The position numbers and the translations under genes are program-made. Shown here one piece after another: positions 1 through 64,000 of a stretch of DNA of 64,000 nucleotides. The stretch's first letter is position 1, and each line of letters begins with the position of its first letter. Under the pieces are notes generated by a model, which worked only from the letters and a program-made list of their open reading frames with translations, did no database searches and was not told the origin of the DNA. The stretch lies in IMG/VR virus record IMGVR_UViG_3300047557_002430, positions 23,089 to 87,088 of that record, one strand, 5' to 3'. Source of the DNA: a virus.

Positions 1-1
1 C

Positions 2-727
2 GATGTTATTAAGGGCACATATCCTCGCCCTGATGGTAATACTCCGTTTGCTACGGGCGACCGCCAGATCGGTTCAAAAGTTGATGATCCTCGATTTGGT
101 ACAACTTATTACGCTGGTGAAGCTTACGGAACTCAGACTCCTGGATCTTTTATAAAAATTGATCCCACTCGGGCTACGTCTGACCCCCGTGAGCAAGCTA
201 TTTTCCGAACTGTACAACAGCAATTGCGGCAAAAACTTGCCGCCGAAAGTAAGGCTGCAACGACGGGAGGTTCCACGCGGGCTGGTACTAGCAGTGGTGG
301 GGCAAAAGCACCTTCGTCCGGTCCTGCACCTAAACCGGATACGCCTGCTGTGAGCACTGAAATCCCTCAGAAGGGGGATGCTCAGATGGACGCCATCCTT
401 AAAACAATTAAGGAATGGGGGAGTCCTGAAAACAGGGCTATTTTCACTCAGCAAGATTTAGAGGCTGAGGTTAAGCGAGCGCTTATAACCAACGCTCTTT
501 CGATGCGTCAGTCGCGAGAGAATACAAAACGCCAAGTTGAGTTAGAGAATATTAAAGCTTGGCGTGATTTAGAGTCCGCTCGAATCGAAGCTAACTCCCG
601 CCAAGCCGCTGCGTTAGGCGCCGCTGTGGCCATGTCGATGCAGCCGAATGTTTCGTACATGGATGCCATGCAAAAGACTTATGCTAGTGCTATGGCTCCT
701 TATACAAATTTCTCTCTGAAGGCATAG
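2..727 (+). CDS. Probable virion protein, 5' end missing
   Basis: The reading frame is open from the window edge to the stop at 725-727, giving 241 residues without a start, so the gene begins outside the window. The first 75 residues are rich in Gly, Pro, Thr and Tyr. A low-complexity Ala/Gly/Ser/Lys linker follows, and the last 120 residues look helical, with many Gln, Glu and Arg. I do not recognise the family. It lies 4 bases upstream of another structural-looking gene in the same direction, which suggests a virion or internal core protein. The TTG at 224 is not needed as a start because the frame is open upstream. Confidence 0.7.
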   Translation, partial: DVIKGTYPRPDGNTPFATGDRQIGSKVDDPRFGTTYYAGEAYGTQTPGSFIKIDPTRATSDPREQAIFRTVQQQLRQKLAAESKAATTGGSTRAGTSSGGAKAPSSGPAPKPDTPAVSTEIPQKGDAQMDAILKTIKEWGSPENRAIFTQQDLEAEVKRALITNALSMRQSRENTKRQVELENIKAWRDLESARIEANSRQAAALGAAVAMSMQPNVSYMDAMQKTYASAMAPYTNFSLKA

Positions 728-731
728 AAAT

Positions 732-1541
732 ATGGTTCTCCCTGTTGCAGCCGCTTTTACATTACCGATAATCCCCGGTCTTGCTTCTGCTGCCGGAATA
801 GGAACTGCTGCTGCGGGAGCTGCCGGAGCTGCGGGAGCAGGTTTAGGTACTGCCGGATTATTGTCTGGGGCCGGAGCTTTATTGGGCGGCGGCGCTTCTT
901 TAGCCAACGCTTTTATGGGCGGTGGTGGCGGAGGTTCGGCTGCTCCTGGGTATGACTACGCTTCCTTATATGCGTATCAGGCTCAGCCAGGTAATGTAGC
1001 GCTCACCACCGCTGGCTCAGAGTTAGCCAATTTAATGGCTGGTTATACAGGAACTAAAGGTATTGCTGCAAAAGTCTTAGGTCAGACAGCATACGATCAG
1101 TTTGATACCGCTAAACAACAACAGCAAACTTTATCTGGTCTACAGGCTGGTATTGCTTCTCAATACGCCAGTAGCGCTATCGGTCTTGGTGATTTAGCTG
1201 GTAAGGCTAAGATTGCCACGGAGATGATGGGGCCTGAGGTAGCCTCGGCATTAACAAAACAATACGCCGAAGGTGTCCAGCAGTTAGCTACCGAAGGTCT
1301 TAAGGGTCAAACGGCTTTATTAACTCCTGGGGCTACTGCCCTTGCTCAATCTTTCACAGATGCTCAGCGAGCAACAAATAAGTTAGCTGGAGATATCGCT
1401 TCGACTAACTTGCGCATTAAAGAGCAACAAGAAAATACGCGAAACCAAGCATTCTTAGCGCGGCAACAGTTTTCTAATTGGCAAGCGAAAAAACAAGTAG
1501 AAACTTCTCTTGCTATGGGGGCTCATCAAGCTTTTGCATGA
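732..1541 (+). CDS. Ala/Gly-rich probable virion protein
   Basis: 269 residues. The first 75 are strongly hydrophobic Ala/Gly with a polyglycine stretch near residues 62-67. They could form membrane-active helices, as in internal ejection proteins of short-tailed phages (inference only). The rest is helical and Gln/Ala-rich, with a final segment rich in Arg and Gln (KEQQENTRNQ). The stop overlaps the next start as ATGA, indicating translational coupling. Family not recognised. Confidence 0.7.
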   Translation: MVLPVAAAFTLPIIPGLASAAGIGTAAAGAAGAAGAGLGTAGLLSGAGALLGGGASLANAFMGGGGGGSAAPGYDYASLYAYQAQPGNVALTTAGSELANLMAGYTGTKGIAAKVLGQTAYDQFDTAKQQQQTLSGLQAGIASQYASSAIGLGDLAGKAKIATEMMGPEVASALTKQYAEGVQQLATEGLKGQTALLTPGATALAQSFTDAQRATNKLAGDIASTNLRIKEQQENTRNQAFLARQQFSNWQAKKQVETSLAMGAHQAFA

Positions 1542-2068
1542 TTAAAGCACAGATTGGCGATTCTACAACTGTTGGAGATTGGTTAAATAGCTTAGATAAG
1601 TCTCAAAAGGACGCTTTTGTTTTTTACGCTAAGAACGCTACTAGCGATATTGAAGCTTACCTATACGCTCGGTTTTTAAAACCGTCGTACCAAGGGAGCA
1701 TCTCTGATTTAACCGCGTGGGTACAAGAAAAATACCCTAAAGAAGATCTTAGAAAGATCTTGTTAATAGAAATCGATAATATGAAGACAGACATTGATAA
1801 TGTCCGTAATATGACTGTGACTGGGATGTTAGATCATGCAACGGCTGCGACGAAGATCTCTGCTTTGCAAAAAGAACTTCGTTCGCATATTCAGGCTGTT
1901 CGGTCTATTTCAGATGGGCTTGATCGTCGCGGCCTTTTATTGGCTGGTGCTGATCGATGCCTCCGCGAACTAATGCAGACGTTTGATGGTCAGCCAACAA
2001 TACAGAGCCTTTTAGATGACTCTGCATTGCTGGTGTGGTCTACTTTGGAGCGAGAGGAGAAATCCTAA
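1538..2068 (+). CDS. Hypothetical protein, coupled to upstream gene
   Basis: 176 residues. I chose the ATG at 1538 because it forms an ATGA overlap with the preceding stop; a longer reading from 1478 would overlap the upstream gene by 64 bases. The protein starts MIKAQIGD and is mostly charged and helical, with no recognised motif. It is the last gene of this + strand unit and ends 4 bases into the convergent minus-strand gene. A virion-associated role is inferred only from position. Confidence 0.7.
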   Translation: MIKAQIGDSTTVGDWLNSLDKSQKDAFVFYAKNATSDIEAYLYARFLKPSYQGSISDLTAWVQEKYPKEDLRKILLIEIDNMKTDIDNVRNMTVTGMLDHATAATKISALQKELRSHIQAVRSISDGLDRRGLLLAGADRCLRELMQTFDGQPTIQSLLDDSALLVWSTLEREEKS

Positions 2069-3144
2069 TCAACAGGCTCTAAGAGCTTCGTGATATTTTC
2101 TAGCGGGCACCTGAAGATACCGATGAAGGCGTCATTGACCCCTAGGGACATTACTAGCTCTGTGTTGTCCACGAACGCGCCGAACGGAAGGATAACCGCG
2201 GGCTGATTTGATACCGGATTGCCTGTGTAGTCAGTCCATACGATTAATTTGTCGTTTAAGGAACCAGAGAACAGAGGTTTCTTGATTACATGAGTCACTT
2301 TCGTAAACTCTTTATCGATTAGGTAAGCACCAAGATGGTAGAGGAGATAACGCTGTCCGTTATTATCAAAAGCTACATGTTTCCAGTGGTAGAAAATTAA
2401 GTAGCCGTACTTAAGGTCGATCGGCGGAAGGGAGTTAAATGTTGCAGCTCCTTTTGTTACCTCTTCTAAAGCGTCTGTATTTATCTCGATCTTTTTGTTG
2501 CCCTCGCTTTCGATAATTAAGGGCCTTGTGGAATACAGGCAGCGCAACTCATCCTTATGAGAGAAGAAACACCAGTTCTTCTCTGGTACGCCTTTTTCTA
2601 AGTTTTTGCCGATCGGAGGGATTGCTGCCCTAACAGCTTCACCGAGAGGATCGATATAGCAAACAACTACTTTCGGTTGATCGAACAGTTTCTTATTACC
2701 TTTGTTGTACTTGCTTGCGTATGTAGACCCGACAAACTGTACATACAGTTCATCATCGGGACCGACAAACAGCCGTGGGTCTTCGTAGCTGAGCCTATGT
2801 TTATTCGGTCGGATCTTTTTAGCGCCGATGATGGTTTCATCGTCATGCAGGAGACCTAAGTAAATATCTGTTGGAGCATTATTCAGGTAGTTATAGTTTC
2901 CGTCATGTTTAAATCCAAAGGGTTCCGGCTGCGAACGCCAGGCAATATACGTTTTGTCTTTATGTCGTTGAATTGAGGGGCTGAAGTTAACCACGGAATC
3001 TTCTGGGAGACCTCGTGCAATTCGCGTAAAGGTTCCACCTAAAGCTTCCGCTTGGCCATACACATCTGGTATGCCTTTTTGCAGAGTCCGCACCGGATAC
3101 AGGCAGTGCGAATTGGTGTGATAAAAACGGTGCGTAGTTTGCAT
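2065..3144 (-). CDS. GH130-like five-bladed beta-propeller protein
   Basis: 359 residues. Motifs resemble the GH130 mannoside phosphorylase/hydrolase propeller: NFSPSIQ and AWRSQP near residues 55-70, EDPRLF near 120, EKNW near 190 and SLGVND near 335. Such enzymes cleave or phosphorolyse mannose linkages, but phage members could act on capsule or cell-wall glycans. The exact catalytic residue was not verified. It lies immediately downstream of a glycosyltransferase on the same strand (3-base gap), so the pair probably acts on the same polysaccharide. Fold assignment is moderate; substrate is unknown. Confidence 0.55.
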   Translation of the reverse strand: MQTTHRFYHTNSHCLYPVRTLQKGIPDVYGQAEALGGTFTRIARGLPEDSVVNFSPSIQRHKDKTYIAWRSQPEPFGFKHDGNYNYLNNAPTDIYLGLLHDDETIIGAKKIRPNKHRLSYEDPRLFVGPDDELYVQFVGSTYASKYNKGNKKLFDQPKVVVCYIDPLGEAVRAAIPPIGKNLEKGVPEKNWCFFSHKDELRCLYSTRPLIIESEGNKKIEINTDALEEVTKGAATFNSLPPIDLKYGYLIFYHWKHVAFDNNGQRYLLYHLGAYLIDKEFTKVTHVIKKPLFSGSLNDKLIVWTDYTGNPVSNQPAVILPFGAFVDNTELVMSLGVNDAFIGIFRCPLENITKLLEPVD

Positions 3145-3147
3145 GGT

Positions 3148-4320
3148 TCAGTTCAGGAGATCTTTTACAGCGTGAGAAAAACCGGCAGCTACGTTTTCCC
3201 AGCGATATTCATTTCGCTGCGTGACTGCGTAGCAAGAATCAGCGACTTCGTTGTAAACCTCTTTGTTGTGGTAAAGCTCATTTAGGTTTTCTACAGCATG
3301 GTCTACGTTAATAAGACCCCGCTCCACCCCAAGATCTTTATCGACAACCCACGTGGCGATATCGGTCAGAAGTGCTGCTTCCTCCCAGATGTCGGCGCAG
3401 GCGGTGTGATTCGGGACTACCTGAGGTTTGCGGCAGCTTGCGTGTTCAAACGAAACCAGACCCCAACCTTCGCCATCTGCGGTGTTGATGCCAACGTCAC
3501 AGGAGTTATAAATCCTGTTGAGCATTTCGTCGGAAGGCGCATCCAAGTAATTAAGTTCTGTAGAGGTAAGCACCAAACGTTTTACAGGGTCTAGGCCATA
3601 CTTCTGCATTTCCCTGTTAAACAGAGGAATCACATCCCACCCCATGTCCTTCGCCCCCATATGGAGGTAAAGCATGGTCTCTGGTTTATCTACAGCGAAT
3701 TTGGCGAAGGCTTGGATCGTCAGATCGATCCTCTTTCTCGGTTGATTTCGGTTTGCATTCAGAACGATAAATTTATCGTTCGGCAATCCGAGAGCTGCTC
3801 TGGCTTCTTCCTTAGGCATCGGCGTAAATTTACCGACATCAACCCCGTGGGGAAGAACACCTAAACGTTCGGCTTTGACACCGTGCTTTAAAATGCGGTG
3901 AGCGCAGTTAATCGTAAAGGTGATTGCCATATCCCAATGAGGGATATTGCGCAACATGTCAGAAAAATACGCTTCGCTATCAATTGGAAAGTAACAAACA
4001 AATTTAAACTTAAGCTCATCTTTCATGAACTGGATGCGCTCCCAAACTTGGTTGCAAATCCAGATATCCTGAAGGCAGATAAAAACGTCGGGTCTTACTT
4101 TCTGTAGGATCTCAGGAAGCCTGGGGATCCCAAAACGATCTCCGCAATGCACGTTAGTTGCGGGATACACAGTAAACGGGTAGTCGTGCGGGTCTCCCGA
4201 ATAATTCAGCCCCAGCACGTGGACTTCATGTTCCTTAGCTAAATGAGCTAGTACACTATGTGTTACCCGAGCGAACCCAGTATTACAACACGCATCACCG
4301 TACCAAAGAATTTTTGCCAT
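3148..4320 (-). CDS. Glycosyltransferase, GT-B fold, family 4-like
   Basis: 390 residues. The N-terminal domain has the KILWYGDACCNTGFARV glycine-loop region. The C-terminal half has the GT4 signatures: ILNANRNQPRKR near residue 205, then a GEGWGLVSFEHASCRKP segment near 285-300 holding the E-x7-E-like nucleotide-sugar site. Likely transfers a sugar from an NDP donor; acceptor unknown. It is divergent from the terminase gene and co-directional with the GH130-like gene. I infer a role in surface or virion glycan modification. Confidence 0.75.
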   Translation of the reverse strand: MAKILWYGDACCNTGFARVTHSVLAHLAKEHEVHVLGLNYSGDPHDYPFTVYPATNVHCGDRFGIPRLPEILQKVRPDVFICLQDIWICNQVWERIQFMKDELKFKFVCYFPIDSEAYFSDMLRNIPHWDMAITFTINCAHRILKHGVKAERLGVLPHGVDVGKFTPMPKEEARAALGLPNDKFIVLNANRNQPRKRIDLTIQAFAKFAVDKPETMLYLHMGAKDMGWDVIPLFNREMQKYGLDPVKRLVLTSTELNYLDAPSDEMLNRIYNSCDVGINTADGEGWGLVSFEHASCRKPQVVPNHTACADIWEEAALLTDIATWVVDKDLGVERGLINVDHAVENLNELYHNKEVYNEVADSCYAVTQRNEYRWENVAAGFSHAVKDLLN

Positions 4321-4373
4321 TCTTAATTGGCATTGAAGTACAGTTAATATAGCGGTACTGTCAACTTACTGAT

Positions 4374-5894
4374 ATGCCAAGTCGGGAAACGTTTGCGTAT
4401 CGGCGGGCAGCTCAGATGCGGGCGCTACGCGCAACAGAGGATACGTCAAATACAGTTGACACTATTTATTCTAAAGCCGCTAACGACTTCCATACGTTCT
4501 GTACGCTTCTGGATAAGCCTCCAGCAAAGCACATGTTGGAGTGGCACCAGCACCTAATTACAGGGGAATCGAACAAATACCTTTTAGATATCGCAGGGCA
4601 GAATCTCTCCATCCTGGCGCCGCGCGGCTCAGCAAAGTCCACAGTCCTTAACCTCTTTACCGCGTGGGTTATTGGCCGCCACACGACAGCTAAGCGCCCT
4701 TTACAGATTATTTACGTCTCTTACAACATCGCAACGGCTATTCCGAAGAGCAGAATTATCCGTCAGATCATCGATTCTCCTGAATTTAAAAAAGTTTTTC
4801 CGAAAGTTCAGCTAAGAGCAGGGATGCAGTCGGATATTGGTTGGTCGATTGATTTTGAATATGCAGGTATCCCTCGGATTGGTGACGAAGAATTTACTTT
4901 ACGAGCTGCTGGTCTACGAGGTTCGATTACGTCTAAACGTGCGCATCTCGTAATCGTGGATGACCCAATAAAATCGAGCGCGGATATTAAAAATCCGGCG
5001 ATTCGGGAGGAGATGAACAATAACTGGTCGTCTGTTATCGCTCCGATTATCTTCGAGGGCGGCCGAGCGCTCTGTTTGGGCACTCGATTCCACCCTCTCG
5101 ACATCCATAAAACGATGTTTGTGCCCGAAAAAGGGTGGAAGCAGGTTACGCAAGAGGCTATTACGTATAGCAACATGGGCGAACCGGTCAGTTATTGGCC
5201 CGAACAATGGTCTGCAGAGTATTTGTTGGGTCAAAAAGAGCTAGATCCTGTTGCTTTTGCCTTCCAGTATCAGCAACAGCCCGTTATGACGTCAGATTTA
5301 GTGGTTTCACCTGATTTATTGGTGAAAGGGGAAGTTGTAACCGAGTTCGATTCCCTCGCCGTGGGAATAGATCTCTCTGCAAGCAAAAATGAGACCAGTG
5401 ATTACACAGCTTTTGTGTTAGGAGGGCGTTTAAAAGATAAATACTACATAATTGACGCGCATCAGTGCCGTTCGATCGGAAATTTAGAGAAAATTGATCT
5501 CTTGTGCGACATGTTACTGGAATGGGGCATCCTTACGCAGCACGACGGTGTATTTTTACCCACATATTCGACTATTACGCTCGTTGTAGAGTCTGTCGCG
5601 TATCAAGCGTCTCTTGCGGCGGACTTAAAACGCGTTCTGATCAATGAACGTGAGCTGGGTAACCTTCATATTCATGAAGTTAAAGGTTTTAGAGGGGACA
5701 AGATCGCCCGGTTCCGTGGAACTTTAGGATTGCTAGAAAACAAGAAAATTACGTTCAATAAATACCGTAAATTCGACGCTTTGTTCGATCAGTTGATCAA
5801 CGTCGGCGCCACGGCTCACGATGACCTGCTGGACGCCTACACCTGGCTAATCCAGTTTTTACAAAGACGTGGTGAATTTTCGATTGAATACTGA
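4374..5894 (+). CDS. terL: Terminase large subunit
   Basis: 506 residues, typical length for the packaging ATPase-nuclease. The ATPase domain has a Walker A-like loop APRGSAKST at about residues 82-90, Walker B VIVDDP near 193-198, and the coupling segment CLGTRFHPLD near 233. The C-terminal RNase H-like nuclease begins with VGIDLSASKNETSDYT near 328, followed by an acidic LVVESV motif near 404 and the final DDLLDAYT near 482-489. It motors genomic DNA into the prohead through the portal and cuts the concatemer. No small terminase subunit was recognised nearby. Confidence 0.92.
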   Translation: MPSRETFAYRRAAQMRALRATEDTSNTVDTIYSKAANDFHTFCTLLDKPPAKHMLEWHQHLITGESNKYLLDIAGQNLSILAPRGSAKSTVLNLFTAWVIGRHTTAKRPLQIIYVSYNIATAIPKSRIIRQIIDSPEFKKVFPKVQLRAGMQSDIGWSIDFEYAGIPRIGDEEFTLRAAGLRGSITSKRAHLVIVDDPIKSSADIKNPAIREEMNNNWSSVIAPIIFEGGRALCLGTRFHPLDIHKTMFVPEKGWKQVTQEAITYSNMGEPVSYWPEQWSAEYLLGQKELDPVAFAFQYQQQPVMTSDLVVSPDLLVKGEVVTEFDSLAVGIDLSASKNETSDYTAFVLGGRLKDKYYIIDAHQCRSIGNLEKIDLLCDMLLEWGILTQHDGVFLPTYSTITLVVESVAYQASLAADLKRVLINERELGNLHIHEVKGFRGDKIARFRGTLGLLENKKITFNKYRKFDALFDQLINVGATAHDDLLDAYTWLIQFLQRRGEFSIEY

Positions 5895-5952
5895 TTAACT
5901 CGCTTTCAGCGTCATAGATTGTTCCTGTTCTCTCGGCGGTGCCGAGCTAAAA

Positions 5953-6825
5953 ATGTCTAAGAAAATCTGGGTCGCCATCACAGCACACAATCCTTTGGCG
6001 CGTTTAAACCCGCTTATTAATGTTCTAACTGAGTACCAAAAATATCCTCATGACGTTCACATTAATGTGTACGTTAATTATGAGGCTCAAGAGGACGTGC
6101 CAACACTAGAGGCGGTGTTGGAACCCTTTAGCGATCTGAACGTTCAGATAAAAGTAGCTTCGCCTGACTATAAAGGTTGGTTTCTCACGTGGGCGCATAA
6201 AACAGACTTAGCACTCGCAATCCTTAATCGCGAAGCAGACTATTACGTCTATCAAGAAAATGATGTCCTGATTCGTAAGGATAACTTTGATTATTACGTT
6301 AAGTGGAAGCCTGCTCTTAATCGTTACGGCTTGGAGCCTGGATTTGCTCTTTATGAAAGTTTCGAAGGTAAACGAGTACCAATCGGTAACTATGAAAAAT
6401 GGAGCCTAACCAAGGAGACACCTAAGGTTTGGCACGACTTTGGTTTTATGGTTCCAAAAATCCTCGTGGTTGATTATGAGGTTGACTTCTTTATCCAGTT
6501 GGGTAGCCCGTATTACTGCGGCATGATCTTGGATCAATTAGACGGAGAGCAGTATATTCGGTCTGACAGTTTTGACCCAGAAAAGAGTTATGTAAAAACT
6601 GGAATTAGGAACTGGCCTATTGCTGATCGCAGCTCCATGGGCTTGGCCTTTGAAGATCTTCCCCACGGGTATGAGCACAGGCGTTGTGTTCCGGTCTATA
6701 AAAACAAAACCCAGTATCAAATCCTTGAGTGTGGCCTAATTCGGCACGACGACGATAAATACTCTAAAAACCTAAAAGAGAGACACAACAAATTATTATG
6801 TGTTGAGGAGATGCTCGTCGTGTGA
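5953..6825 (+). CDS. Putative glycosyltransferase-like protein
   Basis: 290 residues. The start WVAITAHNP with an ensuing alternating beta/alpha pattern, and the acidic YVYQENDVLI near residues 98-107 (DxD-like position), resemble GT-A nucleotide-sugar transferases. This is a fold-level guess, not a family match. It sits between terminase and a DUF3310-like gene on the same strand. Together with the other sugar genes it suggests the phage glycosylates something, possibly its own virion. Confidence 0.45.
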   Translation: MSKKIWVAITAHNPLARLNPLINVLTEYQKYPHDVHINVYVNYEAQEDVPTLEAVLEPFSDLNVQIKVASPDYKGWFLTWAHKTDLALAILNREADYYVYQENDVLIRKDNFDYYVKWKPALNRYGLEPGFALYESFEGKRVPIGNYEKWSLTKETPKVWHDFGFMVPKILVVDYEVDFFIQLGSPYYCGMILDQLDGEQYIRSDSFDPEKSYVKTGIRNWPIADRSSMGLAFEDLPHGYEHRRCVPVYKNKTQYQILECGLIRHDDDKYSKNLKERHNKLLCVEEMLVV

Positions 6826-6886
6826 TTTAAAGTGCGGCATAGTGGGGCTGAATACGTCCACATTTGTTACTTCTACTTAGGGAAAC

Positions 6887-7189
6887 ATGAGTGCCAAACC
6901 CTTCCACGAAGCGACGCCTACCGATTACGACGATTTTTGGAACGATGCAATGGAACGATCTTCTGGTTCAATCCTGCAGGCTGATAAAGCGGTTAGACCA
7001 GATTACTACAAACGTAATGGTTTAGAATGTTATGACGTTCAGCGAGCTTCTATGGGGCTCGTAAAATATCAGGGCTATCTTGAAGGATGTGCCCAGAAAT
7101 ACCTGTGGCGTTGGGAACAGAAAAACGGGAAACAGGATCTGCAAAAAGCGGTCGAATATTTGAGTAAACTTATAGAAACACTCGATTGA
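6887..7189 (+). CDS. DUF3310-like small protein
   Basis: 100 residues. The C-terminal 65 residues match the pattern of DUF3310, common in phages: RPDYYKRNGLECYDVQ, then YLEGCAQKYLWRWEQKNGKQ and DLQKAVEYLSKL. Function is unknown; members are often annotated loosely as nucleotide kinase-like. It ends one base before the next start, so it is likely cotranslated with the downstream small genes. Confidence 0.7.
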   Translation: MSAKPFHEATPTDYDDFWNDAMERSSGSILQADKAVRPDYYKRNGLECYDVQRASMGLVKYQGYLEGCAQKYLWRWEQKNGKQDLQKAVEYLSKLIETLD

Positions 7190-7190
7190 T

Positions 7191-7478
7191 ATGGACGTAA
7201 GAGCTTTTGGCGGTTCGTTTTATCCGTATAGCGCCAACCTTCCTTATACGAGTGGGTTTTTAGTCACTGCCAGCGGGCAGTCCACAAATTTCCCTGCTTG
7301 CCGTGCTGTTTATATTGATGACGGAAACAGCAACCAGAATCTTCAAGTAATTTTGACGGATGCTCCCGGTACTCCGATTACCATCCGTAAGGTAACAGCA
7401 AACGCTCTCATTCCGATTTCAATCACAACCATCAGTGGTGCCGAAACAACCGTGGAAAAAGTTGTGGTGCTCTACTGA
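7191..7478 (+). CDS. Small beta-rich virion-like protein
   Basis: 95 residues, nearly all beta-prone, with a pattern (NFPACRAVYIDDGNSN, then ITIRKVTANALIPISI) like small phage decoration or neck proteins. No family is assigned with certainty. Its stop overlaps the next start (TGATG at 7476-7480), so translation is coupled. Confidence 0.65.
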   Translation: MDVRAFGGSFYPYSANLPYTSGFLVTASGQSTNFPACRAVYIDDGNSNQNLQVILTDAPGTPITIRKVTANALIPISITTISGAETTVEKVVVLY

Positions 7479-7708
7479 TGGCCGAAATCGCTAAAAAAAG
7501 AGATCCGCAAAAGTGGGCTCGGGCTAAGGCTAAGGCCCGTGCCAAACTCGGCGGCCATAGTGCACGGGCGATGCAGCTTGCGACTAAGTATTATAAAGAA
7601 ATGGGAGGACGTTACGAAGGTAAAAAGTCCTCTGAAAATCGCCTTTCGCGGTGGTCTAAAGAAGACTGGCAGACACGAGAGGAGTACGAAAAATCTAAGG
7701 AAGACTGA
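7478..7708 (+). CDS. DUF5872-like basic protein
   Basis: 76 residues, strongly basic in the first third. The segment GGHSARAMQLATKYYKEMGGRYEG and the tail SRWSKEDWQTREEYEK fit my recollection of phage proteins annotated DUF5872, function unknown. It overlaps both neighbours at TGATG junctions, placing it within a tightly coupled set of small genes before the portal. Confidence 0.6.
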   Translation: MAEIAKKRDPQKWARAKAKARAKLGGHSARAMQLATKYYKEMGGRYEGKKSSENRLSRWSKEDWQTREEYEKSKED

Positions 7709-7920
7709 TGGCTTACACAACGACTGACCTGTTAACCGCTCTCGGCGGCAAAAAAACTTTTTCTACCGAGGTTCTGCCAGAATCCAAGGATTTTGAGGCT
7801 TACTTAATAGGTTCAGATTACTCTTCGATTATGAAATCTCTTTTGGATAGAACTAAGGATGCCCTTCTTTTAAAAGCCTATGCTGATCGGAAACTTATAG
7901 ACCCCTCTGCGAGTATGTAA
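7708..7920 (+). CDS. Hypothetical small protein
   Basis: 70 residues starting MAYTTTDLLTALGG; no recognised motif. Start and stop fit tightly between neighbours: a TGATG overlap upstream and a 1-base gap downstream. This supports a real gene in the cotranslated small-gene run. Confidence 0.6.
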   Translation: MAYTTTDLLTALGGKKTFSTEVLPESKDFEAYLIGSDYSSIMKSLLDRTKDALLLKAYADRKLIDPSASM

Positions 7921-7921
7921 T

Positions 7922-8137
7922 ATGTCGGACTTAGCTAGGGAAAAGGGTCGGACTGAGCGGTATTTACCCCGAGCAGCTTGGGCAGCACTTTCTGCCGAAG
8001 AACGTCGCGCAACTGACGAAAAAAAGAAGGCCGCCACACGCGGGGATAAACCTGTGAATACTAGAGTACCTAATACCAATAAAGCTAGAGAAGCTCGTAA
8101 AAAGGCTTCCGAGTACATCAAGCGTAAAGCTCAATGA
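7922..8137 (+). CDS. Small charged hypothetical protein
   Basis: 71 residues, rich in Arg, Lys, Glu and Ala, with LPRAAWAALSAEERRATDEKKK and a basic tail ARKKASEYIKRKAQ. Composition suggests a nucleic-acid or scaffold-associated protein, but nothing specific can be claimed. The stop overlaps the next gene as ATGA. Confidence 0.6.
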   Translation: MSDLAREKGRTERYLPRAAWAALSAEERRATDEKKKAATRGDKPVNTRVPNTNKAREARKKASEYIKRKAQ

Positions 8138-8460
8138 TTAATCCGCAGAGCCCTTTCGGTCAAGCAAGCCAGTTTTTTGGTTCTGCTTTCAATGACATGA
8201 AACAAGCGTCGGAGTTTCAGGAACGTGTTCAGGGCTCTAACAGCCCTAAAAATTTATATTCGGAAGAATATGACCGTTCTCATATGTACGGGTCTGTGCC
8301 TCCGCGAACTTCTGCGTATAGCCCGGATCAAACGAGTGTCAGTAGTGTCGAGTCACTGAAAGAAGAACTCCTATCGACCGCTCGCGCTCAACAGCGTTCC
8401 TCGAACGGAAGTATCGCAGTGCGGGCAGGCGGTGGTATTAATACTGCCATTCGACGCTAA
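8134..8460 (+). CDS. Hypothetical protein
   Basis: 108 residues starting MINPQSPFGQASQFFGSAF, Ser/Gln-rich, with a C-terminal RAGGGINTAIRR. Not recognised. Coupled to the upstream gene by an ATGA overlap. It is followed immediately by a TATACT box that may drive the glycosyltransferase at 8486. Confidence 0.6.
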   Translation: MINPQSPFGQASQFFGSAFNDMKQASEFQERVQGSNSPKNLYSEEYDRSHMYGSVPPRTSAYSPDQTSVSSVESLKEELLSTARAQQRSSNGSIAVRAGGGINTAIRR

Positions 8461-8466
8461 TATACT
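8461..8466 (+). promoter_or_regulatory. Candidate late-type -10 box
   Basis: TATACT starts 25 bases upstream of the GTG start at 8486, directly after the stop of the previous gene. It belongs to a set of similar boxes ahead of + strand genes, without an evident -35 element. Confidence 0.3.
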
Positions 8467-8485
8467 GACAGTCGCGTGACTGTTT

Positions 8486-9328
8486 GTGCTGTTCGACTGC
8501 TTTTTATATTTCGACGAGAAGGAACTTCTTGAACTTCGCTACGAGTTGTTAAAAGACGTTGTAGACGGTTTTATTATCACAGACGGAAACAGGACGTTTA
8601 GAGGAGACCCTAAACCTTTTACCTGCGTAGATACAATCAGGGAGTTAGGTTTACCTGAGGATAAGATTCAGGTTCTACACGTTGAACTTCCCACGCCGGA
8701 AGAGTGCTCAATCCCGTGGTCGCGGGAATATGCGCAGAGGGATGCCTTAGGGGTCGGTATGCGTATGTGTCCTCCGGACTCCGTGTTCTTTTTTAGTGAT
8801 GTTGACGAGATTCCCAAACCAGAAAAACTTTTAGAAGCTGTCGAAGTAGCTAAACAGGATCCTTCGCGCTGTGTGCGACTTTCTATGCCTATGTTCTATG
8901 GGCGCGCGGATTTGCGAGTTAAGGATCCGAACGGAGATGACTCGAAAGCCCCAAATAATTGGACATGTGGGACGATCGTTTTATATGAGCATCTCGATCG
9001 CACACCCTCTCAGATTCGTATGAACCCTAACGATATCGTCTTAGGGAACTGTGACGCAGGGTGGCATTTCTCGTGGATGGGAGACTCATCCCGTATGAAA
9101 CGTAAGGTGACTTCGTTTTCTCATTGTTTCGATGACATCCCTAACTCAGTCGCACCGGCTTACAGCGAGGAAATGTTGGATCATTTAGACAACTATAAAG
9201 CACAAGCTGGTAATACAGACCCATTGGGACGTACGGATCATATTTTAGAGCTTTATCCGCATGACCTTTTACCGCCAGAATTGTTTAAACTTGAGAGAGT
9301 ACGCAAGTATTTGCTTCCCGATGGCTAG
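8486..9328 (+). CDS. Glycosyltransferase family 17-like
   Basis: 280 residues with a GTG start. Matches the GT17 (beta-1,4-N-acetylglucosaminyltransferase-like) pattern: MLFDCFLYFDEKELLELRYELL, then ITDGNRTFRGDPKP, the SDVDEIPKPEKL acidic motif near residue 107, and CDAGWHFSWMG near 190-200. Bacterial and phage members are thought to transfer sugars to glycans, with acceptors largely unknown. It lies among virion genes, so virion or host-surface modification is inferred. The last 8 bases overlap the next small gene. Confidence 0.75.
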   Translation: MLFDCFLYFDEKELLELRYELLKDVVDGFIITDGNRTFRGDPKPFTCVDTIRELGLPEDKIQVLHVELPTPEECSIPWSREYAQRDALGVGMRMCPPDSVFFFSDVDEIPKPEKLLEAVEVAKQDPSRCVRLSMPMFYGRADLRVKDPNGDDSKAPNNWTCGTIVLYEHLDRTPSQIRMNPNDIVLGNCDAGWHFSWMGDSSRMKRKVTSFSHCFDDIPNSVAPAYSEEMLDHLDNYKAQAGNTDPLGRTDHILELYPHDLLPPELFKLERVRKYLLPDG

Positions 9329-9494
9329 TTCCATGCCCGAAGGGCTTCGCAAGCACATGGAATCGAAAGAAGAGCGTGGCGAACACGGTAAAAAAGACGA
9401 CGAAAAGTCAGAAATGAAGCGTCGCGAAGCTCTTCGTAAGGCCAAAAAAGCTAAGACTAAGCGTCACGCCGAAAAAGAAGCCGAAAAGCGTTGA
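9321..9494 (+). CDS. Small Lys/Glu-rich protein
   Basis: 57 residues from the ATG at 9321 (MASSMPEGLRKHMESK), chosen because it overlaps the glycosyltransferase stop by only 8 bases. More than half of the residues are Lys, Arg or Glu, giving a predicted charged helix. Similar tiny proteins often precede phage portal genes; function unknown. Confidence 0.55.
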   Translation: MASSMPEGLRKHMESKEERGEHGKKDDEKSEMKRREALRKAKKAKTKRHAEKEAEKR

Positions 9495-9525
9495 TTTTGG
9501 CTTAAAAAACCTGTATTAATAGGTC

Positions 9526-11760
9526 ATGGCAGATACTCTGGGCATCCGACAGCGCTTTAGCGAGATCCTTGAGGCTTCTCGTACGCAGGATCGGAGTAAA
9601 CAATCTGCCACGATGGTGGTTCTTAGTCATTTGCAGCAGATGACGCTGCTTATGATTAAGAAGGGCTTGTTTTTCTACTGTGAGCAGGACACTTACAAAG
9701 CCCGCACAAAATTCTTAGGATCTTTAATTACTCTAAATCGTCTGGACATCCGTTTTCCAGCGATTATTCGTAATTTCCTGATCGATGGGTGCGGGCTTTT
9801 TTATTTTCGTCCTGACCCAAAGCTCAAATATCAGATTTATTTCTTTCCTAAGAGTCAGTACCGCGTATATCACGATATAAACGGCAACATCGATGAAGTT
9901 GTAATCCTTTACAGCTATAAAGTTCGTAACTCTACGCTGGGTTTGCCTGCTGAGACCTACGGGCAGAACAAGCGGTACGTTCGAATTTCTATAACAGAAG
10001 AGCGTATTAACGAGTTCGAGTCCAACAGTGAACTCAGCTTTGAATTAGAACCCGGCACAATTCTTACACCTAAGAACAGCCGCAAAAACGAACTTGGGTT
10101 TATTCCCGCTGTAGAGGTTTTAAACAAACCCAACAGCAGCGGTACTGAGGGAGAAGGAGAGTTTGAACCGTTCATGGAGCAGATAGTGCTTCATGACAAC
10201 ATGATTAAAAATATCGCGAAGAATATTGAGTTCTTTGGCAATCCCACGCTGATTAGTTCTCGGCCTCGTTCCGATCTGGTCGAGGCTTCTGATTCGGATC
10301 GCACATTCCGCCCTACAATCAGCAGCCAAAGCGGTTTTGCTGGTCGCGATACACCTTCGACTCGCGTTTCTGAGCCTTTTGGCTCTTCCGCAATGATTGG
10401 TGGTTTGCGCGTTCCGCGCATTATCGCCAACGTTGAGCCTTCGGATCGTGTGGGTTACATGACCCCCGATCCGGTTAACGGGGACATGAACCGTTATGCC
10501 CTTCTACTGCGTGAAGAAATTCGCACGGCATTAGGGGGTGTTGACGAAATTTCTATTTCTGCTGGCGCTACCGCCACGGAAATTAAGGGTTTGATGGGTC
10601 GTGCACAAGCGACCGCTCTTCGAAAAAATAAGAGTTTCCTTACATACGGCTTCTGCCGTTTGCTGGAGATGATTATTTATCATCAAGAGCAAATTTTCCG
10701 CGAAAGTTTTATTCAAGTTATGGGGATGGAGCCCCCTAAACCTCCTAAAGAACAAACGGAAGAAGCTCAAGAGCGTTACCAAAAACGTCTCGCTAAATAC
10801 GAACGTGATGTTGACGCCGCAATGCAAGTGGCGTTGCAACAAAATAAAGTGCCGAGTGGTGTTTACGGACTTCCCCCGGATGGTGATCGTGAAGTCACCT
10901 ACCGATTCCAGGGCGATGTTTATGAGGACACTGCTTACGACATCAACCAAAAATCTATCGTTGTTCGAAACCTTCAGGAACTAGGTGTGGACAGCGTGGA
11001 AGCGCTTAAATACCTCTTCCCTGATAAAACTGATTCCGAACGTGCAGAAATGTTGAAGGGATTTCCCTTCCGAATGATTCAACAAACGCAGGGCGCTTTT
11101 CAGCAATTTCTATTATTATTGAATCAGATGTTGCAAGCGCCACATCCACTTGCGCCGAATCAACCCCTAGCGGCTGACCCTCGGCTAAACATAACGCCCT
11201 TGCTTTATAGGACGTTTGACCACCTTGCGCAAGAACTGACTTACTCGGGCAGCTATGAGCCAGCAGATCCAAGCTTCGATCCCGAGCCCGGTCTCCCCGG
11301 CGGTAGCGGCCCCGCAGGCAGCGCCTTCGGTAGACCAGGGTTCAACAGCCTACCCGCAGTGGGTAGCAACTACCCAGGCGGCACCTTCGGCAGCTATGCC
11401 CCAAGCGCCGTCGCCGGTAACACCGGTTACGGTCCCTTCTACCAACAACCAGTACAGCCAGTCTCCGTCAACGTCCTCCCCGTCCAACCCGTGGGAAGCG
11501 GCGATGGGCAGCCTGGAGCGGGTGGTTTCGCGTCTCTCCCCGTCCCCCAGCCAGACAGCATCGTATCCGCAGTACCTGACGGCGCCGCAGGATACTCAAC
11601 TTTACAGTCAGAGTTCACAGGCCCAACCGTATCTGTACCAAGCCCCTACGGCTCAGCCGATCTCGTACAGCAACGGATCTACAACCCAGACTTCTTATCC
11701 GATTTCTACGGAGCAACAGCAGCTCCCGCAGCTAAGCCCCGAAACCGCCGCCGTCGTTAA
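9526..11760 (+). CDS. Portal protein with long Pro/Gly-rich tail
   Basis: 744 residues. The core (about residues 1-575) reads as a phage portal: an N-terminal helical clip/wing region, and the ATATEIKGLMGRAQATALRKNKSF helix near 345-370 that is typical of portal stems. It sits at one capsid vertex as the DNA channel and terminase dock. From residue 577 onward the sequence turns into Pro/Gly/Ser-rich low complexity ending in RNRRRR. This part is encoded out of frame with the start of the next gene over 506 bases, so the tail may be overprinted or the true end may lie earlier. Confidence 0.75.
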   Translation: MADTLGIRQRFSEILEASRTQDRSKQSATMVVLSHLQQMTLLMIKKGLFFYCEQDTYKARTKFLGSLITLNRLDIRFPAIIRNFLIDGCGLFYFRPDPKLKYQIYFFPKSQYRVYHDINGNIDEVVILYSYKVRNSTLGLPAETYGQNKRYVRISITEERINEFESNSELSFELEPGTILTPKNSRKNELGFIPAVEVLNKPNSSGTEGEGEFEPFMEQIVLHDNMIKNIAKNIEFFGNPTLISSRPRSDLVEASDSDRTFRPTISSQSGFAGRDTPSTRVSEPFGSSAMIGGLRVPRIIANVEPSDRVGYMTPDPVNGDMNRYALLLREEIRTALGGVDEISISAGATATEIKGLMGRAQATALRKNKSFLTYGFCRLLEMIIYHQEQIFRESFIQVMGMEPPKPPKEQTEEAQERYQKRLAKYERDVDAAMQVALQQNKVPSGVYGLPPDGDREVTYRFQGDVYEDTAYDINQKSIVVRNLQELGVDSVEALKYLFPDKTDSERAEMLKGFPFRMIQQTQGAFQQFLLLLNQMLQAPHPLAPNQPLAADPRLNITPLLYRTFDHLAQELTYSGSYEPADPSFDPEPGLPGGSGPAGSAFGRPGFNSLPAVGSNYPGGTFGSYAPSAVAGNTGYGPFYQQPVQPVSVNVLPVQPVGSGDGQPGAGGFASLPVPQPDSIVSAVPDGAAGYSTLQSEFTGPTVSVPSPYGSADLVQQRIYNPDFLSDFYGATAAPAAKPRNRRRR

Positions 11761-12166
11761 TCACTTCGGTGTTGAAGCTCCTGGCATCCTGAATCAGTAT
11801 GCCACCGTGCTTGAGGATGCTCTGATCCAACAGCACCAAGTTCTGGAGCAAACCGCTGCTCGCGGTATGGTTATGGAACAGATCCTGACGGATCCTGATC
11901 AACTCGCCGATTACACCAATCGGTTCTTTACCGAGGTTTACCCCGTGGACGCCGACGGCGAAACTCAGGGCTATCAGCCTCGTTATGATCAGCTTCCCGC
12001 TGTTCCTGCTTCTGCTTTAGCTGGCGCTCCTAGCGTTGACACTGACACTCAGTGGCAAGGTTTCAGCGAAGCTATGAACAAGAGCCCTGATCAGGCTTGG
12101 CGTTACCTGGCTCAGATGAGCCCCGATGCCTTCCGCGGCAAACTGCTGTTCATGGATTCGAACTGA
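11255..12166 (+). CDS. Scaffold-like capsid assembly protein, overlapping portal
   Basis: 303 residues from the ATG at 11255. Residues 1-165 are Gln/Pro/Ser/Thr-rich and overlap the portal 3' end in the +1 frame. Residues 165-303 are a folded-looking helical domain (PETAAVVNHFGVEAPGILNQ, MVMEQILTDPDQLADYTNRF). Position between portal and capsid genes and the helical, acidic C-terminus fit a scaffolding protein, but this is inference. It is followed at once by a rho-independent terminator. The initiation signal at 11255 is weak, so frameshift expression from the portal is an alternative. Confidence 0.7.
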   Translation: MSQQIQASIPSPVSPAVAAPQAAPSVDQGSTAYPQWVATTQAAPSAAMPQAPSPVTPVTVPSTNNQYSQSPSTSSPSNPWEAAMGSLERVVSRLSPSPSQTASYPQYLTAPQDTQLYSQSSQAQPYLYQAPTAQPISYSNGSTTQTSYPISTEQQQLPQLSPETAAVVNHFGVEAPGILNQYATVLEDALIQQHQVLEQTAARGMVMEQILTDPDQLADYTNRFFTEVYPVDADGETQGYQPRYDQLPAVPASALAGAPSVDTDTQWQGFSEAMNKSPDQAWRYLAQMSPDAFRGKLLFMDSN

Positions 12167-12189
12167 AGCAGTAAAACCTGAGTAAGCTG

Positions 12190-12221
12190 AGACCCCGTTA
12201 ACGTGTAGCGGGGTCTTTTTT
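12190..12221 (+). terminator. Rho-independent terminator
   Basis: An 8-bp stem (AGACCCCG paired with CGGGGTCT) with an 11-base loop is followed by a run of T. It lies 23 bases after the scaffold-like gene and closes the portal unit. Confidence 0.85.
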
Positions 12222-12224
12222 ATT

Positions 12225-12890
12225 ATGTGTGCTCGCCACGTCATCCAAGGTTCTTTTAGTTCATTAGATGACGACCCAGCAACGCAATCTTTTACAGATT
12301 ACGAATTAGTCGCTGAGGCGATCAAGTTTGCAGCAAGTGAACCTATACTCCCTGACTTTGAGTTTGCGAATGTATTTCCTGGCGAACATTATCGAATATT
12401 ATCTGGTCTTTTAAAGGTATTAAAACCTGCGTTTTTAATCGATATCGGAACCTACCGTGGGTGCTCAGCACGAGTCATGTTGGACTCCACCGGTAGTTAT
12501 TCAACGGTGTACACTTATGACCTTTATGATTACTTATCGTTTGATTGGACTGTTTTAAAAGAACAAGATTTTGCTTCTGGCAGATTACAGCAACATTTAG
12601 TTAATTTAATTAACCCTGATATTTTTGAGCAGCATAAAGTGTTGTTAAATAGAGCAGATTTTATTATGTTAGACGGACCTAAAGACGATCACTTTGAAAA
12701 AACTTTATTACATATGATGCAGACAGTTGAGTTTAGTGATAAACCGCGCTGGTTGTTCATTGACGATATTCGGTTCACAAACATGCAAGACCTGTGGCGC
12801 TCAATCAAATCTCCCAAACTAGACCTAAGCAGCTTCGGGCATTTTTCTGGGACGGGAATAGTTAACATACAAAAAGGTCTTCTGATTTAG
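12225..12890 (+). CDS. Class I SAM-dependent methyltransferase-like
   Basis: 221 residues. The Rossmann motif I is visible as FLIDIGTYRGCSARVML near residues 70-85. A post-I acidic YTYDLYDY lies near 98-105, FIMLDGPKDD near 145 and WLFIDDIR near 177. The pattern resembles the Methyltransferase_24 group that often acts on sugars or small molecules; substrate unknown. Its first bases abut the upstream terminator's T tract, so it probably has its own promoter or relies on readthrough. Confidence 0.6.
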   Translation: MCARHVIQGSFSSLDDDPATQSFTDYELVAEAIKFAASEPILPDFEFANVFPGEHYRILSGLLKVLKPAFLIDIGTYRGCSARVMLDSTGSYSTVYTYDLYDYLSFDWTVLKEQDFASGRLQQHLVNLINPDIFEQHKVLLNRADFIMLDGPKDDHFEKTLLHMMQTVEFSDKPRWLFIDDIRFTNMQDLWRSIKSPKLDLSSFGHFSGTGIVNIQKGLLI

Positions 12891-12892
12891 AG

Positions 12893-13066
12893 ATGCCCTT
12901 TGTGAGCGAGGCCCAGCGGCGTAAATTCTACGCAATGTCTGAGCGAGGTGAAATCTCAAAAGCAAAAGTTGCGGAGTATGAAAAAGAAACTAAGGGCGAC
13001 CTTCCCGAACGGGTAAAGGCAAAGAAAAAAGCACAGAAGTATACTGAATCTAAGAAAGGATCCTGA
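12893..13066 (+). CDS. Small basic phage protein (MPFVSEAQRRKF family)
   Basis: 57 residues: begins MPFVSEAQRRKFYAMSERG and continues with a Lys/Glu helix. The opening motif recurs in many phage genomes, where these proteins have no known role. It starts 2 bases after the methyltransferase stop and ends 1 base before the next start, so it fits the operon exactly. Confidence 0.7.
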   Translation: MPFVSEAQRRKFYAMSERGEISKAKVAEYEKETKGDLPERVKAKKKAQKYTESKKGS

Positions 13067-13067
13067 A

Positions 13068-13250
13068 ATGCCTAACTCTATTGGCCGCCGTCTTCGCAGC
13101 ACAAGCTCGACTGAGGTTGAACAGCTCAAGCAAGAGTTAGCTGTTCTAAAGGAAGCTTATGTGCGTGATATGCAAAATATAAGCACGGATATGAGTGCGC
13201 TCAGTCAAAAAATTGATGTAACTCCTTCTGGCGTAGAGCCCAGCGCTTAA
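13068..13250 (+). CDS. Small coiled-coil protein
   Basis: 60 residues. The middle (TEVEQLKQELAVLKEAYVRDM) shows heptad spacing of Leu/Val/Ala and should form a short coiled coil. Function unknown. It follows the previous gene by one base and precedes a TATACT box. Confidence 0.6.
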   Translation: MPNSIGRRLRSTSSTEVEQLKQELAVLKEAYVRDMQNISTDMSALSQKIDVTPSGVEPSA

Positions 13251-13254
13251 AACT

Positions 13255-13260
13255 TATACT
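13255..13260 (+). promoter_or_regulatory. Candidate late-type -10 box
   Basis: TATACT ends 23 bases before the GTG start at 13284, in a short intergenic gap with no matching -35. Confidence 0.3.
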
Positions 13261-13283
13261 AGGTGTATAGCCGCTAACATCTC

Positions 13284-14036
13284 GTGGTTTATACACCGTT
13301 ATCTAATTACAAATACGACAGCGGTTTTCACCGTATTCAGTCCGGCCCAAGCCACGAAGGTTTCGTCGTATTAAGTTCCGGCATTCGGGATACTGGTGCA
13401 GACCTTGGCGTAATAACTTCAGGCCCACCTAATAGTGGATCGTGGTACTTAACGACTGAATGGCGTACTGTTCCTCAGGCTGTTTCTGGCTATTGGACAG
13501 ATTATGAAAATTCAGATTATTTACCGAGCGGTTCTCTAAGTTCTTACAACGGTTACAGACCTTTATCTGTTACTACGATCGCGAATGCGAAGGTCGTAAC
13601 TTCCACAGGGCCTCAATACGGTTTACGTGACGAGGGGAAATATACGTATTACGGAGGTATCGCTCCGTCTAACCAAAGCTATAACCCGTATAACACCCCC
13701 GACGCAAACACAGCCGCCGAAGGTTCCACGGGCGGTGGTGTTACACACCGTAATTACGAAGGTACTTTATTAACTAATATTCTGGGTTCTCAGGGAACCG
13801 CTGATCGATCTCAGTGGGTCTATAACCCTCCTGTTTATTGCCAAACGTTTACAGAGACCGTTAGGTCTACAGCTCCGGGTTTAATGTCTTCTGCTCTTCG
13901 GTACGTTTATCGGGGTCGCTCTACTCGTTACGCCTACAACTACGGTTCCGTGTACTTACAGGGTTCTGAATCTGTACGGAATATGGTTCATCGGTTTAGT
14001 CCCACTGTTAACAGCAGCAATCAAAAATCGATTTAA
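13284..14036 (+). CDS. Tyr/Ser/Gly-rich virion protein
   Basis: 250 residues, GTG start (MVYTPLSNYKYDSGF). Very rich in Tyr, Ser, Gly and Asn, with almost no Lys after residue 10, typical of exposed beta-structured virion proteins. No family recognised. It lies directly upstream of the major capsid gene, so a head decoration or head-associated role is plausible. Confidence 0.6.
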   Translation: MVYTPLSNYKYDSGFHRIQSGPSHEGFVVLSSGIRDTGADLGVITSGPPNSGSWYLTTEWRTVPQAVSGYWTDYENSDYLPSGSLSSYNGYRPLSVTTIANAKVVTSTGPQYGLRDEGKYTYYGGIAPSNQSYNPYNTPDANTAAEGSTGGGVTHRNYEGTLLTNILGSQGTADRSQWVYNPPVYCQTFTETVRSTAPGLMSSALRYVYRGRSTRYAYNYGSVYLQGSESVRNMVHRFSPTVNSSNQKSI

Positions 14037-14115
14037 CGCTAAAAATGCGACAGCACAGTGTTCTCCTGGCTCTTTTTGTTTTAAACTAACCTTGTAGTTT
14101 TCGGAGATATCGACA

Positions 14116-15231
14116 GTGTTTGTCGATAACGATTTCCCGAAGCTGCTTGGTGCTGAGTTATATCGACCGCACCCTGCGTATGTAGTCGAAATGGCTGCAG
14201 AACCAGTGGTGGTCCATGACTTCTCCAAACAGCCCGGCCAGACAGTTCAGTTAGATCGTTACCGCTTCTGGGGCAACCCTGGTTCTAAGGAATCGCGGGA
14301 ACGTACAGCCGAACAGACAATCGGCACCGCTAACAGCAGGAATATTGTTAAGGACAAGGTGCTCGTGACTCTTCGCGAGTACACCGGTCCCGCTGACCCG
14401 ACTGATCCTACTCAGCCCAGCACCTTCAAAATCGCTCGCGAGACTCTGATCACCGCGCAGCGCTTACTGCTGGATACTGGCAACCTGACTGCGTTCCACC
14501 AGTCTATCGGTTCGTTAACTCTGCTTGACGACTACCGGCGGTGGCGTGATCGGGTGTTCATCAACGAACTCCTGAAAGCCGTTTCTAAGGGTAAGGCTTC
14601 CGACAGCCAGGGTGGCTACTACTACCCCGGCGACCTTGCCGTCGGCGGTCTGACCTACTCTAACGCAGAGCAGGCCAAGTTCGACGTTAAGGACGACCTG
14701 CTGCGCGTGGTGAAGAGCCTCCGTAAGCGGAACGTCCCCACCTACCAGGACGGGTTCTATCGCTGCGTCTGCGATCCTACCTTCCTGATGCACCTGCGTC
14801 AGAACAGCGACTTCCGCGAGGTTGCACGCTATCCTGGCAACGGCCAAATCAACCCCCTCATGTCGGCGATGCAGCCCAACGCTGCGCTGTACATGGGTCA
14901 AGGCTTCGGCCAAGCCACCTTCGTGGCTGGCGAGCCCATCATGCCGACTGGCTTTGTGTTTGAAGGTGTGCGGTTCTTCGAATCCACCAACATGCCTTCG
15001 CAGACTGCCACGGCGACTATCGGTGGCACCGCAGGTACATACGATACCGCCATCGGTATGTTCTTCGGTCCCCAAAGCGTTGGTGTCGGTATCGGCGGCA
15101 ACAACGCCCAGGTGCTGCTGAACAACAACGACGACTTCAGCCGTTTCATCATGATGATTTGGAGCCTGTACGCAGGTTTCGAACTTCTGAACGCTGACTT
15201 CGCCACCATCGCTTACTCCTTTAGCGTTTGA
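14116..15231 (+). CDS. Major capsid protein
   Basis: 371 residues, GTG start. The features fit the N4-gp56-like branch of HK97-fold capsid proteins. These include a PGQTVQLDRYRFWG segment near residue 46, a helical spine with RETLITAQRLLLDTGN, the YQDGFYRCVCDPTFLMHLRQNSDF motif near 205-228, and the VFEGVRFFESTNMP segment near 280-294. Codon use is markedly C-ending and GC-richer than neighbours, as expected for a very highly expressed gene. A strong Shine-Dalgarno links it to the next gene. Confidence 0.85.
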   Translation: MFVDNDFPKLLGAELYRPHPAYVVEMAAEPVVVHDFSKQPGQTVQLDRYRFWGNPGSKESRERTAEQTIGTANSRNIVKDKVLVTLREYTGPADPTDPTQPSTFKIARETLITAQRLLLDTGNLTAFHQSIGSLTLLDDYRRWRDRVFINELLKAVSKGKASDSQGGYYYPGDLAVGGLTYSNAEQAKFDVKDDLLRVVKSLRKRNVPTYQDGFYRCVCDPTFLMHLRQNSDFREVARYPGNGQINPLMSAMQPNAALYMGQGFGQATFVAGEPIMPTGFVFEGVRFFESTNMPSQTATATIGGTAGTYDTAIGMFFGPQSVGVGIGGNNAQVLLNNNDDFSRFIMMIWSLYAGFELLNADFATIAYSFSV

Positions 15232-15232
15232 T

Positions 15233-15240
15233 AAGGAGGT
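15233..15240 (+). promoter_or_regulatory. Strong ribosome-binding site
   Basis: AAGGAGGT lies 8 bases before the ATG at 15249, a near-perfect Shine-Dalgarno. It is among the strongest in the window and predicts heavy translation of the following virion protein. Confidence 0.75.
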
Positions 15241-15248
15241 AACTAACG

Positions 15249-16112
15249 ATGGCTATTAATCCTCAGCAAATCGCCGTTGCCAAAATCTATCCTGGCAACT
15301 ACACCAACGTTCTCCGTTACTGGCACTCCACCAGCAACTTCAGTTTTCTGAACGAGAACGGCACTAACGAGACCTACTCCAATCAGCCGATTGGCGGTCC
15401 CGTCGGCGTGGTGTTCCGTCCCGGTTGGATTGCCCAACAGGCTGTTGGTTATGTTGACCTGTCTTATCAGGCCAGCTCCAGCACTAACCAACTGGATTAC
15501 TACACCCAGCCTTATGGCTCGGGTCAAAACGGCACTAACCAGCCCTTCCGGGCTGCCGACATCATTATTCCGTCTCCTGACGCTTATAAGGATGTCCGTG
15601 CCGATATCACCGACGGTATCACCGTGCCTTCTGGCGCTTATGTGTACCGCGTGTCTGTGCGTCTTGATGGCGGCGATGTGATCTCCAGTGGTATCGCTGG
15701 TGCTCAGACCGCTCCCGCTCTCGGCGTGGGCCCCGCTCTGTCTTCGGGTCTCACCGTGGCCCCCAGCCCCAGCGGCTTCTTCGCGAACCTCGTGGGCTCC
15801 AACAGCCGCATTGAGAACGGCACGTGGAATTCCAGCAACGCCTGGAACGACGCCAACATGCACGTGGTGACTGCGGATACGAAGTACCGTCTGTACAGCA
15901 CCGCCACCGTTCCTGGCTCCGGTCTGGGTCTCGGTTCTGGTGTGTACGATCCCCGTGCTCAGGCCAACAAACTGGCCGGTCGCAACAAAGCCCTCGGCAT
16001 CTGCGAAGTGTGCTGGCTCATCCCCGATGAGGCTCCCAAGCGCGATGACCTGGCTCTGCAACCCGCTGGTCTGGTCGAGTCCAACGTGTACACCTCGACT
16101 GTTCCCTCCTGA
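15249..16112 (+). CDS. Abundant virion protein (capsid-associated)
   Basis: 287 residues, Gly/Ser/Asn-rich and beta-prone, with biased C-ending codons like the capsid gene. Located right after the major capsid protein with a near-perfect Shine-Dalgarno and followed by a strong terminator, so it is likely made in large amounts. A head decoration or second capsid/tube protein is the best guess; family not recognised. The C-terminal 60 residues hold a GICEVCWLIPDEAPKRDD segment with two Cys. Confidence 0.7.
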   Translation: MAINPQQIAVAKIYPGNYTNVLRYWHSTSNFSFLNENGTNETYSNQPIGGPVGVVFRPGWIAQQAVGYVDLSYQASSSTNQLDYYTQPYGSGQNGTNQPFRAADIIIPSPDAYKDVRADITDGITVPSGAYVYRVSVRLDGGDVISSGIAGAQTAPALGVGPALSSGLTVAPSPSGFFANLVGSNSRIENGTWNSSNAWNDANMHVVTADTKYRLYSTATVPGSGLGLGSGVYDPRAQANKLAGRNKALGICEVCWLIPDEAPKRDDLALQPAGLVESNVYTSTVPS

Positions 16113-16133
16113 TAAACTCAGGCTGGAATGTTC

Positions 16134-16160
16134 AAGCCCCCTCTTCGGAGGGGGTTTTTT
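16134..16160 (+). terminator. Rho-independent terminator with UUCG tetraloop
   Basis: CCCCCTC pairs with GAGGGGG around a TTCG loop closed by C-G, flanked by A-T pairs and six T. It ends the major capsid transcription unit. Confidence 0.92.
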
Positions 16161-16174
16161 ATTGTTTACTGTGC

Positions 16175-16180
16175 TATAAC
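16175..16180 (+). promoter_or_regulatory. Candidate late-type -10 box
   Basis: TATAAC lies 24 bases before the ATG at 16205, just downstream of the capsid terminator, so a new start of transcription is expected here. No good -35 at the usual distance. Confidence 0.4.
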
Positions 16181-16204
16181 TAGCTTCAGAGCACTGTCTA
16201 CATA

Positions 16205-16639
16205 ATGACTGCTGTGACCACGAAGGAATACACCTACACTCCGAATGGTGTAAAAATTGAAGTAATTAGTGAGCACGATGAAGGTGAATATAAGATGGTG
16301 AAGTCCTTAACTACCGGGAAGGTTTTCTTTGCCCATCGAAATCAAATTGCTGAAGTCGAGAAAGAAGCTGAGCCCGAATCTAAAACTGCAAAACAGCGCC
16401 GTGGGCGACAAATTGTAAAACCGGAAGTTCAGGCTTTTAACCGCGTAAACATCAATAGCGCTACTCCCCAGTTACTGACTCAGGTTCTTAAAGGTGTTGG
16501 CCTTAAAACGGCTACTGAAATTAAAGAGCTTCAGCAGTCTATGCCTGGCGAGCGCTTTACTAAGTTGGAGCAACTGCGGGCGATCACCCGCGTGGATTGG
16601 GATTCTGTTCTTGAGGGTGACCATGTGTATGTGGAATGA
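16205..16639 (+). CDS. Helix-hairpin-helix protein
   Basis: 144 residues. The N-terminal third is a small beta domain, and a basic linker (KQRRGRQ) follows. The C-terminal 55 residues read as a ComEA-like helix-hairpin-helix: RVNINSATPQLLTQVLKGVGLKTATEI then KLEQLRAITRVDW. HhH motifs bind DNA backbones non-specifically, here perhaps at the head-tail interface or packaged DNA (inference from position). The last 56 bases are overlapped by the antisense homing endonuclease. Confidence 0.7.
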   Translation: MTAVTTKEYTYTPNGVKIEVISEHDEGEYKMVKSLTTGKVFFAHRNQIAEVEKEAEPESKTAKQRRGRQIVKPEVQAFNRVNINSATPQLLTQVLKGVGLKTATEIKELQQSMPGERFTKLEQLRAITRVDWDSVLEGDHVYVE

Positions 16640-17144
16640 TATTTAAAAACGCGAATTCACCAAAATATTTTTTAGCTGCTTCGTTATATGCGATAGCAGC
16701 TTTTTCTTCTGTGTCGTAACCTCCTAGGCTTATAGTTTTGTAATTTAATTTAATTCGACTATAGTATCTTCCGTCTCTTTTATCACAATATACGCCTTTA
16801 TACTTTTTTCCTTTTCTAGGTCTTTGGTTTGCTGTTTGCTGTGATCTATTAGCTAGTCGAAGTTTTCCTGTGTTCTCGTAATCATGATCTTCATGATCAA
16901 TTTCAAAATCACCTGGATCTTTATTATTTTTTAAAGCAAAGTATACTCTGTGATTTAAATAAGCTATATTATTAAGTGAGAATTCATAGTATGTTAAATT
17001 TTTTCTTTTGCATTTATTTCCTACAGGGTCTCCTATTTTTACTCTATTAGAAGGTCTTTTTGACCACCTTAGTTTTTGAGGAATAGTTTCGTCTATTTCG
17101 ATCCATTGCTTTAAAAATCCTATATCTAAGCGTTTTGGTTTCAC
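16584..17144 (-). CDS. HNH homing endonuclease with AP2 domain
   Basis: 186 residues. The HNH core is seen as LNHRVYFAL then DFEIDHEDHDYENTGKLRLANRSQQTANQ (residues about 65-108). The C-terminal AP2-type DNA-binding domain is KYKGVYCDKRDGRYYSRIKL then YDTEEKAAIAYNEAAKKYFGEFAFLN (114-165). Such free-standing enzymes cut intron- or endonuclease-less alleles to spread. The gene is AT-rich against its neighbours and inserted antisense between two virion genes. Its last 19 residues run into the 3' end of the HhH gene, so they may be recruited sequence. Confidence 0.88.
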   Translation of the reverse strand: MKPKRLDIGFLKQWIEIDETIPQKLRWSKRPSNRVKIGDPVGNKCKRKNLTYYEFSLNNIAYLNHRVYFALKNNKDPGDFEIDHEDHDYENTGKLRLANRSQQTANQRPRKGKKYKGVYCDKRDGRYYSRIKLNYKTISLGGYDTEEKAAIAYNEAAKKYFGEFAFLNIIPHTHGHPQEQNPNPRG

Positions 17145-17177
17145 GTAGACTAAAAGGTAGGGTATGGAGTCTAGAAC

Positions 17178-17798
17178 ATGGCTCAGCTAAGCACACAAGA
17201 GCTAGAGCAGATTCAGTCATATTTAGCCGGACAAGGGGTTGTTTTTCAACCAGATGTCACAGACGCTACTAAAAGAGAAGTAGTTTATGCGGCGATTAAT
17301 CAGCTTACACGTAATCCAGCAAGCGTATTTGGATACAGACTTGATGATTTTAACTTTAGCCGTGTAGCGTATCATTTAGGTTACAATATCGCTACTGTTC
17401 CTGCAGGTGACTATGCTCGCCTAATGGAAGCGTGTAATAGTATTCCTTCTGAATTTTATTACGACAAGATTGTTCAGCAGATCGAACGCTGCGAAGAAGC
17501 TGAGCGTTTGACTGAATTAGCTACTGGTCGAGCAACTAGCCGTCAGGAAACAATTCTGGGTGATGTTAGTCGCTCCATTAATATTCAGGACAAGCGTGAA
17601 ACAGCCAGGATTTGGCGTGAAAACTATTCGTACGAATGCGATCGACTGGCTCATATGTTGTATGTTCCGAATTATCGGGATCCTGTTACTGCTCGTTATC
17701 GTTTTGAACGCAGTGGTGGTGAGTTTATTCAGGCCATCCCTGGTCCGCCAGATACGTCGCGAGCGGACCGCTTGTACTTCTATGCAAACTGGCGCTAA
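17178..17798 (+). CDS. Virion protein, possible connector
   Basis: 206 residues, helical N-terminal half (STQELEQIQSYLAGQGVVFQ) and a Tyr/Arg-rich C-terminus (IWRENYSYECDRLAHMLYVP). Not recognised. Size and place after the capsid genes would fit a head-completion or tail adaptor protein. The homing endonuclease upstream separates it from the HhH gene, which probably was its direct neighbour before the insertion. Confidence 0.6.
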   Translation: MAQLSTQELEQIQSYLAGQGVVFQPDVTDATKREVVYAAINQLTRNPASVFGYRLDDFNFSRVAYHLGYNIATVPAGDYARLMEACNSIPSEFYYDKIVQQIERCEEAERLTELATGRATSRQETILGDVSRSINIQDKRETARIWRENYSYECDRLAHMLYVPNYRDPVTARYRFERSGGEFIQAIPGPPDTSRADRLYFYANWR

Positions 17799-17828
17799 CA
17801 TACATTTAGTTATTCCGTAAGGTTATAC

Positions 17829-19370
17829 ATGGCTCCACGGATAGACGCAAATCTTTTGCGGAGGTTTGCGGAGAGTGCTCTCTCTGCGCTGGGGGATACA
17901 GGTGAGCAGATGCTGCGCCAAGCGGGATATTCGATTCCGGATGTAACGGGCGCAACCTTACGGAAAGCTGCGCAAAAACCTGCAGGAATTTTCAAAGCCC
18001 CCGTGGCTGAAGCAGGTGAGCGAGCTGTACAAGGCACATATCGCTTAGGTCGAGAAGCTGCGCAAAAAGCAGCTCCTAAAGCGCAAGAAGTTTTAGAACA
18101 AACTATTCGTGCGGTTGCCCCTGCGCGCCGAGCTGAACCTCCGGTTATGGGTGTGTTCACTCCCCCCGCGAGCCCCGCTGTTCGTTCCGTTGTAGAAGCT
18201 GCCCCTGATATTGCACGCACTCCTACCGGTGCTCCTGAGGCTCCTGTCCCTTTGGACGGACGTCAGCTCGATCTCTTTTCCGGTTTTAACCGTTTAACTT
18301 ACCCCAAAGGGACTGTTACCGCTGAAGGCACAAAGGTCGGGGGCTTAACTTATAACCCCGCAGACGTAATGCCTGAGGGCGAGTCCACGCAGTTTGTTCG
18401 TGAGCTTGCTCGTAAGTACGGAATTGACGAAGATTTAGCGCTGCAACAAATGCGCAACCCAGGCCCAAGCTTGGCTGACGAAATGTACGGACAAGAGATC
18501 CCGCGTGGTACAGGGCTCTTCTCAAGTCCGACACGATTTGGTGTATATCAAGCACGGAACTTAATTGGCAGCAAAGTAGCAGATCTTGCTCAATTAGCTC
18601 GCGAGAATCCTGATTTAGTAGCAGGGGGAGCTGCTGGTCTGGCTGGTTTAGGTTTGGGCACTTACGCTCTTACACGCCCCTCTTCTCCTGCCGCACCTGA
18701 GACCCCTGCGGAAACTCCGATGGGTCCGACCACAGAAACTGTGGATGCCGGTGGATTAATTAACGACCCGGAAGCTGCCCAAAATCGAATCCGCGCTATC
18801 CAGCAGGTTGCAGCAGCTCAAGAACCGGGCGCTCGTGCTCAGTTAGAGACTCCGACTTATCGAGGTGCTGACGGCCAGACCGTCATTGTCACCCGTGGCG
18901 AGAATGAAGCGCTGCGTTCAGCTAAGCAGCAGTACGCTAAACCTTCTCAGGGTCAGGAAGCGTTACAGAAGTATTACCGTCAGCGTCAGGCTTACGCTAC
19001 ATACCCTCAGTATCGCGAAGAAGTTATTTCTGAGCTTACTAAGCGTAATGTCTTAGATACTCCTGAACTCGTCACCTGGGCTAAGTCCAATCCGACTTTG
19101 GCCTACGAGTTGTTACGAAAAGCTACTGGATCTACCACATTACCTAGTCAGCAATCTGCTCAAGTTAAGCAGACTGTTATTGGTACTCCTATGGGTACTA
19201 ACACAACCAATAATGCTGTAGGTAACGCCACTGCTGCTGGTTTAAACGCCGCTACAGGGACTCAGGCAGCGTCTGAGCTTACGGATGCTACAAGGCCACA
19301 GGTTTATGAGCAGATTCAGCCGTTAGATCCTCGCTTGATCTATGGTTCCTCTTTAAACCTCTTACGTTAA
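17829..19370 (+). CDS. Large Ala/Pro-rich virion protein
   Basis: 513 residues. Helical N-terminus (RRFAESALSALGDTGEQMLRQAG), Ala/Pro/Lys linker to about residue 140, and a hydrophobic Ala/Gly/Leu segment at about 260-280 (LVAGGAAGLAGLGLGTYAL) that could span a membrane. Gln-rich helices follow. This layout resembles internal or ejection proteins of short-tailed phages, but no family is recognised. Confidence 0.6.
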   Translation: MAPRIDANLLRRFAESALSALGDTGEQMLRQAGYSIPDVTGATLRKAAQKPAGIFKAPVAEAGERAVQGTYRLGREAAQKAAPKAQEVLEQTIRAVAPARRAEPPVMGVFTPPASPAVRSVVEAAPDIARTPTGAPEAPVPLDGRQLDLFSGFNRLTYPKGTVTAEGTKVGGLTYNPADVMPEGESTQFVRELARKYGIDEDLALQQMRNPGPSLADEMYGQEIPRGTGLFSSPTRFGVYQARNLIGSKVADLAQLARENPDLVAGGAAGLAGLGLGTYALTRPSSPAAPETPAETPMGPTTETVDAGGLINDPEAAQNRIRAIQQVAAAQEPGARAQLETPTYRGADGQTVIVTRGENEALRSAKQQYAKPSQGQEALQKYYRQRQAYATYPQYREEVISELTKRNVLDTPELVTWAKSNPTLAYELLRKATGSTTLPSQQSAQVKQTVIGTPMGTNTTNNAVGNATAAGLNAATGTQAASELTDATRPQVYEQIQPLDPRLIYGSSLNLLR

Positions 19371-19384
19371 ACTTAATAAAAACG

Positions 19385-19696
19385 ATGAACTCTTTTCCTG
19401 ACTATAGTTTCGTCTTCAATCCCAGTCCCTCGGCAGCTCCTGCTACCAAACCAGGGACTGATTGGACGGCAATTGGTTTAGGTGCCCAAGATTTTCTTAC
19501 AGGAATTGGGGATGTTGTTCGGGCTGTTCGTGGCGTGCCCGAATCACCTTATCGTGTCGCCGGTTCGCGTCTGCAAGAGTATCTGAAATCTCAAAAGGAG
19601 GATGACTACCTCCAGCGGTTGTTAGGCACAATCCTAAGTTCTAGGTCAAAAGAATCGTCTTCTTTTGATCCTAAAGCTGGTAAACCCGTAATTTAA
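19385..19696 (+). CDS. Hypothetical virion-region protein
   Basis: 103 residues (MNSFPDYSFVFNPSPSAAPAT). A Pro/Ala N-terminus, an amphipathic middle helix around FLTGIGDVVRAVRGVP, and a charged C-terminus with Ser run. Not recognised. Same strand, 14 bases after the large Ala/Pro-rich gene. Confidence 0.55.
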   Translation: MNSFPDYSFVFNPSPSAAPATKPGTDWTAIGLGAQDFLTGIGDVVRAVRGVPESPYRVAGSRLQEYLKSQKEDDYLQRLLGTILSSRSKESSSFDPKAGKPVI

Positions 19697-19718
19697 TCTA
19701 AAGCATTAGGTAAGCATC

Positions 19719-20273
19719 ATGGCCTCGACGAGCACTAACAAACAACCTTGCTTAATCGATCGCCCCTTTCTTAGGGGTGCTCGCGTTACATCGGCTACGC
19801 AGAAGTGCGATCCCACTAACCCAAACCTCACCGATCTAATTCAATTAGTCCGCGTGGGGGATCTTCCTTCTGAAGATGCTGCGCTTGTAGAGGACATCAC
19901 AATCGTCAGTAATGAGGATTATCCGAATAACGCTGGCGTTCGTACAGCCGATATAGGACTTTACGTGTATGCGCCTAACCAGGCGGCACCTTCAACATCG
20001 TCGGCTTTAATGGTTGGCCGTTTTGAGGTTGGCCTGAGCGGCGATACATTTGGTTATCCTCTTCCTGTTCAACTTTTTGCTGTTAATGCTCCTGTTCCCA
20101 AAGTAGGAGACACGTCCATAGTGGCTCCCATACAAGTTGGTAAGGGAGAGGGTTTGTACCTCGAAAAAGGTTACATCCTCTGTGCTGGATACATCGGTAA
20201 CGGCCCTTCATCTGTATCGGGTGGCCTTAGTTCGTCCGGTATTACAATCTGGTGTCAAGGAGGGTTCTATTGA
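19719..20273 (+). CDS. Beta-rich virion protein
   Basis: 184 residues, mainly beta-prone, with paired CLIDRPFLRGARVTS at the start and YILCAGYIGNGPSS near the end. The style is that of phage head-fibre or decoration proteins; family not recognised. Followed within 8 bases by a strong terminator that is itself covered by an antisense homing endonuclease. Confidence 0.6.
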   Translation: MASTSTNKQPCLIDRPFLRGARVTSATQKCDPTNPNLTDLIQLVRVGDLPSEDAALVEDITIVSNEDYPNNAGVRTADIGLYVYAPNQAAPSTSSALMVGRFEVGLSGDTFGYPLPVQLFAVNAPVPKVGDTSIVAPIQVGKGEGLYLEKGYILCAGYIGNGPSSVSGGLSSSGITIWCQGGFY

Positions 20274-20785
20274 TAAAGAGTGGGCTCAACATGAGCCCAT
20301 TTTTTGTTCCTTTTTATTAAAGAAATACATACTTGAGAAACACCATATTTATTAGCTAAAGATAGCTGTGTTTCGTTTGTAGTTGCGAGCAGTAGTTTTA
20401 TCTCAGCTACTTCTCTTTCAGTAAGTTTGCTTGCTCTATTTTTAGATCCAGTATTATTAGGTTGATTAAACTTTCTTTTATTTTTTTGTTGTTCTGATCT
20501 AGAAGACCATTTACAGTTTGAGGGTTCGTAGTTTCCGTCATTATTTATACGATCCAAGGAATATTCTTGGGAGGGTTTTTCTCCCATATCGGTTATAAAA
20601 TTTAGAAAACCTTCTTTCTGGTATTTTTTTGTTTTATCTGGCAGCCACCGGTCACATATTGTTATTCCTCTTCCTCCGTATCTGGGATAAGCCGAATGAT
20701 TTTTTCTGTAGCAACGATCTACCATAGATTTATAAGTATTCCAGAGAGGATGCGCACACAAACATACATTTGTCATAATGTTCAC
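20267..20785 (-). CDS. HNH-like homing endonuclease with HTH tail
   Basis: 172 residues. It has the phage motif set WNTYKSMVDRCY, YPRYGGRGITICDRW, FITDMGEKP, then SLDRINNDGNYEPSNCKW with trailing Gln/Asn. This is an HNH/His-Me-finger-type nuclease pattern. The last 50 residues (KLTEREVAEIKLLL, LANKYGVSQVCISLI) form a resolvase-like helix-turn-helix. AT-rich and antisense to the virion genes, so a mobile insertion. It abuts the terminator of the upstream gene. Confidence 0.82.
   Translation of the reverse strand: MNIMTNVCLCAHPLWNTYKSMVDRCYRKNHSAYPRYGGRGITICDRWLPDKTKKYQKEGFLNFITDMGEKPSQEYSLDRINNDGNYEPSNCKWSSRSEQQKNKRKFNQPNNTGSKNRASKLTEREVAEIKLLLATTNETQLSLANKYGVSQVCISLIKRNKKWAHVEPTLYQ
20281..20305 (+). 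terminator. Rho-independent terminator
   Basis: TGGGCTCA pairs with TGAGCCCA (8 bp, 3-base loop), followed by six T. On the other strand the same bases encode the last residues of the homing endonuclease, so that gene appears inserted at this terminator. Confidence 0.88.
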
Positions 20786-20806
20786 AGAAACTTATTCTAA
20801 GGTATC

Positions 20807-22339
20807 ATGGCCAGAAAAAAAGGGTCCGACAATTTTGGGTTTCGTGATTTCAAGGCATCAAAACCTGTAGAGCAACCGAAAACGATACGGGGCTCGGACA
20901 ATCGTTTAGAGTTGTCCAGCCCTTTGCCGTTTAAGCGGAGATTTCGTCCAGCTACGGGGACGAAAGATTTTAGTGTTATAAGCGAGTATGACTACGCTTC
21001 GCTCTGGGTGCGTTGGCGCCGTGGCTATGAGCTTGCGATGTACTCTCAGCAAGCTTATGACGGATTAACTTACTCTTTTAAATATTTTCCTCAGGGAAAC
21101 CCAGGAACAGGTGTCTTCGTCCCTGGTGCTTGCTTTATGTATCCCACAACGCGTTCTGACATGCGTATGTGGATGGTTGGGGTCAGACCTCGTGACTCTT
21201 TTAACTTTCTAAATTTCGGTTACTCCGTATCGTCTGTAACTAAGTACAACGAAGACACTTATGCTGTTCAATTAAATACTCGGTTTGGTGCCCCTATATC
21301 CTTCTTTACAGGAGAGGTTTTATCTAATCGATTTAATGCAGATGGATCTGAAAAACAGTACGGGTATAACAACTACACGGTCACAGCCGTGGGTTTTAAT
21401 AACGTCCCTCTAACACCTACGTTTGCCCCTATTTTTAATACACTGTTTTTATCAATAAGCAGAGATAAAAGTTGGTCTGTTGTTGACGCAACGACACTTG
21501 CTGTTCCCGCGTCTGGTCCGCCAGCTATTGGCGAGTATCTGACAACTGAAATGCGGGCACAATGCACATGCCCTGATTTCCTCAATCGTGAGAATTTAAA
21601 TTTATGGGATGTGTCTCTGCGTCAGCGGTATCCATACACGCGTGTTCAGAACATGGATCCGGGTTTTTATGACGCTGGTCCAAACCAAGCACAGCGGCTT
21701 AATAACTCCTCAGATGATCCCGGCTATGCACGGGCCTTCGGATTTATCTACTTAAACGAAATTTATAACATAGCAAGTTACTCTGAAGCTAGTTATTCAG
21801 ACCCTAACTTGTATTACTTTCAGCCCAAATGGTGTAAGCATATATACGCTGCTATGTGGGATATGCAGTTGAGATACAACCAGACGACAACGACTTCACC
21901 GTGGGTTCTTCATCAGCCGAATGATGAGCCTATGAACGAATACTACAGGGAGAAATTCGATAGAGATTTAGAGAAACAGTTTACGTTCTTGAAGCGCGAG
22001 AAAGATCTGGTGTGGTGGCAACGATATAGCCCGACAAAGGACGGTATGCCTGACCGCATCATGTTGCCTGATATGTACAACATGATGGCGAAAACATTAA
22101 ATGTTGGGGGGTTAGACAGCGCCACGCCTATGCGTCCGCAGGCGTTTGACATGTTTACGTTTGATACCTTTGATCCCTTTGCTCCTGTAAGTCCAGAAAA
22201 CCTACAGGTTTACGACGGCGGTACGTATGCGTACGGTTCCCCGGTATCAATGCCGGTTAACATACTGGACGGAACAACGTATAAAAACGGTACACAAGCT
22301 TTTGTACCTGCTTTTGCTTTAAACGGAGGAACTTATTAA
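20807..22339 (+). CDS. Large virion protein with CxC...CxH motif
   Basis: 510 residues, aromatic-rich (Tyr, Phe, Trp), likely a tail or baseplate structural protein. A CTCPDF pair at residues 253/255 and WCKHI at 343/345 make a split CxC-CxH set, as in SWIM zinc fingers but with a spacer of about 87 residues instead of a short one. This could bind a structural zinc. No full family match. The stop overlaps the next ATG (TAATG). Confidence 0.65.
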   Translation: MARKKGSDNFGFRDFKASKPVEQPKTIRGSDNRLELSSPLPFKRRFRPATGTKDFSVISEYDYASLWVRWRRGYELAMYSQQAYDGLTYSFKYFPQGNPGTGVFVPGACFMYPTTRSDMRMWMVGVRPRDSFNFLNFGYSVSSVTKYNEDTYAVQLNTRFGAPISFFTGEVLSNRFNADGSEKQYGYNNYTVTAVGFNNVPLTPTFAPIFNTLFLSISRDKSWSVVDATTLAVPASGPPAIGEYLTTEMRAQCTCPDFLNRENLNLWDVSLRQRYPYTRVQNMDPGFYDAGPNQAQRLNNSSDDPGYARAFGFIYLNEIYNIASYSEASYSDPNLYYFQPKWCKHIYAAMWDMQLRYNQTTTTSPWVLHQPNDEPMNEYYREKFDRDLEKQFTFLKREKDLVWWQRYSPTKDGMPDRIMLPDMYNMMAKTLNVGGLDSATPMRPQAFDMFTFDTFDPFAPVSPENLQVYDGGTYAYGSPVSMPVNILDGTTYKNGTQAFVPAFALNGGTY

Positions 22340-22914
22340 TGACATCAACCCCTGTTGTCTTTCTCTTAAAAAGATCTGGTCTCTCCTCAGACCGTCCTAG
22401 CGGCGTTATTCTGCAGGGAGGCGAGCCTGCGCTTTGTTTTGGTGCTGCAGACCCAGGACTTTACTTTGAAGATTCTGCGGGTTCTGTTCGCAAAATAGGT
22501 CCGGCTCATTACGGAACGACGGCGCCTAACTCTTCTCCGCAGGGATTAGCGGGAAACTCTACCGGTGAGTTATGGACCGATAGCTCAACTTCAGAGTATT
22601 ACTTAAAAGTTTGGACAGGATCAGCGTGGCAGAAAGTAGGGGCTGCGTTTTCCGACTCCGCCACCATAGCTACCTCGGCTGCTACTGCGGGTTCCGCTGT
22701 ATTAGCGTCTGGCGCTGTTTTGGCGTCCGGAGCTATTTTGGCCTCCGGAGCAATCCTTGCGTCAGGTGCTATTAAATGCGCAGACATTGGAGTGAGTGGA
22801 TTACCCGCCCCCAGCAGCTATGCTTCCGGGTCGCTCTTCTACCAAATACAGCCTTCAGGATCCTTTGGTGCGGGACTGTTTGTTAGGGCCTCAAATACTT
22901 GGCTTCAGGCCTGA
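22339..22914 (+). CDS. Tail-fibre-like protein with hexapeptide repeats
   Basis: 191 residues. The N-terminus (GEPALCFGAADPGLYFEDSAG) and the GELWTDSSTSEYYLKVWTGSAWQKVG module (residues about 75-100) are typical of phage tail/adhesin proteins. Residues 122-145 are four tandem LASGA(V/I) units. A purine-rich GGAGGA just before the ATG serves as ribosome-binding site. Likely a tail or fibre subunit. Confidence 0.65.
   Translation: MTSTPVVFLLKRSGLSSDRPSGVILQGGEPALCFGAADPGLYFEDSAGSVRKIGPAHYGTTAPNSSPQGLAGNSTGELWTDSSTSEYYLKVWTGSAWQKVGAAFSDSATIATSAATAGSAVLASGAVLASGAILASGAILASGAIKCADIGVSGLPAPSSYASGSLFYQIQPSGSFGAGLFVRASNTWLQA
22702..22773 (+). repeat. Four 18-base repeats encoding LASGA(I/V)
   Basis: Four consecutive imperfect 18-base units within the fibre gene, each coding Leu-Ala-Ser-Gly-Ala-Ile/Val. 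Codons differ between copies, so selection is on protein rather than recent slippage. Related LASGNA units occur at 33.2 and 35.7 kb. Confidence 0.8.
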
Positions 22915-23444
22915 TCGCGCAGCGTGGCCTTTAAAAACCACGCGGCTTTGAACATCATTTTGACAAGATCCGCCATGTAGTTTTCTACATCGGGTGCTTG
23001 TGCTTCGCGAGCGAGAACGCCGGTTTCCTTCGCCATCATGCCTGCGTTCTCTAAATTCTTTACGTAGGTCGTCAACGCCTCGCGGGCGGTGTAAGATTTA
23101 ACATGTTTGAAACCTTTGTACGCTCCTGTTAAACCTCGTGCACACATAGGCATGAGGTAATCCATGGAGCGAACAAACTCAGCAACACTGTCGAATTGAT
23201 CGATGTGATCTTCGTACTGTTGTTTTAAAAACTCGTGAATAGGTAAAAACAGAGGGCCTTCAATATTTAAGTGAATGAGGTGAGCTTGTAAGTACAGTTG
23301 ATTTAAATAAGACCCAACGACTACAAGTTGATCGATAAGTTCGCCAACTGTAGCCGTCGGTTTTTGCTCCGGCGCCTCGGACTGCATAAATCCCCCAGCG
23401 TGGGGCATCTCTGCGGGTGTTTCGAAAGCGCCGGAGAGAGTCAT
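22905..23444 (-). CDS. Dps-like ferritin
   Basis: 179 residues. After a 30-residue Pro/Glu-rich extension it follows the Dps four-helix pattern: QAHLIHLNIEGPLFLPIHEFL (residues 53-73), then HIDQFDSVAEFVRSMDYLMP. Dps dodecamers oxidise and store iron and can shield DNA from peroxide. By alignment with E. coli Dps, His58, His70, Asp85 and Glu89 match ferroxidase ligands, but the position of Asp67 is Lys74. It lies convergent to a tail-fibre gene (10-base overlap) and 1 base downstream of a small HTH gene. Confidence 0.75.
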   Translation of the reverse strand: MTLSGAFETPAEMPHAGGFMQSEAPEQKPTATVGELIDQLVVVGSYLNQLYLQAHLIHLNIEGPLFLPIHEFLKQQYEDHIDQFDSVAEFVRSMDYLMPMCARGLTGAYKGFKHVKSYTAREALTTYVKNLENAGMMAKETGVLAREAQAPDVENYMADLVKMMFKAAWFLKATLRDQA

Positions 23445-23445
23445 A

Positions 23446-23742
23446 TCAGAATTGGCAGGCCGAAGGCGCCGCCACGGTTTCTTCAGCCTCTACTTTAGCG
23501 GTAGAAGAACTTTGAAGATACTCTTCGAGTGCTGTTTTATTCACTCGGTACAGCGATTTAGCACCGTTGGGCTGGAGGTTAACGTAAACGGATTTAGGCC
23601 AACCGCCAGGCTGATTAGCCTCCGACAGAGCAATACGCTTACGAACAAAACCGGAGCTGCAGTTTAAAAGCTCAGCAGTTTCTGCAATGGTCAGGAGTGT
23701 CTTACCGTCCGGCATTGTATATGCGGAGAAAAAGCAACGCAT
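23446..23742 (-). CDS. Small HTH (excisionase-like) DNA-binding protein
   Basis: 98 residues (or 89 from the ATG at 23715, which starts MPDGKTLLTIAETAELLNCS). The core TIAETAELLNCSSGFVRKRI is a MerR/excisionase-type winged helix; a Lys-Ser wing and acidic tail follow. It is 1 base upstream of the Dps-like gene on the same strand and probably cotranscribed. A palindrome CTGTGCACAG lies about 20 bases upstream, a possible self-operator. Confidence 0.65.
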   Translation of the reverse strand: MRCFFSAYTMPDGKTLLTIAETAELLNCSSGFVRKRIALSEANQPGGWPKSVYVNLQPNGAKSLYRVNKTALEEYLQSSSTAKVEAEETVAAPSACQF

Positions 23743-23762
23743 TTATATTAGCTCTATTTGTT

Positions 23763-23772
23763 CTGTGCACAG
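23763..23772. promoter_or_regulatory. Palindrome in divergent intergenic region
   Basis: CTGTGCACAG is a perfect 10-base palindrome in the 100-base gap between the minus-strand HTH gene and the + strand gene at 23843. Candidate operator for the HTH protein; no experimental basis. Confidence 0.3.
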
Positions 23773-23842
23773 CGGGACTTGTGCGACTAAAGGAGTTCTT
23801 AAGATTTGTTTGAGCTAGCATGAATTCACAAAGGTAAGACTC

Positions 23843-24091
23843 ATGACGATCCGGCTCGCTGGTGAAATTTTTAAAGGATACAACGTCCCTAAGCGAGATG
23901 TTCAAGGCGGAAAAGAGTTCGCCGTGGCGGCTAAGGAGGGAGATCAGGTTCGTTTAGTGCGGTTCGGAGACCCCAATATGGAAAATAAGAGCGACGATCC
24001 TAAACGACGTGCTGCATTTCGCTCTAGGCACAGTTGTGACGAGAAAAAGAGTAAGTTAACACCAGGCTACTGGAGTTGCAAATCATGGTAG
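23843..24091 (+). CDS. Conserved phage protein with Cys-containing C-terminus
   Basis: 82 residues. The segment VRFGDPNMENKSDDPKRRAAFRSRHSCDEKKS followed by PGYWSCKSW looks like a small family common in marine phage contigs, often near capsid or protease genes. The two Cys and His could bind metal. Function unknown. Preceded by AAAGGTAAG as ribosome-binding site. Confidence 0.7.
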   Translation: MTIRLAGEIFKGYNVPKRDVQGGKEFAVAAKEGDQVRLVRFGDPNMENKSDDPKRRAAFRSRHSCDEKKSKLTPGYWSCKSW

Positions 24092-24093
24092 TA

Positions 24094-24099
24094 TATAAC
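24094..24099 (+). promoter_or_regulatory. Candidate late-type -10 box
   Basis: TATAAC within TATATAACTATTAAG, 78 bases upstream of the NblA-like gene at 24177. It would give that gene a longer leader than other genes with this box. Confidence 0.25.
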
Positions 24100-24176
24100 T
24101 ATTAAGTAATTCTGTGTTCCGCCTTAGTTTGTTTGTTTTCTGCTAGAGCTAGACTTGAATTAGCTGGCTTAGGAAC

Positions 24177-24428
24177 ATGGCTTCGCGTAAGTCTGATGAG
24201 TCTCAGAATATAAACTGTCAGCTTACACTTGAAGACGAGTTTGTTCTGACCCGAATCAGAGCAAAGGCGTACTCTTTATCTAATAAAGATCGAGACCAGT
24301 ATTTGTGGTCTACCGTTTTCAAATTAATTTGCCGCGAACGTGCCTATAAAGCTGTTATGGCTGAAGTAGGAATAGCGATGGACACTAACATGAACCTGTT
24401 CGATGATGACCTTGAATTAGAAGAATAA
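24177..24428 (+). CDS. NblA-like protein (candidate phycobilisome degradation adaptor)
   Basis: 83 residues. Residues 15-65 follow the NblA pattern from memory: LTLEDEF at the start of helix 1, a Leu-Ser turn (YSLSNKDRDQYL), then a long helix ending CRERAYKAVMAE, matching the usual R-(E/D)-xx-Y-K. NblA is a small helix-hairpin dimer that links phycobilisomes to Clp protease in starved cyanobacteria. Some freshwater and uncultured marine cyanophages carry it. Here the N-terminus has a 14-residue extension and the C-terminus an acidic tail. It lies between a small conserved gene and the transglycosylase, among late genes. Confidence 0.5.
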   Translation: MASRKSDESQNINCQLTLEDEFVLTRIRAKAYSLSNKDRDQYLWSTVFKLICRERAYKAVMAEVGIAMDTNMNLFDDDLELEE

Positions 24429-24484
24429 ACCGCCCGCGTGGTTTTACAATAGGTAATAAGAAACGTTTAGCGGTTTTTGCTGGC

Positions 24485-25819
24485 ATGGCTACGGATTACA
24501 GAGAGCTAGCTCGGCAAAAAGCTGCTAAATATGGGTTAATACCCGAGGTTTTTGAGCGGCAAATACAAGCTGAATCTGGGTTTAGCCCTGATGTAATTTC
24601 GGGTCAAAGGAAGTCTAGTGCCGGTGCTTTAGGTATTGCCCAAATAATGCCTTCCACGGCGGCTTCGTGGGGAGTTAATCCCTTAGATCCTGTCGCAGCC
24701 TTAGATGCGGCAGCCAAAAATATGGCCGCATATGTTAAGACATTCGGAGGAGTGGGAACAACAGATCCTGTAAAAGTTCGTACAGCGTATGAAAAAGCTT
24801 TACAGGCATATAACGCTGGGCCAGGCAGCGTAGGTAAATATCTGCCAGCGGAGACTAAAAGCTACATCAGCAAAATTGTAGGCCCCGACAAGTTCAGCTT
24901 TACCGAAGCTGTTCAACGCGGTGTGGGCGCTACTGTTAGTTCTCCAGACACTGCACCCGCTCCAACTCCTGTTGAGCCTATTAAGTTACCTCGGTTTGAT
25001 TTCAAGGGAGCATTAACCGATATCGTCTCAAGTTTTGCTCAGAAAGTTAACGCACCGTCAGAAAGCTCGAATGCTTTTAAATATTTAGAGCTAGCTAATG
25101 CTCTTGATCAATCTGGTAATCCGGAAAGTTCCGCTCTCGCTGAGGCGTATAGGGCAAAAGCTTTAGAAGCTTCTATGCAACCTATATCAAAAAATAGACC
25201 AGAACCTACAGATTTGTTAGGTCAGATTTTGCAAGCAAAAGTAAAAGAATCGCAGCATAACGCTGAGGCCGCAGCATTAGAACAACAGATAAATAAATCC
25301 ATAGGAGCTACTCAGACTGCAACTACGGCTCCGACACAATTAACTCCGGGTAAAGGATTAGCTCTAAAAGGGGTGACGATAACCTCCCCCGTAGATACTT
25401 CAGGTGAACCTGGGTTTGACTTTGTTATTCCCGGCGGACGTGGTGCCACTTTTACAACTCCGTTTAAAGCTCAGGTTCTTAAAGTTGTTAATGATCCTTG
25501 GGAAACCAATTTAGAGAAAGGGCCTGGTCGTAGGGGTTACGGAAACTACGTTGATGTACGAGGGGTTGACCCCATAACAGGGCGTCAATTTGATGTTCGG
25601 TTAGCGCATTTTGATAAACTGAACCCAGCCTTAAAGCCCGGTGCCGTAATCGAAGCGGGTACACCTATTGGTACTCAGGGAAGGTCAGGTTCTACAACCG
25701 GAGCGCACGTATCCGCCGATTTCTACGACCCAGGAAAAAACACAGCGAGTGCAGATATACTTAAATTACGTGACAGAATTCGCGATAGACTGGCTAAAGG
25801 ACTTCCAGTTTTCGAGTAA
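24485..25819 (+). CDS. SLT transglycosylase with degenerate M23-like domain
   Basis: 444 residues. Residues 1-135 are a lytic transglycosylase: catalytic Glu30 in QAESGFSP, GALGIAQIMPSTA (48-60), and AYNAGPGSV near 110. It should cut peptidoglycan during DNA entry. Residues about 310-430 look like an M23 peptidase beta-fold, but the zinc ligands are incomplete: GFDFV replaces HxGxD and the HxH motif reads HVS. This domain is probably structural. The stop overlaps the next ATG (TAATG). Confidence 0.8.
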   Translation: MATDYRELARQKAAKYGLIPEVFERQIQAESGFSPDVISGQRKSSAGALGIAQIMPSTAASWGVNPLDPVAALDAAAKNMAAYVKTFGGVGTTDPVKVRTAYEKALQAYNAGPGSVGKYLPAETKSYISKIVGPDKFSFTEAVQRGVGATVSSPDTAPAPTPVEPIKLPRFDFKGALTDIVSSFAQKVNAPSESSNAFKYLELANALDQSGNPESSALAEAYRAKALEASMQPISKNRPEPTDLLGQILQAKVKESQHNAEAAALEQQINKSIGATQTATTAPTQLTPGKGLALKGVTITSPVDTSGEPGFDFVIPGGRGATFTTPFKAQVLKVVNDPWETNLEKGPGRRGYGNYVDVRGVDPITGRQFDVRLAHFDKLNPALKPGAVIEAGTPIGTQGRSGSTTGAHVSADFYDPGKNTASADILKLRDRIRDRLAKGLPVFE

Positions 25820-26379
25820 TGGGTGCCCCTAAGTCACAAACATTAAACGTACAAACTCCTAACTTTAATGAGGGGCTTGCGCAGCGTATTATTCAAGACG
25901 CTATTCAAAAGCAGTCTGAAACCGAAGGTAAATTACTCTCTCGTGGCGATTACTACAAAGGTCTTGAAAAAGAAGCACAATTTCAATTAGGTAGCCTATT
26001 TGGTCGTAGTGGAGAAGAAGCCCGGAAAAGTTATGAGGAAGCTTTTGCTGCAGGGATTCCAAATATTAAGTCGGAGTTTGAAACGAGGCAAAGCTTTTTT
26101 AATCCTAGAGTAATAAAGTCTTCTTCTTATGCTGATTTAGCAGACTCTTTAAAGGGCTCCGCTCAAGAGTACACCGCTGGTATGCGCGGAGCTACTGAGG
26201 AAGCTAGTTCTCGGCTATACCAAGCTTTAATGGCTCCCTCCGTTGCTTTTGATGCTGTAGCGCAAACACCTACGTTTAATAAGTTATACGATCCTCGGTT
26301 TATGTCGCTAGCTACAAAGCCTCCCACAGTGCAAAGTGATGTTGACTCTATGAAGAGTCTGTATACATACAATGTCTGA
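25819..26379 (+). CDS. Hypothetical virion protein
   Basis: 186 residues, helical and Ser/Glu/Lys-rich, coupled to the transglycosylase by TAATG. Not recognised. A role in the internal or tail complex is inferred from position. Confidence 0.6.
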   Translation: MGAPKSQTLNVQTPNFNEGLAQRIIQDAIQKQSETEGKLLSRGDYYKGLEKEAQFQLGSLFGRSGEEARKSYEEAFAAGIPNIKSEFETRQSFFNPRVIKSSSYADLADSLKGSAQEYTAGMRGATEEASSRLYQALMAPSVAFDAVAQTPTFNKLYDPRFMSLATKPPTVQSDVDSMKSLYTYNV

Positions 26380-26671
26380 CTCTATTAGAGAGTCAAAACA
26401 CGAACGTAAGGTTCGCTTTCATGGCGAAGCCCCGTTTGCGAAACACGATTACCGCTATCGGAGTCGTGGTGTAATACGTATGGCGGGGCAAGTCTGGGCT
26501 GAAAGTGCTCAGGAGCGCCAAAACAGGCTGTTGAGAGAGCGGACCTTAAAAAAGACGCGCCAAACCCCCGTGGGAATCGGATTCGGTGACGACGATTCCT
26601 TCGGCCCCGACGACACGTATAAATCTGTGCGATTTATTAGCAATAGACCCGCCCCAGCGACGTATACATAG
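26372..26671 (+). CDS. Basic hypothetical protein
   Basis: 99 residues, Arg-rich (ERQNRLLRERTLKKTRQ), overlapping the upstream gene by 8 bases and the convergent methylase-like gene by 35. Not recognised. Last gene of the left + strand block. Confidence 0.55.
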   Translation: MSDSIRESKHERKVRFHGEAPFAKHDYRYRSRGVIRMAGQVWAESAQERQNRLLRERTLKKTRQTPVGIGFGDDDSFGPDDTYKSVRFISNRPAPATYT

Positions 26672-27215
26672 TTTTAAATTGTGCAATATGTTGTTCTGTA
26701 TTTAAATAATGAGGAAGATATAGAATAAACCCTAGACAACGAGTTCCACCTAGTTTGGGTAGCCCAGGACTGTCTATGAGCAGATCAGGATGATTTTTTA
26801 GAACGCAGATCGGTAAATCTATATCTAATTTTTGAGTGACTAATAAAGCGACTTCGGTAGACGTCAAGAAAATTATGGCTTGCTCGAACTCTCCTCTCCT
26901 GTACTTACGTAAACACTCTTCTAGCCACACTCGTTGAGCAGACTTTTGAAATCGTCTGCGACGAGTAAATAATAAGGTTTCTTTAGGTTGCTCCGTGGCA
27001 GTTAAAAAGTCTCTAGGAGGATAAAGGTAGACGTTTTTAGCCTTCCAAGTTTGCGCTAAACCATTCTCTTTAATCGTGAAGTATCTGTATGCGTTAATTA
27101 AAGTATTAGCCTCTGAGCTTGATGCAGGATCTAGATCAATCTGACCATCAAAAAAAGAGGTTGTTACTCCCACGACGTTCGCAGGAGAGACAAAATCAAT
27201 CTCGGATAATGGCAT
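26637..27215 (-). CDS. Dam-like DNA methylase, degenerate catalytic motif
   Basis: 192 residues. It follows the phage DNA N6-adenine methyltransferase family: IDLDPASSSEANTLINAYRYFT (residues 26-48) and NGLAQTWKAKNVYLYPPRDF (51-70). Active relatives have N/DPPY where this protein has YPPR, so the catalytic Asn/Asp and Tyr appear lost. It may bind DNA or SAM without methylating. Convergent overlap with the virion block and a 20-base overlap of the upstream frame on the same strand. Confidence 0.6.
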   Translation of the reverse strand: MPLSEIDFVSPANVVGVTTSFFDGQIDLDPASSSEANTLINAYRYFTIKENGLAQTWKAKNVYLYPPRDFLTATEQPKETLLFTRRRRFQKSAQRVWLEECLRKYRRGEFEQAIIFLTSTEVALLVTQKLDIDLPICVLKNHPDLLIDSPGLPKLGGTRCLGFILYLPHYLNTEQHIAQFKTMYTSLGRVYC

Positions 27216-27615
27216 TAGAGAATTCGTTTAGTCGCTCTTCTGCAGCATTTAAATCGATTAAATGAATACTCATAGCTTCTCTATTAACCAAGACGACTAC
27301 GGCAACCTCATTTTTTTGTTCTTTATCCACTACAACTAAAAGCTTCTCTAGGAATTGTTTGAGCTGATCATCCATTATTTCCTCTGCGAGAGCTATGTCC
27401 TTCCTGATGTCGGACACAGACATATAGGTACTGGCTTCAGGAGCCGAGGGGTTAAAGAAGAGTGCACCCGCTCCTTCAGCTTTTTTAAACTCGTCGTGGA
27501 GAGTAACGATATCTCCCACGATCATCTTTACAGCATTTAAAGCTATACGATTTTGTACTTCGCTTTTTCCGAAAATACTGTTAGCTAATTTAGAAGCGGG
27601 CTGACTCTTGCTCAT
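27196..27615 (-). CDS. Hypothetical protein in regulatory block
   Basis: 139 residues from the ATG at 27615 (MSKSQPASKLANSIFGKSE), preferred over the upstream start because the preceding gene stops 2 bases before it. Mostly amphipathic helix. No recognised domain. It sits between a small HTH gene and the Dam-like gene. Confidence 0.6.
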   Translation of the reverse strand: MSKSQPASKLANSIFGKSEVQNRIALNAVKMIVGDIVTLHDEFKKAEGAGALFFNPSAPEASTYMSVSDIRKDIALAEEIMDDQLKQFLEKLLVVVDKEQKNEVAVVVLVNREAMSIHLIDLNAAEERLNEFSNAIIRD

Positions 27616-27617
27616 AA

Positions 27618-27965
27618 TTAATACCCTGTGAAAGAAGTCCAAGCGTCCTTGAGCACTTTAGCGGCATCGAACAAGAAATTACTTGTGTTGGTTTCCGTAG
27701 GATCTAATTTGCAGTAGTGTCTGCCTTCGACTAAACCAGATGTTCCCTTAGAAGTTACTCCCTGATAAATTAACTTATCTACAGTTACTGGGGAGACACC
27801 TAAACGCGCAGCGATCGCCTTCTTGTTAACAAATGCTGTAGTGACTCCGCCCGCATTTGTGTTGGCGATGATCTGGAGGCTTGTGTCGATGTTCTTTAGA
27901 ACATCCAGCAGTTCTTTCGGAAACATAAAAAAAGATGTGGAGGCTGCCAAAGCACTTGACGTCAA
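27618..27965 (-). CDS. Small HTH DNA-binding protein
   Basis: 115 residues from a TTG, or 102 from the ATG at 27926 (MFPKELLDVLKNID). Residues 45-80 hold the HTH KKAIAARLGVSPVTVDKLIYQGV, followed by a wing and C-terminal helix, in the style of excisionase-like regulators. A perfect 12-base palindrome CTTGACGTCAAG covers the TTG, which argues for the downstream start and for self-regulation. A single HIP1 octamer GCGATCGC lies inside. Confidence 0.65.
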   Translation of the reverse strand: MTSSALAASTSFFMFPKELLDVLKNIDTSLQIIANTNAGGVTTAFVNKKAIAARLGVSPVTVDKLIYQGVTSKGTSGLVEGRHYCKLDPTETNTSNFLFDAAKVLKDAWTSFTGY

Positions 27966-27966
27966 G
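27955..27966. promoter_or_regulatory. 12-base palindrome upstream of HTH gene
   Basis: CTTGACGTCAAG is perfect and flanked by direct repeats AGCACT on both sides. It sits where the HTH gene's own promoter should be, so it is a candidate operator. Confidence 0.4.
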
Positions 27967-27984
27967 CACTTCGGTTCACTTACG

Positions 27985-28013
27985 GCAGATCGGAAACGGT
28001 AAAAACGATCTGC
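27985..28013. repeat. Inverted repeat with 8-bp arms
   Basis: GCAGATCG and CGATCTGC separated by 13 bases, in the gap between the HTH gene and the HNH-like gene. No T tract follows on either strand, so it is not a classic terminator. Confidence 0.5.
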
Positions 28014-28024
28014 GCCCCCACGGT

Positions 28025-28056
28025 ACTAGCTCACGACCGTTCTTGCTAGAGCTAGT
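28025..28056. repeat. Inverted repeat with 8-bp arms
   Basis: ACTAGCTC and GAGCTAGT separated by 16 bases, just downstream of the stop of the HNH-like gene (minus strand). May be an operator or transcript-end hairpin. Confidence 0.45.
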
Positions 28057-28065
28057 AGCCTTATT

Positions 28066-28491
28066 CTAAGGTTGTCGTAACCATTGAGCATCAGATAAAT
28101 CCGATATCGGTGTGGTTTTACGGGTGTACCCTACTCGCACAGATTTAAATATATCTGATGATTCAAACCGTGACCTATGATGCGCTGGGTTCACGCAACC
28201 AACTGTGCGACAAATTCGCTTCAGCTTAAAGTTTCCTACGTCTCCTTTATAAAAGGCATATAGAACGTTTTCTATTCGCATTTTCTTTTTATTGAGTCTC
28301 AGCGTCGTATAGTTTGACTTCCAACAATCCGCTAAGTCTCTATTTTGCAGCGTTAGCTGACTGAATAAGGCCCTTAGTTCTGGTGTGATTTGGTTTAGAT
28401 CAGGTTCAAAAGGCGGATTGTCTATCTCTTTAAGACAATCCGCGCACACTGTATCTGTTTTGTTGTGAAAACGATTCCGAATGCAGGTCAA
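28066..28491 (-). CDS. HNH-like zinc protein (CxxxxCVNPxH type)
   Basis: 141 residues. Two Cys pairs: VCADC near residue 15-19, and RICRTVGCVNPAHHRSR near 92-108. The latter resembles the zinc loop of phage His-Me-finger nucleases. It shares the C-x4-C-x-N-P-x-H signature with two other genes in the window (29122 and 52956). Catalytic residues are not certain. Coupled to the upstream gene by an ATGA overlap. Confidence 0.5.
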   Translation of the reverse strand: MTCIRNRFHNKTDTVCADCLKEIDNPPFEPDLNQITPELRALFSQLTLQNRDLADCWKSNYTTLRLNKKKMRIENVLYAFYKGDVGNFKLKRICRTVGCVNPAHHRSRFESSDIFKSVRVGYTRKTTPISDLSDAQWLRQP

Positions 28492-28907
28492 AGGAGAGAC
28501 TCTAGTTGCTCCACAAAATCCTTAGGTTCGTCGATCAGCAGTTGGATGACCTTGTTAACTTTGACGCCCACATCAATCGTGTTGGCTTTGCGTTTATTAA
28601 GCAAAAGCCAATACTTATATGCGTTAAGCATGTAAAGATGCGTTTGTTTTGCTCGAAGTGCCTGTGCTTTCCAGCGTTCGAATTCAAAACTAGATGAATG
28701 CCGACTGCTGCCGGTCTTTAATTCGAGTTCTCGAACCTCAATTTGAAGGTCAATATCGCGGATCGTGTACTCTGTCGCAGAGATCTTGGCCTCACACTCG
28801 TGGAGAGAAGTCGGCTCAGGGTTGTCCGAATAAATCCACGTGGGGAGATTTTCAATGATGTACTCTTTAGACCAGAGACACGGTTTTGTTTCCTGCTCGT
28901 AAGTCAT
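28488..28907 (-). CDS. Coiled-coil hypothetical protein
   Basis: 139 residues. The middle (ISATEYTIRDIDLQIEVRELELKTG, then WKAQALRAKQTHLYMLN) is strongly helical with heptads. Not recognised. It overlaps both neighbours by 4 bases, placing it in a compact operon. Confidence 0.6.
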   Translation of the reverse strand: MTYEQETKPCLWSKEYIIENLPTWIYSDNPEPTSLHECEAKISATEYTIRDIDLQIEVRELELKTGSSRHSSSFEFERWKAQALRAKQTHLYMLNAYKYWLLLNKRKANTIDVGVKVNKVIQLLIDEPKDFVEQLESLL

Positions 28908-29236
28908 AGATCTAGAACTGAGCGAATAACTGTATTGAAATTGCCGTTTATGACATAAAGAACATGTGACTCAAACGAGACCTTAATGACCAGCCCGTAT
29001 TTTTGGAGCTGTTTTAAATCCCGTAAGAGTTTTTGTTTAGAGAAACCAATTTCACTAAGAAGTTCTTTTGTCGATAAAGGCTGACGGAAGTTTAGCAGGT
29101 GTATCAACTCCGCGTGAAACCTTATGCAAGCAGTGATTTTTTTAAATTGGTGATCGTTCTTAGAGAAAGCGAACAGTTGTATTTTATTTCGAGCATTTGC
29201 TTCATGATTTTGGGGTTCACGTTGTTCATAGTCCAT
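28904..29236 (-). CDS. Winged-helix DNA-binding protein
   Basis: Up to 110 residues. The C-terminal half is a winged helix: PLSTKELLSEIGFSKQKLLRDLKQLQKYGLVIKV then a beta-hairpin wing. The first 35 residues overlap the 3' end of the upstream gene by 115 bases and look unlike protein, so the true start may be a TTG near 29111, with AAGG about 9 bases ahead. Likely a transcription regulator within the operon. Confidence 0.55.
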   Translation of the reverse strand: MDYEQREPQNHEANARNKIQLFAFSKNDHQFKKITACIRFHAELIHLLNFRQPLSTKELLSEIGFSKQKLLRDLKQLQKYGLVIKVSFESHVLYVINGNFNTVIRSVLDL

Positions 29237-29781
29237 TTGTAGACATCCTTTTTCATTTCGGGTGTTACTTTTGCCGCCGGGCTTGCGGCCAGCATCATAT
29301 GGTAAGGATTAACGCATAAGGGATCACTGCATGTAGAAAGAATCTTATCAGAGCGCTTCAGCTCGACGTTAAAGAATTTGGAATAAACGAAGCGCCGTGG
29401 ACGCATTACTGTGTTTTTATCTGTGTCAACCAATCGGCAGAAGTCTTTAGGAAGGTGCAGGTGCGCTTCCTTAGTTATCGAAGGTTTGTTTTGCGTGAAC
29501 CAGACGCCGATTTTATCGGAGGGTGTTTTTGCGTTTTTAAGTTCTTGTAAACATGTCTGGCACGCGTATAAACCTGAGGATGGGTGAATTTTACGTAAAT
29601 CAGAAAGCGCAATTAGATAAGGGGCTGACCGTTGACACTTACAAGTAAACCGAACTGTCTCTGTAAATACCTCAACCTTGAAGGAATCAAGGGTATAGCA
29701 CTCCTGTACTACCGAATCGGGGGGCTTAGCGGGGTGCGGCTCAAGCAGACCGAAGACTGCGATCAGGTTCATGGGGCTCAT
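29122..29781 (-). CDS. Zinc protein with CxNPxH motif and HTH-like end
   Basis: 219 residues. A CxC...CxxC zinc set (FTCKCQRSAPY, YACQTCLQEL) occupies residues 45-80. The STCSDPLCVNPYHMML motif lies near 148-163, and a C-terminal HTH-like helix pair (KIMKQMLEIKYNCSLSLRTI) follows. This mix suggests a DNA-binding nuclease-like or regulatory protein. First gene of the leftward operon that starts at the 29.8-30.1 kb control region. Confidence 0.5.
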   Translation of the reverse strand: MSPMNLIAVFGLLEPHPAKPPDSVVQECYTLDSFKVEVFTETVRFTCKCQRSAPYLIALSDLRKIHPSSGLYACQTCLQELKNAKTPSDKIGVWFTQNKPSITKEAHLHLPKDFCRLVDTDKNTVMRPRRFVYSKFFNVELKRSDKILSTCSDPLCVNPYHMMLAASPAAKVTPEMKKDVYKWTMNNVNPKIMKQMLEIKYNCSLSLRTITNLKKSLLA

Positions 29782-30152
29782 GTAGTGACACCTAGTGCTC
29801 TAGTGCTCACACAAGGATAGCACGGTCCAACTGGCTTTAAAAAGAAACTTTTTTCTGACTGGATCTGGTTAACGCGTTTTGCCACCTTATTGGAGTTTTT
29901 AAATCTGTTGGGTAACTGGGCTATTTAAAAATCCAGCCGGGCTGGAAACTTAGAAACGCGTTGTATTATATAATTTAATTTTAAATTAATTTAAATAACC
30001 CTGCTTACACGCAATTCACGTTAAGTGAAGCGGCCGAATAAAAAGTTTTTTCGACTCAGTTTGCCAGGAGAAGCGGCGTGGTAGTACGCAATTTAAGCAT
30101 TCCTTTAGATGCTGTGTTACTGTTGGTTCAGTAGAGCCCTTAAAGGTCCGCC
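29782..30152. promoter_or_regulatory. 371-base control region between divergent operons
   Basis: No credible gene. Contents: a 15-base odd palindrome TCCAGCCGGGCTGGA (29932-29946). Related CAACTGGCTTTAAAAAG at 29828 and AACTGGGCTATTTAAAAA at 29914. A very AT-rich stretch 29961-29998 with TATATAAT-like boxes. TTCAC-N5-GTGAA at 30015-30029. It separates the leftward regulator operon from the rightward sigma-like/fibre operon, so it likely carries divergent promoters and operators. The AT-rich part could instead be a replication origin; no iterons were seen. Confidence 0.45.
29932..29946. promoter_or_regulatory. 15-base palindrome, candidate operator
   Basis: TCCAGCC-G-GGCTGGA, two 7-base arms around one base. 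Half-site-like copies occur about 15 and 100 bases to the left. Confidence 0.4.
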
Positions 30153-30317
30153 ATGACTTCAATACCCACTAAGGACTCAGCATTCGTAGAGACTCCAGAA
30201 ACCGATTTTTGGCAAGAGTGTCGTAAGCGCGCTCAGGAACTGGGTATCCCTGCCTGGAAACTCGCTGAGGAGGGCTTCACTCATTGGGGTGTTGACAAGG
30301 AGACACCGGTTCGGTAG
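30153..30317 (+). CDS. Small acidic hypothetical protein
   Basis: 54 residues (MTSIPTKDSAFVETPETDFW, ending DKETPVR). Ribosome-binding AAAGG lies 7 bases before the ATG. Contains a helix WQECRKRAQELGIPAWKLAEE that resembles a lone HTH-like pair. Codon use fits the phage. It precedes the hairpin at 30323. Confidence 0.5.
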   Translation: MTSIPTKDSAFVETPETDFWQECRKRAQELGIPAWKLAEEGFTHWGVDKETPVR

Positions 30318-30322
30318 TCTAG

Positions 30323-30353
30323 TCCTGCATTTTTTGAATTTTTAAATGCAGGA
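30323..30353 (+). promoter_or_regulatory. 10-bp hairpin covering a start codon
   Basis: TCCTGCATTT pairs perfectly with AAATGCAGGA around an 11-base T-rich loop. The ATG at 30346 of the sigma-like gene is inside the right arm and there is no Shine-Dalgarno. The stem could block translation, or the DNA palindrome could be an operator for the gene's own product. Confidence 0.5.
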
Positions 30354-30693
30354 AGCTGGGACTCTAGAGGACCGGACTGACCGGTTTCGCCAGGTATACG
30401 AACTTTATCTAGATGGGATGTCGTTTCGTGAAATCGGGGCAAAGTTTGGTGTTTCGCACGAATGTATTAGACAGTTGCTTAAGCGGGGTTCAACAGTTGA
30501 GGAATATAAGGTTCTGAAACTGTACGCTGATAAAAGGCGCGGCAGAACCTGGCAGACTACAGAAGCTATAAATCTGCTTAACGAAGGAAACTCCTGTTCT
30601 CAGGTAGCTAAAATCCTTGGTGTTTCGCTTAGCGCTGTAAAACGTCTTTCGACTGAGTACAACAAAAAGAAAAAGTTAGAGCAAATTAGCTAG
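30346..30693 (+). CDS. Sigma region 4-like double-HTH protein
   Basis: 115 residues with two HTH units: RFRQVYELYLDGMSFREIGAKFGVSHECIRQLL (residues 13-45) reads like sigma-70 region 4, and INLLNEGNSCSQVAKILGVSLSAVKRL (75-101) like a second one. It could recruit RNA polymerase to phage promoters or act as a switch regulator. The start codon is in a hairpin, suggesting control of translation. First gene of the rightward fibre block. Confidence 0.55.
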   Translation: MQEAGTLEDRTDRFRQVYELYLDGMSFREIGAKFGVSHECIRQLLKRGSTVEEYKVLKLYADKRRGRTWQTTEAINLLNEGNSCSQVAKILGVSLSAVKRLSTEYNKKKKLEQIS

Positions 30694-30753
30694 AGTTCTT
30701 CTTAAAAGAGCTAAACTTAACTCTAGGAGGCTCTCAGTTACTCAGGGACTACA

Positions 30754-31677
30754 ATGGGAGCTTGTCCACATTACCCTAGTCGTCACAGTTTTCATACACC
30801 GAATTTTGAAGGGGCTATTGCGGCCCTTGTACAATGTATTTATACGGTCAGCGGCGTGGGCACAACCTCTTTCACGATTGATCCCTCGGGGTATGCCTCT
30901 AACTTCGAGGGCTTAGTTCAGTGCATCGAGGACTTAAATTTTACGCTTAGTGGAGTTAGCGCTGGCGGAGGTGTTTCCTCTATTCAGGCTGGTTCCGGCA
31001 TTTATTTCAGCAGCAGCGGCACAGCTACCGTAATTAATGCCTCTGTTACTTCGGCCTCTGGTATTTCCTTTACAGCAGGGTCTGGCCTTTATTTAGTTGG
31101 TAGCCAGTTCAACATCAACTATGACAATGTATTTCAGGGTTCAGTCTCTGGTCATATCCTTGGCGCTGGTGATAACACTGTTAGCTATAGCGGCAACACC
31201 GTAACGATTAGCGGAAGCGGAACAACCGGAGGCGGTGGCGGCGGAGGAGTGTCCGTTGTGGTCTCCGGTTCGCCTGGCGTTGGGTACACGAACGGTTCGC
31301 TTTGGTTCGATACTAACCAGGGGCGGATGTTTGTGTACGCCAGTGGCAATGGCGTTACTTCAGCGCCTGACTGGTATCAGACGAACGCCGAGGCTCTTGC
31401 CTACAAGAGCGAGCAGCCGCCCTCTGGAACCGGCGCCAATGCTCCCGCTCGCGACGGTAGCCTCTGGTTTAACACCCTGCTGGGCTCGCTCTTCGTCTAC
31501 GACGCGACAACCAGCGGTTGGTACGAAACCGGACCTAGCCGGGGTATTAGCTACAGCGTCGCCGCACCTGCTCCCAGCACTGAGGGTGCTATCTGGGTTC
31601 AGTCTTCTACGAGTCTGGTCAAGGTTTGGAACGGCTCTTCGTGGGCTGACATTAACATTGATGGAGGGGTTTACTAA
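30754..31677 (+). CDS. Tail fibre / adhesin protein
   Basis: 307 residues. N-terminus MGACPHYPSRHSFHTPNFEGAIAALVQCIYTVSG likely attaches to the tail. Then comes a Ser/Gly-rich beta region with polyglycine at about 160-167. Two related modules (NGSLWFDTNQGRMFVYASG and DGSLWFNTLLGSLFVYD) and a third (EGAIWVQSSTSLVKVWNGSSW) follow, as in phage fibre repeats. Stop is 2 bases before the next ATG. Confidence 0.7.
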   Translation: MGACPHYPSRHSFHTPNFEGAIAALVQCIYTVSGVGTTSFTIDPSGYASNFEGLVQCIEDLNFTLSGVSAGGGVSSIQAGSGIYFSSSGTATVINASVTSASGISFTAGSGLYLVGSQFNINYDNVFQGSVSGHILGAGDNTVSYSGNTVTISGSGTTGGGGGGGVSVVVSGSPGVGYTNGSLWFDTNQGRMFVYASGNGVTSAPDWYQTNAEALAYKSEQPPSGTGANAPARDGSLWFNTLLGSLFVYDATTSGWYETGPSRGISYSVAAPAPSTEGAIWVQSSTSLVKVWNGSSWADINIDGGVY

Positions 31678-31679
31678 TC

Positions 31680-32321
31680 ATGCCTAACAGACAGCTTTGT
31701 AAGCGTACGGCGTCTGGTGTCCTTACAGGGCAGCCCTTAGTTGGTGAACTGGTTTTAAATACTGCTTCTGGTTATTTATATACAACTAGGGATGACGGCA
31801 GTTTAGTCTTAATTAACGGCTTAATTCCCGGCCCCAGTGGAGTACAAGGTCCAACAGGCAGCGGTCTTGTGCCGTTTTATGGCAATTTTTATGACACAAC
31901 TACACAGACTAATGCTTCGGGTACTGCTGTAAATAAAATTTCCTATAATACCACTGTTGAAGCTAACGGTGTCTCTGTTGTTTCGGGGTCTTTAATACAA
32001 GTTTCTAATTCTGGCGTATATAACATTCAGTTTTCGGCTCAGGTAGATAAAACTAACGCTAGTTCTGAAGATGTTTTTATTTGGCTTGCCAAAAACAATT
32101 CCAATGTTTCTAACTCGAATACTTCATTAACTATTCAAGGTAACAACACTCGTTTAGTTGCTAGCTGGAACTGGTTTTTAACTATGGACCGCAATGAACA
32201 CGCCGAGTTGCGATGGCATTCGACGGACACAACAGTTCGTTTGTTGTATTCTGGCGGTGCTAATTTACCTACCCGTCCTGCAATTCCTTCTGTTATTCTT
32301 ACAGTTAACCGAGTTGCTTGA
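31680..32321 (+). CDS. Fibre protein with short collagen-like stub and C1q/TNF-like head
   Basis: 213 residues. Residues 48-60 contain GPSGVQGPTGSG, a minimal Gly-X-Y stub. Residues 62-213 look like a jelly-roll head (FYGNFYDTTTQTNASGTAV, then SGVYNIQFSAQVDKTN, and VFIWLAKNNSNVSNS), as in C1q/TNF-like trimeric phage adhesins. Probably binds a host surface glycan or protein. Confidence 0.65.
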   Translation: MPNRQLCKRTASGVLTGQPLVGELVLNTASGYLYTTRDDGSLVLINGLIPGPSGVQGPTGSGLVPFYGNFYDTTTQTNASGTAVNKISYNTTVEANGVSVVSGSLIQVSNSGVYNIQFSAQVDKTNASSEDVFIWLAKNNSNVSNSNTSLTIQGNNTRLVASWNWFLTMDRNEHAELRWHSTDTTVRLLYSGGANLPTRPAIPSVILTVNRVA

Positions 32322-32365
32322 CGTTTCTGGATTTGCCGTTACACTAACCGGGTTGCTTTTGCTCC

Positions 32366-32491
32366 ATGGCAAAACCCAAATCTAACGTCGTCAAAATCGA
32401 ATCCAAGCCTAAGACAACTTCGATTGGGCACGGGATTAACTCGCGCCCGGCCCGCCGAGGCAAAAAAAGATATCGCGGCCAGGGGCGTTAA
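32366..32491 (+). CDS. Small very basic protein
   Basis: 41 residues: MAKPKSNVVKIESKPKTTSIG and a tail RPARRGKKRYRGQGR. More than a third Lys/Arg. I recall similar TTSIG...RGKKRYRGQGR peptides among cyanophage small genes; function unknown, perhaps nucleic-acid binding. Reading frame and neighbours fit well. Confidence 0.6.
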   Translation: MAKPKSNVVKIESKPKTTSIGHGINSRPARRGKKRYRGQGR

Positions 32492-32515
32492 ACTTTAAGT
32501 AGATCTAAGGTCGAG

Positions 32516-32998
32516 ATGTCGTTAGTCACTTTTAGGCCAGGCGAAAACATCTCGACCGGTGATGTCGTCTTCGTTGGTGTAAGCGGGCTCGCTTTTAAAG
32601 CCAACGCTATTTATTCGGATCAAGCCTCTGCTGTCGGTATCGCTACAACTCCCGGCACGTTCGGCTCTGGTTTCCGCGTGGACACCGACGGTGTTTACGC
32701 CAATTACTCGGGGTTAACTCCATCGGATAATCAGTATGTTGCTCTTACACCTTCGGGTGGTATTGCAACGTATAGCGGTTTTGTTGATCAGTTAAGTCTT
32801 TCGTTTATTCCTGGCGCTTACCTAACCGTTATTGGACGCGCTCTTTCTGCATCAGGAGTTTCCATTGAGCGTGGGCGACCTATTTTCATTAACAACACAG
32901 CGTCTCGACTTTTTCTTGAGTCAGGTACTGTTATTGTTGGGGATGCTATGCTTTTAGAGGATGGTTCCTTTATTGATTTAGAAACCAACACTCCGTAA
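32516..32998 (+). CDS. Virion protein, capsid-decoration style
   Basis: 160 residues, beta-rich (MSLVTFRPGENISTGDVVFVG, SQASAVGIATT-like segment, SFIPGAYLTVIGRALS). Resembles the DUF2190/decoration style of small phage coat or fibre-network proteins. Family not fixed. Lies between fibre genes. Confidence 0.55.
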   Translation: MSLVTFRPGENISTGDVVFVGVSGLAFKANAIYSDQASAVGIATTPGTFGSGFRVDTDGVYANYSGLTPSDNQYVALTPSGGIATYSGFVDQLSLSFIPGAYLTVIGRALSASGVSIERGRPIFINNTASRLFLESGTVIVGDAMLLEDGSFIDLETNTP

Positions 32999-33003
32999 TT
33001 GCA

Positions 33004-33771
33004 ATGCCTAATCAGAAGATATCTCAGTTAGCTGCAATTACAACGTTAGTAAGCGGTGATTATTTTCCCGTTGTACAAGCTTCTGGAACCACAAATAAAC
33101 GTGTTGGCGTAGACGTTCTTGACGGTCGTTATTATTCGACCGCAAGCGGTGCCGCTGCTTTAAGTCGGGCTAATGAGGCTTTAGCTTCTGGTAACGCCGG
33201 TATTTTAAATGCTGGTCTTGCGCAGGCGTCTGGTAACGCTGCTTTAGCTTCTGGTAACGCCGCTTTAGTTCTGGGATCCCTAGCTTTAGCGTCTGGAAAC
33301 CTCGGTATTGCTAATGCTGCGACAGCTTTAGCTTCGGGTAACGCTGCGCTCGTTTCTGCGGCTTCTAGGCTGAGTCTTGGCGGCGGTACTCTTTCTGGCG
33401 CCCTAAATATTTCTGGATCGCTTGACGCTTCCGGTGTCATTCGTGATCAAATCGGAAACGTTCGCGCTATTCCTCAAACCTCCGTGGGGACGAGCACATA
33501 TACACTCGTTTCTGGTGATATTGGTAAGCATATTTCTATTGCTTCCGGCGTAGTTACAGTTCCCAGCGGTGTGTTCACTGTTGGCGCTGCCGTTTCTATT
33601 TTCAACAACTCCTCTGGTACTCAGGTCGTAAGCGGTCAGGCTGGTATTACTCTTCGTCAAGCTGGTACTACAAATACAGGCCAGCGTTCCGTTGCAGCAT
33701 ACGGTTTAACAACAGTACTTTGTGTTGATAACACGCAAATTTTTGTTATTACTGGCGCTGGAATTAGCTGA
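33004..33771 (+). CDS. Tail fibre protein with LASGNA repeats
   Basis: 255 residues. N-terminus KISQLAAITTLVSGDYFPVVQASGTTNKRV is a common phage fibre attachment domain. Residues about 60-115 hold repeated ASGNA units in an Ala/Leu-rich helix-forming run, probably a trimeric stalk. The C-terminus (SGDIGKHISIASGVVTVPSG) is a small beta head. Stop overlaps the next ATG. Confidence 0.7.
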   Translation: MPNQKISQLAAITTLVSGDYFPVVQASGTTNKRVGVDVLDGRYYSTASGAAALSRANEALASGNAGILNAGLAQASGNAALASGNAALVLGSLALASGNLGIANAATALASGNAALVSAASRLSLGGGTLSGALNISGSLDASGVIRDQIGNVRAIPQTSVGTSTYTLVSGDIGKHISIASGVVTVPSGVFTVGAAVSIFNNSSGTQVVSGQAGITLRQAGTTNTGQRSVAAYGLTTVLCVDNTQIFVITGAGIS

Positions 33772-34616
33772 TGGGGATACTGCAGGCTTTACTAGCATCT
33801 GGCGGTTCGGCTGCACCTAGTACAGTCGAATACCTTGTCGTTGCTGGCGGCGGCGGTGGGGGTGGGCGCTATTACGCTGGTGGCGGCGGTGCTGGCGGCT
33901 ATCGAACAGCTACAGGGCTTGCGGTTACTACAGGAACACCCTTAACCGTAACTGTTGGAGGAGGCGGTCCTGGCGGTGCCGGTAGTGCCACACGCGGAAC
34001 GCAAGGCACTGACTCAGTATTTAGTTCGATTACATCGACCGGCGGCGGCGGCGGCGGTTCTTATAGCACGGCAGCTAAAGGCGGCAGCGGCGGTTCTGGC
34101 GGTGGTAATAGTGGTTACGATACAGGGACAGCGGGCGCAGGGACTGTTGGACAAGGCAACAACGGCGGCTCCGGCGGAACCTATGGCGGCGGCGGTGGTG
34201 GTGGTGCGGGAGGCGCAGGTAGTAATGGTCCCGGTAACTCCATAGGCGGCACAGGAGGAATTGGTCTCCAATCCTCGATTACAGGTACGGCAACTTATTA
34301 CGCTGGCGGTGGTGGTGGCGCTAACGGCCAATTAGGAACAGGAAACGGCGCAGCGGGCGGTTTAGGCGGCGGTGGCCGAGGATCCAGCACAAACGTCACA
34401 GGCACCGCAGGTACTGCAAACACAGGCGGCGGCGGTGGCGGCGCTAATGGTATTGATGGTGTATTTAACGGCCAAAACGGAGGATCCGGTATCGTTATTA
34501 TTCGGTATCCATCGACTTTCGGCGCCGCCGCAGCCACCACAGGAAGCCCCACCGTGGTCGTCTCTGGAGGTTTCCGTATTTACACTTGGACAAGCAGCGG
34601 GAGCATTACGTTCTGA
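33771..34616 (+). CDS. Glycine-rich adhesin
   Basis: 281 residues with about 40 percent Gly in long Gly runs from residue 27 to 240, flanked by YLVVAGGGGGGG and GSGIVIIRYPS. This layout matches glycine-rich phage tip adhesins whose polyglycine-II helices pack into a sandwich. It probably is the receptor-binding tip. ATG overlaps the upstream stop (TGATG), and so does its own stop with the next gene. Confidence 0.7.
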   Translation: MGILQALLASGGSAAPSTVEYLVVAGGGGGGGRYYAGGGGAGGYRTATGLAVTTGTPLTVTVGGGGPGGAGSATRGTQGTDSVFSSITSTGGGGGGSYSTAAKGGSGGSGGGNSGYDTGTAGAGTVGQGNNGGSGGTYGGGGGGGAGGAGSNGPGNSIGGTGGIGLQSSITGTATYYAGGGGGANGQLGTGNGAAGGLGGGGRGSSTNVTGTAGTANTGGGGGGANGIDGVFNGQNGGSGIVIIRYPSTFGAAAATTGSPTVVVSGGFRIYTWTSSGSITF

Positions 34617-34984
34617 TGGCACACTTTGCAGAACTTGATTCCACTAATATTGTTCTGCGCGTAGTCGTCGTCGGTAATTCCGATTGTTTAGACAGCTCTG
34701 GTGCGGAATCTGAAGCTGTTGGCGTTGCTTTCTGCCAAAGCCTTTTTGGCGCTGAGACACGGTGGAAGCAGACAAGTTACAACAACAGATTCCGGAAGCG
34801 TTATGCCGGGATTGGCTATACCTACGACGAAACCTTAGACGCTTTTATTCCTCCAAAACCGTACCCGAGCTGGGGGTTAAATTCTGATACCTGTGATTGG
34901 GAGGCGCCTGTTCCGTATCCTAATGATGGCAATCTTTATAGTTGGAATGAGGAAACCCTTAGTTGGGTTCCTGTTCCAATCTAA
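34616..34984 (+). CDS. Conserved cyanophage fibre-associated protein
   Basis: 122 residues from the ATG at 34616 (TGATG overlap). The motif set MAHFAELDSTN, GVAFCQSLFG, TRWKQTSYN, FRKRYAGIGYTYDETLDAFIPPKPYPSW and CDWEAPVPYP is one I recall from many cyanophages near fibre genes. Function unknown; perhaps a chaperone or virion part. Confidence 0.75.
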   Translation: MAHFAELDSTNIVLRVVVVGNSDCLDSSGAESEAVGVAFCQSLFGAETRWKQTSYNNRFRKRYAGIGYTYDETLDAFIPPKPYPSWGLNSDTCDWEAPVPYPNDGNLYSWNEETLSWVPVPI

Positions 34985-34999
34985 ACCTCCCGCTCTGTT

Positions 35000-35005
35000 T
35001 ATAAT
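35000..35005 (+). promoter_or_regulatory. Candidate late-type -10 box
   Basis: TATAAT in TTTATAATTTAAG, 26 bases before the GTG at 35032. No -35 hexamer at 16-18 bases upstream. Confidence 0.4.
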
Positions 35006-35031
35006 TTAAGTAGCAATTTGAGATACATATT

Positions 35032-35535
35032 GTGACTGATCGGGCGATATTTAACCGAAAATATACCGACTATACACCTGCATCTACTCAGGTCTGGTTA
35101 GTTAACGGGGCTGGTGTTACAACACTTCCTGTAAAAAGCCAGACTTTTGTCGCAGGCACTAACTTGATTCAAGGTGACGCCGTTTATGTCAGCGGCACAC
35201 AAGTTTTCCCCGCCACCGCTGCTAGCGGAGACGCTTCATTCAAGGTAAATGCGGTTGGGTTTACGACGACTTCCGCTACCGTCACAAGCGGAGTCAGCGT
35301 GGTGTTCGATGATATTGCTTTAATTAGTTCATCGAATTTGGTTGGTGAGACCCAGATGGTTCCCGGCCAGTATTACTATCTGTCTAAATTTGCCGGAAAG
35401 ATAACACAGTACGTTACAGCTTCTGGTTCTGTTACAGCGTCTGGGGGGTACTCTAACTTAGTTTCGTTAGGAGTTGCTTTAAGTCCTTCTGAGTTAGCTG
35501 TGATGATTGCTCAACCCGTTAATTTGTACGGTTAA
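35032..35535 (+). CDS. Virion protein, fibre network
   Basis: 167 residues, GTG start. Beta-rich, with GDAVYVSGTQVFPATAASGDASFKV and GQYYYLSKFAGKITQYVT, a style shared with the protein at 32516. Probably a fibre/decoration component. Confidence 0.6.
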   Translation: MTDRAIFNRKYTDYTPASTQVWLVNGAGVTTLPVKSQTFVAGTNLIQGDAVYVSGTQVFPATAASGDASFKVNAVGFTTTSATVTSGVSVVFDDIALISSSNLVGETQMVPGQYYYLSKFAGKITQYVTASGSVTASGGYSNLVSLGVALSPSELAVMIAQPVNLYG

Positions 35536-35538
35536 TCG

Positions 35539-35544
35539 TATAAT
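35539..35544 (+). promoter_or_regulatory. Candidate late-type -10 box
   Basis: TATAAT in GTATAATTTAGAAAAGG, 17 bases before the ATG at 35562. The following AAAAGGG serves as ribosome-binding site. Confidence 0.4.
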
Positions 35545-35561
35545 TTAGAAAAGGGTATGTC

Positions 35562-35930
35562 ATGGCGCTCCGTAAACCTCTAGTCATTATCAGCGGGCTT
35601 CAGTCGGAGCTTCCCCCTGGTGATTTCGTAGAGGGCGTTCAGCTCACCTTAGTTTCAAACCCCAGCGGCCTTTATTTAGACGGTACAAACCTAGGGTTTG
35701 ATGGTGTTGCTCAGCGCACTGCAAGTAGTGCTTTAGCTAGCGGTAACGCGGCTTTAACGATTCTTGCAAGTGGAGTCCCATTCGTTGCTCCTAATGCAGT
35801 AACAACTGTTAGTATTAGTGGGAAACAGGTTACTACTGAGAAAATAGCTGATGGTGCTATAACTTCCGGTCTTTTAGCTCCGTCGCTCGCTATTTTAGTT
35901 AACCCGAACAACTTCATCGATCTCCTTTGA
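35562..35930 (+). CDS. Small fibre protein with ASGNA unit
   Basis: 122 residues. PSGLYLDGTNLGFDGVAQ then SSALASGNAALTILASG, related to the repeat modules in the genes at 22339 and 33004. Likely a short fibre or connector between fibre parts. Confidence 0.6.
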   Translation: MALRKPLVIISGLQSELPPGDFVEGVQLTLVSNPSGLYLDGTNLGFDGVAQRTASSALASGNAALTILASGVPFVAPNAVTTVSISGKQVTTEKIADGAITSGLLAPSLAILVNPNNFIDLL

Positions 35931-35933
35931 GCT

Positions 35934-37520
35934 ATGTCTTACCAGACTGATCTTGTAGATAAGCTCAACAACGTTAACGTCAACACTGCGAGCACAGACG
36001 ACTTATATGTTTTAACTAAGGCTTTTTTTGAGAGCCCGATTGGTCTTGAGTATATTCCTAAAACTTTTGTAAAAGCTCTTAAATCGCGGCTTCTAGACGC
36101 GGGTACTACAGCGGCTCGCGATATCGGTCTTCTTCAAAAGTCGATTAACTATTTGAATTTTGCCGCGTTCCGCGTGGCAAGTACCAACACATTTACACCT
36201 AGTGTAAACGCTATTATTTCACCTGCTCTTGATGATACCGATTTAGATTACCCTATTTTTACTGCAGTTTATGCACCCCGTCTTCCTGACGGGATGCTTA
36301 TGAAAGCTGTTAATATCCCTTCTAATACAAATACTACTATTGGTAACACCATTCGTTTAGCACCCACATATCCCGGTGCTACTTTATTTAGCACATCTAA
36401 TCGACAGAATCGCTTTCAAAGTGAAATCCCCTTTCAGTTGGGCGATAAGTTAACTATTTCGTTTAATGGTTCTCGGGCTTCTATTGGAGCTACAAATAAT
36501 CTTCCTGACAATAATTCTGGGTATGCTGCTCAGAACGGACCTAATCCAACAACTTCAGATAACTTTTTCACAGTTCTATCTCGTTCCTCGGCGCCTAATT
36601 CTTTTGATACGTCTCTTGGTTATTCAAAAGACTGGATTGTTGTACAAGACAACTCCAAAGTTGCTACAACAAATGTGACTTGTTTTGCTTATGTGCTTCC
36701 TGTATATAACTTTTTAAAAGATAATGCAGCTTACTTCTCTAAATTTGGGATCCCTAAAGTTTTCCGCGTACGGATGTGGGGAGCTGGAGGAGGTGGCGGT
36801 GGTGGAACCGCATCCTACGGTGGCGTCCCTGGCGGCGGCGGCGCTTATACAGAAGCCTATGTTACATACGGGGATATAGTTAAAAATCCTTGGGTTTGTG
36901 CTGGGGCTGGTGGGTGCCCTGCTGACTACTACACAAGCCCTAATGATTGCGGTGGAGACGGACAAGCATCTCGTTTTGCCGGGATTGTAGCAAATGGAGG
37001 GTTTGGAGGAAAAAGTTATAACATCGGTGGTTATGGCGGCGCTGCTCAACCTATAGGAGGGCAGATTTTATTTTCTGCCTCTGGCGGTTATTGTACGTCT
37101 GCTGGGCGCGGCACTGATTCATATAAAGGTGGGTCTTCTGCGGGCGGTCCTTGGGGCCCAGGATTTGCTGGCGCGACCGCCAACAGCGCCTGTGGAGGTG
37201 GGGGCATCGCAGGCTCGGGTTTCGGAGTGGCTGGCGGAAGCGGAACAGTAAATATCAGCGGATGGTTCACTCCAATTCTTAGTGGTTGGGTAGGCGCACA
37301 GAACATTAGTGGAATAAATCAAGGTGGTGGTGCCGGAGGCTCAGCAATCGCAGGATATTATTCTGGAGGATTTTTCGCAGGAGGCGCTGCTGGCGGCTTC
37401 ACCACAGCGTTTAGCGCAGAAGGATACGGAACTTTCGGAGGCGGCGGCGCAGGCTCGGTGCCAGGCTACGGCGTGGGCGCCTTCGGTGGTAACGGCGTAG
37501 TTATTATTGAGTGGTTTTAA
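35934..37520 (+). CDS. Large tail fibre with glycine-rich tip
   Basis: 528 residues. Residues 1-280 are a mixed beta/helical body. From 280 the sequence starts RVRMWGAGGGGGGG and continues Gly-rich to the end (FGGNGVVIIEWF), again the polyglycine adhesin style and a second such tip in this cluster. Residues around 310-330 and 400 carry Cys pairs absent from the other adhesin. Probably a receptor-binding fibre. Confidence 0.7.
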   Translation: MSYQTDLVDKLNNVNVNTASTDDLYVLTKAFFESPIGLEYIPKTFVKALKSRLLDAGTTAARDIGLLQKSINYLNFAAFRVASTNTFTPSVNAIISPALDDTDLDYPIFTAVYAPRLPDGMLMKAVNIPSNTNTTIGNTIRLAPTYPGATLFSTSNRQNRFQSEIPFQLGDKLTISFNGSRASIGATNNLPDNNSGYAAQNGPNPTTSDNFFTVLSRSSAPNSFDTSLGYSKDWIVVQDNSKVATTNVTCFAYVLPVYNFLKDNAAYFSKFGIPKVFRVRMWGAGGGGGGGTASYGGVPGGGGAYTEAYVTYGDIVKNPWVCAGAGGCPADYYTSPNDCGGDGQASRFAGIVANGGFGGKSYNIGGYGGAAQPIGGQILFSASGGYCTSAGRGTDSYKGGSSAGGPWGPGFAGATANSACGGGGIAGSGFGVAGGSGTVNISGWFTPILSGWVGAQNISGINQGGGAGGSAIAGYYSGGFFAGGAAGGFTTAFSAEGYGTFGGGGAGSVPGYGVGAFGGNGVVIIEWF

Positions 37521-37523
37521 ATC

Positions 37524-38204
37524 ATGTCTTTATCTATTCGAGACACACAAGCTTTTACTAACGTTCCTAATAGTAGGAATATCGGCGAATTAGCTTCGCT
37601 TTATGAGACCGAATCTTTAATTCAAGATCAGTTAATTCCTAATGGTGCTCAGGGTATTACTAATCTCTCGTCTCTTGTAATACCTTCTACTGATGTTTTA
37701 TTAAACGCTATTCAGCCCGGTTCTTCTGGCGCAACTACGATCCGTTTTCCGTATAACAGAGATTTGTATGAAGTTTATAAAATTCTTTTTTTAGGGTGTT
37801 TTCAGACTGGCGGCACAGGTGCACTTAATCTAAAGTTTAATGATGATACGGGGTCTAATTACAACCACACATATGCTTTTTGGTCTGGTACAACAAGTAG
37901 TGCTACACAAGCAAGTGCAGCCACTACCAATCCTGTTCTTATAAATTCTCAAGCTTCTAGTATTCCTTTTAATGCTTTTCTAACTATATATACCCCTAAT
38001 TATCAGACTATTGCTGCGCAGGATTACCCTGTCTGGTCCTACCAGCACTTTTCTACTGTGCAAGGTTTTGCTTCTGGTTATATGACAGCTACAGAACCTG
38101 AATATATTCAGATAACTACAACGTATGCGTTTACTCGCGGCCAGATTTTATGCTACGCAACTCCCCAAGTTGCTACCACTAACGTTCCCCCAGCTAACGG
38201 TTGA
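37524..38204 (+). CDS. Tail/fibre protein
   Basis: 226 residues, beta-rich (TTIRFPYNRDLYEVYKILFLGCF, LTIYTPNYQTIAAQDYP). Not recognised; follows the large fibre gene by 3 bases and precedes an assembly chaperone, so it is probably a fibre head or subunit. Confidence 0.6.
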   Translation: MSLSIRDTQAFTNVPNSRNIGELASLYETESLIQDQLIPNGAQGITNLSSLVIPSTDVLLNAIQPGSSGATTIRFPYNRDLYEVYKILFLGCFQTGGTGALNLKFNDDTGSNYNHTYAFWSGTTSSATQASAATTNPVLINSQASSIPFNAFLTIYTPNYQTIAAQDYPVWSYQHFSTVQGFASGYMTATEPEYIQITTTYAFTRGQILCYATPQVATTNVPPANG

Positions 38205-38206
38205 CT

Positions 38207-38551
38207 ATGACTGGCAAAATAATCGACGGTATCTTTTACGAGTACACTCCCGAAGAGCAGGCGGAACACGACGCCAAGGTAGTTGCTCAGCTTGAGTACG
38301 AAAAAGATCTTGCGTGGTACTACCTGCGCTCAAAGAGAAATTATCTTTTAACGGCGTCTGATTGGGTTGTTACACGCTCTGTAGAGTTTGGCACTCCCAT
38401 TCCGGACGACGTTATTTCATTCCGCGAAGCTCTTCGTACTATAACCGTTGGGCTTACTGATCCTTCTCAGGCTGTTTGGCCGCCCATACCTGAGATTGTC
38501 GCTAAGTCTTTATTAGACCAGCCTGCTTATCCTTCGGATCCCGTTCTTTAA
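38207..38551 (+). CDS. Phage tail assembly chaperone-like
   Basis: 114 residues from the ATG at 38207 (a TTG at 38201 is possible). The YYLRSKRNYLLTASDWVVTRSVEFGTPIPDDVISFREALRTIT pattern with VWPPIPEI matches the tail-assembly chaperone family of Pfam's Phage_tail_APC style. It should help fold or mount fibres and may not stay in the virion. Confidence 0.7.
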   Translation: MTGKIIDGIFYEYTPEEQAEHDAKVVAQLEYEKDLAWYYLRSKRNYLLTASDWVVTRSVEFGTPIPDDVISFREALRTITVGLTDPSQAVWPPIPEIVAKSLLDQPAYPSDPVL

Positions 38552-38557
38552 AGTCTA

Positions 38558-39430
38558 TTAGATACAGAGTTTATTATAAAGATTCGTAGCTTCTTGTTTC
38601 CATATAAGTTTCCACTTAGCCCAGAATAACTTGCATTCTTCTTGCAGTTGTTTTGTTTCAGTTTCGCTCATATTTTTTACTCTTTCAAAGCATTCCTGCC
38701 ACGATTCCTCTAACACAAAAGGCAACGTGCTTTCTCCATAGAACACGCCGTGCCAATACGAAGGATAAATTTTAAACTGATTTGAGTATTTCACGGTAAT
38801 AGGGATACACCCTGCTTCTAGTGCTTCATATAACCTAAAAGAGTCCATGCTGTCCTGCCCTGCGGGACACAGAGCGAACACACTGTCCCTCATTAACTGG
38901 GAGTATTTCTGAGTCTCTAATCCGTCTGCGGCTCCGAATCCGCTGCACTCTTTATGTATATAGGGCTTTAATGGTTTGAACAAATCGAGCAGTTGTTTGC
39001 GCTCACCGTGGGGAGTACCCATAAAACACCACACGTGATCTCTTACAGATTTAGTAGGCTCCTCGCAAAATCCTCTCTTATAGCCCAACCCAAAAACAGT
39101 TACTTTTGGGTGCTTTAACTGCATTGGATTTAAGTAGTTTCTTAGAAGTCTTACACAATTAGGATCGTGCAGCCATTCACAGGGATCCCTGAGGTTTTCA
39201 TCACTAAGGAGAACAATTGCGTATTTCTTTCCTTCTGCCCTCAGCTCATCTAAAACAAACCTATAAGGGACTGCATGATTGCAGATAATGATGCTGTCCG
39301 TAATATTTACTGCTATGCCTTCGACTACAGGTTTTATAGGTGTCCCACAATCTTTAAATAGGTGTGTAAGCCAGTCAAGCTCAAATAGAGTTTTATCCTG
39401 AGTTAGCCATTGTATCTCAGGGGTTTTCAT
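38558..39430 (-). CDS. Exostosin-like glycosyltransferase
   Basis: 290 residues. The region SVFALCPAGQDSMDSFRLYEALEAGCIPITV (about 195-225) is the exostosin/GT47 signature. An upstream GYKRGFCEEPTKSVRDHVWCFMG fits its N-terminal side. Inverting transfer of a sugar from UDP donor, substrate unknown. Antisense within a + strand block, so possibly acquired separately; divergent from the sulfotransferase gene. Confidence 0.75.
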   Translation of the reverse strand: MKTPEIQWLTQDKTLFELDWLTHLFKDCGTPIKPVVEGIAVNITDSIIICNHAVPYRFVLDELRAEGKKYAIVLLSDENLRDPCEWLHDPNCVRLLRNYLNPMQLKHPKVTVFGLGYKRGFCEEPTKSVRDHVWCFMGTPHGERKQLLDLFKPLKPYIHKECSGFGAADGLETQKYSQLMRDSVFALCPAGQDSMDSFRLYEALEAGCIPITVKYSNQFKIYPSYWHGVFYGESTLPFVLEESWQECFERVKNMSETETKQLQEECKLFWAKWKLIWKQEATNLYNKLCI

Positions 39431-39474
39431 GTAACTCCAGTCTCTTCGGGCGCTATCGTAGCAGCGAATGTCAT

Positions 39475-40281
39475 TTGCGGTTTCACAAAGTTTTGGATAA
39501 GTTAAATTTTCTTACTGGTTTACCTCGTTCTGGTAACACACTGATTGCTTCCATATTAAACCAAAATCCTGCTATTTACGCTGGCCCACACAGTCCTCTA
39601 GTTGAACTTCTTTGGCGGGCTCAAACTTTATTAACTGGCGAGGAACTCAAAATGTTTCCTCATACCGCTCCTTTAATACACACGCTTAAGTCCATACCTA
39701 AAGCGTATTACAGCCATTGTTCGGCTGATTTAATCCTTGATCGAGGCACGTGGGGATGCCCAGAGAACTTAACGATGATTACAGAGTATATAACCCCAAC
39801 GCCAAAATTTCTTGTTCTAGTTCGTCCTATTGAAGAAGTTATTGTTTCGTTTTTACGGTTGGCTCAGAGGAACCCCGATTCTCCTCTTGCTTCTATTTCA
39901 TCAGTCACGGAGCAGTTTGAATATATCGTTAATAACCTAACGATGTTTAGGAAAGGATTACTAGCAGTTTTATCTTTACATGCGAACCGTGATCGTTACC
40001 AATCTCTGTTTATTGATTACAACAACTTTGTTTCAGATCCAGTTAAAGAATTAGAAAGAATATATGCGTTCTTCGAACTTCCTTTATTTACTCATTCACT
40101 TACAAATATACAACAGCTAACAATTGACTCTATTACTTATGATGATTCTGGGTTTGAATTTACTGATTTACATACGCTCAGGGAGCATAATATTTCTAAA
40201 ACAGAATGTGTTGTAGAGGACTATTTACCTTTTGAAATCATTCAAGAGTGTCGAGACTTTAATGTCTGGCTTAAGGAATAA
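39475..40281 (+). CDS. Sulfotransferase family protein
   Basis: 268 residues from a TTG start (no in-frame ATG before the domain). FLTGLPRSGNTLIASIL at residues 12-28 is the PAPS 5'-phosphosulfate loop. FLVLVRPIEEVIVSFLRLAQR near 117-137 is the 3'-phosphate binding region, and DYNNFVSDPVKELERIYAFFELP near 182-204 fits the C-terminal helix. It likely sulfates a glycan, lipid or tyrosine with PAPS from the host. Paired divergently with the exostosin-like gene. Confidence 0.75.
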   Translation: MRFHKVLDKLNFLTGLPRSGNTLIASILNQNPAIYAGPHSPLVELLWRAQTLLTGEELKMFPHTAPLIHTLKSIPKAYYSHCSADLILDRGTWGCPENLTMITEYITPTPKFLVLVRPIEEVIVSFLRLAQRNPDSPLASISSVTEQFEYIVNNLTMFRKGLLAVLSLHANRDRYQSLFIDYNNFVSDPVKELERIYAFFELPLFTHSLTNIQQLTIDSITYDDSGFEFTDLHTLREHNISKTECVVEDYLPFEIIQECRDFNVWLKE

Positions 40282-40309
40282 AGTGTGTTGTTCAGCGCTT
40301 TAACAACTT

Positions 40310-40315
40310 TATAAT
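40310..40315 (+). promoter_or_regulatory. Candidate late-type -10 box
   Basis: TATAAT in CTTTATAATTAACTG, 17 bases before the TTG start of speD at 40333. Confidence 0.4.
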
Positions 40316-40332
40316 TAACTGTCGCTGCGGTA

Positions 40333-40704
40333 TTGGCGTTGGATTGTCGGCATTACGTTGCAGAGCTGTACAACGCTGATTCGGCAAAACTAAACGACGA
40401 GAGTTTAATCCGAGAGTTTCTTATTTGCGCTGCTGAGCAGGCTAACTCTTCGTTGATTGACGTAAAAACTCATTCATTTTCACCTCAGGGTATAACTGGG
40501 TTTGCTCTGCTGGCCGAGTCTCATATTTCTATTCACACTTGGCCCGAGCATAACTTTGCAGCCGTGGATGCCTTTACGTGCGGAGAACACACAGATCCTG
40601 AAAAAGCCTGTTTATACTTAGCTTTAATGCTGGATGCTAAAGGACACTCAGTTACATACGTTGAGCGTATGATACCTGAATTCTTAAGTAAATCTAATGC
40701 TTAA
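40333..40704 (+). CDS. speD: S-adenosylmethionine decarboxylase proenzyme
   Basis: 123 residues, TTG start. Prokaryotic SpeD layout: LAESHISIHTWPE at 60-72 with self-cleavage expected between Glu62 and Ser63, which becomes the pyruvoyl group. His68 and Cys83 (in FAAVDAFTCGEHTDPEKA) occupy the processing and proton-donor positions, the same numbering as the Thermotoga enzyme. It makes decarboxylated SAM for spermidine synthesis. speD is a known cyanophage auxiliary gene. Some homologues have changed to ornithine or arginine decarboxylation, so substrate is not certain. Confidence 0.85.
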   Translation: MALDCRHYVAELYNADSAKLNDESLIREFLICAAEQANSSLIDVKTHSFSPQGITGFALLAESHISIHTWPEHNFAAVDAFTCGEHTDPEKACLYLALMLDAKGHSVTYVERMIPEFLSKSNA

Positions 40705-40743
40705 TATAAACCGCTAAAATAGATACATATTCGCGCACTCTTT

Positions 40744-41136
40744 GTGAGCGAGTCCGATCTTGTTTTTAGTCTTCAGTGTTTACAACGTCGGACTGCTCGC
40801 AAAAGATTTAGAAAAGATATTTTAGATGCTTGGAATAACGTATGTGCTTATTGCGGTTCTGATCGCGCACATACTTTAGATCATATTGTAGCGCGGGCAA
40901 AAGGCGGTCCTACCAAACGAGGTAATTTGTTAGCTGCTTGCCCAACATGCAATTTAGCTAAATCAGATGCTGATTGGTTTGTTTGGTATCGTCAACAAAA
41001 CTTTTGGACGTTAGATAAAGAAGAAGCTATTTGGACTTGGTTAAGTTATAACCATGATTGTAGTATTGCAGCAAGAGAATACGAAGAAGCTTGCCGGGAA
41101 CCTTTAAAGCTCCCGGCATCATTTGAGGACGAATGA
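40744..41136 (+). CDS. HNH endonuclease
   Basis: 130 residues, GTG start. Clear HNH: CAYCGSDRAHTLDHIVARAKGGPTKRGNLLAACPTCNLAKSD, with two CxxC zinc knuckles (Cys35/38 and about 67/70) and the catalytic DH. A type common in cyanophages; may be packaging-linked or mobile. The N-terminus RRTARKRFRKDILDAW is a basic helix. Confidence 0.85.
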   Translation: MSESDLVFSLQCLQRRTARKRFRKDILDAWNNVCAYCGSDRAHTLDHIVARAKGGPTKRGNLLAACPTCNLAKSDADWFVWYRQQNFWTLDKEEAIWTWLSYNHDCSIAAREYEEACREPLKLPASFEDE

Positions 41137-41313
41137 TTACTTCTTCGCAAGCCGGGTAACGATACCGGCCAGGATTTCGATTGCGCGGTAAATCTTGCTC
41201 ACCGCTTCATCGTCCTTGGGCGTAGGCGTGAGGTTTACGATTGCCAACGCCAGAGCATGACTGGCCAGTAGAACAACGAGCAATTGCTGCGCGTGGTCTA
41301 AAAAAGAAGCCAT
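41137..41313 (-). CDS. Small membrane protein, holin candidate
   Basis: 58 residues (MASFLDHAQQLLVVLLASHAL). One hydrophobic segment from about residue 9 to 28, followed by a charged helix ending RLAKK. A good AAGGA ribosome-binding site precedes the ATG. Location 0.9 kb from the endolysin makes it a holin or antiholin candidate; I recall similar small proteins in cyanophages. Confidence 0.5.
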   Translation of the reverse strand: MASFLDHAQQLLVVLLASHALALAIVNLTPTPKDDEAVSKIYRAIEILAGIVTRLAKK

Positions 41314-41401
41314 GGTAATTCCTTCTCACATATAGATTGTACGTCGGTGAGTGTCCTCAAGAGTTAAAGCTCAATAAATGTTTTTAATACCTTTGTTTGT
41401 C

Positions 41402-41671
41402 TTACTCTCTTTCGTTTAATTTACTCAGTATTAATTGATCTAATTTATCGTTTATGTGATTAAGGCGATCTTTAATTTCAGATAAACCAAAGTTCAAGTC
41501 AGTTTTCGACGCATAAATATGTGGGAAGTCTGAGATAATTTTTTCTACATCATCCAGACGCTTTTTTACCGAGCTAAATCTGTCATTTAAAACCGTTTGT
41601 CTTTGTTGATGGGACCATGTACCCAGACCAACCATGGTCGCTATGACAGCCACAATTGCTTCTGCGCCCAC
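41402..41671 (-). CDS. Membrane-anchored coiled-coil protein
   Basis: 89 residues. N-terminal membrane segment AIVAVIATMVGLGTW, then a coiled coil (KKRLDDVEKIIS, LSEIKDRLNHINDKLDQLIL) to the end. This layout fits XhlA-like holin helpers or inner-membrane spanin parts in the lysis cassette. Not proven. Confidence 0.55.
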   Translation of the reverse strand: MGAEAIVAVIATMVGLGTWSHQQRQTVLNDRFSSVKKRLDDVEKIISDFPHIYASKTDLNFGLSEIKDRLNHINDKLDQLILSKLNERE

Positions 41672-41754
41672 GAATCAGTCCTTTAACTAAACTAATTTTA
41701 GATAATTAGCCCTGACGACTTCGTGAGGTTTTCTGCTTAAAATATTAATATCGA

Positions 41755-42204
41755 GTGGATTACGTCGTGGCCCAGTACACAAAGAATCTTGAACTTGACG
41801 GCGTTATCAATAGCGGTATTACTGATCCTACGCGGCGAACAGAATCGACACACTTTGATCAGCGTCGTACCTTAGATGCCAGCGGCGTGGTTGTTGTAAC
41901 CTCTGCTAATCGGGAATATGCCGCTGATGGTATTTATGGTATCTCTGATTATTATCAGTTAACCTTTAATGCCACAGGCATTCTTCGTGTCGATATTCGT
42001 AATCAAAATTCCTGCGGCAACGTCGTAATCCTCAACGCTGCTGGGCAAGAAGTTTTAAATGCAGCTCCTTCCAAATTCAGCTCGCGTGCTACCGCAACTA
42101 CATCTACAACCATTAATACTTCCGGCACTTACTTCACTTACATTCAATTAAAAGGCCGCAGCGGAGCTGAGTACCGCGTGGGCATCAACGTTACGAGTGC
42201 GTGA
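41755..42204 (+). CDS. Beta-sandwich protein upstream of endolysin
   Basis: 149 residues, GTG start. Residues 40-149 look like a pre-peptidase C-terminal/PPC-like beta domain (YYQLTFNATGILRVDIRN, SGTYFTYIQLKGRSGAEYRVGI). Coupled to the endolysin by a TGATG overlap. It could be a virion or lysis accessory protein. Confidence 0.55.
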   Translation: MDYVVAQYTKNLELDGVINSGITDPTRRTESTHFDQRRTLDASGVVVVTSANREYAADGIYGISDYYQLTFNATGILRVDIRNQNSCGNVVILNAAGQEVLNAAPSKFSSRATATTSTTINTSGTYFTYIQLKGRSGAEYRVGINVTSA

Positions 42205-43445
42205 TGAACGTCTCCCAACGCGGAGTTGATCTAATAAAAACATTTGAGGGGTTAGAACTAACCTCGTATCAGTGTCAGGCTGGGGTCTGGACCATCGGCT
42301 ATGGCTCGACTGGTCCGGACATCGGTCCACGGATGCGTATTACTGAAGCGCAGGCAGAAAACCTGTTGAGAAAGGATATTGCCGCGTTTGAAACAGTCGT
42401 TAGTGATTCTCTTTCTGTTCGAGTTAATCAAAACGAATTTGACGCTTTAGTTAGTTTTGCTTTTAACGTCGGTCCCACAGCTTTTAGGAATTCGACGTTA
42501 CGCAAACTTTTAAATGACGGAGCTGATCGGACTGTTGTAGCGGCTGAGTTTTTACGTTGGGTAAAAGTCGGTCAGGGAAAGGTGAGTGAAGGATTAAAAA
42601 ACAGGCGGCAGAAGGAAAGGGAGCTATTTTTAACAAAGCCTCTGAACGCTGCTTTGGCCCACTCGATCGTCGCTCAGCGAGATACGTGGCTTAAGCGTAA
42701 GCCCGAGCAAGCAGCCTCTCTTAAACCGGAGGAAAAGCTGTATGTTCCCAAGGGCTCGGCTCACGTCTGGGAAACCATCAGCATGGTTCCTGGTGAGACG
42801 GACTACAAAGTTGTGTTGGAGGCTCAGCCTGACTCAGCGTGGTGGTTTTACCCCAGTCATTGGAAGATCATCAACGATCCAAAGCCTGAACCCGCCACAG
42901 ATTTTGTCCATCCACAGTCTTTAGTTTTAGACGTTCCTTATTACTCGCAGCTCGATAATGCTCGCGATCCGCAGCGCACTTGTTTCTCAAGTTCCTGCGC
43001 AATGTTGCTCAAATATCTGAAACCGTCCAGTATAAAATCTGACGATGAGTACATTAATACTGTCTTCCGGTATGGAGATACGACATCCGCTACGGCTCAG
43101 TTATCAGCCTTAGAAAGTTACGGGGTTAAAGCTGAGTTCCTCCAGTCTGGCGGCTGGTCTGATATCGATTCGTTGCTTACTCGCGGTATTCCCGTCCCGA
43201 TTGGCATCCTTCATAAAGGTCCTAATACGAGTCCGACTGGCGGAGGCCATTGGATTATTGTTATAGGACGTTCGAAGGATAACAAGAGCTACATTGTTAA
43301 TGATCCGTACGGTGATCTTAACTTAGTCCAGGGAGGATACATTAGCTCTAACGGAAAGGGTTTATCCTATTCAAAGGCCAACTTGGCCCCTCGGTGGATG
43401 GTCGAGGGAGCTGGGTCTGGTTGGTTTATTCGAGCTTCTAAATGA
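42204..43445 (+). CDS. Two-domain endolysin: GH24 lysozyme plus C39-like peptidase
   Basis: 413 residues from the ATG at 42204. Residues 1-145 are a T4/P22-type lysozyme: Glu15, Cys24 and Thr30 follow the E-x8-(D/C)-x5-T rule, with TIGYGS after. Residues 250-400 look like a Peptidase_C39_2 domain: catalytic Cys260 in TCFSSSCAMLLKY, His near 348 in GGHWIIVIG, Asp in VNDPYGDL near 370. It likely breaks glycan strands and a peptide bond during lysis, though the peptidase target is unknown. No signal peptide, so a holin is needed. Confidence 0.82.
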   Translation: MNVSQRGVDLIKTFEGLELTSYQCQAGVWTIGYGSTGPDIGPRMRITEAQAENLLRKDIAAFETVVSDSLSVRVNQNEFDALVSFAFNVGPTAFRNSTLRKLLNDGADRTVVAAEFLRWVKVGQGKVSEGLKNRRQKERELFLTKPLNAALAHSIVAQRDTWLKRKPEQAASLKPEEKLYVPKGSAHVWETISMVPGETDYKVVLEAQPDSAWWFYPSHWKIINDPKPEPATDFVHPQSLVLDVPYYSQLDNARDPQRTCFSSSCAMLLKYLKPSSIKSDDEYINTVFRYGDTTSATAQLSALESYGVKAEFLQSGGWSDIDSLLTRGIPVPIGILHKGPNTSPTGGGHWIIVIGRSKDNKSYIVNDPYGDLNLVQGGYISSNGKGLSYSKANLAPRWMVEGAGSGWFIRASK

Positions 43446-43615
43446 TTGTCGATTGGGATAATATCGCTCGCTGTGCCCAACAACGTGCTGACGCTAAAAC
43501 GTTTAACTGGGACGAAGAGCTGAATCCCTTGGGGGAGCTAGAGACTCGCGAAATGGCTCGGATGATGCGTTACAGACAGCGACTTCTGCAGGCATTACAA
43601 AAAGAGGGCGTTTAA
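43442..43615 (+). CDS. Small hypothetical protein
   Basis: 57 residues (MIVDWDNIARCAQQRADAKT), ATGA-coupled to the endolysin. Ends in a basic helix EMARMMRYRQRLLQALQKEG. Function unknown; lysis-linked by position only. Confidence 0.6.
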   Translation: MIVDWDNIARCAQQRADAKTFNWDEELNPLGELETREMARMMRYRQRLLQALQKEGV

Positions 43616-43631
43616 AATAATCCTTCAGACC

Positions 43632-43877
43632 TTGGCTCCCGTGGCATTCGATCTCGAAAAGATTCTGACAACTTGGGATTCTGCTTGGGAGCAAGAAAAA
43701 GCAGAGTTTCTGGACGAGCTTTATGAGTTTTATTCCCCCAGTGACCACTGTTATACAGGGCTTTTTCTCCGGTATCAAAAAGATCTGGTCGAATTTGTTA
43801 GGGACTTTAATCGGCTGGATCCCGAAGACGTGCGATTTGGTAAGCCATGGTTATTCCCTGTACCTACAATTAACTAA
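43632..43877 (+). CDS. Small acidic hypothetical protein
   Basis: 81 residues from a TTG (a GTG three codons later is possible). Acidic and aromatic (LTTWDSAWEQEKAEFLDELYEFYSP). Not recognised; in the co-directional small-gene run between endolysin and thyX. Confidence 0.5.
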   Translation: MAPVAFDLEKILTTWDSAWEQEKAEFLDELYEFYSPSDHCYTGLFLRYQKDLVEFVRDFNRLDPEDVRFGKPWLFPVPTIN

Positions 43878-43891
43878 GAAAGATTAACCCC

Positions 43892-44116
43892 GTGGCCGAT
43901 AGAGATTACGATAAAGAATATAAAGATTATCACGGTAAACCAGAACAAATAAAGCGGCGGGCTGCTCGTAATAAAGCTCGCCGTCATTTAGAACGTGAGG
44001 GTCGTGTACACAAAGGTGATGGGAAGGAAGTGGATCACAAAGATCACAATCCCTTAAATAACAGTCCTGCTAACATACGTGTAAGGGACCGTTCGGCTAA
44101 CAGGAGAGATCAGTAA
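43892..44116 (+). CDS. Small HNH-like protein
   Basis: 74 residues, GTG start. The N-terminal half is a basic helix. KEVDHKDHNPLNNSPANIRVRDRSANRRD at the C-terminus is the short HNH-like motif seen in many phage small proteins. It lacks the first half of a full HNH domain, so nuclease activity is uncertain. TAATG overlap with the next gene. Confidence 0.65.
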   Translation: MADRDYDKEYKDYHGKPEQIKRRAARNKARRHLEREGRVHKGDGKEVDHKDHNPLNNSPANIRVRDRSANRRDQ

Positions 44117-44610
44117 TGGCTATTTTGCCGGGAAGCGCTCCGGGTAAACAGCCCGAAAGCACTCCCACGCTTAAGTTTCCTCCCGGCATTGCAGGGCTCA
44201 ATCAGGAGCCTTATCTGGGCCTTCGGCGCGTCTTCACGACGGACAGCGCAACCCGCGTGGCAGCTCAGTTAGAGCACGATCGAGGCGCTTATGTTCGCCC
44301 TCCTGTCGGCCCTGTCGAGTACTCCGAAGGGAATATCAAAAAAAGTACCGAGTTAACCGGGGTTGCTGGATACAACCAGCGGGCTATTCCGATTAAGGAT
44401 AGTCCAGATGATATGAGTCAAGAGCAATATATGATGTCTATGCTGCAAAATTCTCCTGCTCAGCGAGCCCGCCTTCAGGCTTCTTTGGTGGGCCAGCGTC
44501 AGAACTTCTTAAATACTCGTCTTGCTCAGACTGAGTATCCTTTAAATACGCACAATATGGTCGATAATCTTATGAGCCTCGCTAAAGCTAAGCTGCAATC
44601 CAAAAAATGA
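44116..44610 (+). CDS. Hypothetical protein
   Basis: 164 residues, Pro/Gly/Gln-rich, with a C-terminal helix (MSMLQNSPAQRARLQASLVGQRQ). Not recognised. Coupled upstream by TAATG and downstream by ATGA. May be a virion component. Confidence 0.6.
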   Translation: MAILPGSAPGKQPESTPTLKFPPGIAGLNQEPYLGLRRVFTTDSATRVAAQLEHDRGAYVRPPVGPVEYSEGNIKKSTELTGVAGYNQRAIPIKDSPDDMSQEQYMMSMLQNSPAQRARLQASLVGQRQNFLNTRLAQTEYPLNTHNMVDNLMSLAKAKLQSKK

Positions 44611-44738
44611 GAGACACTGATTTCCCGGTTCGCATGGCAGGCCAGCGCCTTGGTCTGGATGCTTATAAAATGGTTGGTATAACTCCGACAGAGATTACTC
44701 GTCGGTTGCGTTATCAGGAAGCTTTCCCCCGGACTTGA
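44607..44738 (+). CDS. Very small hypothetical protein
   Basis: 43 residues (MRDTDFPVRMAGQRLGLDAY). ATGA overlap with the gene upstream and 2-base gap to the next ATG support expression. Function unknown. Confidence 0.5.
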   Translation: MRDTDFPVRMAGQRLGLDAYKMVGITPTEITRRLRYQEAFPRT

Positions 44739-44740
44739 TC

Positions 44741-44914
44741 ATGCGTTTTGCTGGCCCCGCAATGTTTACCGATCCCGCTTCGATTCCGAAAGTTTCGGAT
44801 CGTAAAGCTGGTGAAGTCGCGAAGAAGAATCCTGCCCTGGTAGAGCGGATTACTAACGCTATTATGATTGGGCCGGAAAGCTTGAAGCCACATGGAGGCC
44901 AGCCCTCTGCATAA
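44741..44914 (+). CDS. Small hypothetical protein overlapping thyX
   Basis: 57 residues (MRFAGPAMFTDPASIPKVSD). It runs 23 bases past the thyX start codon, in another frame, which suggests translational coupling. Not recognised. Confidence 0.5.
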   Translation: MRFAGPAMFTDPASIPKVSDRKAGEVAKKNPALVERITNAIMIGPESLKPHGGQPSA

Positions 44915-45602
44915 GGTCTGCCTTGATTGGCTAACTCCTGAGTCTGAAAAAATTGTCGCGAAACATGCTCGGGTGTCCACAAAGGATCCTGAGCGTGGTG
45001 AGGTAGAAAAGTTACTTAAATACTGTATTAAGCACGGACACTGGAGCGTCTTTGAGCAGGTCTGTGCTTCTTTTGAGATCGTAACGACACGGGCTATTTC
45101 GCCTCAGATCTTACGCCACCGTAGTTTTACCTTTCAGGAGACAAGTCAGCGCTACTGCGATCCGCTCGATGTACTTGAGCAGGTGACTTTGCAGTGTCCG
45201 CTGTTTGATCTCCGAAAGCAGGACACAAAAAATCGTCAAAACAGTTTGGAGTTTGACGACGACTCCATTGAGGAGAAGTTCAGGTCTCGCATTGTTGAGT
45301 TGTTTGACCTGTCGCAAGAGCTTTACCACGATCTCTTAGAAGCAGGCGTGGCGAAAGAGTGTGCTCGCAATGCTCTCCTGATGTGCTCACCGACAAAACT
45401 TCACATGATGGGCACTGTGCGCAGTTGGATTTTTTATGTTGGTCTACGTAGCGCTCCCGGAACTCAAACAGAGCACCGTCTGATTTCAAACGCCATTGGG
45501 AACGTTTTGCGCGAAGAGCTTCCCATGATTATTGGCTCGGTTATCGAATGCGCTTACGATAATCCGAGCCTTTTAGGCTGGAAGTTTATTAACGCTGCAT
45601 AA
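44892..45602 (+). CDS. thyX: Flavin-dependent thymidylate synthase
   Basis: 236 residues. The ThyX signature appears at residues 75-88 as RHRSFTFQETSQRY; the consensus RHRxxSxNExSxRY differs by Thr80 and Gln82. The C-terminal RSAPGTQTEHRLISNAIG holds the dUMP/FAD-binding Arg and His. It makes dTMP from dUMP using methylene-THF and FAD, supporting phage DNA synthesis. Common in cyanophages. Ends at a bidirectional terminator. Confidence 0.9.
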   Translation: MEASPLHKVCLDWLTPESEKIVAKHARVSTKDPERGEVEKLLKYCIKHGHWSVFEQVCASFEIVTTRAISPQILRHRSFTFQETSQRYCDPLDVLEQVTLQCPLFDLRKQDTKNRQNSLEFDDDSIEEKFRSRIVELFDLSQELYHDLLEAGVAKECARNALLMCSPTKLHMMGTVRSWIFYVGLRSAPGTQTEHRLISNAIGNVLREELPMIIGSVIECAYDNPSLLGWKFINAA

Positions 45603-45605
45603 GGC

Positions 45606-45630
45606 AAAACCGGGCTTGATTAGGCCCGGC
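45606..45630. terminator. Bidirectional terminator hairpin
   Basis: CCGGGC pairs with GCCCGG around about 8 bases. Leftward reading is followed by TTTT; rightward reading has a weaker TTCTCT. It separates convergent thyX and the minus-strand block. Confidence 0.65.
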
Positions 45631-45655
45631 TTCTCTGCCCATGCGCATTTACTAA

Positions 45656-46243
45656 CTATAAGAGATTATTCCAGGGGTCGTTAGGTTCTTTAGGAATATT
45701 TAAGGTTCCTACAGGAGGCTGAGGCACTGGCTGCGGTGGTTGACCTGCAGCCATCTGTAAACGCGCTAGTTCTGCTTTTAGGATCGCGTTCTGCTGCAGA
45801 ATCGGATCCGTTTGGCTTTTAGCCCACGCTTGGGCGTTGCTTGTCAGCTTGTCTAAAACGTTGGCAGGGTGCGGGAAATTGAAAACGTGACCTTGTTCGG
45901 TATTGATGTCCGCCGCTTTCTGGTCTTCGGCCAGGGCTTCCAGGAAACGCAAAGCCTGTTCCAGAGGAATATCCGATTCGATGCTGAGCTGCTGCGGACT
46001 AACTACGCCTCTATTTGCTTCATACAATTTTTTAAATGCTGCCGCTACACGAAAGGATTCGCGCATGTTCTCCTCTCGTTTTCGGGCAAGTTCACTCATT
46101 AAGGAGACGCCTGTTAGAGCACCTCCCATTGATGCCAGGGTGGGAGCAAACGCTGATGGTGCTGCAATCCCAGTTACAACCCCTGCAGTTAATCCGATTC
46201 CGAGGATACCGGCATACATGTTTCTAATTGTTTTGATCGTCAT
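45656..46243 (-). CDS. Membrane-anchored hypothetical protein
   Basis: 195 residues. Two adjoining hydrophobic stretches (ILGIGLTAGVVTGIAAPSAF and ASMGGALTGVSLM) span residues 13-50. A small winged-helix-like part (VVSPQQLSIESDIPLEQALRFLEAL) follows, then a Pro/Gln tail ending NDPWNNLL. It overlaps the primase-helicase end by 20 bases. Could tether replication to the membrane; this is a guess. Confidence 0.5.
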   Translation of the reverse strand: MTIKTIRNMYAGILGIGLTAGVVTGIAAPSAFAPTLASMGGALTGVSLMSELARKREENMRESFRVAAAFKKLYEANRGVVSPQQLSIESDIPLEQALRFLEALAEDQKAADINTEQGHVFNFPHPANVLDKLTSNAQAWAKSQTDPILQQNAILKAELARLQMAAGQPPQPVPQPPVGTLNIPKEPNDPWNNLL

Positions 46244-48992
46244 TAGTTTTTGGTGTGTCGTGCGTAGCGAAAGCTGGTTCCCAAATAGTCGGGTTCGACG
46301 CGTATTCTATAGGTGAAGGTAAACGCGTGTCTCCGCTTGCAGCTCGATCCGTGGAAACGTCATAGGGCTTGAGTCGCAGACCTTTAACGACAGCCTTACC
46401 GTTAATGAACTTAGGTTCGATGCCTTGGATCTTGAGAACGTTGTTCACAGTTTCTTTAAGGCGATCGACGAAGCGAGGCTTCGCTGCAGCTTTATAGCCA
46501 TTTGATTTGGCAAAGTTTGCGTAGGACGCATAGATTTCATGGTATGCGTTCTTAACGTATAGACCCCTTTCTTGTTCGTCAATGCTGGGACGGAAAGCAC
46601 CACCACCCAACACCGTGGAGCTATTGGGAGCGTAGAGGCAGCATTCTGCAAGCCAAGCACAAATAGGGTTATTGAAAATAAGAGCTTCTAAGTTTGTGAC
46701 GTTAAGATGCGGGCAGTATTTAACGGGATTAGCGAGTACATCACGCATCTCCTCATACTTCATGCTGAGGCACCAGGCTGCAATCCCTGGCAGTTCTTTT
46801 GCGAACTCCCCTTCGATCCGATCGCTATATACGCTGATCAGGTCGCGCCTCTGTGATGCTGGGATCACGTTGTTCATGATGATCGTCAGGCGACGACGCT
46901 CCAGACCACTACTAATGTCGGAAGAGCTGATGTGTTCGTTACTAGCAATAGAAACAAGAAGCTCAGGCTTGAAGTTGATTACCTGAGTTCCGTACTTACG
47001 CTCAGCCCTAAGTGTGTCGGATGCTGAAGTCAGCTTCTTCAGTGTGTCGAGTCGCTTGCTGAACGATGCCTCGTCCGTCAGGAGCAACAGGCGCTTGCCG
47101 ATCAGACTGTGCGCCTCGAACCGGTTGGTTTCGATCGTTTCTAGATCGCTTGTATGGGTTCCGCTGTAGCCAGCGAGCGCAATCAGTACCTGCTGCAGCG
47201 TGGATTTACCGGAGCCACCAGCACCAATGAGGTGCAGGAATCGCTCACCTGTTGTGTATCCCGTCAGAACTGCTCGGCAGAAGGCTTGAATCAGGATTAC
47301 TTTGTCGGGTTCAACAGCCCAACTAAGCCACTTAAGAAACTCTGGGCATGAAGCGTTTAGATCAAAGTCGTAAGCAAGTTTCGTTTGGAAGTAAAGGTCT
47401 TTTTGGTTTCCTTGTGTGAACTCCTGAGTCTTCGTGTTCAGCACACCGTTGTTAAAGGCAACCAGCCCTCGATTCGCTTGCCAAATAGAGTTACGACCAC
47501 CGTTTACAGACTTAAGCAGTTTGGCTTTAAGAATGTGAAATACGGAGCTTACGGTTGCAGAGTTGTATCTGTTTAGAACACCAGCATTAATAAAAGTGTC
47601 GAGCGTTTTTACGATGCGCTTTTTGATGTGTTGCTCATCGTTGATGTACCAAATGCCTTCGTCTTCGTCGTATGTAAAGAACTCGTCTAAACCGGAATCG
47701 AACAGAAAGCGATCCCCGTAGTTATTTACAATTACGTCCGCAATATCGTTCTCGGAGAACTGTCTATTGTTTGATTGAATCTGAACCAATTGAGCGGGAG
47801 TGCTCGGCGTGGGAGAAGGAGCCATTTGAGGTGTTGATCTTGAAGTTGGATTTGGATTTGATGGAGCTGTTGGATCTTCGATGACCAGCACCGAATTGAT
47901 CGGCTGAGGTTTGTTCTGTTTGAGCGAGTCGAGAACAGACTGAGGGCAGTATGTCTCGAAGATCACCTTATTTACAGACTTTATCTTTTTCCAGACAGCA
48001 GCCTCGCCGTTTTCGGACGCGATTGCGATGGCCGGTTGCAGCTCTGCTGGATCACTGATGCTGTTCAGGATGCGATCGAATTTGCCATCAAGCTCTGGGG
48101 CGTAGTCGTAGATATTCTCGAACACATGGTTCGCTGTGTCAAGGGGGTTCCTTTGTACTGGTATGCCTCGCTCGTTAAGCCAGTTGCACCAACCAATGAT
48201 TTCCTTGAATGCCGCCGCCATAGCTGACGAACGATCGGCTACCTCCTCTCCTTCCAAGATGGCCCGTACCGAGCCGCTAACCACCCGGTCCAGTCGAACC
48301 CCCGTGGGATCGACAGTAGCTGTCAGGGCCTCTGCTGGAGCGCTTTCACCATCTGCCTGTTTTGGTATCGATAAATAAGTTTTGTACGCTTCATCAACTT
48401 TCTCTGCCGGGATGAAGTTTTCGCTTATGTAAATTGTTTGCTTTTGCTCTGTAGATCCGTAAGCTCCGTAAAACAAGTTTGGAACTTGTGTTGCCCGAAT
48501 ATCACTGCCGGGAATTTGTGCCGATATCTGACGAGTAAACCACTGGTAAAAGCCAGTATCGAGTATGGGCTTTTCTAAGCCGAAAACTAATCTAAACCTT
48601 GGCCAATCTTTAGTGTGACTAGGAGAGTAGTAACTAAAGCTCAGGTACTTTTTACAGATATCTAGTTCTAGTGCTTGGTGTTCGTCTAGTTCTTGTTTTT
48701 GGATTTTATTTCCGTCCTCATCTTTTCCGTCTGCTTGATTATCTATGTCGATTATTATTAAGCCTGCTTTTATACAACCTGTTTCGTTTTTAGTACGCTT
48801 ACCTTCAATTAGGTGCCACGCACAGAGCCCATAACTTTCGCTTACGTTATGCGCTATTTCTTCAATGGTGCCTTCAAGAGCTTCCCAGTTCTCATTGAAG
48901 GCTTTGAAGTTCCCGCCGACACCTATTTTTCCCGTTCGGGGATTTAGATGTTTGGAGACCTCTTGATTCCGGCTGAAGAAAAAACGCATCAC
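46224..48992 (-). CDS. Primase-helicase, D5/P4 family
   Basis: 922 residues. The N-terminal 200 residues look like an archaeo-eukaryotic primase: LIIIDIDN near 78-85 (metal Asp pair) and PRFRLVFGLEKP near 130. The C-terminal half has D5_N features and an SF3-like helicase: Walker A GAGGSGKSTL near 588-597 and Walker B RLLLLTDEASF near 628. A Pro/Ser/Thr linker at about 365-400 separates the two. It should prime and unwind at the replication fork with the family A polymerase. Confidence 0.82.
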   Translation of the reverse strand: MMRFFFSRNQEVSKHLNPRTGKIGVGGNFKAFNENWEALEGTIEEIAHNVSESYGLCAWHLIEGKRTKNETGCIKAGLIIIDIDNQADGKDEDGNKIQKQELDEHQALELDICKKYLSFSYYSPSHTKDWPRFRLVFGLEKPILDTGFYQWFTRQISAQIPGSDIRATQVPNLFYGAYGSTEQKQTIYISENFIPAEKVDEAYKTYLSIPKQADGESAPAEALTATVDPTGVRLDRVVSGSVRAILEGEEVADRSSAMAAAFKEIIGWCNWLNERGIPVQRNPLDTANHVFENIYDYAPELDGKFDRILNSISDPAELQPAIAIASENGEAAVWKKIKSVNKVIFETYCPQSVLDSLKQNKPQPINSVLVIEDPTAPSNPNPTSRSTPQMAPSPTPSTPAQLVQIQSNNRQFSENDIADVIVNNYGDRFLFDSGLDEFFTYDEDEGIWYINDEQHIKKRIVKTLDTFINAGVLNRYNSATVSSVFHILKAKLLKSVNGGRNSIWQANRGLVAFNNGVLNTKTQEFTQGNQKDLYFQTKLAYDFDLNASCPEFLKWLSWAVEPDKVILIQAFCRAVLTGYTTGERFLHLIGAGGSGKSTLQQVLIALAGYSGTHTSDLETIETNRFEAHSLIGKRLLLLTDEASFSKRLDTLKKLTSASDTLRAERKYGTQVINFKPELLVSIASNEHISSSDISSGLERRRLTIIMNNVIPASQRRDLISVYSDRIEGEFAKELPGIAAWCLSMKYEEMRDVLANPVKYCPHLNVTNLEALIFNNPICAWLAECCLYAPNSSTVLGGGAFRPSIDEQERGLYVKNAYHEIYASYANFAKSNGYKAAAKPRFVDRLKETVNNVLKIQGIEPKFINGKAVVKGLRLKPYDVSTDRAASGDTRLPSPIEYASNPTIWEPAFATHDTPKTNDDQNN

Positions 48993-49049
48993 AGAAGCCC
49001 GCCGGGATATTGTGGCACGGCTGCCCCGGCGTGGCGACCGAAGAAAGCC

Positions 49050-49829
49050 TTAAGGCGCGGTTTGAAGATTGTAGAACTTTTTAAGGACTTCCATCCACTG
49101 TTCTTCATGTTTTTCGATGTCATTTTTACCAAAAGTGAAAACTTGAACTGAAAATTCCGGAATAGCTGTTGAGACGATGATTTGTGTTTTATCGATCGAA
49201 ATGCCTAAGCATTTTTCCGCCGCTAACTTATACGCGGCTAATTGAAGTTGTGTTTTCTTTAGTTTGAATACTCCTGAGATTAAGGCTCTCCTCAGCTTGT
49301 CATCGATGTTTGAACCAGCTCGTGGGAACTTGTAACTATAAGGTCCAACCGACGTTTTAAAGTCACCTAAAACTGTTTCTCCGTTTCCGTCTATGTAAAT
49401 AATGTCGCAGCATCCTGCGTATCCATAACCTGTTATTTCGTCGTAATAATGAATACGTCCTACACCATCGTCCCCTACATATTTAGACCACTGAGGTTGG
49501 TTATAAGGTTTTTCTGACCATAATACTTTTCCGTTGCCTAGAAGCTCTTCTAGCTTCTCAGGCATACCATCCCAGTAAGGTTTGTACTCCTTCGGAGGTT
49601 CTACTTGTAATCCACGGATCCAGTTCTCTGTAGCAGAGTGGATCCACGTCCCACGCTCTGCCGCTTTCTCGGCAACGCCAGGATTCAGGATGTTCCAATG
49701 CGCCAGTTTTTTCTGTGTTTCCTCTGTCTGTGTAGCCGAGAGGACACTCGTTACCGAAGGCAGTGGTTTAGAAACACCAGCGCATTGGTAATGACGTAAG
49801 CCGTTAAGGGTTAACCGTGTTTGGGACAC
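49050..49829 (-). CDS. PD-(D/E)xK nuclease, RecB/Cas4-like
   Basis: 259 residues. Motifs of the PDDEXK_1 family: AERGTWIHSATENWI near 58-72, GCCDIIYIDGNGETVLGDFKTS near 137-158 (Asp and DxK), and QLQLAAYKLAAEK near 192-204. Probably a 5'-3' exonuclease or end-processing enzyme in recombination-dependent replication. No Cys cluster for an iron-sulfur centre is visible, unlike Cas4 itself. Confidence 0.75.
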   Translation of the reverse strand: MSQTRLTLNGLRHYQCAGVSKPLPSVTSVLSATQTEETQKKLAHWNILNPGVAEKAAERGTWIHSATENWIRGLQVEPPKEYKPYWDGMPEKLEELLGNGKVLWSEKPYNQPQWSKYVGDDGVGRIHYYDEITGYGYAGCCDIIYIDGNGETVLGDFKTSVGPYSYKFPRAGSNIDDKLRRALISGVFKLKKTQLQLAAYKLAAEKCLGISIDKTQIIVSTAIPEFSVQVFTFGKNDIEKHEEQWMEVLKKFYNLQTAP

Positions 49830-49868
49830 AATTTTGTGTCGAATTAAACAAATGCTAACCCTTTTTCA

Positions 49869-50228
49869 TTAAAACGTCAGGGAAGGATGGCTTTGGGACG
49901 GGCCTTCATCATCGTCATCATCTGACTCATAATTGTTTTGACTATCGTCTTCGTCATCATCCACAAAAAATTCAGATCGTTGGTAATCGAATTCCTTGCT
50001 GTGTGCGTTCAGATCTTCTGATAAGCACATGCCTGCACAGAAACTCTCTGTAACAATCTCTGCGCACTCAATGGCAGTGCGTGGCTGCCCTTCGGGTGAC
50101 ACACACTCCTGCAGGAGTTGATTAGAAATCAACAGAGAGCAAACTTTGTCAAGCTTTGCGTTCGTAATGATTAGCTGCTCAAGAATAGACTTCTGGAACG
50201 CCTCGAACTTCTGTGATTTTGATGACAT
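49869..50228 (-). CDS. Small protein with very acidic tail
   Basis: 119 residues from the ATG at 50228, which overlaps the upstream stop (TAATG). The C-terminal 45 residues are dominated by Asp/Glu/Ser (DDDEDD, SDDDDDEG). Such tails often mimic DNA or regulate partners. Located between nuclease and methyltransferase-like genes. Confidence 0.6.
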   Translation of the reverse strand: MSSKSQKFEAFQKSILEQLIITNAKLDKVCSLLISNQLLQECVSPEGQPRTAIECAEIVTESFCAGMCLSEDLNAHSKEFDYQRSEFFVDDDEDDSQNNYESDDDDDEGPSQSHPSLTF

Positions 50229-50767
50229 TACTCTAGGGGCGGCAGGGGGTCTACGCGGTCCCAATTTAAGCCGAAGGACACTTGTGTGCCATCCCGCCAC
50301 TTGTCGGGGTGCTGAAAAACAAACCAGCAGCTTGTTACCGAATCCTTCGTGGAACCAATCGCCCTGAACTTAGGGCGCGGGTTCAGCACGATCATGTTCG
50401 ATAGTTTGTTCTTTAGTAAAAAGGTTTTTCTCCTGGCCACTGGTTCGATGAAGGACAACCGATCCAGAACTGCGATGCCTTCCTTAGCAATCTGCATTCC
50501 GTATTCCAGAATGTACTCGGTGTATTGACCGAGACCCATGGTCGAGGCAATAACCCAGTCGTAGTTCTTTTGTTTTTCAGATACCCACCAAATGGGATCC
50601 GTAAGGTTCTCCTCGACTTCGTTTCGAGTCACCTGGAAATTATGAGATCGAAGATGATCACTTAAAATTCCTAAAGGATCATGCGGGACGAGAATCGATC
50701 CGGTGATGTAGCTGTGCTTGATCAGCGCGTGGGTCACGCCCTTAGGGATGCTGTAGAACGTTGTCAA
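50228..50767 (-). CDS. Methyltransferase-like protein lacking NPPY
   Basis: 179 residues. The WVIASTMGLGQYTEYILEYGMQIAKEGIAVLDRLSFIEPVARRKTFL region (70-115) and FRAIGSTKDSVTSCWFVFQ (135-153) follow the second half of phage SAM-dependent methyltransferases. In these NPPF/Y normally comes first in that stretch; here it reads AST. So it may be inactive or have another chemistry. Followed by a gene coupled at TAATG. Confidence 0.5.
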   Translation of the reverse strand: MTTFYSIPKGVTHALIKHSYITGSILVPHDPLGILSDHLRSHNFQVTRNEVEENLTDPIWWVSEKQKNYDWVIASTMGLGQYTEYILEYGMQIAKEGIAVLDRLSFIEPVARRKTFLLKNKLSNMIVLNPRPKFRAIGSTKDSVTSCWFVFQHPDKWRDGTQVSFGLNWDRVDPLPPLE

Positions 50768-50858
50768 AACCTTTGATGATGAGGGTTTGCTGAGCTTAGC
50801 GATTATTTCCGAATCTGGCTGGTATTAGCATTTATAGTAAGCACACACGCTCTAAAGA

Positions 50859-51428
50859 TTATGTTAAATCTTGAGTGGACAACACCTGAACAGAATTTTC
50901 TGCATCAACGAGTGTTGATGGATGCGAAGAAGTTAGATAAGGAGCAGCTTCTTGAGATTTTTGAGATTGTGCATAAGCAGTATTTAATTCGGGGGCATCT
51001 ATTTGCATGTTTGTCCAAATGGTGTGCTCAAAATGGCGTAACATTGCCTGCCTTTTCTGAGCTGTTAGAACCCAAAAAAGTTGACCATCCTGCGGAATAC
51101 AATCAAAACCCAGTCTCTCCACGTACCTCGACAGATTCTGAGCTTTTTTGAAGTCATTTTTAATGAGTATGTGGTGATCGTTTGGGGCTCGAAATATTGC
51201 CTTAGCTACTAAGACGTAGCAAGCTCTTAGCTGTTTTAGTGTCTTCTTTTTTTGTTCTTTTAAAGCTCTGCGCCTGCGTTTGTTGTTTCGACTTTCGCAC
51301 CAATCGTTCGATGCTCGCTTGGATTTATTCACGATGAGAGCCAGGTTTAAAACTCGTGGAGCTATGAGGTGCAGGTAAAGCGAGCACCAGAAGGAGTCTG
51401 ATTTAGTCCGGAATAGAATTCGCTTCAT
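50859..51428 (-). CDS. Basic hypothetical protein overlapping NblA-like gene
   Basis: Up to 189 residues. The first 120 look protein-like: a basic NNKRRRRALKEQKKK helix near 48-62 and AQNLSRYVERLGFDCIPQDGQLFWVL near 94-119. The last 65 residues are antisense to the NblA-like core and may be a frame left open. The start codon sits directly after a terminator T tract with no Shine-Dalgarno, so the true start is unsure. Confidence 0.45.
   Translation of the reverse strand: MKRILFRTKSDSFWCSLYLHLIAPRVLNLALIVNKSKRASNDWCESRNNKRRRRALKEQKKKTLKQLRACYVLVAKAIFRAPNDHHILIKNDFKKAQNLSRYVERLGFDCIPQDGQLFWVLTAQKRQAMLRHFEHTIWTNMQIDAPELNTAYAQSQKSQEAAPYLTSSHPSTLVDAENSVQVLSTQDLT
50861..51151 (+). CDS. Second NblA-like protein, + strand inside minus block
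   Basis: 96 residues. Residues 5-55 align with the NblA hairpin from memory: TTPEQNF at the start, KKLDKEQLLEIFEIVHKQYLIRGHLF through the turn and second helix, with EQ, HKQ and R in register. It has a 35-residue tail of unclear nature. It lies in the 94-base gap upstream of a leftward gene with its own candidate TATAGT box near 50832, and reads against the entire rest of the arm. If real it would be expressed separately from the replication genes. Confidence 0.5.
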   Translation: MLNLEWTTPEQNFLHQRVLMDAKKLDKEQLLEIFEIVHKQYLIRGHLFACLSKWCAQNGVTLPAFSELLEPKKVDHPAEYNQNPVSPRTSTDSELF

Positions 51429-51457
51429 AAAAAAAGAGACCGGCAGTGCCGATCTCT
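51429..51457 (-). terminator. Rho-independent terminator
   Basis: Read leftward: AGAGATCGGC pairs with GCCGGTCTCT (one wobble, 3-base loop) and seven T follow. It ends transcription from the SSB-like and adjacent genes just before the ATG at 51428. Confidence 0.85.
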
Positions 51458-51480
51458 AGCTCCCCAATGTTCAATGTCCC

Positions 51481-52302
51481 TCAGAATTCTAACCCAAGGG
51501 CCTTTGCCTGTTCTTCCGTCAGTTGGACTGCTTTCTTAGGCTTGGCCGACGGAGGTTCGTCAGTTGCACCCGCATCATCCACACCAGCAGACTGCAGAGA
51601 CTTAGTAGCAACGTAGCCTCCCGCCAGAGGTTTCTGGTCTTGCCTTGGATTCGCTTCCGCAAACTGGGCCTTGATCTGCGCATGATCTGAGCCAAGAGGT
51701 AGCTCAACCAGATTCGATCCAGGAATGTGAGACTTGAGCGCCGCCGTGGCAAGCGATGTTCCTGTCGTTGCAAGCCAGTCATTTACGTCTGTAATTAAGG
51801 AAGCCTCCTCTTCATTTGCAGGGGGACGGTCTGTAAATTCAAGTGCGTTGAAGTTGATCTTTGCGCCATCTGCTCCGGTGAGCGGATCGCGTTCGTTGAA
51901 GCTACGCGTTACGAACTTGCTTGAGGTGATTACGGATGCGCAGTTAATACGATTGTTGTACAGCGTTTGGAAGTAGCTGATAAAGTTCTTCTGAGATGAT
52001 TTACCAGAAATCATCGAGGTTGTTACACAGCGAGGAGGCAACAACCTATGGTTCGGAGTGACTCCGATGTAGGCGATGCGAATAAATTCCTCGTGGTTGC
52101 GCAGACCTAAATTGCCGAAGAACGGAGTGAAACCCAGCAAAATAAATTCGATGGGAATCCCGTTATCGTTCCTGTCAACAATTGCGCTGTCCGGATCAAC
52201 GTCAGACTTCCAGCGTCGTGCTTGTAGATCAATCCGAAGCGTGTGAGGAGGAAGATTGCAGAGGATTTCGTCAGCCGAGAATTGTCCAGCGATGAAGACC
52301 AT
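51481..52302 (-). CDS. Hypothetical replication-region protein
   Basis: 273 residues. Beta-rich N-terminal domain (EFILLGFTPFFGNLGLRN, EFIRIAYIGVTPNHRLLPP), then a linker and an acidic C-terminal peptide QLTEEQAKALGLEF. The hydrophobic acidic end recalls SSB-type tails that recruit partners. Lies 12 bases after an SSB-like gene, so ssDNA or fork binding is possible. Family not recognised. Confidence 0.5.
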   Translation of the reverse strand: MVFIAGQFSADEILCNLPPHTLRIDLQARRWKSDVDPDSAIVDRNDNGIPIEFILLGFTPFFGNLGLRNHEEFIRIAYIGVTPNHRLLPPRCVTTSMISGKSSQKNFISYFQTLYNNRINCASVITSSKFVTRSFNERDPLTGADGAKINFNALEFTDRPPANEEEASLITDVNDWLATTGTSLATAALKSHIPGSNLVELPLGSDHAQIKAQFAEANPRQDQKPLAGGYVATKSLQSAGVDDAGATDEPPSAKPKKAVQLTEEQAKALGLEF

Positions 52303-52314
52303 GATTAGTCAGAA

Positions 52315-52959
52315 TCAGAGAGAGAAATCAATCGAACCGAGAGCTGCTGCCGCCACACGACCCTTCTCAGGATCTGCAGCTTTTTTTGGAGCAGACTTAG
52401 AAGTTTTGGGAAGGTAGAGAACCTTATCCAGGTTGTAGTTTAGATAGAACTTTTCGTCTTTCTCACTGGTCGAGACCTTACCGACAGCGATGGTCGGTGT
52501 TCCCGGAGCGAGTTCAGAAAGTTGCTTAGAAAGTTCAGCCCAGGCAGTCAGCTTGAACCACGCTGTCTCTCCGTTATCAGCTTGCCAAGCAAGAGAACGG
52601 TTAGTAACAGTAGTGTCTGAGAGTTCAACCTCTTCGGACTTAGGCCCAAGTCCACCCGTGGCGATGAACAGGTTTATGGCAAGGAGATCATCAAAGTTCT
52701 CTTTAGTTACAACCAACATTGGTTGCATCTGAAGAACCCCGTCGATGGTGGGCCGGGTCGGACCTAAAGCTAGGACCGTATCGTTTTCGTTCAGTTCCTT
52801 TAAGAGTTTGCCGACGTAGTGAGTTGAACTTTGAAGAAGCTGAACCTTGGTCGGGACTCGTTTGTCGTTCGACGGTAGAGATTCCGCCAGGACGTTCAGG
52901 ATTCCCTCGTCTTCTTGCGCTGCCGCAGTGACGCGGAGACCGAGGATGAACACGTTCAT
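52315..52959 (-). CDS. SSB-like protein
   Basis: 214 residues. MNVFILGLRVTAAAQEDEG at the start and later beta strands (AWFKLTAWAELSKQLSEL, TIAVGKVSTSEKDEKFYLNYN) look like one or two OB-folds. The C-terminus is Lys/Ala-rich and ends AALGSIDFSL. Probably coats ssDNA at the fork. Not a close match to bacterial SSB. Its ATG overlaps the HNH-like stop (ATGA). Confidence 0.5.
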   Translation of the reverse strand: MNVFILGLRVTAAAQEDEGILNVLAESLPSNDKRVPTKVQLLQSSTHYVGKLLKELNENDTVLALGPTRPTIDGVLQMQPMLVVTKENFDDLLAINLFIATGGLGPKSEEVELSDTTVTNRSLAWQADNGETAWFKLTAWAELSKQLSELAPGTPTIAVGKVSTSEKDEKFYLNYNLDKVLYLPKTSKSAPKKAADPEKGRVAAAALGSIDFSL

Positions 52960-53489
52960 CGTTTTAAGTTTCTGTAGATCGTTGAGCGGTGGACGTTGAG
53001 GGCCAAAGCGGTCTGGGCGACCCCAGTGCCTTGGCCCCGATAGGCTAGGAGCAATTTCAGATCTCCGCTAGTCAGTTTGGAATTTTTTTCAGGCAGATAT
53101 TTAAAGTGATATGGGTTTATGCAATTTTTATTATTACAAGATGGTTTTATCACGTTATCTTCTGGTATGTCTAAGTAACTTAAAATTATTTTTCTTATGT
53201 AAAAACGTTGACCTAACACGTACGTGCATGGCACCCCGTTAGCTACGGGGTAATCCCACTCATCGCAACAGTCATGTGTAAATTTATTGAACGCTAGACG
53301 CTCAAATAAGTCAGATAGCGTACTGTGTTTTTTAGAGGAGTAAGTGAGTAAATATTTATCCGCTTTCAGCGCCCGATGTATATCCTTAGCTTGAGCCTGA
53401 GCGTGGTTGTTGTCATGCGCAGCTAAGGATAGCCAGCAGTGTTTGTTTGCTTTAACTACCTTTAGTCCGTAGTTCTGAGTAATGCTCAC
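52956..53489 (-). CDS. HNH-like zinc protein with HTH tail
   Basis: 177 residues. CNNKNCINPYHFKYLPEKN near 122-140 gives the C-x4-C-x-N-P-x-H loop shared with the proteins at 28066 and 29122. The last 45 residues (KLTSGDLKLLLAYRGQGTGVAQTALALNVHRSTIYRNLKR) are a resolvase-type HTH. Likely a homing or regulatory nuclease. AT-rich middle region supports recent acquisition. Confidence 0.65.
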   Translation of the reverse strand: MSITQNYGLKVVKANKHCWLSLAAHDNNHAQAQAKDIHRALKADKYLLTYSSKKHSTLSDLFERLAFNKFTHDCCDEWDYPVANGVPCTYVLGQRFYIRKIILSYLDIPEDNVIKPSCNNKNCINPYHFKYLPEKNSKLTSGDLKLLLAYRGQGTGVAQTALALNVHRSTIYRNLKR

Positions 53490-53521
53490 ATAAAACTGTT
53501 GTTTACGTGAGCATATCAGGT

Positions 53522-54496
53522 TCAGCGCCGGGCGCTTGCGTACTCAGGGCTGGATTGGAAACCGGAGATTAGCTGACTCCATTCAGATGAAGTTAAGCCT
53601 TTATCGGCGAACACAGGGTTTGCGGTCCAGCTAGAAACCTCGGAAGAGGAAGGAGTACGTCCCAGTTGAGTTTGGTACAGGTACTTAACAGCTTCCTCAG
53701 GGGTCTGAGGATTCGGGTTTTCTGGGGTAAAGCTACGTGTAGGAGCTGGAGCCGGTGCAGGAGCGGGAGTAGAAGCAGGAGCCGGTGCAGGCGTGGGAGT
53801 CGCGGCACTGACCGGCTCTTGAGTACGAGCAGGTAAGCCGCCTTTCGGCACGGTGTATGTGCTGCCCGGTGTGTTTCTCTTAAGTCCTAAATATTCTGTG
53901 CTTGTTTCAAACCCTCGGTTCAGTTGCTCCCATTCCCCTGCGGTTAAGCCTTTATCCTCAAACACGGGGTTAGTTAACCAGCTTTGAATTTCAGATTCTG
54001 CTGGAGTTCGGCCGAGTTTACTTTCGTAAAGCGCTGTAATTGCTTCCCTAGGTGATTGCGGGTTGGGATTCAGAGCTTTAAACACACGCTCCTGCCCTTG
54101 GAACAGATCTCTGGTGTCTTCGACGGGTTTAGTTGTTTGATCCTCTTTCTTCGGACTCGTCGTTTCGGTTGTGCTTTGACTCTTCTTCCATTCGTCTAAG
54201 AATTTTTGCATCGACTGATTAAGTAAGTCACCAACATTGGTTTGCTGCGTCGGCTGTGCCGTTGGTTGTGTTGTCGGCTGCGTCGTTGGCTGTGGTTTAG
54301 GTGCAGGAGCTGTAAATGCCTGCATTGCAGGGCTACCGCTACCGCGACCTAAACGTCCGCCACGCCCTCCTTTACCACCAAGTTTGCTGTATAACTGAAG
54401 TTCAGGGAAATACTGAGCTAGCGCTGACTTGCTTTCCTCTTTGTCTTCTACGGGAAAACCAAACCCGAAAACATCCCCAGCTAACCGGTCGTCCAT
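53522..54496 (-). CDS. Protein with two DUF4214-like repeats
   Basis: 324 residues. Two homologous units of about 60 residues, near 155-215 and 260-322: each has LY(E/Q)..LGRTP, then SW..NPVF.DKGLT, then GF..S.EY. DUF4214 is often found in secreted or virion-linked repeat proteins. A Gln/Pro/Thr linker (PTTQPTTQPTAQPTQQTN) and an Ala/Pro linker lie between. Located in the replication arm, an unexpected place for a virion protein. Confidence 0.65.
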   Translation of the reverse strand: MDDRLAGDVFGFGFPVEDKEESKSALAQYFPELQLYSKLGGKGGRGGRLGRGSGSPAMQAFTAPAPKPQPTTQPTTQPTAQPTQQTNVGDLLNQSMQKFLDEWKKSQSTTETTSPKKEDQTTKPVEDTRDLFQGQERVFKALNPNPQSPREAITALYESKLGRTPAESEIQSWLTNPVFEDKGLTAGEWEQLNRGFETSTEYLGLKRNTPGSTYTVPKGGLPARTQEPVSAATPTPAPAPASTPAPAPAPAPTRSFTPENPNPQTPEEAVKYLYQTQLGRTPSSSEVSSWTANPVFADKGLTSSEWSQLISGFQSSPEYASARR

Positions 54497-54571
54497 CTTA
54501 TAGGTGGGTAAGCGCGCTTTAAAATTATATTAGCAACGGATCTATAATCCCGACCTTACTCTCCACACACA

Positions 54572-55069
54572 TCACTTAACTTCCATAAAAAACCTACGCA
54601 GGAAATGTCCATTACGTACAGTTAAATTTAAAGTCTTCTGATTTGTACTGGCATCTTCGTATGTGTTAAAGATTAACGCGTCTTCTGGTTTTTTAGAATA
54701 GTCTACGACTTTATTATTTGTTAGCATAGTTTTTACATATCCTCCTGCAGGAGCTACGATTATCCAAGCTTCCCGAAACCTTAAATGGGTTAGTGAGGCC
54801 ACTTCGGTTTCGGAATAAAGCTTTTTGACTTTGTTTATTTTAGTCTGGCTGGTAGAATAGCTAGGATTACTATTTTTCTTAATAGTTCTTACGATTTTAT
54901 TTTCACGTTTCAGTTTTCTCGCGGTGTTTGCTGCCTTTAATGGGGAGTCAAACTCTTCGTCAGTAAGATACAGAGTGTTATCACCTACGATAACCCCTCG
55001 GTAACTGTTACCTACTTTTACGGTATAAACCTCTTTATCGAGATTAATTTCAAGTTTTACAAGTGACAC
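54572..55069 (-). CDS. Hypothetical protein
   Basis: 165 residues, Lys/Asn/Thr-rich; N-terminal beta strands (KLEINLDKEVYTVKVGNSYRGVIVG) and a basic middle. The codons are AT-rich compared with the polymerase next to it. Not recognised. Confidence 0.55.
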   Translation of the reverse strand: MSLVKLEINLDKEVYTVKVGNSYRGVIVGDNTLYLTDEEFDSPLKAANTARKLKRENKIVRTIKKNSNPSYSTSQTKINKVKKLYSETEVASLTHLRFREAWIIVAPAGGYVKTMLTNNKVVDYSKKPEDALIFNTYEDASTNQKTLNLTVRNGHFLRRFFMEVK

Positions 55070-55138
55070 AGTTTTTGTGATGCTGGCCGGAGTTTAGCTT
55101 GTATTTGGTCAGGGCGCTCGCAGGGAAACCGCCATTCG

Positions 55139-57034
55139 TTATTTAGCTGCCCACGAGTCGCCGACACTTGCATCGGCTGAGGCAGGCACCGTGGATAACA
55201 CAGTTTCTGCAGCATTAATCATAGTTGTTTCTAGTATTGTTTTATATTCTTCTGCTTGCTCTTGTTTAACTTCGAGCACCAGTTCGTCGTGTACACATGC
55301 AACGAGCCTTACGTCCTCATTTAAGTGCTGATTTAGGTTCGAAATCGCAATCTTCAAAATGTCAGCTCCTGAGCCTTGGATGAGTGTGTTTGCGCTACAC
55401 ATCATGGTTGCATCGTCGTAGCTGAGAAGTCTCCTTCTACCACAGGCTGTTCTGGTGTATGCCCAACCGTCTGCAACCAGGGCTGCCCTCTCTTGGTGCC
55501 ACTGTTTAAGCCTCGGATACGCAGCGTGGAAGGCGGTGTGTGCTACTTTTGCTTCCGATAGGGTGATGATCTTACCGCTTTGTGCGGCATAAGTTTTATA
55601 TTTTCTGTAGCCCATTCCATACAACAACGCAAAATTAAGTGTCTTTCCGTCCTGTCGCTCGTCCTTTGTAACGGCGTCGATCGGTTTTTTGTAGATGAGG
55701 CTTGCCGTTAGTGTGTGCAGGTCTATATCTTCTGTAAAAGCTTTTTTCATTTGAGGGATGTTGATTAACTCTGCGCCCAAACGAAGCTCAATCTGAGCCC
55801 AGTCGCAGATGACGAGTTTGTAGCCAGGGCTCGCCACGAAAACCTCTCGGAATTCTTTCGAGCGTGGAACCTGCTGAATGTTGATTCCGTAAACAGTTTT
55901 TTGTTTTGTCTTAGCTGTTTTTGGTGCTCCGCTGCTGGTAAACCTTCCTGAGTTAGCCCCGCATTGGTTATAACCCGAGTGTATTCTGTGTGATACAGGG
56001 TTTATGTTATCGATTAGTTTAGTTACGTGTTCTAGTTGAGTTTCGATTTTTGCTCTTTCTCTGTAGAGCATTAGTGTCGGGTCGTCGCTATCGAACTCCG
56101 CAAGAGCAACTTGATTTAGCGTCGGCTTTTTCGTTTGTTGATCGATAGGGATATCGATGCCGCTGGCTTCGAATGCCGCAATCAGTTGCGCCGTGGAGCT
56201 GGGGTTGAACTCCTTTAAGCGTTTTTTACCGATAGCAATGGTTCCGTCTGGGTTTCTTGGAAGCTTCCTATCAACAAATTGGATGCGAGAATCTAGATCT
56301 TTTACGAACTCTTCTGTCTTACGGTTCAGTGTTTCTTCGATTTTTACTTTTAGCTTTTTGAGTTTTTCTACGTCGATTGCAAACCCTGTTCGGCACATCA
56401 AAGCCACAGGGCGGATGCACTTGCTCTCGATTGAGTAAAGCCCCAGTAGGTTCTCTTCTTTTAATTCTTCGAACTGTTGTTTTGCAATCAGCGGAAGTAT
56501 CTTTACGTCCTTTGCGGCGTAAACAAGTTGGCTCTCTGTTAGGTCTTCTGAAGACCAGTCGCTTGTTTGTTCCTCTTTAGAAATCTCGATCTCCAATCTC
56601 CTTTCGGCGACTGCCTTGAGACCACAGGAGACGTCGGCAAAGTAGGGCTTTCTTGTTTTAGGCGCGATCTTTTTCTCTTTAAAGCCTGCTCTTAGGATTC
56701 GCTCTGCGATGTATGTGCAGAAAACGTTTCCTTTAAAATCGCAACCTATTGAGTACAGGAACTGTAAGTCGAAGTTAGCGTTGTGGCATACCATAGTCTT
56801 TCGTGTGACTATGTAGTCCACTAAGGGAGCTACGTTTATTCTCCACGCGTCGAATATATAAACAGGATCCTCCAAATCGTCCGTCGAAGCTGAGCAAATC
56901 TGAATAAGGCGAAGCTTAGCGATCCACGAGTCGAGCCCCGTGGTCTCGGTATCAAGCACAATCTTTTCGTAGCGCTCGATCTTGTTTAAAGCTTGCGCAC
57001 ACTTTTCGTTGGAATCGACAAGAACGAAGTTCAT
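55139..57034 (-). CDS. polA: DNA polymerase I, family A, with 3'-5' exonuclease
   Basis: 631 residues. Exonuclease motifs: LDTETTGLDSW (Asp28, Glu30), VCHNANFDLQFL near 87-98, LVYAAKDVKIL near 170. Polymerase: motif A DWAQIELRLG near 408, motif B KTLNFALLYGMGY near 460-472, motif C VACVHDELVLEV near 577-588. No 5'-nuclease domain. The position equal to E. coli Phe762 is Phe. This is the replicative polymerase of the phage. Confidence 0.93.
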   Translation of the reverse strand: MNFVLVDSNEKCAQALNKIERYEKIVLDTETTGLDSWIAKLRLIQICSASTDDLEDPVYIFDAWRINVAPLVDYIVTRKTMVCHNANFDLQFLYSIGCDFKGNVFCTYIAERILRAGFKEKKIAPKTRKPYFADVSCGLKAVAERRLEIEISKEEQTSDWSSEDLTESQLVYAAKDVKILPLIAKQQFEELKEENLLGLYSIESKCIRPVALMCRTGFAIDVEKLKKLKVKIEETLNRKTEEFVKDLDSRIQFVDRKLPRNPDGTIAIGKKRLKEFNPSSTAQLIAAFEASGIDIPIDQQTKKPTLNQVALAEFDSDDPTLMLYRERAKIETQLEHVTKLIDNINPVSHRIHSGYNQCGANSGRFTSSGAPKTAKTKQKTVYGINIQQVPRSKEFREVFVASPGYKLVICDWAQIELRLGAELINIPQMKKAFTEDIDLHTLTASLIYKKPIDAVTKDERQDGKTLNFALLYGMGYRKYKTYAAQSGKIITLSEAKVAHTAFHAAYPRLKQWHQERAALVADGWAYTRTACGRRRLLSYDDATMMCSANTLIQGSGADILKIAISNLNQHLNEDVRLVACVHDELVLEVKQEQAEEYKTILETTMINAAETVLSTVPASADASVGDSWAAK

Positions 57035-57044
57035 TTTTAGAGAT

Positions 57045-57076
57045 AAAAAAGGTGCGCCGTTTTGAGCGACGCACCT
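57045..57076 (-). terminator. Rho-independent terminator
   Basis: Read leftward: AGGTGCG pairs with CGCACCT, with extra inner pairing, then six T. It separates the 57.1-57.9 kb gene from polA. Confidence 0.85.
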
Positions 57077-57109
57077 GGAGTTTACCTTGGAACGGATGAA
57101 GCTAAACCT

Positions 57110-57904
57110 TCAGGAAACCTTCGCGGGGATTTGTGCTGCGAAGTTGCGGACGATGTACCGATCCAGATCCGCCCACATCTCCGCGAGCTGCTTCCCTCGC
57201 TCGGTGGCGCGAATCTTGTAGTAGACGCGCCGAGTAGCTTGCACAGACGGCGTGGGCTGGTCGACGTAGGGAGCTCCCACTGACAGGACGCGAACTTGCT
57301 CTAGCAGCTCGTTCCGAGTGCAGTACACAAGACCTTCACGTAAAGCTATATACATGGGGGATACGTGAAACGTTTTCTTGCGTTCGATCTTTCCGTTGTA
57401 ATCAATAGGGCTCAGCTTCCCATCGACATACTCAAAACCTCTAAAGAACTTAGAAGTAATCAACATGCGATCTTCGGCAAAGATAGTGTTTGCGAAATGA
57501 ATTGCCGTTTCCCTCAAGGTGAACCATTCTTTTCCTGCTGACATCTTCAGCAGCATCGCGACACCTGTTGAAGTGTACGAACTTGTTTTATTAAGGTAAT
57601 CAATGATGCTGTCGAGATCCTGTAGTTTCTTCGCAGGAGTTACAAGCGTAAGTTTTGGAGTTTCTTTTACCGGTTGAGGTTCAGTCTTTTTAGAGACTGA
57701 GATTTTCCAAGCCAGTGAAGCGAGGTTTTGGTCCCCCGTGGCAACAGCAGTTTGGAACAAGACATTTGCATCAAGTTCATTGATGTCAATGATTCGCTCC
57801 AGTTCGATTACTGAGTTAGAGCCTTTTCCTTTTGTGCTTTCGAGGAGGGCAAGAGCCTCCTCGGAATTGAGAGCAGTGCCTGCCAGGGAGAATTGGATGT
57901 TCAT
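57110..57904 (-). CDS. Hypothetical protein
   Basis: 264 residues. N-terminal helical and acidic part (ALLESTKGKGSNSVIELERIIDINELDANVLFQTAVATGDQNLAS), later helix-rich with Arg/Lys. No recognised domain. Ends just before a terminator, so it closes the transcription unit that begins further right. Confidence 0.6.
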   Translation of the reverse strand: MNIQFSLAGTALNSEEALALLESTKGKGSNSVIELERIIDINELDANVLFQTAVATGDQNLASLAWKISVSKKTEPQPVKETPKLTLVTPAKKLQDLDSIIDYLNKTSSYTSTGVAMLLKMSAGKEWFTLRETAIHFANTIFAEDRMLITSKFFRGFEYVDGKLSPIDYNGKIERKKTFHVSPMYIALREGLVYCTRNELLEQVRVLSVGAPYVDQPTPSVQATRRVYYKIRATERGKQLAEMWADLDRYIVRNFAAQIPAKVS

Positions 57905-57981
57905 GTCAAAATGACGCGACTTGTCAAGGATAGAAAAGAGAAGGAGATAGGCAAGAGCCTACGGAGTATCTTAATGTTTCT

Positions 57982-58428
57982 TTAAGTTTTCTGCGTGACT
58001 TTAGAGATGCTTTTAAAAACTACATCTACGTTTAAGCACCAAGTATCTACGTCTCTACTTATTGCTGCGCTTAGCTCAGCAAAGTCAGCCTCTTCTAAAG
58101 ATATTGTTTCTTGTATAGACGTCATTTCGTCTGTGCCATAGAGCGTTTTTAAGTAAGGCTTTACGCTTATACCGATGTCATAAATAACACCTTGGTCTAT
58201 ATATTCTGATGTTCTTTCTGTTTTCGTTATTGAGAATAGGAGTTGCCTACTTAAGAATTCGATATGACAATCTTTAAAACGGTGAGTGTACTTACTCTCG
58301 TCACCTTTTTGTAAGTAAAGGTTTTGTATGCAGCGCTTTATCCATGTACTTAATACGTCTACTGAATCATTGTATCCACAGTACGCAGACTCGATTAATT
58401 TAATTTTTGTAGCTGCGTCGTTTTTCAT
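57982..58428 (-). CDS. Hypothetical protein downstream of VWA gene
   Basis: 148 residues, helical with four Cys. MKNDAATKIKLIESAYCGYND at the start. Not recognised. It follows the VWA gene by 37 bases on the same strand and may be the last gene of the ATPase-VWA operon. Confidence 0.55.
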   Translation of the reverse strand: MKNDAATKIKLIESAYCGYNDSVDVLSTWIKRCIQNLYLQKGDESKYTHRFKDCHIEFLSRQLLFSITKTERTSEYIDQGVIYDIGISVKPYLKTLYGTDEMTSIQETISLEEADFAELSAAISRDVDTWCLNVDVVFKSISKVTQKT

Positions 58429-58465
58429 TGAATCAAGATCAGTAGGCGTGTCTAAGGGGCACTAC

Positions 58466-60016
58466 CTACCGGATGCAACGTTGAATAGCATCAATTGTAG
58501 CATCAGGGCTGTAGAGGTTTACAGAGTAAACTTCATCACTAAACTGTTTACAGACACTGGGTACTTCTGTATTGATACAGATTGTGTTCCATTGTGTTCC
58601 CGTTGTTTGTTTGAAGTGGTTTAGACGTCGAATAAAATTTTCGTGAACGTCGCTGTGCCCATCTGTAATCATCAGCACATCGGTGTGAGCATCCAGTTTG
58701 GCGCAATCCAGAGCGTGGGCGACCACAGCGTTAAAGCTGGTTCCTCCTCCTAGTGTCCAAGTTCCTACAAAGTTAAGTAACTCTGCGTTGTTCTTTCGGT
58801 CTCCCAGTAGTTCCACGGAGCCGTTGATACGGGTATCAAACAAGTGAATCTGTACTGCCCTGTTCTCTTTAAGAGCTTCCTCAGCAATTACAAAAGCAAT
58901 TGCTTTGCTCCATAATTCTGATTCTCCGTTCATCGAACCAGACACATCGATGTACATAACAATCGGACCCTTACCTACATCTTTTCTGTGCGCTGTGTAG
59001 TCTTTTGTGAGCAGTGTTTTTTGAGCATACTTCAGAGCGAACAAAGCTCTACCCTCTGGGCTGCCTGCGAGAGCAATTTCCGCAGGGAATGCCTTAGTGA
59101 TGTTGTCGCCGAACTGTGCTCCAGTGATCGATTCGTATTGATCTCGGATCTTTCGAGCCCTCTTTCTTTCGTTCCAAATCCGTCGGAGAGCACCCAGTTT
59201 CTTGATGAGCTTTTTAAGTTCTGGGTTTCTAGAAATTTTTTTAGCTAGCTCCCGCTTCTCCTGGAGGTTTGCTATATGCGAACCTTTCCCTTCCTGGTCT
59301 CCGTGCAGCGTGGACAAACCTTCTTGCGTCTCGTCGTTTGCTTTTACAGCCTTGTCGATAATTTTATGTGACTGGCTCTGAATTTTTTCCTTAGCTTCTT
59401 GAATAGCATCTGCGATTGCTTGGTTAAGTGCCTTTCCTTCTCGCCGAGCTTTATCCGCTGCTTCGCTGTCACCAGATTCAACAGCTTTCTTAAAACGTTC
59501 TCTGAGTTCCTGTAGCTTTTGTCCTGCTGCTGTTAATAGCTGAACGTTGAACTGGTTTTCTTCTATGGCTTCTTCGATTACTTTCGACAGCTCGTTCAGG
59601 ATGTTTACGGCATTGTTGCCTGCATTGAATTGATTCCCAACGCTTCGACGCAGTAGCTCAGGCCACGCCGCTGCTTGAGATAGATCTGACATTATGGAAT
59701 ACCAGATCCCGTTCTCTGGTTTATAACCCTCGGGGATTGCCGTTTTATCCCCGTCACACATCTTTCGAAAGTAATCCTCGAAGGCTTGTTCTGTAACTAA
59801 CCACTGAACATTGTCCGCGTTATACAGACGTTCGAACAGTTCCTTCCCGAAACGAGAAAGTTGTTTGATCTTGTAGTGGTCGATCAAGTATGTGACGCAG
59901 GGTCTTGCATCACGGATGAAGTCATTCCATAAGAAGTCAGCGAGCGCAGAACACGCAATGGTCAAAGGCTCATTCTCAACGAGCCGAATAATCTCGGTGT
60001 GTGTCGTGGTGTTCAT
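58466..60016 (-). CDS. VWA-domain protein, ViaA/CoxE-like
   Basis: 516 residues. A long helical N-terminal part (coiled coil around 145-290) leads to a von Willebrand A domain at about 345-515. The MIDAS motif is DVSGSMNG near 356-363, with LGGGTSFNAVV near 430 and MITDGHSD near 455. This two-part design is that of ViaA, which partners the MoxR ATPase RavA. Here the ATPase lies just upstream, with one small gene between. Metal-dependent binding of a client is expected. Confidence 0.75.
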   Translation of the reverse strand: MNTTTHTEIIRLVENEPLTIACSALADFLWNDFIRDARPCVTYLIDHYKIKQLSRFGKELFERLYNADNVQWLVTEQAFEDYFRKMCDGDKTAIPEGYKPENGIWYSIMSDLSQAAAWPELLRRSVGNQFNAGNNAVNILNELSKVIEEAIEENQFNVQLLTAAGQKLQELRERFKKAVESGDSEAADKARREGKALNQAIADAIQEAKEKIQSQSHKIIDKAVKANDETQEGLSTLHGDQEGKGSHIANLQEKRELAKKISRNPELKKLIKKLGALRRIWNERKRARKIRDQYESITGAQFGDNITKAFPAEIALAGSPEGRALFALKYAQKTLLTKDYTAHRKDVGKGPIVMYIDVSGSMNGESELWSKAIAFVIAEEALKENRAVQIHLFDTRINGSVELLGDRKNNAELLNFVGTWTLGGGTSFNAVVAHALDCAKLDAHTDVLMITDGHSDVHENFIRRLNHFKQTTGTQWNTICINTEVPSVCKQFSDEVYSVNLYSPDATIDAIQRCIR

Positions 60017-60258
60017 GGGTGGATCGGATACATCCGAAGAAGTTGAACCTTTCGTTCTTCAACGAGATGAGCTGACGATACTGTAGAAGACACGCCGTTA
60101 CTCAGATGAACTTGGTAACAGTCGTGTCCTCTATCGTCCTGCTTATAAATAACGGCTACGCCGTCGGAATCAAAGCTCAGAGAATCATTTACTAAGTTCG
60201 CTGATTGCTCGGGCGAGGGTGTCACAGTGTGTTTGCAGGCTCTGCTGGAGTTTGACAC
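60013..60258 (-). CDS. Small protein between ATPase and VWA genes
   Basis: Up to 81 residues from a GTG, or 70 from a later GTG. Its first part overlaps the ATPase gene by 74 bases. Residues 35-81 form a small beta unit (GVAVIYKQDDRGHDCYQVHLSNG) like a short SH3-style domain. ATGA overlap with the VWA gene indicates coupled translation. Confidence 0.5.
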   Translation of the reverse strand: MSNSSRACKHTVTPSPEQSANLVNDSLSFDSDGVAVIYKQDDRGHDCYQVHLSNGVSSTVSSAHLVEERKVQLLRMYPIHP

Positions 60259-61372
60259 CAGTTGAGCGAGTTGTCACCGACATCCTGAAACGAGTGCCGT
60301 CAAGGATTTCTCCAACCTTATCCCTAACTGTTTGCATGTCCTTGTGATACTTACGGAGGTTGATAACAAAATCGTTCAGCTCTCCGATGCCTTTAGCCTT
60401 ATACCGATGAGCGTGAGCGTTGTACTCAGACATAATGCCTGCTGCAGCTCTCTTCGCATCATTAAACACGCGATCCGCCGTGGGTATTTCCTGCTCAAGG
60501 ACTTCGATGATCACTTCCTGATCTTCGCGTGTTTGGTAAACAATGTGCACCAAGCTATTGTGCATGTGATCAGGGAACAGTTCGTCGTCGCCCTGTACTA
60601 CAGCCCAAGCTTTTAAGAACTTGAGAATTTGAATACGTCGCCGGTCGCTGATTGTGATGTTTCGGCTGGCCAGCATCTCCCACACACTGTTAAATCGATC
60701 CAAGAACTCTTCAGATACTTTTAGGTTGTTTGCAGCAACCTGAAGCTCGGTAAGTTCTTCCAGGGAAAGGTGCTCGCCTACCGTGGGTCGCTCTACCAAA
60801 CCCAAGCCCCACTCATCTAGTTTCCGTTTTGAAACTGGTTTCTTCAGCAGATCTACAGTCGGACGAAACAGAAAGCGGTCAGCAAATGCCTGGAGCGACT
60901 CTTCATCAGGCCAGCTATTTGTAGCGGCTACGATGGATTGAATAGGAGTTTGAATAAGTTCTTTTCCGTTATTAAAGGTGCGTTCGTTTAGCAGAGTCAG
61001 TAGCGAATTTAAGATTGCGGAACTGCCTCGGAACAGCTCATCCAAGAAACCAATGTGTGCGTTAGGCAGATACCCGTCTGTGTCTCTTGTGTACTCGTCA
61101 TTAAGCAGTTTGGTTACTGCTACAGGCCCGAACACTTCGGATGGGTCTGTCGTCGGGGTCAGCAGATAACCGAAGTAATTTGCTTTGCTGATTCCGTTGC
61201 AGATGTTGCGCACCAGATCAGATTTACCTGTTCCGGGTACACCAAGCAGGAATGCGTTCTGCTTGCTTAGGAGTGTGGCGAGGAGTCCGTCGATTACGTG
61301 CTCCCTTTCCAAAGTGGCGTTATTAAGTGCGCCACGGAAGTTTTGAAGCTTGGCGAAGAGTTGGTCGTTCAT
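60185..61372 (-). CDS. RavA-like MoxR AAA+ ATPase
   Basis: 395 residues. Walker A GVPGTGKS at 44-51, TTDPSEVFGP near 74-83, Walker B GFLDELF near 108-114, and AILNSLLTLLNERTFNNG near 118-135. The run from residue 22 to 170 follows the order and spacing of E. coli RavA. MoxR ATPases work with VWA partners to remodel or activate target proteins. In Escherichia coli RavA-ViaA affects respiratory complexes and drug sensitivity. The phage target is unknown. ATGA overlap with the upstream gene. Confidence 0.82.
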   Translation of the reverse strand: MNDQLFAKLQNFRGALNNATLEREHVIDGLLATLLSKQNAFLLGVPGTGKSDLVRNICNGISKANYFGYLLTPTTDPSEVFGPVAVTKLLNDEYTRDTDGYLPNAHIGFLDELFRGSSAILNSLLTLLNERTFNNGKELIQTPIQSIVAATNSWPDEESLQAFADRFLFRPTVDLLKKPVSKRKLDEWGLGLVERPTVGEHLSLEELTELQVAANNLKVSEEFLDRFNSVWEMLASRNITISDRRRIQILKFLKAWAVVQGDDELFPDHMHNSLVHIVYQTREDQEVIIEVLEQEIPTADRVFNDAKRAAAGIMSEYNAHAHRYKAKGIGELNDFVINLRKYHKDMQTVRDKVGEILDGTRFRMSVTTRSTGVKLQQSLQTHCDTLARAISELSK

Positions 61373-62061
61373 TTTGAGTAAGCCTGCAGGATGGTTGAAA
61401 GATCTTGGTCTGAGGTTGTTGCTGTAGTGGGCGTAGGTGTCAAGCTATTGCAAAACTCTTTCCATTTCGCTTTAACTTCTTTTTCGTACTGCTCCTTATG
61501 GCAGTTAAATAACATTCCTTTAGCTGCGTCTGCTACATCTCCTAGTTCTGTTTTTAGTTGTGCATATCTTTCTTCGTCATCTACTTTCGTGTAGTTTCTT
61601 TTTATGTAATCAAGTTCGTCTAAAAAAACCAGTCTCCTTTTACTTCCTTCTTTAGATTCAGTTTTAAAAACCGAACCGTCGGACCCCGTGGCCAAATAAA
61701 GGTGATTGAGACTAGGCAGCGGCCGATCGTAATTAACTACCTGATACACGGAAGGGACTTCTATGTATTCTGGTTCTGTAGTCTTTACATACAAGCAGAA
61801 GTTTAGTTTTTCCTCGGTTATGTGCTGCTCTACACTTTTTCTAATGCGTTCACAAAGCTCCTTTACATCTGTATGTTTCAGTTGAGGTACGGGTATCTTT
61901 TGGTCATCTATAATTACCATTTCGGGCTCTATTAAAAAGTGGCCCGGACTGGAACCAGCTTTCTTGTAGTAAACCTGTATCTCTATAACTGTGTGCGATC
62001 CGTTTGCTTTCTTAATAGGGATGTCCACCAAATGAAACTTTGAAACCGTTTCCCTAGGCAT
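61369..62061 (-). CDS. Hypothetical protein in the ATPase operon
   Basis: 230 residues, mixed alpha/beta, Lys/Glu-rich C-terminus and a Thr-rich tail TPTPTTATTSDQD. Not recognised. Coupled by ATGA to the RavA-like gene and by an 8-base overlap to the gene before it, so it is very likely part of the same system. Confidence 0.6.
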   Translation of the reverse strand: MPRETVSKFHLVDIPIKKANGSHTVIEIQVYYKKAGSSPGHFLIEPEMVIIDDQKIPVPQLKHTDVKELCERIRKSVEQHITEEKLNFCLYVKTTEPEYIEVPSVYQVVNYDRPLPSLNHLYLATGSDGSVFKTESKEGSKRRLVFLDELDYIKRNYTKVDDEERYAQLKTELGDVADAAKGMLFNCHKEQYEKEVKAKWKEFCNSLTPTPTTATTSDQDLSTILQAYSK

Positions 62062-62278
62062 TGCTTCCCTCCTTTAAAAGAGAGTTCGGCCGTGGGAATG
62101 GAAGATACCCAAGCCCAATCCAGCATTCATTTTTAAGCAGTTTGTTAATCTCCATTAGTTTTCGGTGAGCTGTTTCAAAGTCAGTAAAGGTTACAGCCTG
62201 CACAATGTCATTTGTGTAGCTTTCTATATCTTTTAAGTACCCTACAGTGCATTCTATGGTGTGCACGAGACGATCCAT
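62054..62278 (-). CDS. Small helical protein in the ATPase operon
   Basis: 74 residues (MDRLVHTIECTVGYLKDIES), nearly all helical with charged residues. Overlaps neighbours on both sides. Function unknown; probably co-expressed with the RavA-like ATPase. Confidence 0.55.
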   Translation of the reverse strand: MDRLVHTIECTVGYLKDIESYTNDIVQAVTFTDFETAHRKLMEINKLLKNECWIGLGYLPFPRPNSLLKEGSNA

Positions 62279-63492
62279 CAGAAGTCTGCCTCCTCAGTCG
62301 TGTTAGTTTCGTTGTTCTCGTTTACGTCAGTGATCTCCGCCAGGAGATCGTCAAGGTTGTCTCCAGCTGCGCCGATAAGCTCTTTGCGCTGATTGATTAG
62401 TTTCTTAAGTTGCTTAGACCGCTGTGCATAAACATCTAGCTCAAGGTTTGCATCCTTGATTAAAAGGTTTAGTGAGTTTGAGTTCTCGGCGTTTTTAATC
62501 CGGTCACACAATGTTTTGTATGTGGAGGAAAGAGCCAGAGATTGCTTGAGCGTGTCTAGTCCTTTAGATTGATCCCTAGAGTTAACTAGATTCTCAAGCT
62601 CATTCCTGATTTCATCTTGCACAGCAAAGAATTCTGTAGTCGCATTGTCCCTTACAGTTCGATCGGGCGACTGGATGTCACAACCTGATTTGTACAGTCG
62701 GTTAGAAAGATCTGCCAGGTTTTCGAAGCCAGGAACACTGTCGCTAATCAGCTTGAGTTTCTGAGCAGTTATCTGCCAGCTTCCGCGTTTCTTGTTGCCG
62801 CCTGTTTGCTGCCTCCCAATCTTCGACACGTGGCGAACATCAAGATCATCCAGAAGCTCAGCACTGATTTGCAGTGCTCTGTCTGCAGCGTTTGCTCTTG
62901 CGGCTTCTAAAACTTGCTGAGTGTTAATTTGATTCTCATACATCAGCAGCGAATTGAGATCACCGTCAATGGGTTTCTCCACACGCTCCATGGAAACAGG
63001 AAGTGGACCCAGAACAGAGACTCGGATGGGTGTTTTGTACTCATCTTTCGTCGGGAAGAATTTCATATAGGCATCAAAAGCCAACTTGAATTCATCTGAA
63101 TCGTTAAAGAGCGGTCGCAAAATACCTTCTGCTGTAGCTTGCCACGCCTCAAACTCCTGCTCCCACAGGTCTTTGAGTTTGTCGTTCGCATCCTGAGCAG
63201 CTTTCCGAATCTTCTTAATTAAGTCATTAGCCAAATGAAAGTAGGAAGAAGTGACAAAGTGAGAGTCACCACTATGAATGCAATAGCTGTCATAAAGTTC
63301 GCGCTGCATAACGCGAAGCGAATCAAGTTCTGCTTTAAGCGCATTCGAAAGGTTGGGACGCAGGCTTACCGTATTGTTGCGCTCAAGCGTATCAACGACA
63401 GATTGAGGAAGCTTCAGATCATTAAATTTGATCTGCACAGATTGTCGAACATCCGCAGAGATCGAGCAGGAAAGCAGATAGTGAGAAGTCAT
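62278..63492 (-). CDS. DUF3150-like helical protein
   Basis: 404 residues, helical throughout. Layout (SADVRQSVQIKFNDLKLP, LRVMQRELYDSYCIHSG, FEAWQATAEGILRPLFND, then VSVLGPLP) resembles DUF3150 proteins, which I recall from phages and mobile elements near MoxR-type ATPases. C-terminal tail is Asn/Glu/Thr-rich. First gene of the leftward ATPase-VWA operon, after a terminator. Confidence 0.5.
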   Translation of the reverse strand: MTSHYLLSCSISADVRQSVQIKFNDLKLPQSVVDTLERNNTVSLRPNLSNALKAELDSLRVMQRELYDSYCIHSGDSHFVTSSYFHLANDLIKKIRKAAQDANDKLKDLWEQEFEAWQATAEGILRPLFNDSDEFKLAFDAYMKFFPTKDEYKTPIRVSVLGPLPVSMERVEKPIDGDLNSLLMYENQINTQQVLEAARANAADRALQISAELLDDLDVRHVSKIGRQQTGGNKKRGSWQITAQKLKLISDSVPGFENLADLSNRLYKSGCDIQSPDRTVRDNATTEFFAVQDEIRNELENLVNSRDQSKGLDTLKQSLALSSTYKTLCDRIKNAENSNSLNLLIKDANLELDVYAQRSKQLKKLINQRKELIGAAGDNLDDLLAEITDVNENNETNTTEEADF

Positions 63493-63524
63493 TTGTGTTA
63501 GTTAAACAATTTGTTGTGATGGAT

Positions 63525-63560
63525 AAAAGAAGGAAACCCCTTCCTTTAAGGGGAAGGGGT
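63525..63560 (-). terminator. Rho-independent terminator
   Basis: Read leftward: ACCCCTTCC pairs with GGAAGGGGT (9 bp) with a short loop, then TTCCTTCTTTT. It ends the unit that includes the right-edge gene and the tRNA-like element. Confidence 0.8.
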
Positions 63561-63593
63561 CGCGCTTCCAACTTGGGCTCCTCGCAGCCCACG

Positions 63594-63638
63594 AAAACGA
63601 TACAGGACTCGAACCCGTGGCACAAGCCCGGACCGTTT
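63594..63638 (-). ncRNA. tRNA-like minihelix
   Basis: Read leftward: AAACGGT pairs with ATCGTTT (7 bp, one G-T) as an acceptor stem, and ACGGG-TTCGAGT-CCTGT forms a canonical T arm, followed by U at position 73. Between them lie only 13 bases with a tiny GGC/GCC hairpin, so D and anticodon arms are missing. No full tRNA could be drawn by extending either side. It may be a tRNA remnant, an attP-like 3' end, or a structured RNA. Confidence 0.3.
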
Positions 63639-63670
63639 AAGATATCTAATACGTTGTATGTCTTTAGAGT

Positions 63671-64000
63671 TTACTTACGGAGTCGAGTAAAAGCTAGAAC
63701 GATGCGCTCTGTTTGTTCGTCACATTCGCCAGAGATAACCAGTTGCTCTGCCATGTGCTTGAGCTGTGTCTTTGCGAGCTTAAGCTCCTGCTCAAGTCGC
63801 TGGACTTTACTGGAGAGCTTTTCGAGCTTTTCGTGTGGAGTCGGTTTCTTGTGTACGCGTACAACGATGTTTGTATCGAACTCTGGAAACTTAAATCGAC
63901 TTTCGTTTCCGGCGAATATTCTCAGATCTAGTCCTTGGGATTCTGCGATGGTGACGTCACGCAAAAGATTATCCTTGGCAGCTTCGTAAGGTACGCCAAA
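63671..64000 (-). CDS. Coiled-coil protein, 5' end missing
   Basis: The frame is open to the window edge (109 residues visible), so the start is outside; a TTG at 63964 is not required. The region PHEKLEKLSSKVQRLEQELKLAKTQLKHMAEQL is a coiled coil. No family recognised. It ends 33 bases upstream (leftward) of the tRNA-like element. Confidence 0.6.
   Translation of the reverse strand, partial: FGVPYEAAKDNLLRDVTIAESQGLDLRIFAGNESRFKFPEFDTNIVVRVHKKPTPHEKLEKLSSKVQRLEQELKLAKTQLKHMAEQLVISGECDEQTERIVLAFTRLRK

Follow-up and report, generated by a model that had tools for sequence, protein, structure and literature searches.

In a 64,000-nucleotide stretch of viral DNA, here called the window, which lies in an 87,088-base virus record, two frames of one strand stay open over the same bases, raising the question of whether both are translated and, if so, into two proteins or one. 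The first frame belongs to a portal gene of 744 aa (9526–11760), and the second, in the +1 frame relative to it, to a scaffold-like gene of 303 aa (11255–12166); these genes, the sites and motifs within them and the major capsid gene all lie on the + strand. The two open reading frames share positions 11255–11760, 506 nt including the portal stop codon, placing the N-terminal ~168 codons of the scaffold-like gene within the portal gene. The GC content of the shared stretch is 0.62, compared with 0.47 for the whole window. The first-pass annotation had proposed that the portal tail is overprinted, that ribosomes shift from the portal into the scaffold frame, or that a sequencing indel conceals the true end of the portal. 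Taken by itself, one sequence can be only suggestive, because the +1 frame remained open in 0.36% of trials when synonymous codons of the portal tail were permuted, and in 13% when its codons were drawn from core usage.

The upstream gene encodes a phage portal protein, as established by both profile and fold similarity. Its product matches PHROG 20475 (head and packaging; 1.3e-162) and the portal families PHROG 64 (3.2e-6) and PHROG 104, with the portal families matching residues 62–243. The AF2 model is of low quality (pLDDT 43), yet the best 32 ranks of its comparison with the PDB were all taken by phage portal or portal-tail structures (best E 1.8e-6). The matched PDB portal chains comprise 392–564 residues, indicating that a complete portal fits within the body of the protein (residues ~1–575) and that the remaining 169 residues are an addition. 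This tail is of low complexity, rich in proline, glycine and serine, with a basic end, and is probably disordered according to the prediction. Immediately before the portal lies a GTG-start gene (8486–9328) matching glycosyltransferase family 17 (Pfam, 3.4e-16), and a similar gene precedes the portal in most relatives (71 of 85).

The downstream protein shows no significant match in PHROGs, Pfam, the PDB or BFVD, and its AF2 model (pLDDT 44, low confidence) is too poor for its fold to be judged. Its N-terminal half is rich in glutamine, proline and serine and probably disordered, with one short helix, NPWEAAMGSLERVV, predicted in the low-confidence model, and its C-terminal half is predicted to be helical. 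The alignments for the AF2 models were built from loci retrieved in our scans, with the S-EIVl record (see below) left out. Our best guess is that this protein is a scaffold, based on gene order and on an architecture of weakly predicted helices rather than on homology. The order portal–scaffold–major capsid protein (MCP) holds in both clades described below; in the window, the MCP gene has a GTG start, spans 14116–15231 and matches PHROG 1357 (major head protein, 1.5e-23). Directly 3′ of the scaffold-like gene, a hairpin resembling a terminator (AGACCCCG...CGGGGTCT, then a row of T's) was noticed by eye at 12190–12221. A methyltransferase-like gene (12225–12890; weak Pfam match, 0.0014) stands between the scaffold and MCP genes, an arrangement found in only 15 of 85 loci of the window's clade, and a small helix-hairpin-helix protein (16205–16639; Pfam HHH_3, 2.4e-6) encoded after the MCP is conserved in both clades.

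Relatives were gathered from IMG/VR with two queries, the portal body and the non-overlapped part of the scaffold, yielding a first set of 88 distinct loci carrying both genes, mostly from IMG/VR and with the window and S-EIVl counted in. The second gene occupies the same +1 frame relative to the portal in 87 of the 88. In 86 of those 87 the ATG lies at the identical site, a stop closes the frame 15 nt upstream, and the genes overlap by 497–512 nt; the remaining one is Synechococcus phage S-EIVl (S-EIV1; GenBank KJ410740) itself, with an overlap of 554 nt. Of 50,697 phage records, this phage alone gave a convincing match, and no more distant portal devoid of a tail was found there. Searching with the S-EIVl portal, and also with an alignment of seven portal sequences, brought out a sister clade, the S-EIVl clade, in which all 58 distinct loci, including a metagenome-assembled bacterial contig (L265), carry an overlap of 545–638 nt. 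Portal bodies of the two clades are about 47% identical. The constancy of frame, ATG and overlap length across these loci settles the overlap as real. The sequence comparison shows that it spans about 500–640 bases in a group of cyanobacterial viruses that is itself widespread, and that it arose before the window's clade and the S-EIVl clade diverged.

Individual contigs such as L088 do carry indels, which, apart from the oddity of the layout, is all that speaks for a sequencing or assembly error hiding the true portal end. The two exceptions, L088 and L272, appear as single indels in individual contigs, and in a motif scan the inner frame was shut before the portal stop in just 1 of 237 scoreable stretches among the matches listed. 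The identical layout recurs across many samples, in about 145 distinct loci, one of them in the genome of a cultured isolate. An error as the source of the overlap is thus refuted, its probability being vanishingly small, and the out-of-frame overlap of portal tail and scaffold-like gene described in the first-pass annotation proves to be correct and biological, conserved in both clades.

S-EIVl resembles the window in having a homologous portal, a +1-frame overlap, a scaffold-like protein and an MCP, to which the window MCP corresponds at 69%. It differs in that its scaffold start lies four codons further upstream and is preceded by a strong Shine-Dalgarno sequence. The overlap is unannotated in its GenBank record, where only 133 of the 325 aa of the conserved scaffold-like ORF are called (L002:9288-10265; KJ410740 59287-60264). 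The S-EIVl major capsid gene also looks misannotated in GenBank (L002:10785-12011; KJ410740 60784-62010): an antisense CDS covers the 5′ half of its GTG-start ORF (383 aa), and only the 3′ part is called.

Selection was measured with an OLGenie-like count, each frame being scored while the other was held constant; the count was applied to pairs of related sequences with a codon bootstrap rather than as a full phylogenetic model. Within the overlap of the window's clade, dNN/dSN was 0.32 for the portal frame (95% limits 0.22–0.46) and dNN/dNS was 0.29 for the scaffold frame (0.21–0.39); the corresponding values in the S-EIVl clade were 0.54 (0.39–0.74) and 0.25 (0.20–0.32). As controls, a sham portal frame placed in the non-overlapped end of the scaffold gave 1.38 and a sham scaffold frame placed in the portal body gave 0.68–0.89, leaving the ratios of both real frames well outside the control values. 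Codon periodicity and synonymous constraint across homologues, the comparison suggested in the first-pass annotation, likewise indicate that both frames are constrained. At positions 1, 2 and 3 of the portal codons, the fraction of sequence pairs that differed was 0.16, 0.08 and 0.53 in the core, compared with 0.22, 0.12 and 0.22 in the overlap, where the drop at position 3 is expected if that position doubles as position 2 of another codon. At four-fold sites of the portal, 0.04–0.31 of pairs differed in the overlap and about 0.62 along the body. These sequence comparisons indicate that purifying selection acts on both frames across the overlap, and the proposed overprinting is thereby borne out, with controls.

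Conserved blocks of one protein tend to face variable stretches of the other (portal residues 616–647 and 709–729; scaffold residues 78–100). The portal-tail block YPGGTFGSYAPSAVAGNTGYGPFYQQPVQPVS (11371–11466) faces a variable scaffold stretch, and the scaffold-frame motif NPWEAAMGSLERVVSRLSPSPSQ (11486–11554), containing a helix predicted with low confidence at residues 79–93, faces a variable portal stretch. A general anticorrelation of constraint between the two frames was not significant in the smoothed data (rho −0.11; 0.43 of circular shifts gave values as low).

Could one of the two frames be a passenger? That only the scaffold frame functions, the portal tail being read-through noise, would suit the low complexity and predicted disorder of the tail and the portal-frame ratio of the S-EIVl clade (0.54), where selection is weaker on the portal frame than on the scaffold frame. 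Yet in neither clade do the 95% limits of the portal dNN/dSN reach 1, both estimates lying below it, against 1.38 for the control, and the tail has a length of 166–171 aa throughout the window's clade and conserved motifs of its own. Among these is the C-terminal motif GSADLVQQRIYNPDFLSDFYG with the basic end KPRNRRRR (11650–11760), and the GSAD motif of this C-terminal region is common to the window's clade and the S-EIVl clade. We therefore consider a functionless tail very improbable; a portal that ends near residue 575, with no conservation beyond that point, is not what the homologues show. The converse, that only the portal frame functions in the overlap and the downstream protein starts after it, agrees with the 133-aa form annotated in KJ410740. 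It is extremely improbable in view of the scaffold-frame ratios of 0.29 and 0.25 in the two clades, the conservation across clades of N-terminal scaffold motifs such as NPWE, and the invariant ATG, together with the invariant Shine-Dalgarno sequence of the S-EIVl clade, at the long scaffold start.

The internal ATG (11255–11257) lies within a Ser-Tyr-Glu of the portal and, in the window's clade, is built from the codons for Tyr577 and Glu578. Tyr577 is encoded by TAT in 86 of 86 sequences of this clade, whereas each of the 15 other invariant tyrosine columns in the portal body contains both TAT and TAC. The scaffold frame is closed 15 nt upstream of the ATG by a TGA codon (11237–11239), and this position remains a stop, TGA or TAA, across the window's clade because the portal leucine codon there is always CTG, CTA or TTA. 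These sites were also surveyed with an IMG/VR pattern scan that allowed every synonymous spelling of the portal peptide, except that the serines at the start site were limited to AGY. Among the matches listed, TAT and with it the internal ATG were present in 105 of 105 stretches of the window's clade, and both AAGGAG and TAT in 162 of 162 stretches of the S-EIVl clade. In the latter, the Shine-Dalgarno sequence AAGGAG is formed by portal Lys-Glu codons and the TAT that follows makes the ATG; the element ACAAAAGGAGATGAG(T/C)TATG also holds a scaffold-frame stop, 3 nt before the ATG. The inner gene thus has its own initiation signal, comprising a fixed ATG in both clades and, in the S-EIVl clade only, a fixed Shine-Dalgarno sequence. 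No clear Shine-Dalgarno sequence was found at the ATG at 11255 in the window's clade (best duplex −2.8 kcal/mol; background mean −3.0), and many other genes of the window's phage likewise have none. Around this ATG the unpaired fraction (0.49) is only a little above the average (0.41).

These signals bear directly on the alternative that a programmed frameshift sends a fraction of the portal ribosomes into the +1 frame, producing a portal–scaffold fusion, perhaps beside free scaffold. The +1 frame is open across the entire overlap, a shift anywhere downstream of 11240 would yield such a fusion, and the conserved stretch ahead of the ATG could contain a frameshift signal; by eye, however, no slippery site is evident in that stretch. 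The fixed ATG, the fixed Shine-Dalgarno sequence of the sister clade and the stop upstream fit independent initiation, and a frameshift needs none of them. A stop closes the scaffold frame shortly ahead of the ATG in both clades, at a distance of 15 nt in the window's clade and of 3 nt in the S-EIVl clade, and the ATG is fixed at the level of synonymous codons; the frameshift fusion raised in the first-pass annotation is accordingly not supported, and we regard it as quite improbable. Judged from sequence conservation and selection, the 506 nt are very probably truly dual-coding and expressed as two separate proteins by independent internal initiation.

Synonymous variation is already lowered ahead of the overlap, over the last ~50–75 codons of the portal body in both clades (11101–11254 in the window; L187:7447-7750). 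Within 11101–11254, where no second frame is open, four-fold divergence was 0.41 and 0.31, compared with about 0.62 further upstream. The strongest synonymous constraint falls on codons 495–510 in the S-EIVl clade (synonymous difference 0.09–0.20 vs 0.48). A third overlapping gene at codons 495–575 was rejected, since in neither clade does any other frame stay open consistently. Nor do we claim a conserved RNA structure in this stretch: RNAalifold found double changes in 4 of 78 pairs, and its covariation term was weak (−2.4 of −55.4 kcal/mol). A promoter or a translation control element is a possible source of the constraint.

Under independent initiation, ribosomes starting at 9526 would make a portal with a normal body (~1–575) followed by the 169-aa, probably disordered Pro/Gly-rich tail. 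Other ribosomes would load at the internal ATG (11255) and translate the +1 frame, yielding a separate scaffold-like protein of 303 aa for head assembly. The N-terminal half of this protein, probably disordered and rich in glutamine, proline and serine, would be read from the same bases as the portal tail. Both proteins would come from one transcript. Since both of the protein ends that share bases are probably flexible, the constraint on each would be relaxed. Codon usage does not differ between the two frames (−1.330 vs −1.338 per codon) and gives no hint as to which is older. The compact length of solved portals favors an origin of the tail in which the portal grew into a scaffold gene that already existed. 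In a broader proposal, the overlap would do more than save sequence: the tail of the portal would bind the N-terminus of the scaffold, both being made at one place on a single mRNA, so that dual coding would couple the supply of portal and scaffold and seed head nucleation at the portal, and the constrained stretch ahead of the overlap would act as an RNA element setting the protein ratio. As a whole, we consider this rather unlikely.

The overlap is old, is common among metagenomic viral contigs from many samples, and is absent from the annotation of the only cultured representative; its recognition corrects the head-gene annotation of the S-EIV1 lineage. It offers a natural test bed both for the evolution of two disordered protein ends on the same bases and for internal initiation within a translated gene in phages of cyanobacteria. 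To our knowledge, large tailed phages rarely have essential virion-assembly genes that overlap out of frame over long stretches, and we know of no such overlap between the portal and scaffold genes of phage P22. We found no report of a portal–scaffold overlap in the literature searched; the description of S-EIV1 (ISME J 2015) lay outside its coverage, and we do not claim priority.

Among known systems, P22 lends itself to comparison at the protein level, though we found no sequence relation between its portal or scaffold and the proteins of the window. Its portal gp1 (residues to 725) is also long, with a C-terminus (601–725) that is unstructured in the procapsid, and its scaffolding protein, of 303 residues, docks on the portal (PMC12005531). 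The C-terminal part of the P22 portal forms a helical barrel, in contrast to the Pro/Gly-rich tail described here. At the level of gene layout, out-of-frame overlapped spanin genes are well known and often missed by gene callers (PMC6139136). Like the portal and scaffold-like genes, the two-component spanin genes Rz/Rz1 and their relatives, embedded or overlapped out of frame, encode two functionally linked phage proteins in different frames of one stretch; the spanin genes, however, serve lysis rather than head assembly, and the overlapped examples share 70, 116 and 155 bp, compared with 500–640 here (PMC6139136). Disorder is enriched in proteins encoded by overlapping genes, and in terminal overlaps of the phiX174 type the 3′ end of one gene likewise runs over the 5′ end of the following gene, which is read in a different frame (PMC8227390). 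Whereas phiX174 has a small ssDNA genome, the present overlap lies in an 87-kb dsDNA phage record with portal and HK97-type head genes.

Follow-up and report, generated by a model that had tools for sequence, protein, structure and literature searches.

Three phage proteins encoded in a constant order, g1, g4 and g6, probably form a RavA/ViaA-like version of an AAA+/VWA/DUF3150 remodeller, a kind of machine that seems to be undescribed so far, and probably serve phage DNA replication or recombination. They are encoded in a stretch of 64,000 nt (hereafter the window), which corresponds to positions 23089–87088 of the 87,088-bp virus record IMGVR_UViG_3300047557_002430. In its specific form, namely that g1, g4 and g6 constitute a three-protein AAA+ remodeller whose target is most likely a replication/recombination nucleoprotein complex of the phage, we give this reading about an even chance. 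The motor pair is of an already known kind; the third subunit and its parallel on plasmids appear to be undescribed.

The three genes are part of a series of seven co-directional ORFs on the minus strand (63492–57982), found at the coordinates and in the operon arrangement given by a first-pass annotation of this DNA. The first six overlap, in order by 1, 8, 4, 74 and 4 nt, and a gap of 37 nt separates g6 from g7. Besides g1 (62278..63492), g4 (60185..61372) and g6 (58466..60016), the series comprises g2 (62054..62278, 74 aa), g3 (61369..62061, 230 aa), g5 (60013..60258, 81 aa, with a GTG start) and g7 (57982..58428, 148 aa), all on the minus strand. No convincing Pfam or PHROG match was found for g1, g2, g3, g5 or g7, and a Pfam scan of the operon proteins detected no C-terminal effector, beta-propeller or VMAP domain. 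The small g2, unassigned to a family, is usual among viral relatives and lies between g1 and the MoxR gene in many of them; it diverges fast and is absent or undetectable in more distant contigs. g7 is patchy, being present in some relatives at 22–38 % identity, g5 is found in few, and only a handful of contigs contain weak relatives of the variable insert g3. These four genes are accessory, variable passengers, while the core consists of g1, g4 and g6. The initial idea that the gene order reflects a working machine may hold for these three genes but is not supported for all seven, given the rarity of g3 and g5 and the fast divergence of g2 and g7, which in many relatives are absent or undetectable.

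Profile matches and motifs identify the 395-aa product of g4 as a RavA-type MoxR AAA+ ATPase. It matches Pfam bpMoxR at 2.1e-55 and NCBIfam RavA at 3.5e-40, and aligns by hhalign with E. coli RavA at 3.9e-38 (30 % identity over 286 aligned columns). The name bpMoxR is not diagnostic, since the match of E. coli RavA to this family is just as good. Walker A (GVPGTGKS), Walker B (DE) and sensor-2 (SDRR) are intact, the Walker A and sensor-2 motifs being kept in the MoxR proteins of 61/61 contigs. With 138.5 bits g4 scores below the equivalog cut-off of the NCBIfam RavA model (681 bits), and it was found to lack both LARA (PF20265) and the RavA C-terminal domain (PF12592) in a scan that revealed both domains in E. 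coli RavA, which served as a control. Bacterial relatives of g4 reach at most 39 % identity over most of the core, a single match of 43 % spanning a short stretch only, and they are not cyanobacterial save for one weak short match; therefore, there is no sign of a recent acquisition from a host.

The 516-aa g6 protein is of the ViaA type, as judged from profile matches and its MIDAS. It comprises an N-terminal helical region, a C-terminal VWA domain, directly after which the protein stops, and a conserved C-terminus. It matches VWA_CoxE in Pfam (4.2e-8) and ViaA in NCBIfam (8.1e-15, with 55 bits, below the equivalog cut-off of 500 bits). The hhalign alignment with E. coli ViaA (1.1e-16) covers residues 229–502, and nothing aligned N-terminal of residue 229. 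The MIDAS is intact (DVSGSM, GGGTS, TDG) and kept in 57/57 sequences. This HMM comparison bears out the kinship with RavA/ViaA rather than CobS/CobT that had been assumed initially, for neither g4 nor g6 matches the CobS (TIGR01650) or CobT (TIGR01651) model at E 0.1. Many tailed viruses and cyanophages are reported to carry CobST clusters (PMC8651126), and the pair might accordingly be a metal-chelatase-like accessory that helps the host CobN to make cobalamin. Such a role is highly improbable for proteins that miss both models, which are matched instead by the tested AAA and VWA partners of DUF3150 described below.

Kinship with RavA/ViaA could also mean that the pair acts as it does in E. 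coli and modulates a respiratory or photosynthetic complex of the host, a function that the first-pass annotation had entertained for the thylakoid. Although the ATPase and the VWA protein are nearer to RavA/ViaA than to the other models tested, remodelling of a thylakoid or respiratory complex found no support. In addition to the absence of LARA and RavA_C, none of the operon proteins has a segment of transmembrane strength (the top 19-residue Kyte-Doolittle mean is 1.12), no close cyanobacterial MoxR homologue was found, and no g1-like third gene is adjacent to ravA-viaA in E. coli. We consider a host complex an improbable target.

The third component, g1 (404 aa), is predicted to contain an N-terminal part of mixed beta/helical structure and a helical C-terminal part, followed by a disordered tail (mean pLDDT 78). 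All 61 sequences (61/61) end in Asp-Phe, and the 15–25 residues before this tip are variable and predicted with low confidence, as in disordered tails. When the predicted fold was searched against predicted viral structures (BFVD), eight matches stood apart (E 1e-5 to 8e-4, prob 1.0), one of which, A0A6J7WV52 (E 1.3e-5, prob 1.0), is annotated as DUF3150; the TM-scores of this comparison are modest (0.42/0.54). By sequence, g1 has no Pfam match to DUF3150 (PF11348) and an hhalign probability of 0.1 %, and comparison with the PDB produced generic helical-bundle matches only (Z < 8). The DUF3150-like protein announced by the first-pass annotation is thereby supported at the level of a predicted fold, that of g1, but not by sequence profiles. 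The rank-9 fold match (E 0.05) has the same length as gp94 of Mycobacterium phage Dylan, which adjoins gp95, an AAA ATPase with no obvious likeness to MoxR; this is a weak lead.

Genome contigs searched with g1 returned no match, and hence no hint of a prophage or host, and no relative was detected by sequence in isolate phages. A DUF3150 sequence search found no match in the window record, Synechococcus phage S-EIV1, Aphanizomenon phage CL131, Moorella phage MTATph1, Atu_ph07, phiCbK, CcrColossus or phiM12, and hhalign comparison of g1 with the genes that precede MoxR in CL131 and MTATph1 gave nothing. A scan of viral contigs with a DUF3150 alignment confirmed no relatives, its patterns probably being too specific.

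IMG/VR scans that used g4 or an alignment of g1 as query brought up viral relatives with identities as low as about 40 %. The conserved order put forward at the outset is clearly seen in the 61 contigs that carry a non-identical full-length g1, where the succession g1, MoxR, VWA is unbroken: it continues into g8, the next gene downstream, in 56/61, is out of order in 0/61, and in the other five the ORF of g6 or g8 was not parsed. Conservation of g1 equals or exceeds that of the VWA protein (74 % vs 64 % mean column identity, in alignments of differing depth). Values of pN for g1, g4 and g6 (0.09–0.18) are far below pS, which is saturated; the comparison of g1 with the L010 sequence gave the second-highest pN. 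Together with the unbroken gene order, this shows that the module is not due to chance. g1 was present in 12/12 long viral records tested, a biased sample as most of them were found through the module, while a MoxR gene was present in 5/6 contigs of at least 50 kb found through the capsid protein, the sixth possibly being a fragment. Within the lineage, identity to the window is 91–97 % for the capsid, 83–92 % for the terminase, 58–80 % for PolA and 38–81 % for g1; the module therefore diverges like replication genes and not like the capsid.

Evolution faster than that of the capsid would be compatible with an anti-defence or superinfection-exclusion machine, kin to the ternary conflict systems with MoxR-vWA cores (PMC7159879), and the match of g4 to bpMoxR could be read in the same way. 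There is little likelihood of this, however: selection on g1 and g4 is strongly purifying and not diversifying, the VWA protein carries no C-terminal effector domain, PADLOC gave no meaningful match, and bpMoxR fits E. coli RavA just as well.

The likeness of the terminase (52 % identity), portal (46 %) and capsid protein (69 %) to those of S-EIV1, the sole isolate with a related portal, makes a freshwater-type cyanophage related to S-EIV1 the best guess for the source virus, in agreement with the cyanobacterial virus supposed initially. S-EIV1 itself has neither g1 nor g4, nor a close relative of the window PolA. The module lies close to a contig end, which truncates the gene upstream of g1. 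Between this gene and g1 lies a terminator-like hairpin (63535..63561, minus strand), a consensus match only, with a count not above that of shuffles; promoter and terminator scans of the module region did not rise above shuffled background. Just downstream of the module, in the same direction on the minus strand, follow g8 (57110..57904), which lies outside the span first noted and has a predicted winged-helix (PadR/MarR-like) DNA-binding fold, the family A DNA polymerase PolA (55139..57034), an exonuclease of PHROG 298 (49050..49829) and a primase-type replication protein (46224..48992). Almost every relative whose sequence extends that far has g8 as the next gene downstream. The gene upstream of PolA in S-EIV1 encodes a GP88 protein and is unrelated to g8.

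This setting speaks against a chaperone of virion assembly. Viral MoxR/vWA pairs have been described as virion chaperones, a role proposed for p618/p892 of Acidianus two-tailed virus (ATV) and for group 2.2 jumbo phages (PMC7824862, PMC7911831), and related AAA proteins of ATV-type viruses were among the matches of our protein searches. The pair would then fold or assemble head or tail proteins. However, the module is located in a replication-side cluster on the minus strand, at a great distance from the plus-strand genes for terminase, portal and capsid, S-EIV1 does without it despite a portal, TerL and MCP of the same type, and g1 has diverged widely where the capsid is nearly constant. We therefore regard assembly of the virion as an unlikely function.

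A second line of evidence for a DNA-related role comes from bacteria and plasmids. True PF11348 members were located at 15 loci in Pseudomonadota genomes, two of which (L267 and L268) encode proteins of the same length and with the same ends and are probably a single case. Both an AAA+ and a VWA gene are clustered with DUF3150 at 13/15 loci, and one of the two at the other 2. DUF3150 also occurs in 1,168 plasmid records; 978 of these plasmids are predicted to be conjugative, and many belong to Enterobacterales. Neighbourhoods were read on four plasmids, and among the genes next to the triads are ssb, bet/recT, lambda-type exonuclease and YqaJ genes. An IncC plasmid has the order AAA, hypothetical, ssb, bet, exonuclease, DUF3150, VWA and a Citrobacter plasmid the order ssb, recT, exonuclease, MoxR, DUF3150, VWA; on a Vibrio plasmid a YqaJ recombinase precedes AAA and DUF3150, and on a Pseudomonas plasmid a 3'-5' exonuclease is found upstream of the triad. 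The C-terminal residue of DUF3150 proteins is Phe or Trp in 17/18 cases (14 chromosomal, with L267/L268 merged, and 4 plasmid-borne), vs 8/42 neighbouring annotated proteins, a comparison of related sequences that carries no formal probability. No mention of DUF3150 was found in the literature searched, most subscription journals being outside its scope.

It is this genomic company, in the phage and on plasmids, that argues for a target in DNA replication or recombination and suggests that DNA-handling complexes, and not host membranes, are what the module remodels. Nearness to replication genes is usual in phage early regions and is no proof of a role. The other function considered by the first-pass annotation, a service to phage replication, is nonetheless favoured by the proximity of PolA, exonuclease and primase and by the ssb-bet-exo neighbourhoods on plasmids, the target itself being what we infer from them.

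In MoxR/VWA relatives, the VWA protein binds to the AAA+ ring and rotates together with it (PMC13036017), and an acidic residue of the target provides a (sixth) ligand of the MIDAS (PMC9976466). By analogy, g4 would form a MoxR/RavA-type ring, presumably a hexamer, that hydrolyses ATP, and g6 would dock on this ring through its VWA domain and present the MIDAS metal site; both proteins keep the catalytic and metal-site motifs that such a mechanism needs. g1 would be a dedicated third subunit, either an adaptor between motor and target or itself the protein being pulled. SSB proteins have docking tails, and the exposed, acidic-aromatic Asp-Phe tip of g1 may act as a similar tail or else as the MIDAS ligand. 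The invariance of this tip and the intact MIDAS allow simple tests by point mutation.

A broader and more tentative proposal is that phages and conjugative plasmids share a general class of mobile-element machines that has so far gone undescribed, the AAA+/VWA/DUF3150 remodellers. Their DUF3150 subunit would bear an aromatic C-terminal tip (acidic-aromatic in g1), which recalls the tails of SSB proteins, and would direct the motor to replication/recombination complexes. If so, pairs of two separate lines, RavA/ViaA-like and CobS/CobT-like, would each have acquired this same third subunit. Until now, viral MoxR/VWA pairs have been interpreted case by case: as chaperones of the virion, as helpers in cobalamin synthesis or as metabolic genes. 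A third protein that is constant and, by fold, common to phages and plasmid triads offers a single testable frame.

Among known systems, NorQD and CbbQO share with the phage module the logic of a MoxR + VWA motor and a target contact mediated by the MIDAS, but their enzyme targets are known and they lack a DUF3150-like subunit. A viral AAA+ gene beside a VWA gene is also found in ATV (p618/p892), group 2.2 jumbo phages, Hardycor1, MTATph1 and CL131; in MTATph1 and CL131 the tested genes upstream of the pair are DUF6744 and LPD29. E. coli RavA-ViaA resembles the phage pair in its RavA-type MoxR core, in its ViaA-type VWA domain with a preceding helical region and in the adjacent, co-directional genes, whereas the phage ATPase is devoid of LARA and RavA_C and the phage module is virus-borne and adds g1. 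The DUF3150 triads of plasmids and chromosomes differ in that their AAA and VWA proteins are CobS/CobT-like and not RavA/ViaA-like, in gene order and in that phage g1 is unrecognisable as DUF3150 by sequence. They nevertheless have in common with the phage module the three-part make-up, the g1 fold, the aromatic C-terminal residue and DNA replication or recombination genes nearby.

The major capsid gene of the window (14116-15231) is uninterrupted. In four of its relatives (L218, L219, L220 and L221) an insert of about 1 kb splits this gene near codon 37, and these inserts match group I introns in Rfam (RF00028); the L221 gene carries a further intron near codon 80-90. The capsid homologue of the Synechococcus phage S-EIV1, the isolate relative of the window, is 69% identical (KJ410740 60859-61986, equivalent to 10860-11987 of the compared record L132). 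It is not given as a single gene in the S-EIV1 annotation (KJ410740), where most of it is covered by a hypothetical CDS annotated on the opposite strand.

The replication cluster of the window encodes a protein that is rich in proline and matches DUF4214 (53522-54496). Upstream of g1, the gene for the DUF3150-like third protein of the RavA/ViaA-type module, the intergenic region contains a tRNA T-arm-like stretch, GGGTTCGAGTCCTG (63590-63640, minus strand). ARAGORN found no tRNA, and the stretch could be a tRNA remnant.

The fold matches to g1 include a protein of Mycobacterium phage Dylan (E 0.05, probability 0.89). Dylan gp94, which is of the same length as this match, adjoins an AAA ATPase (gp94-gp95, L131 27933-30525). 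In Aphanizomenon phage CL131 an LPD29-domain protein precedes a MoxR/VWA-like pair (L003 758-5785), and the gene immediately after the pair encodes a DNA polymerase III beta clamp. Moorella phage MTATph1 has a RavA/ViaA-like pair, and a few genes upstream of it lies the gene for a DUF6744 protein, which may be another third component (L002 7376-11567 for pair and DUF6744 protein).
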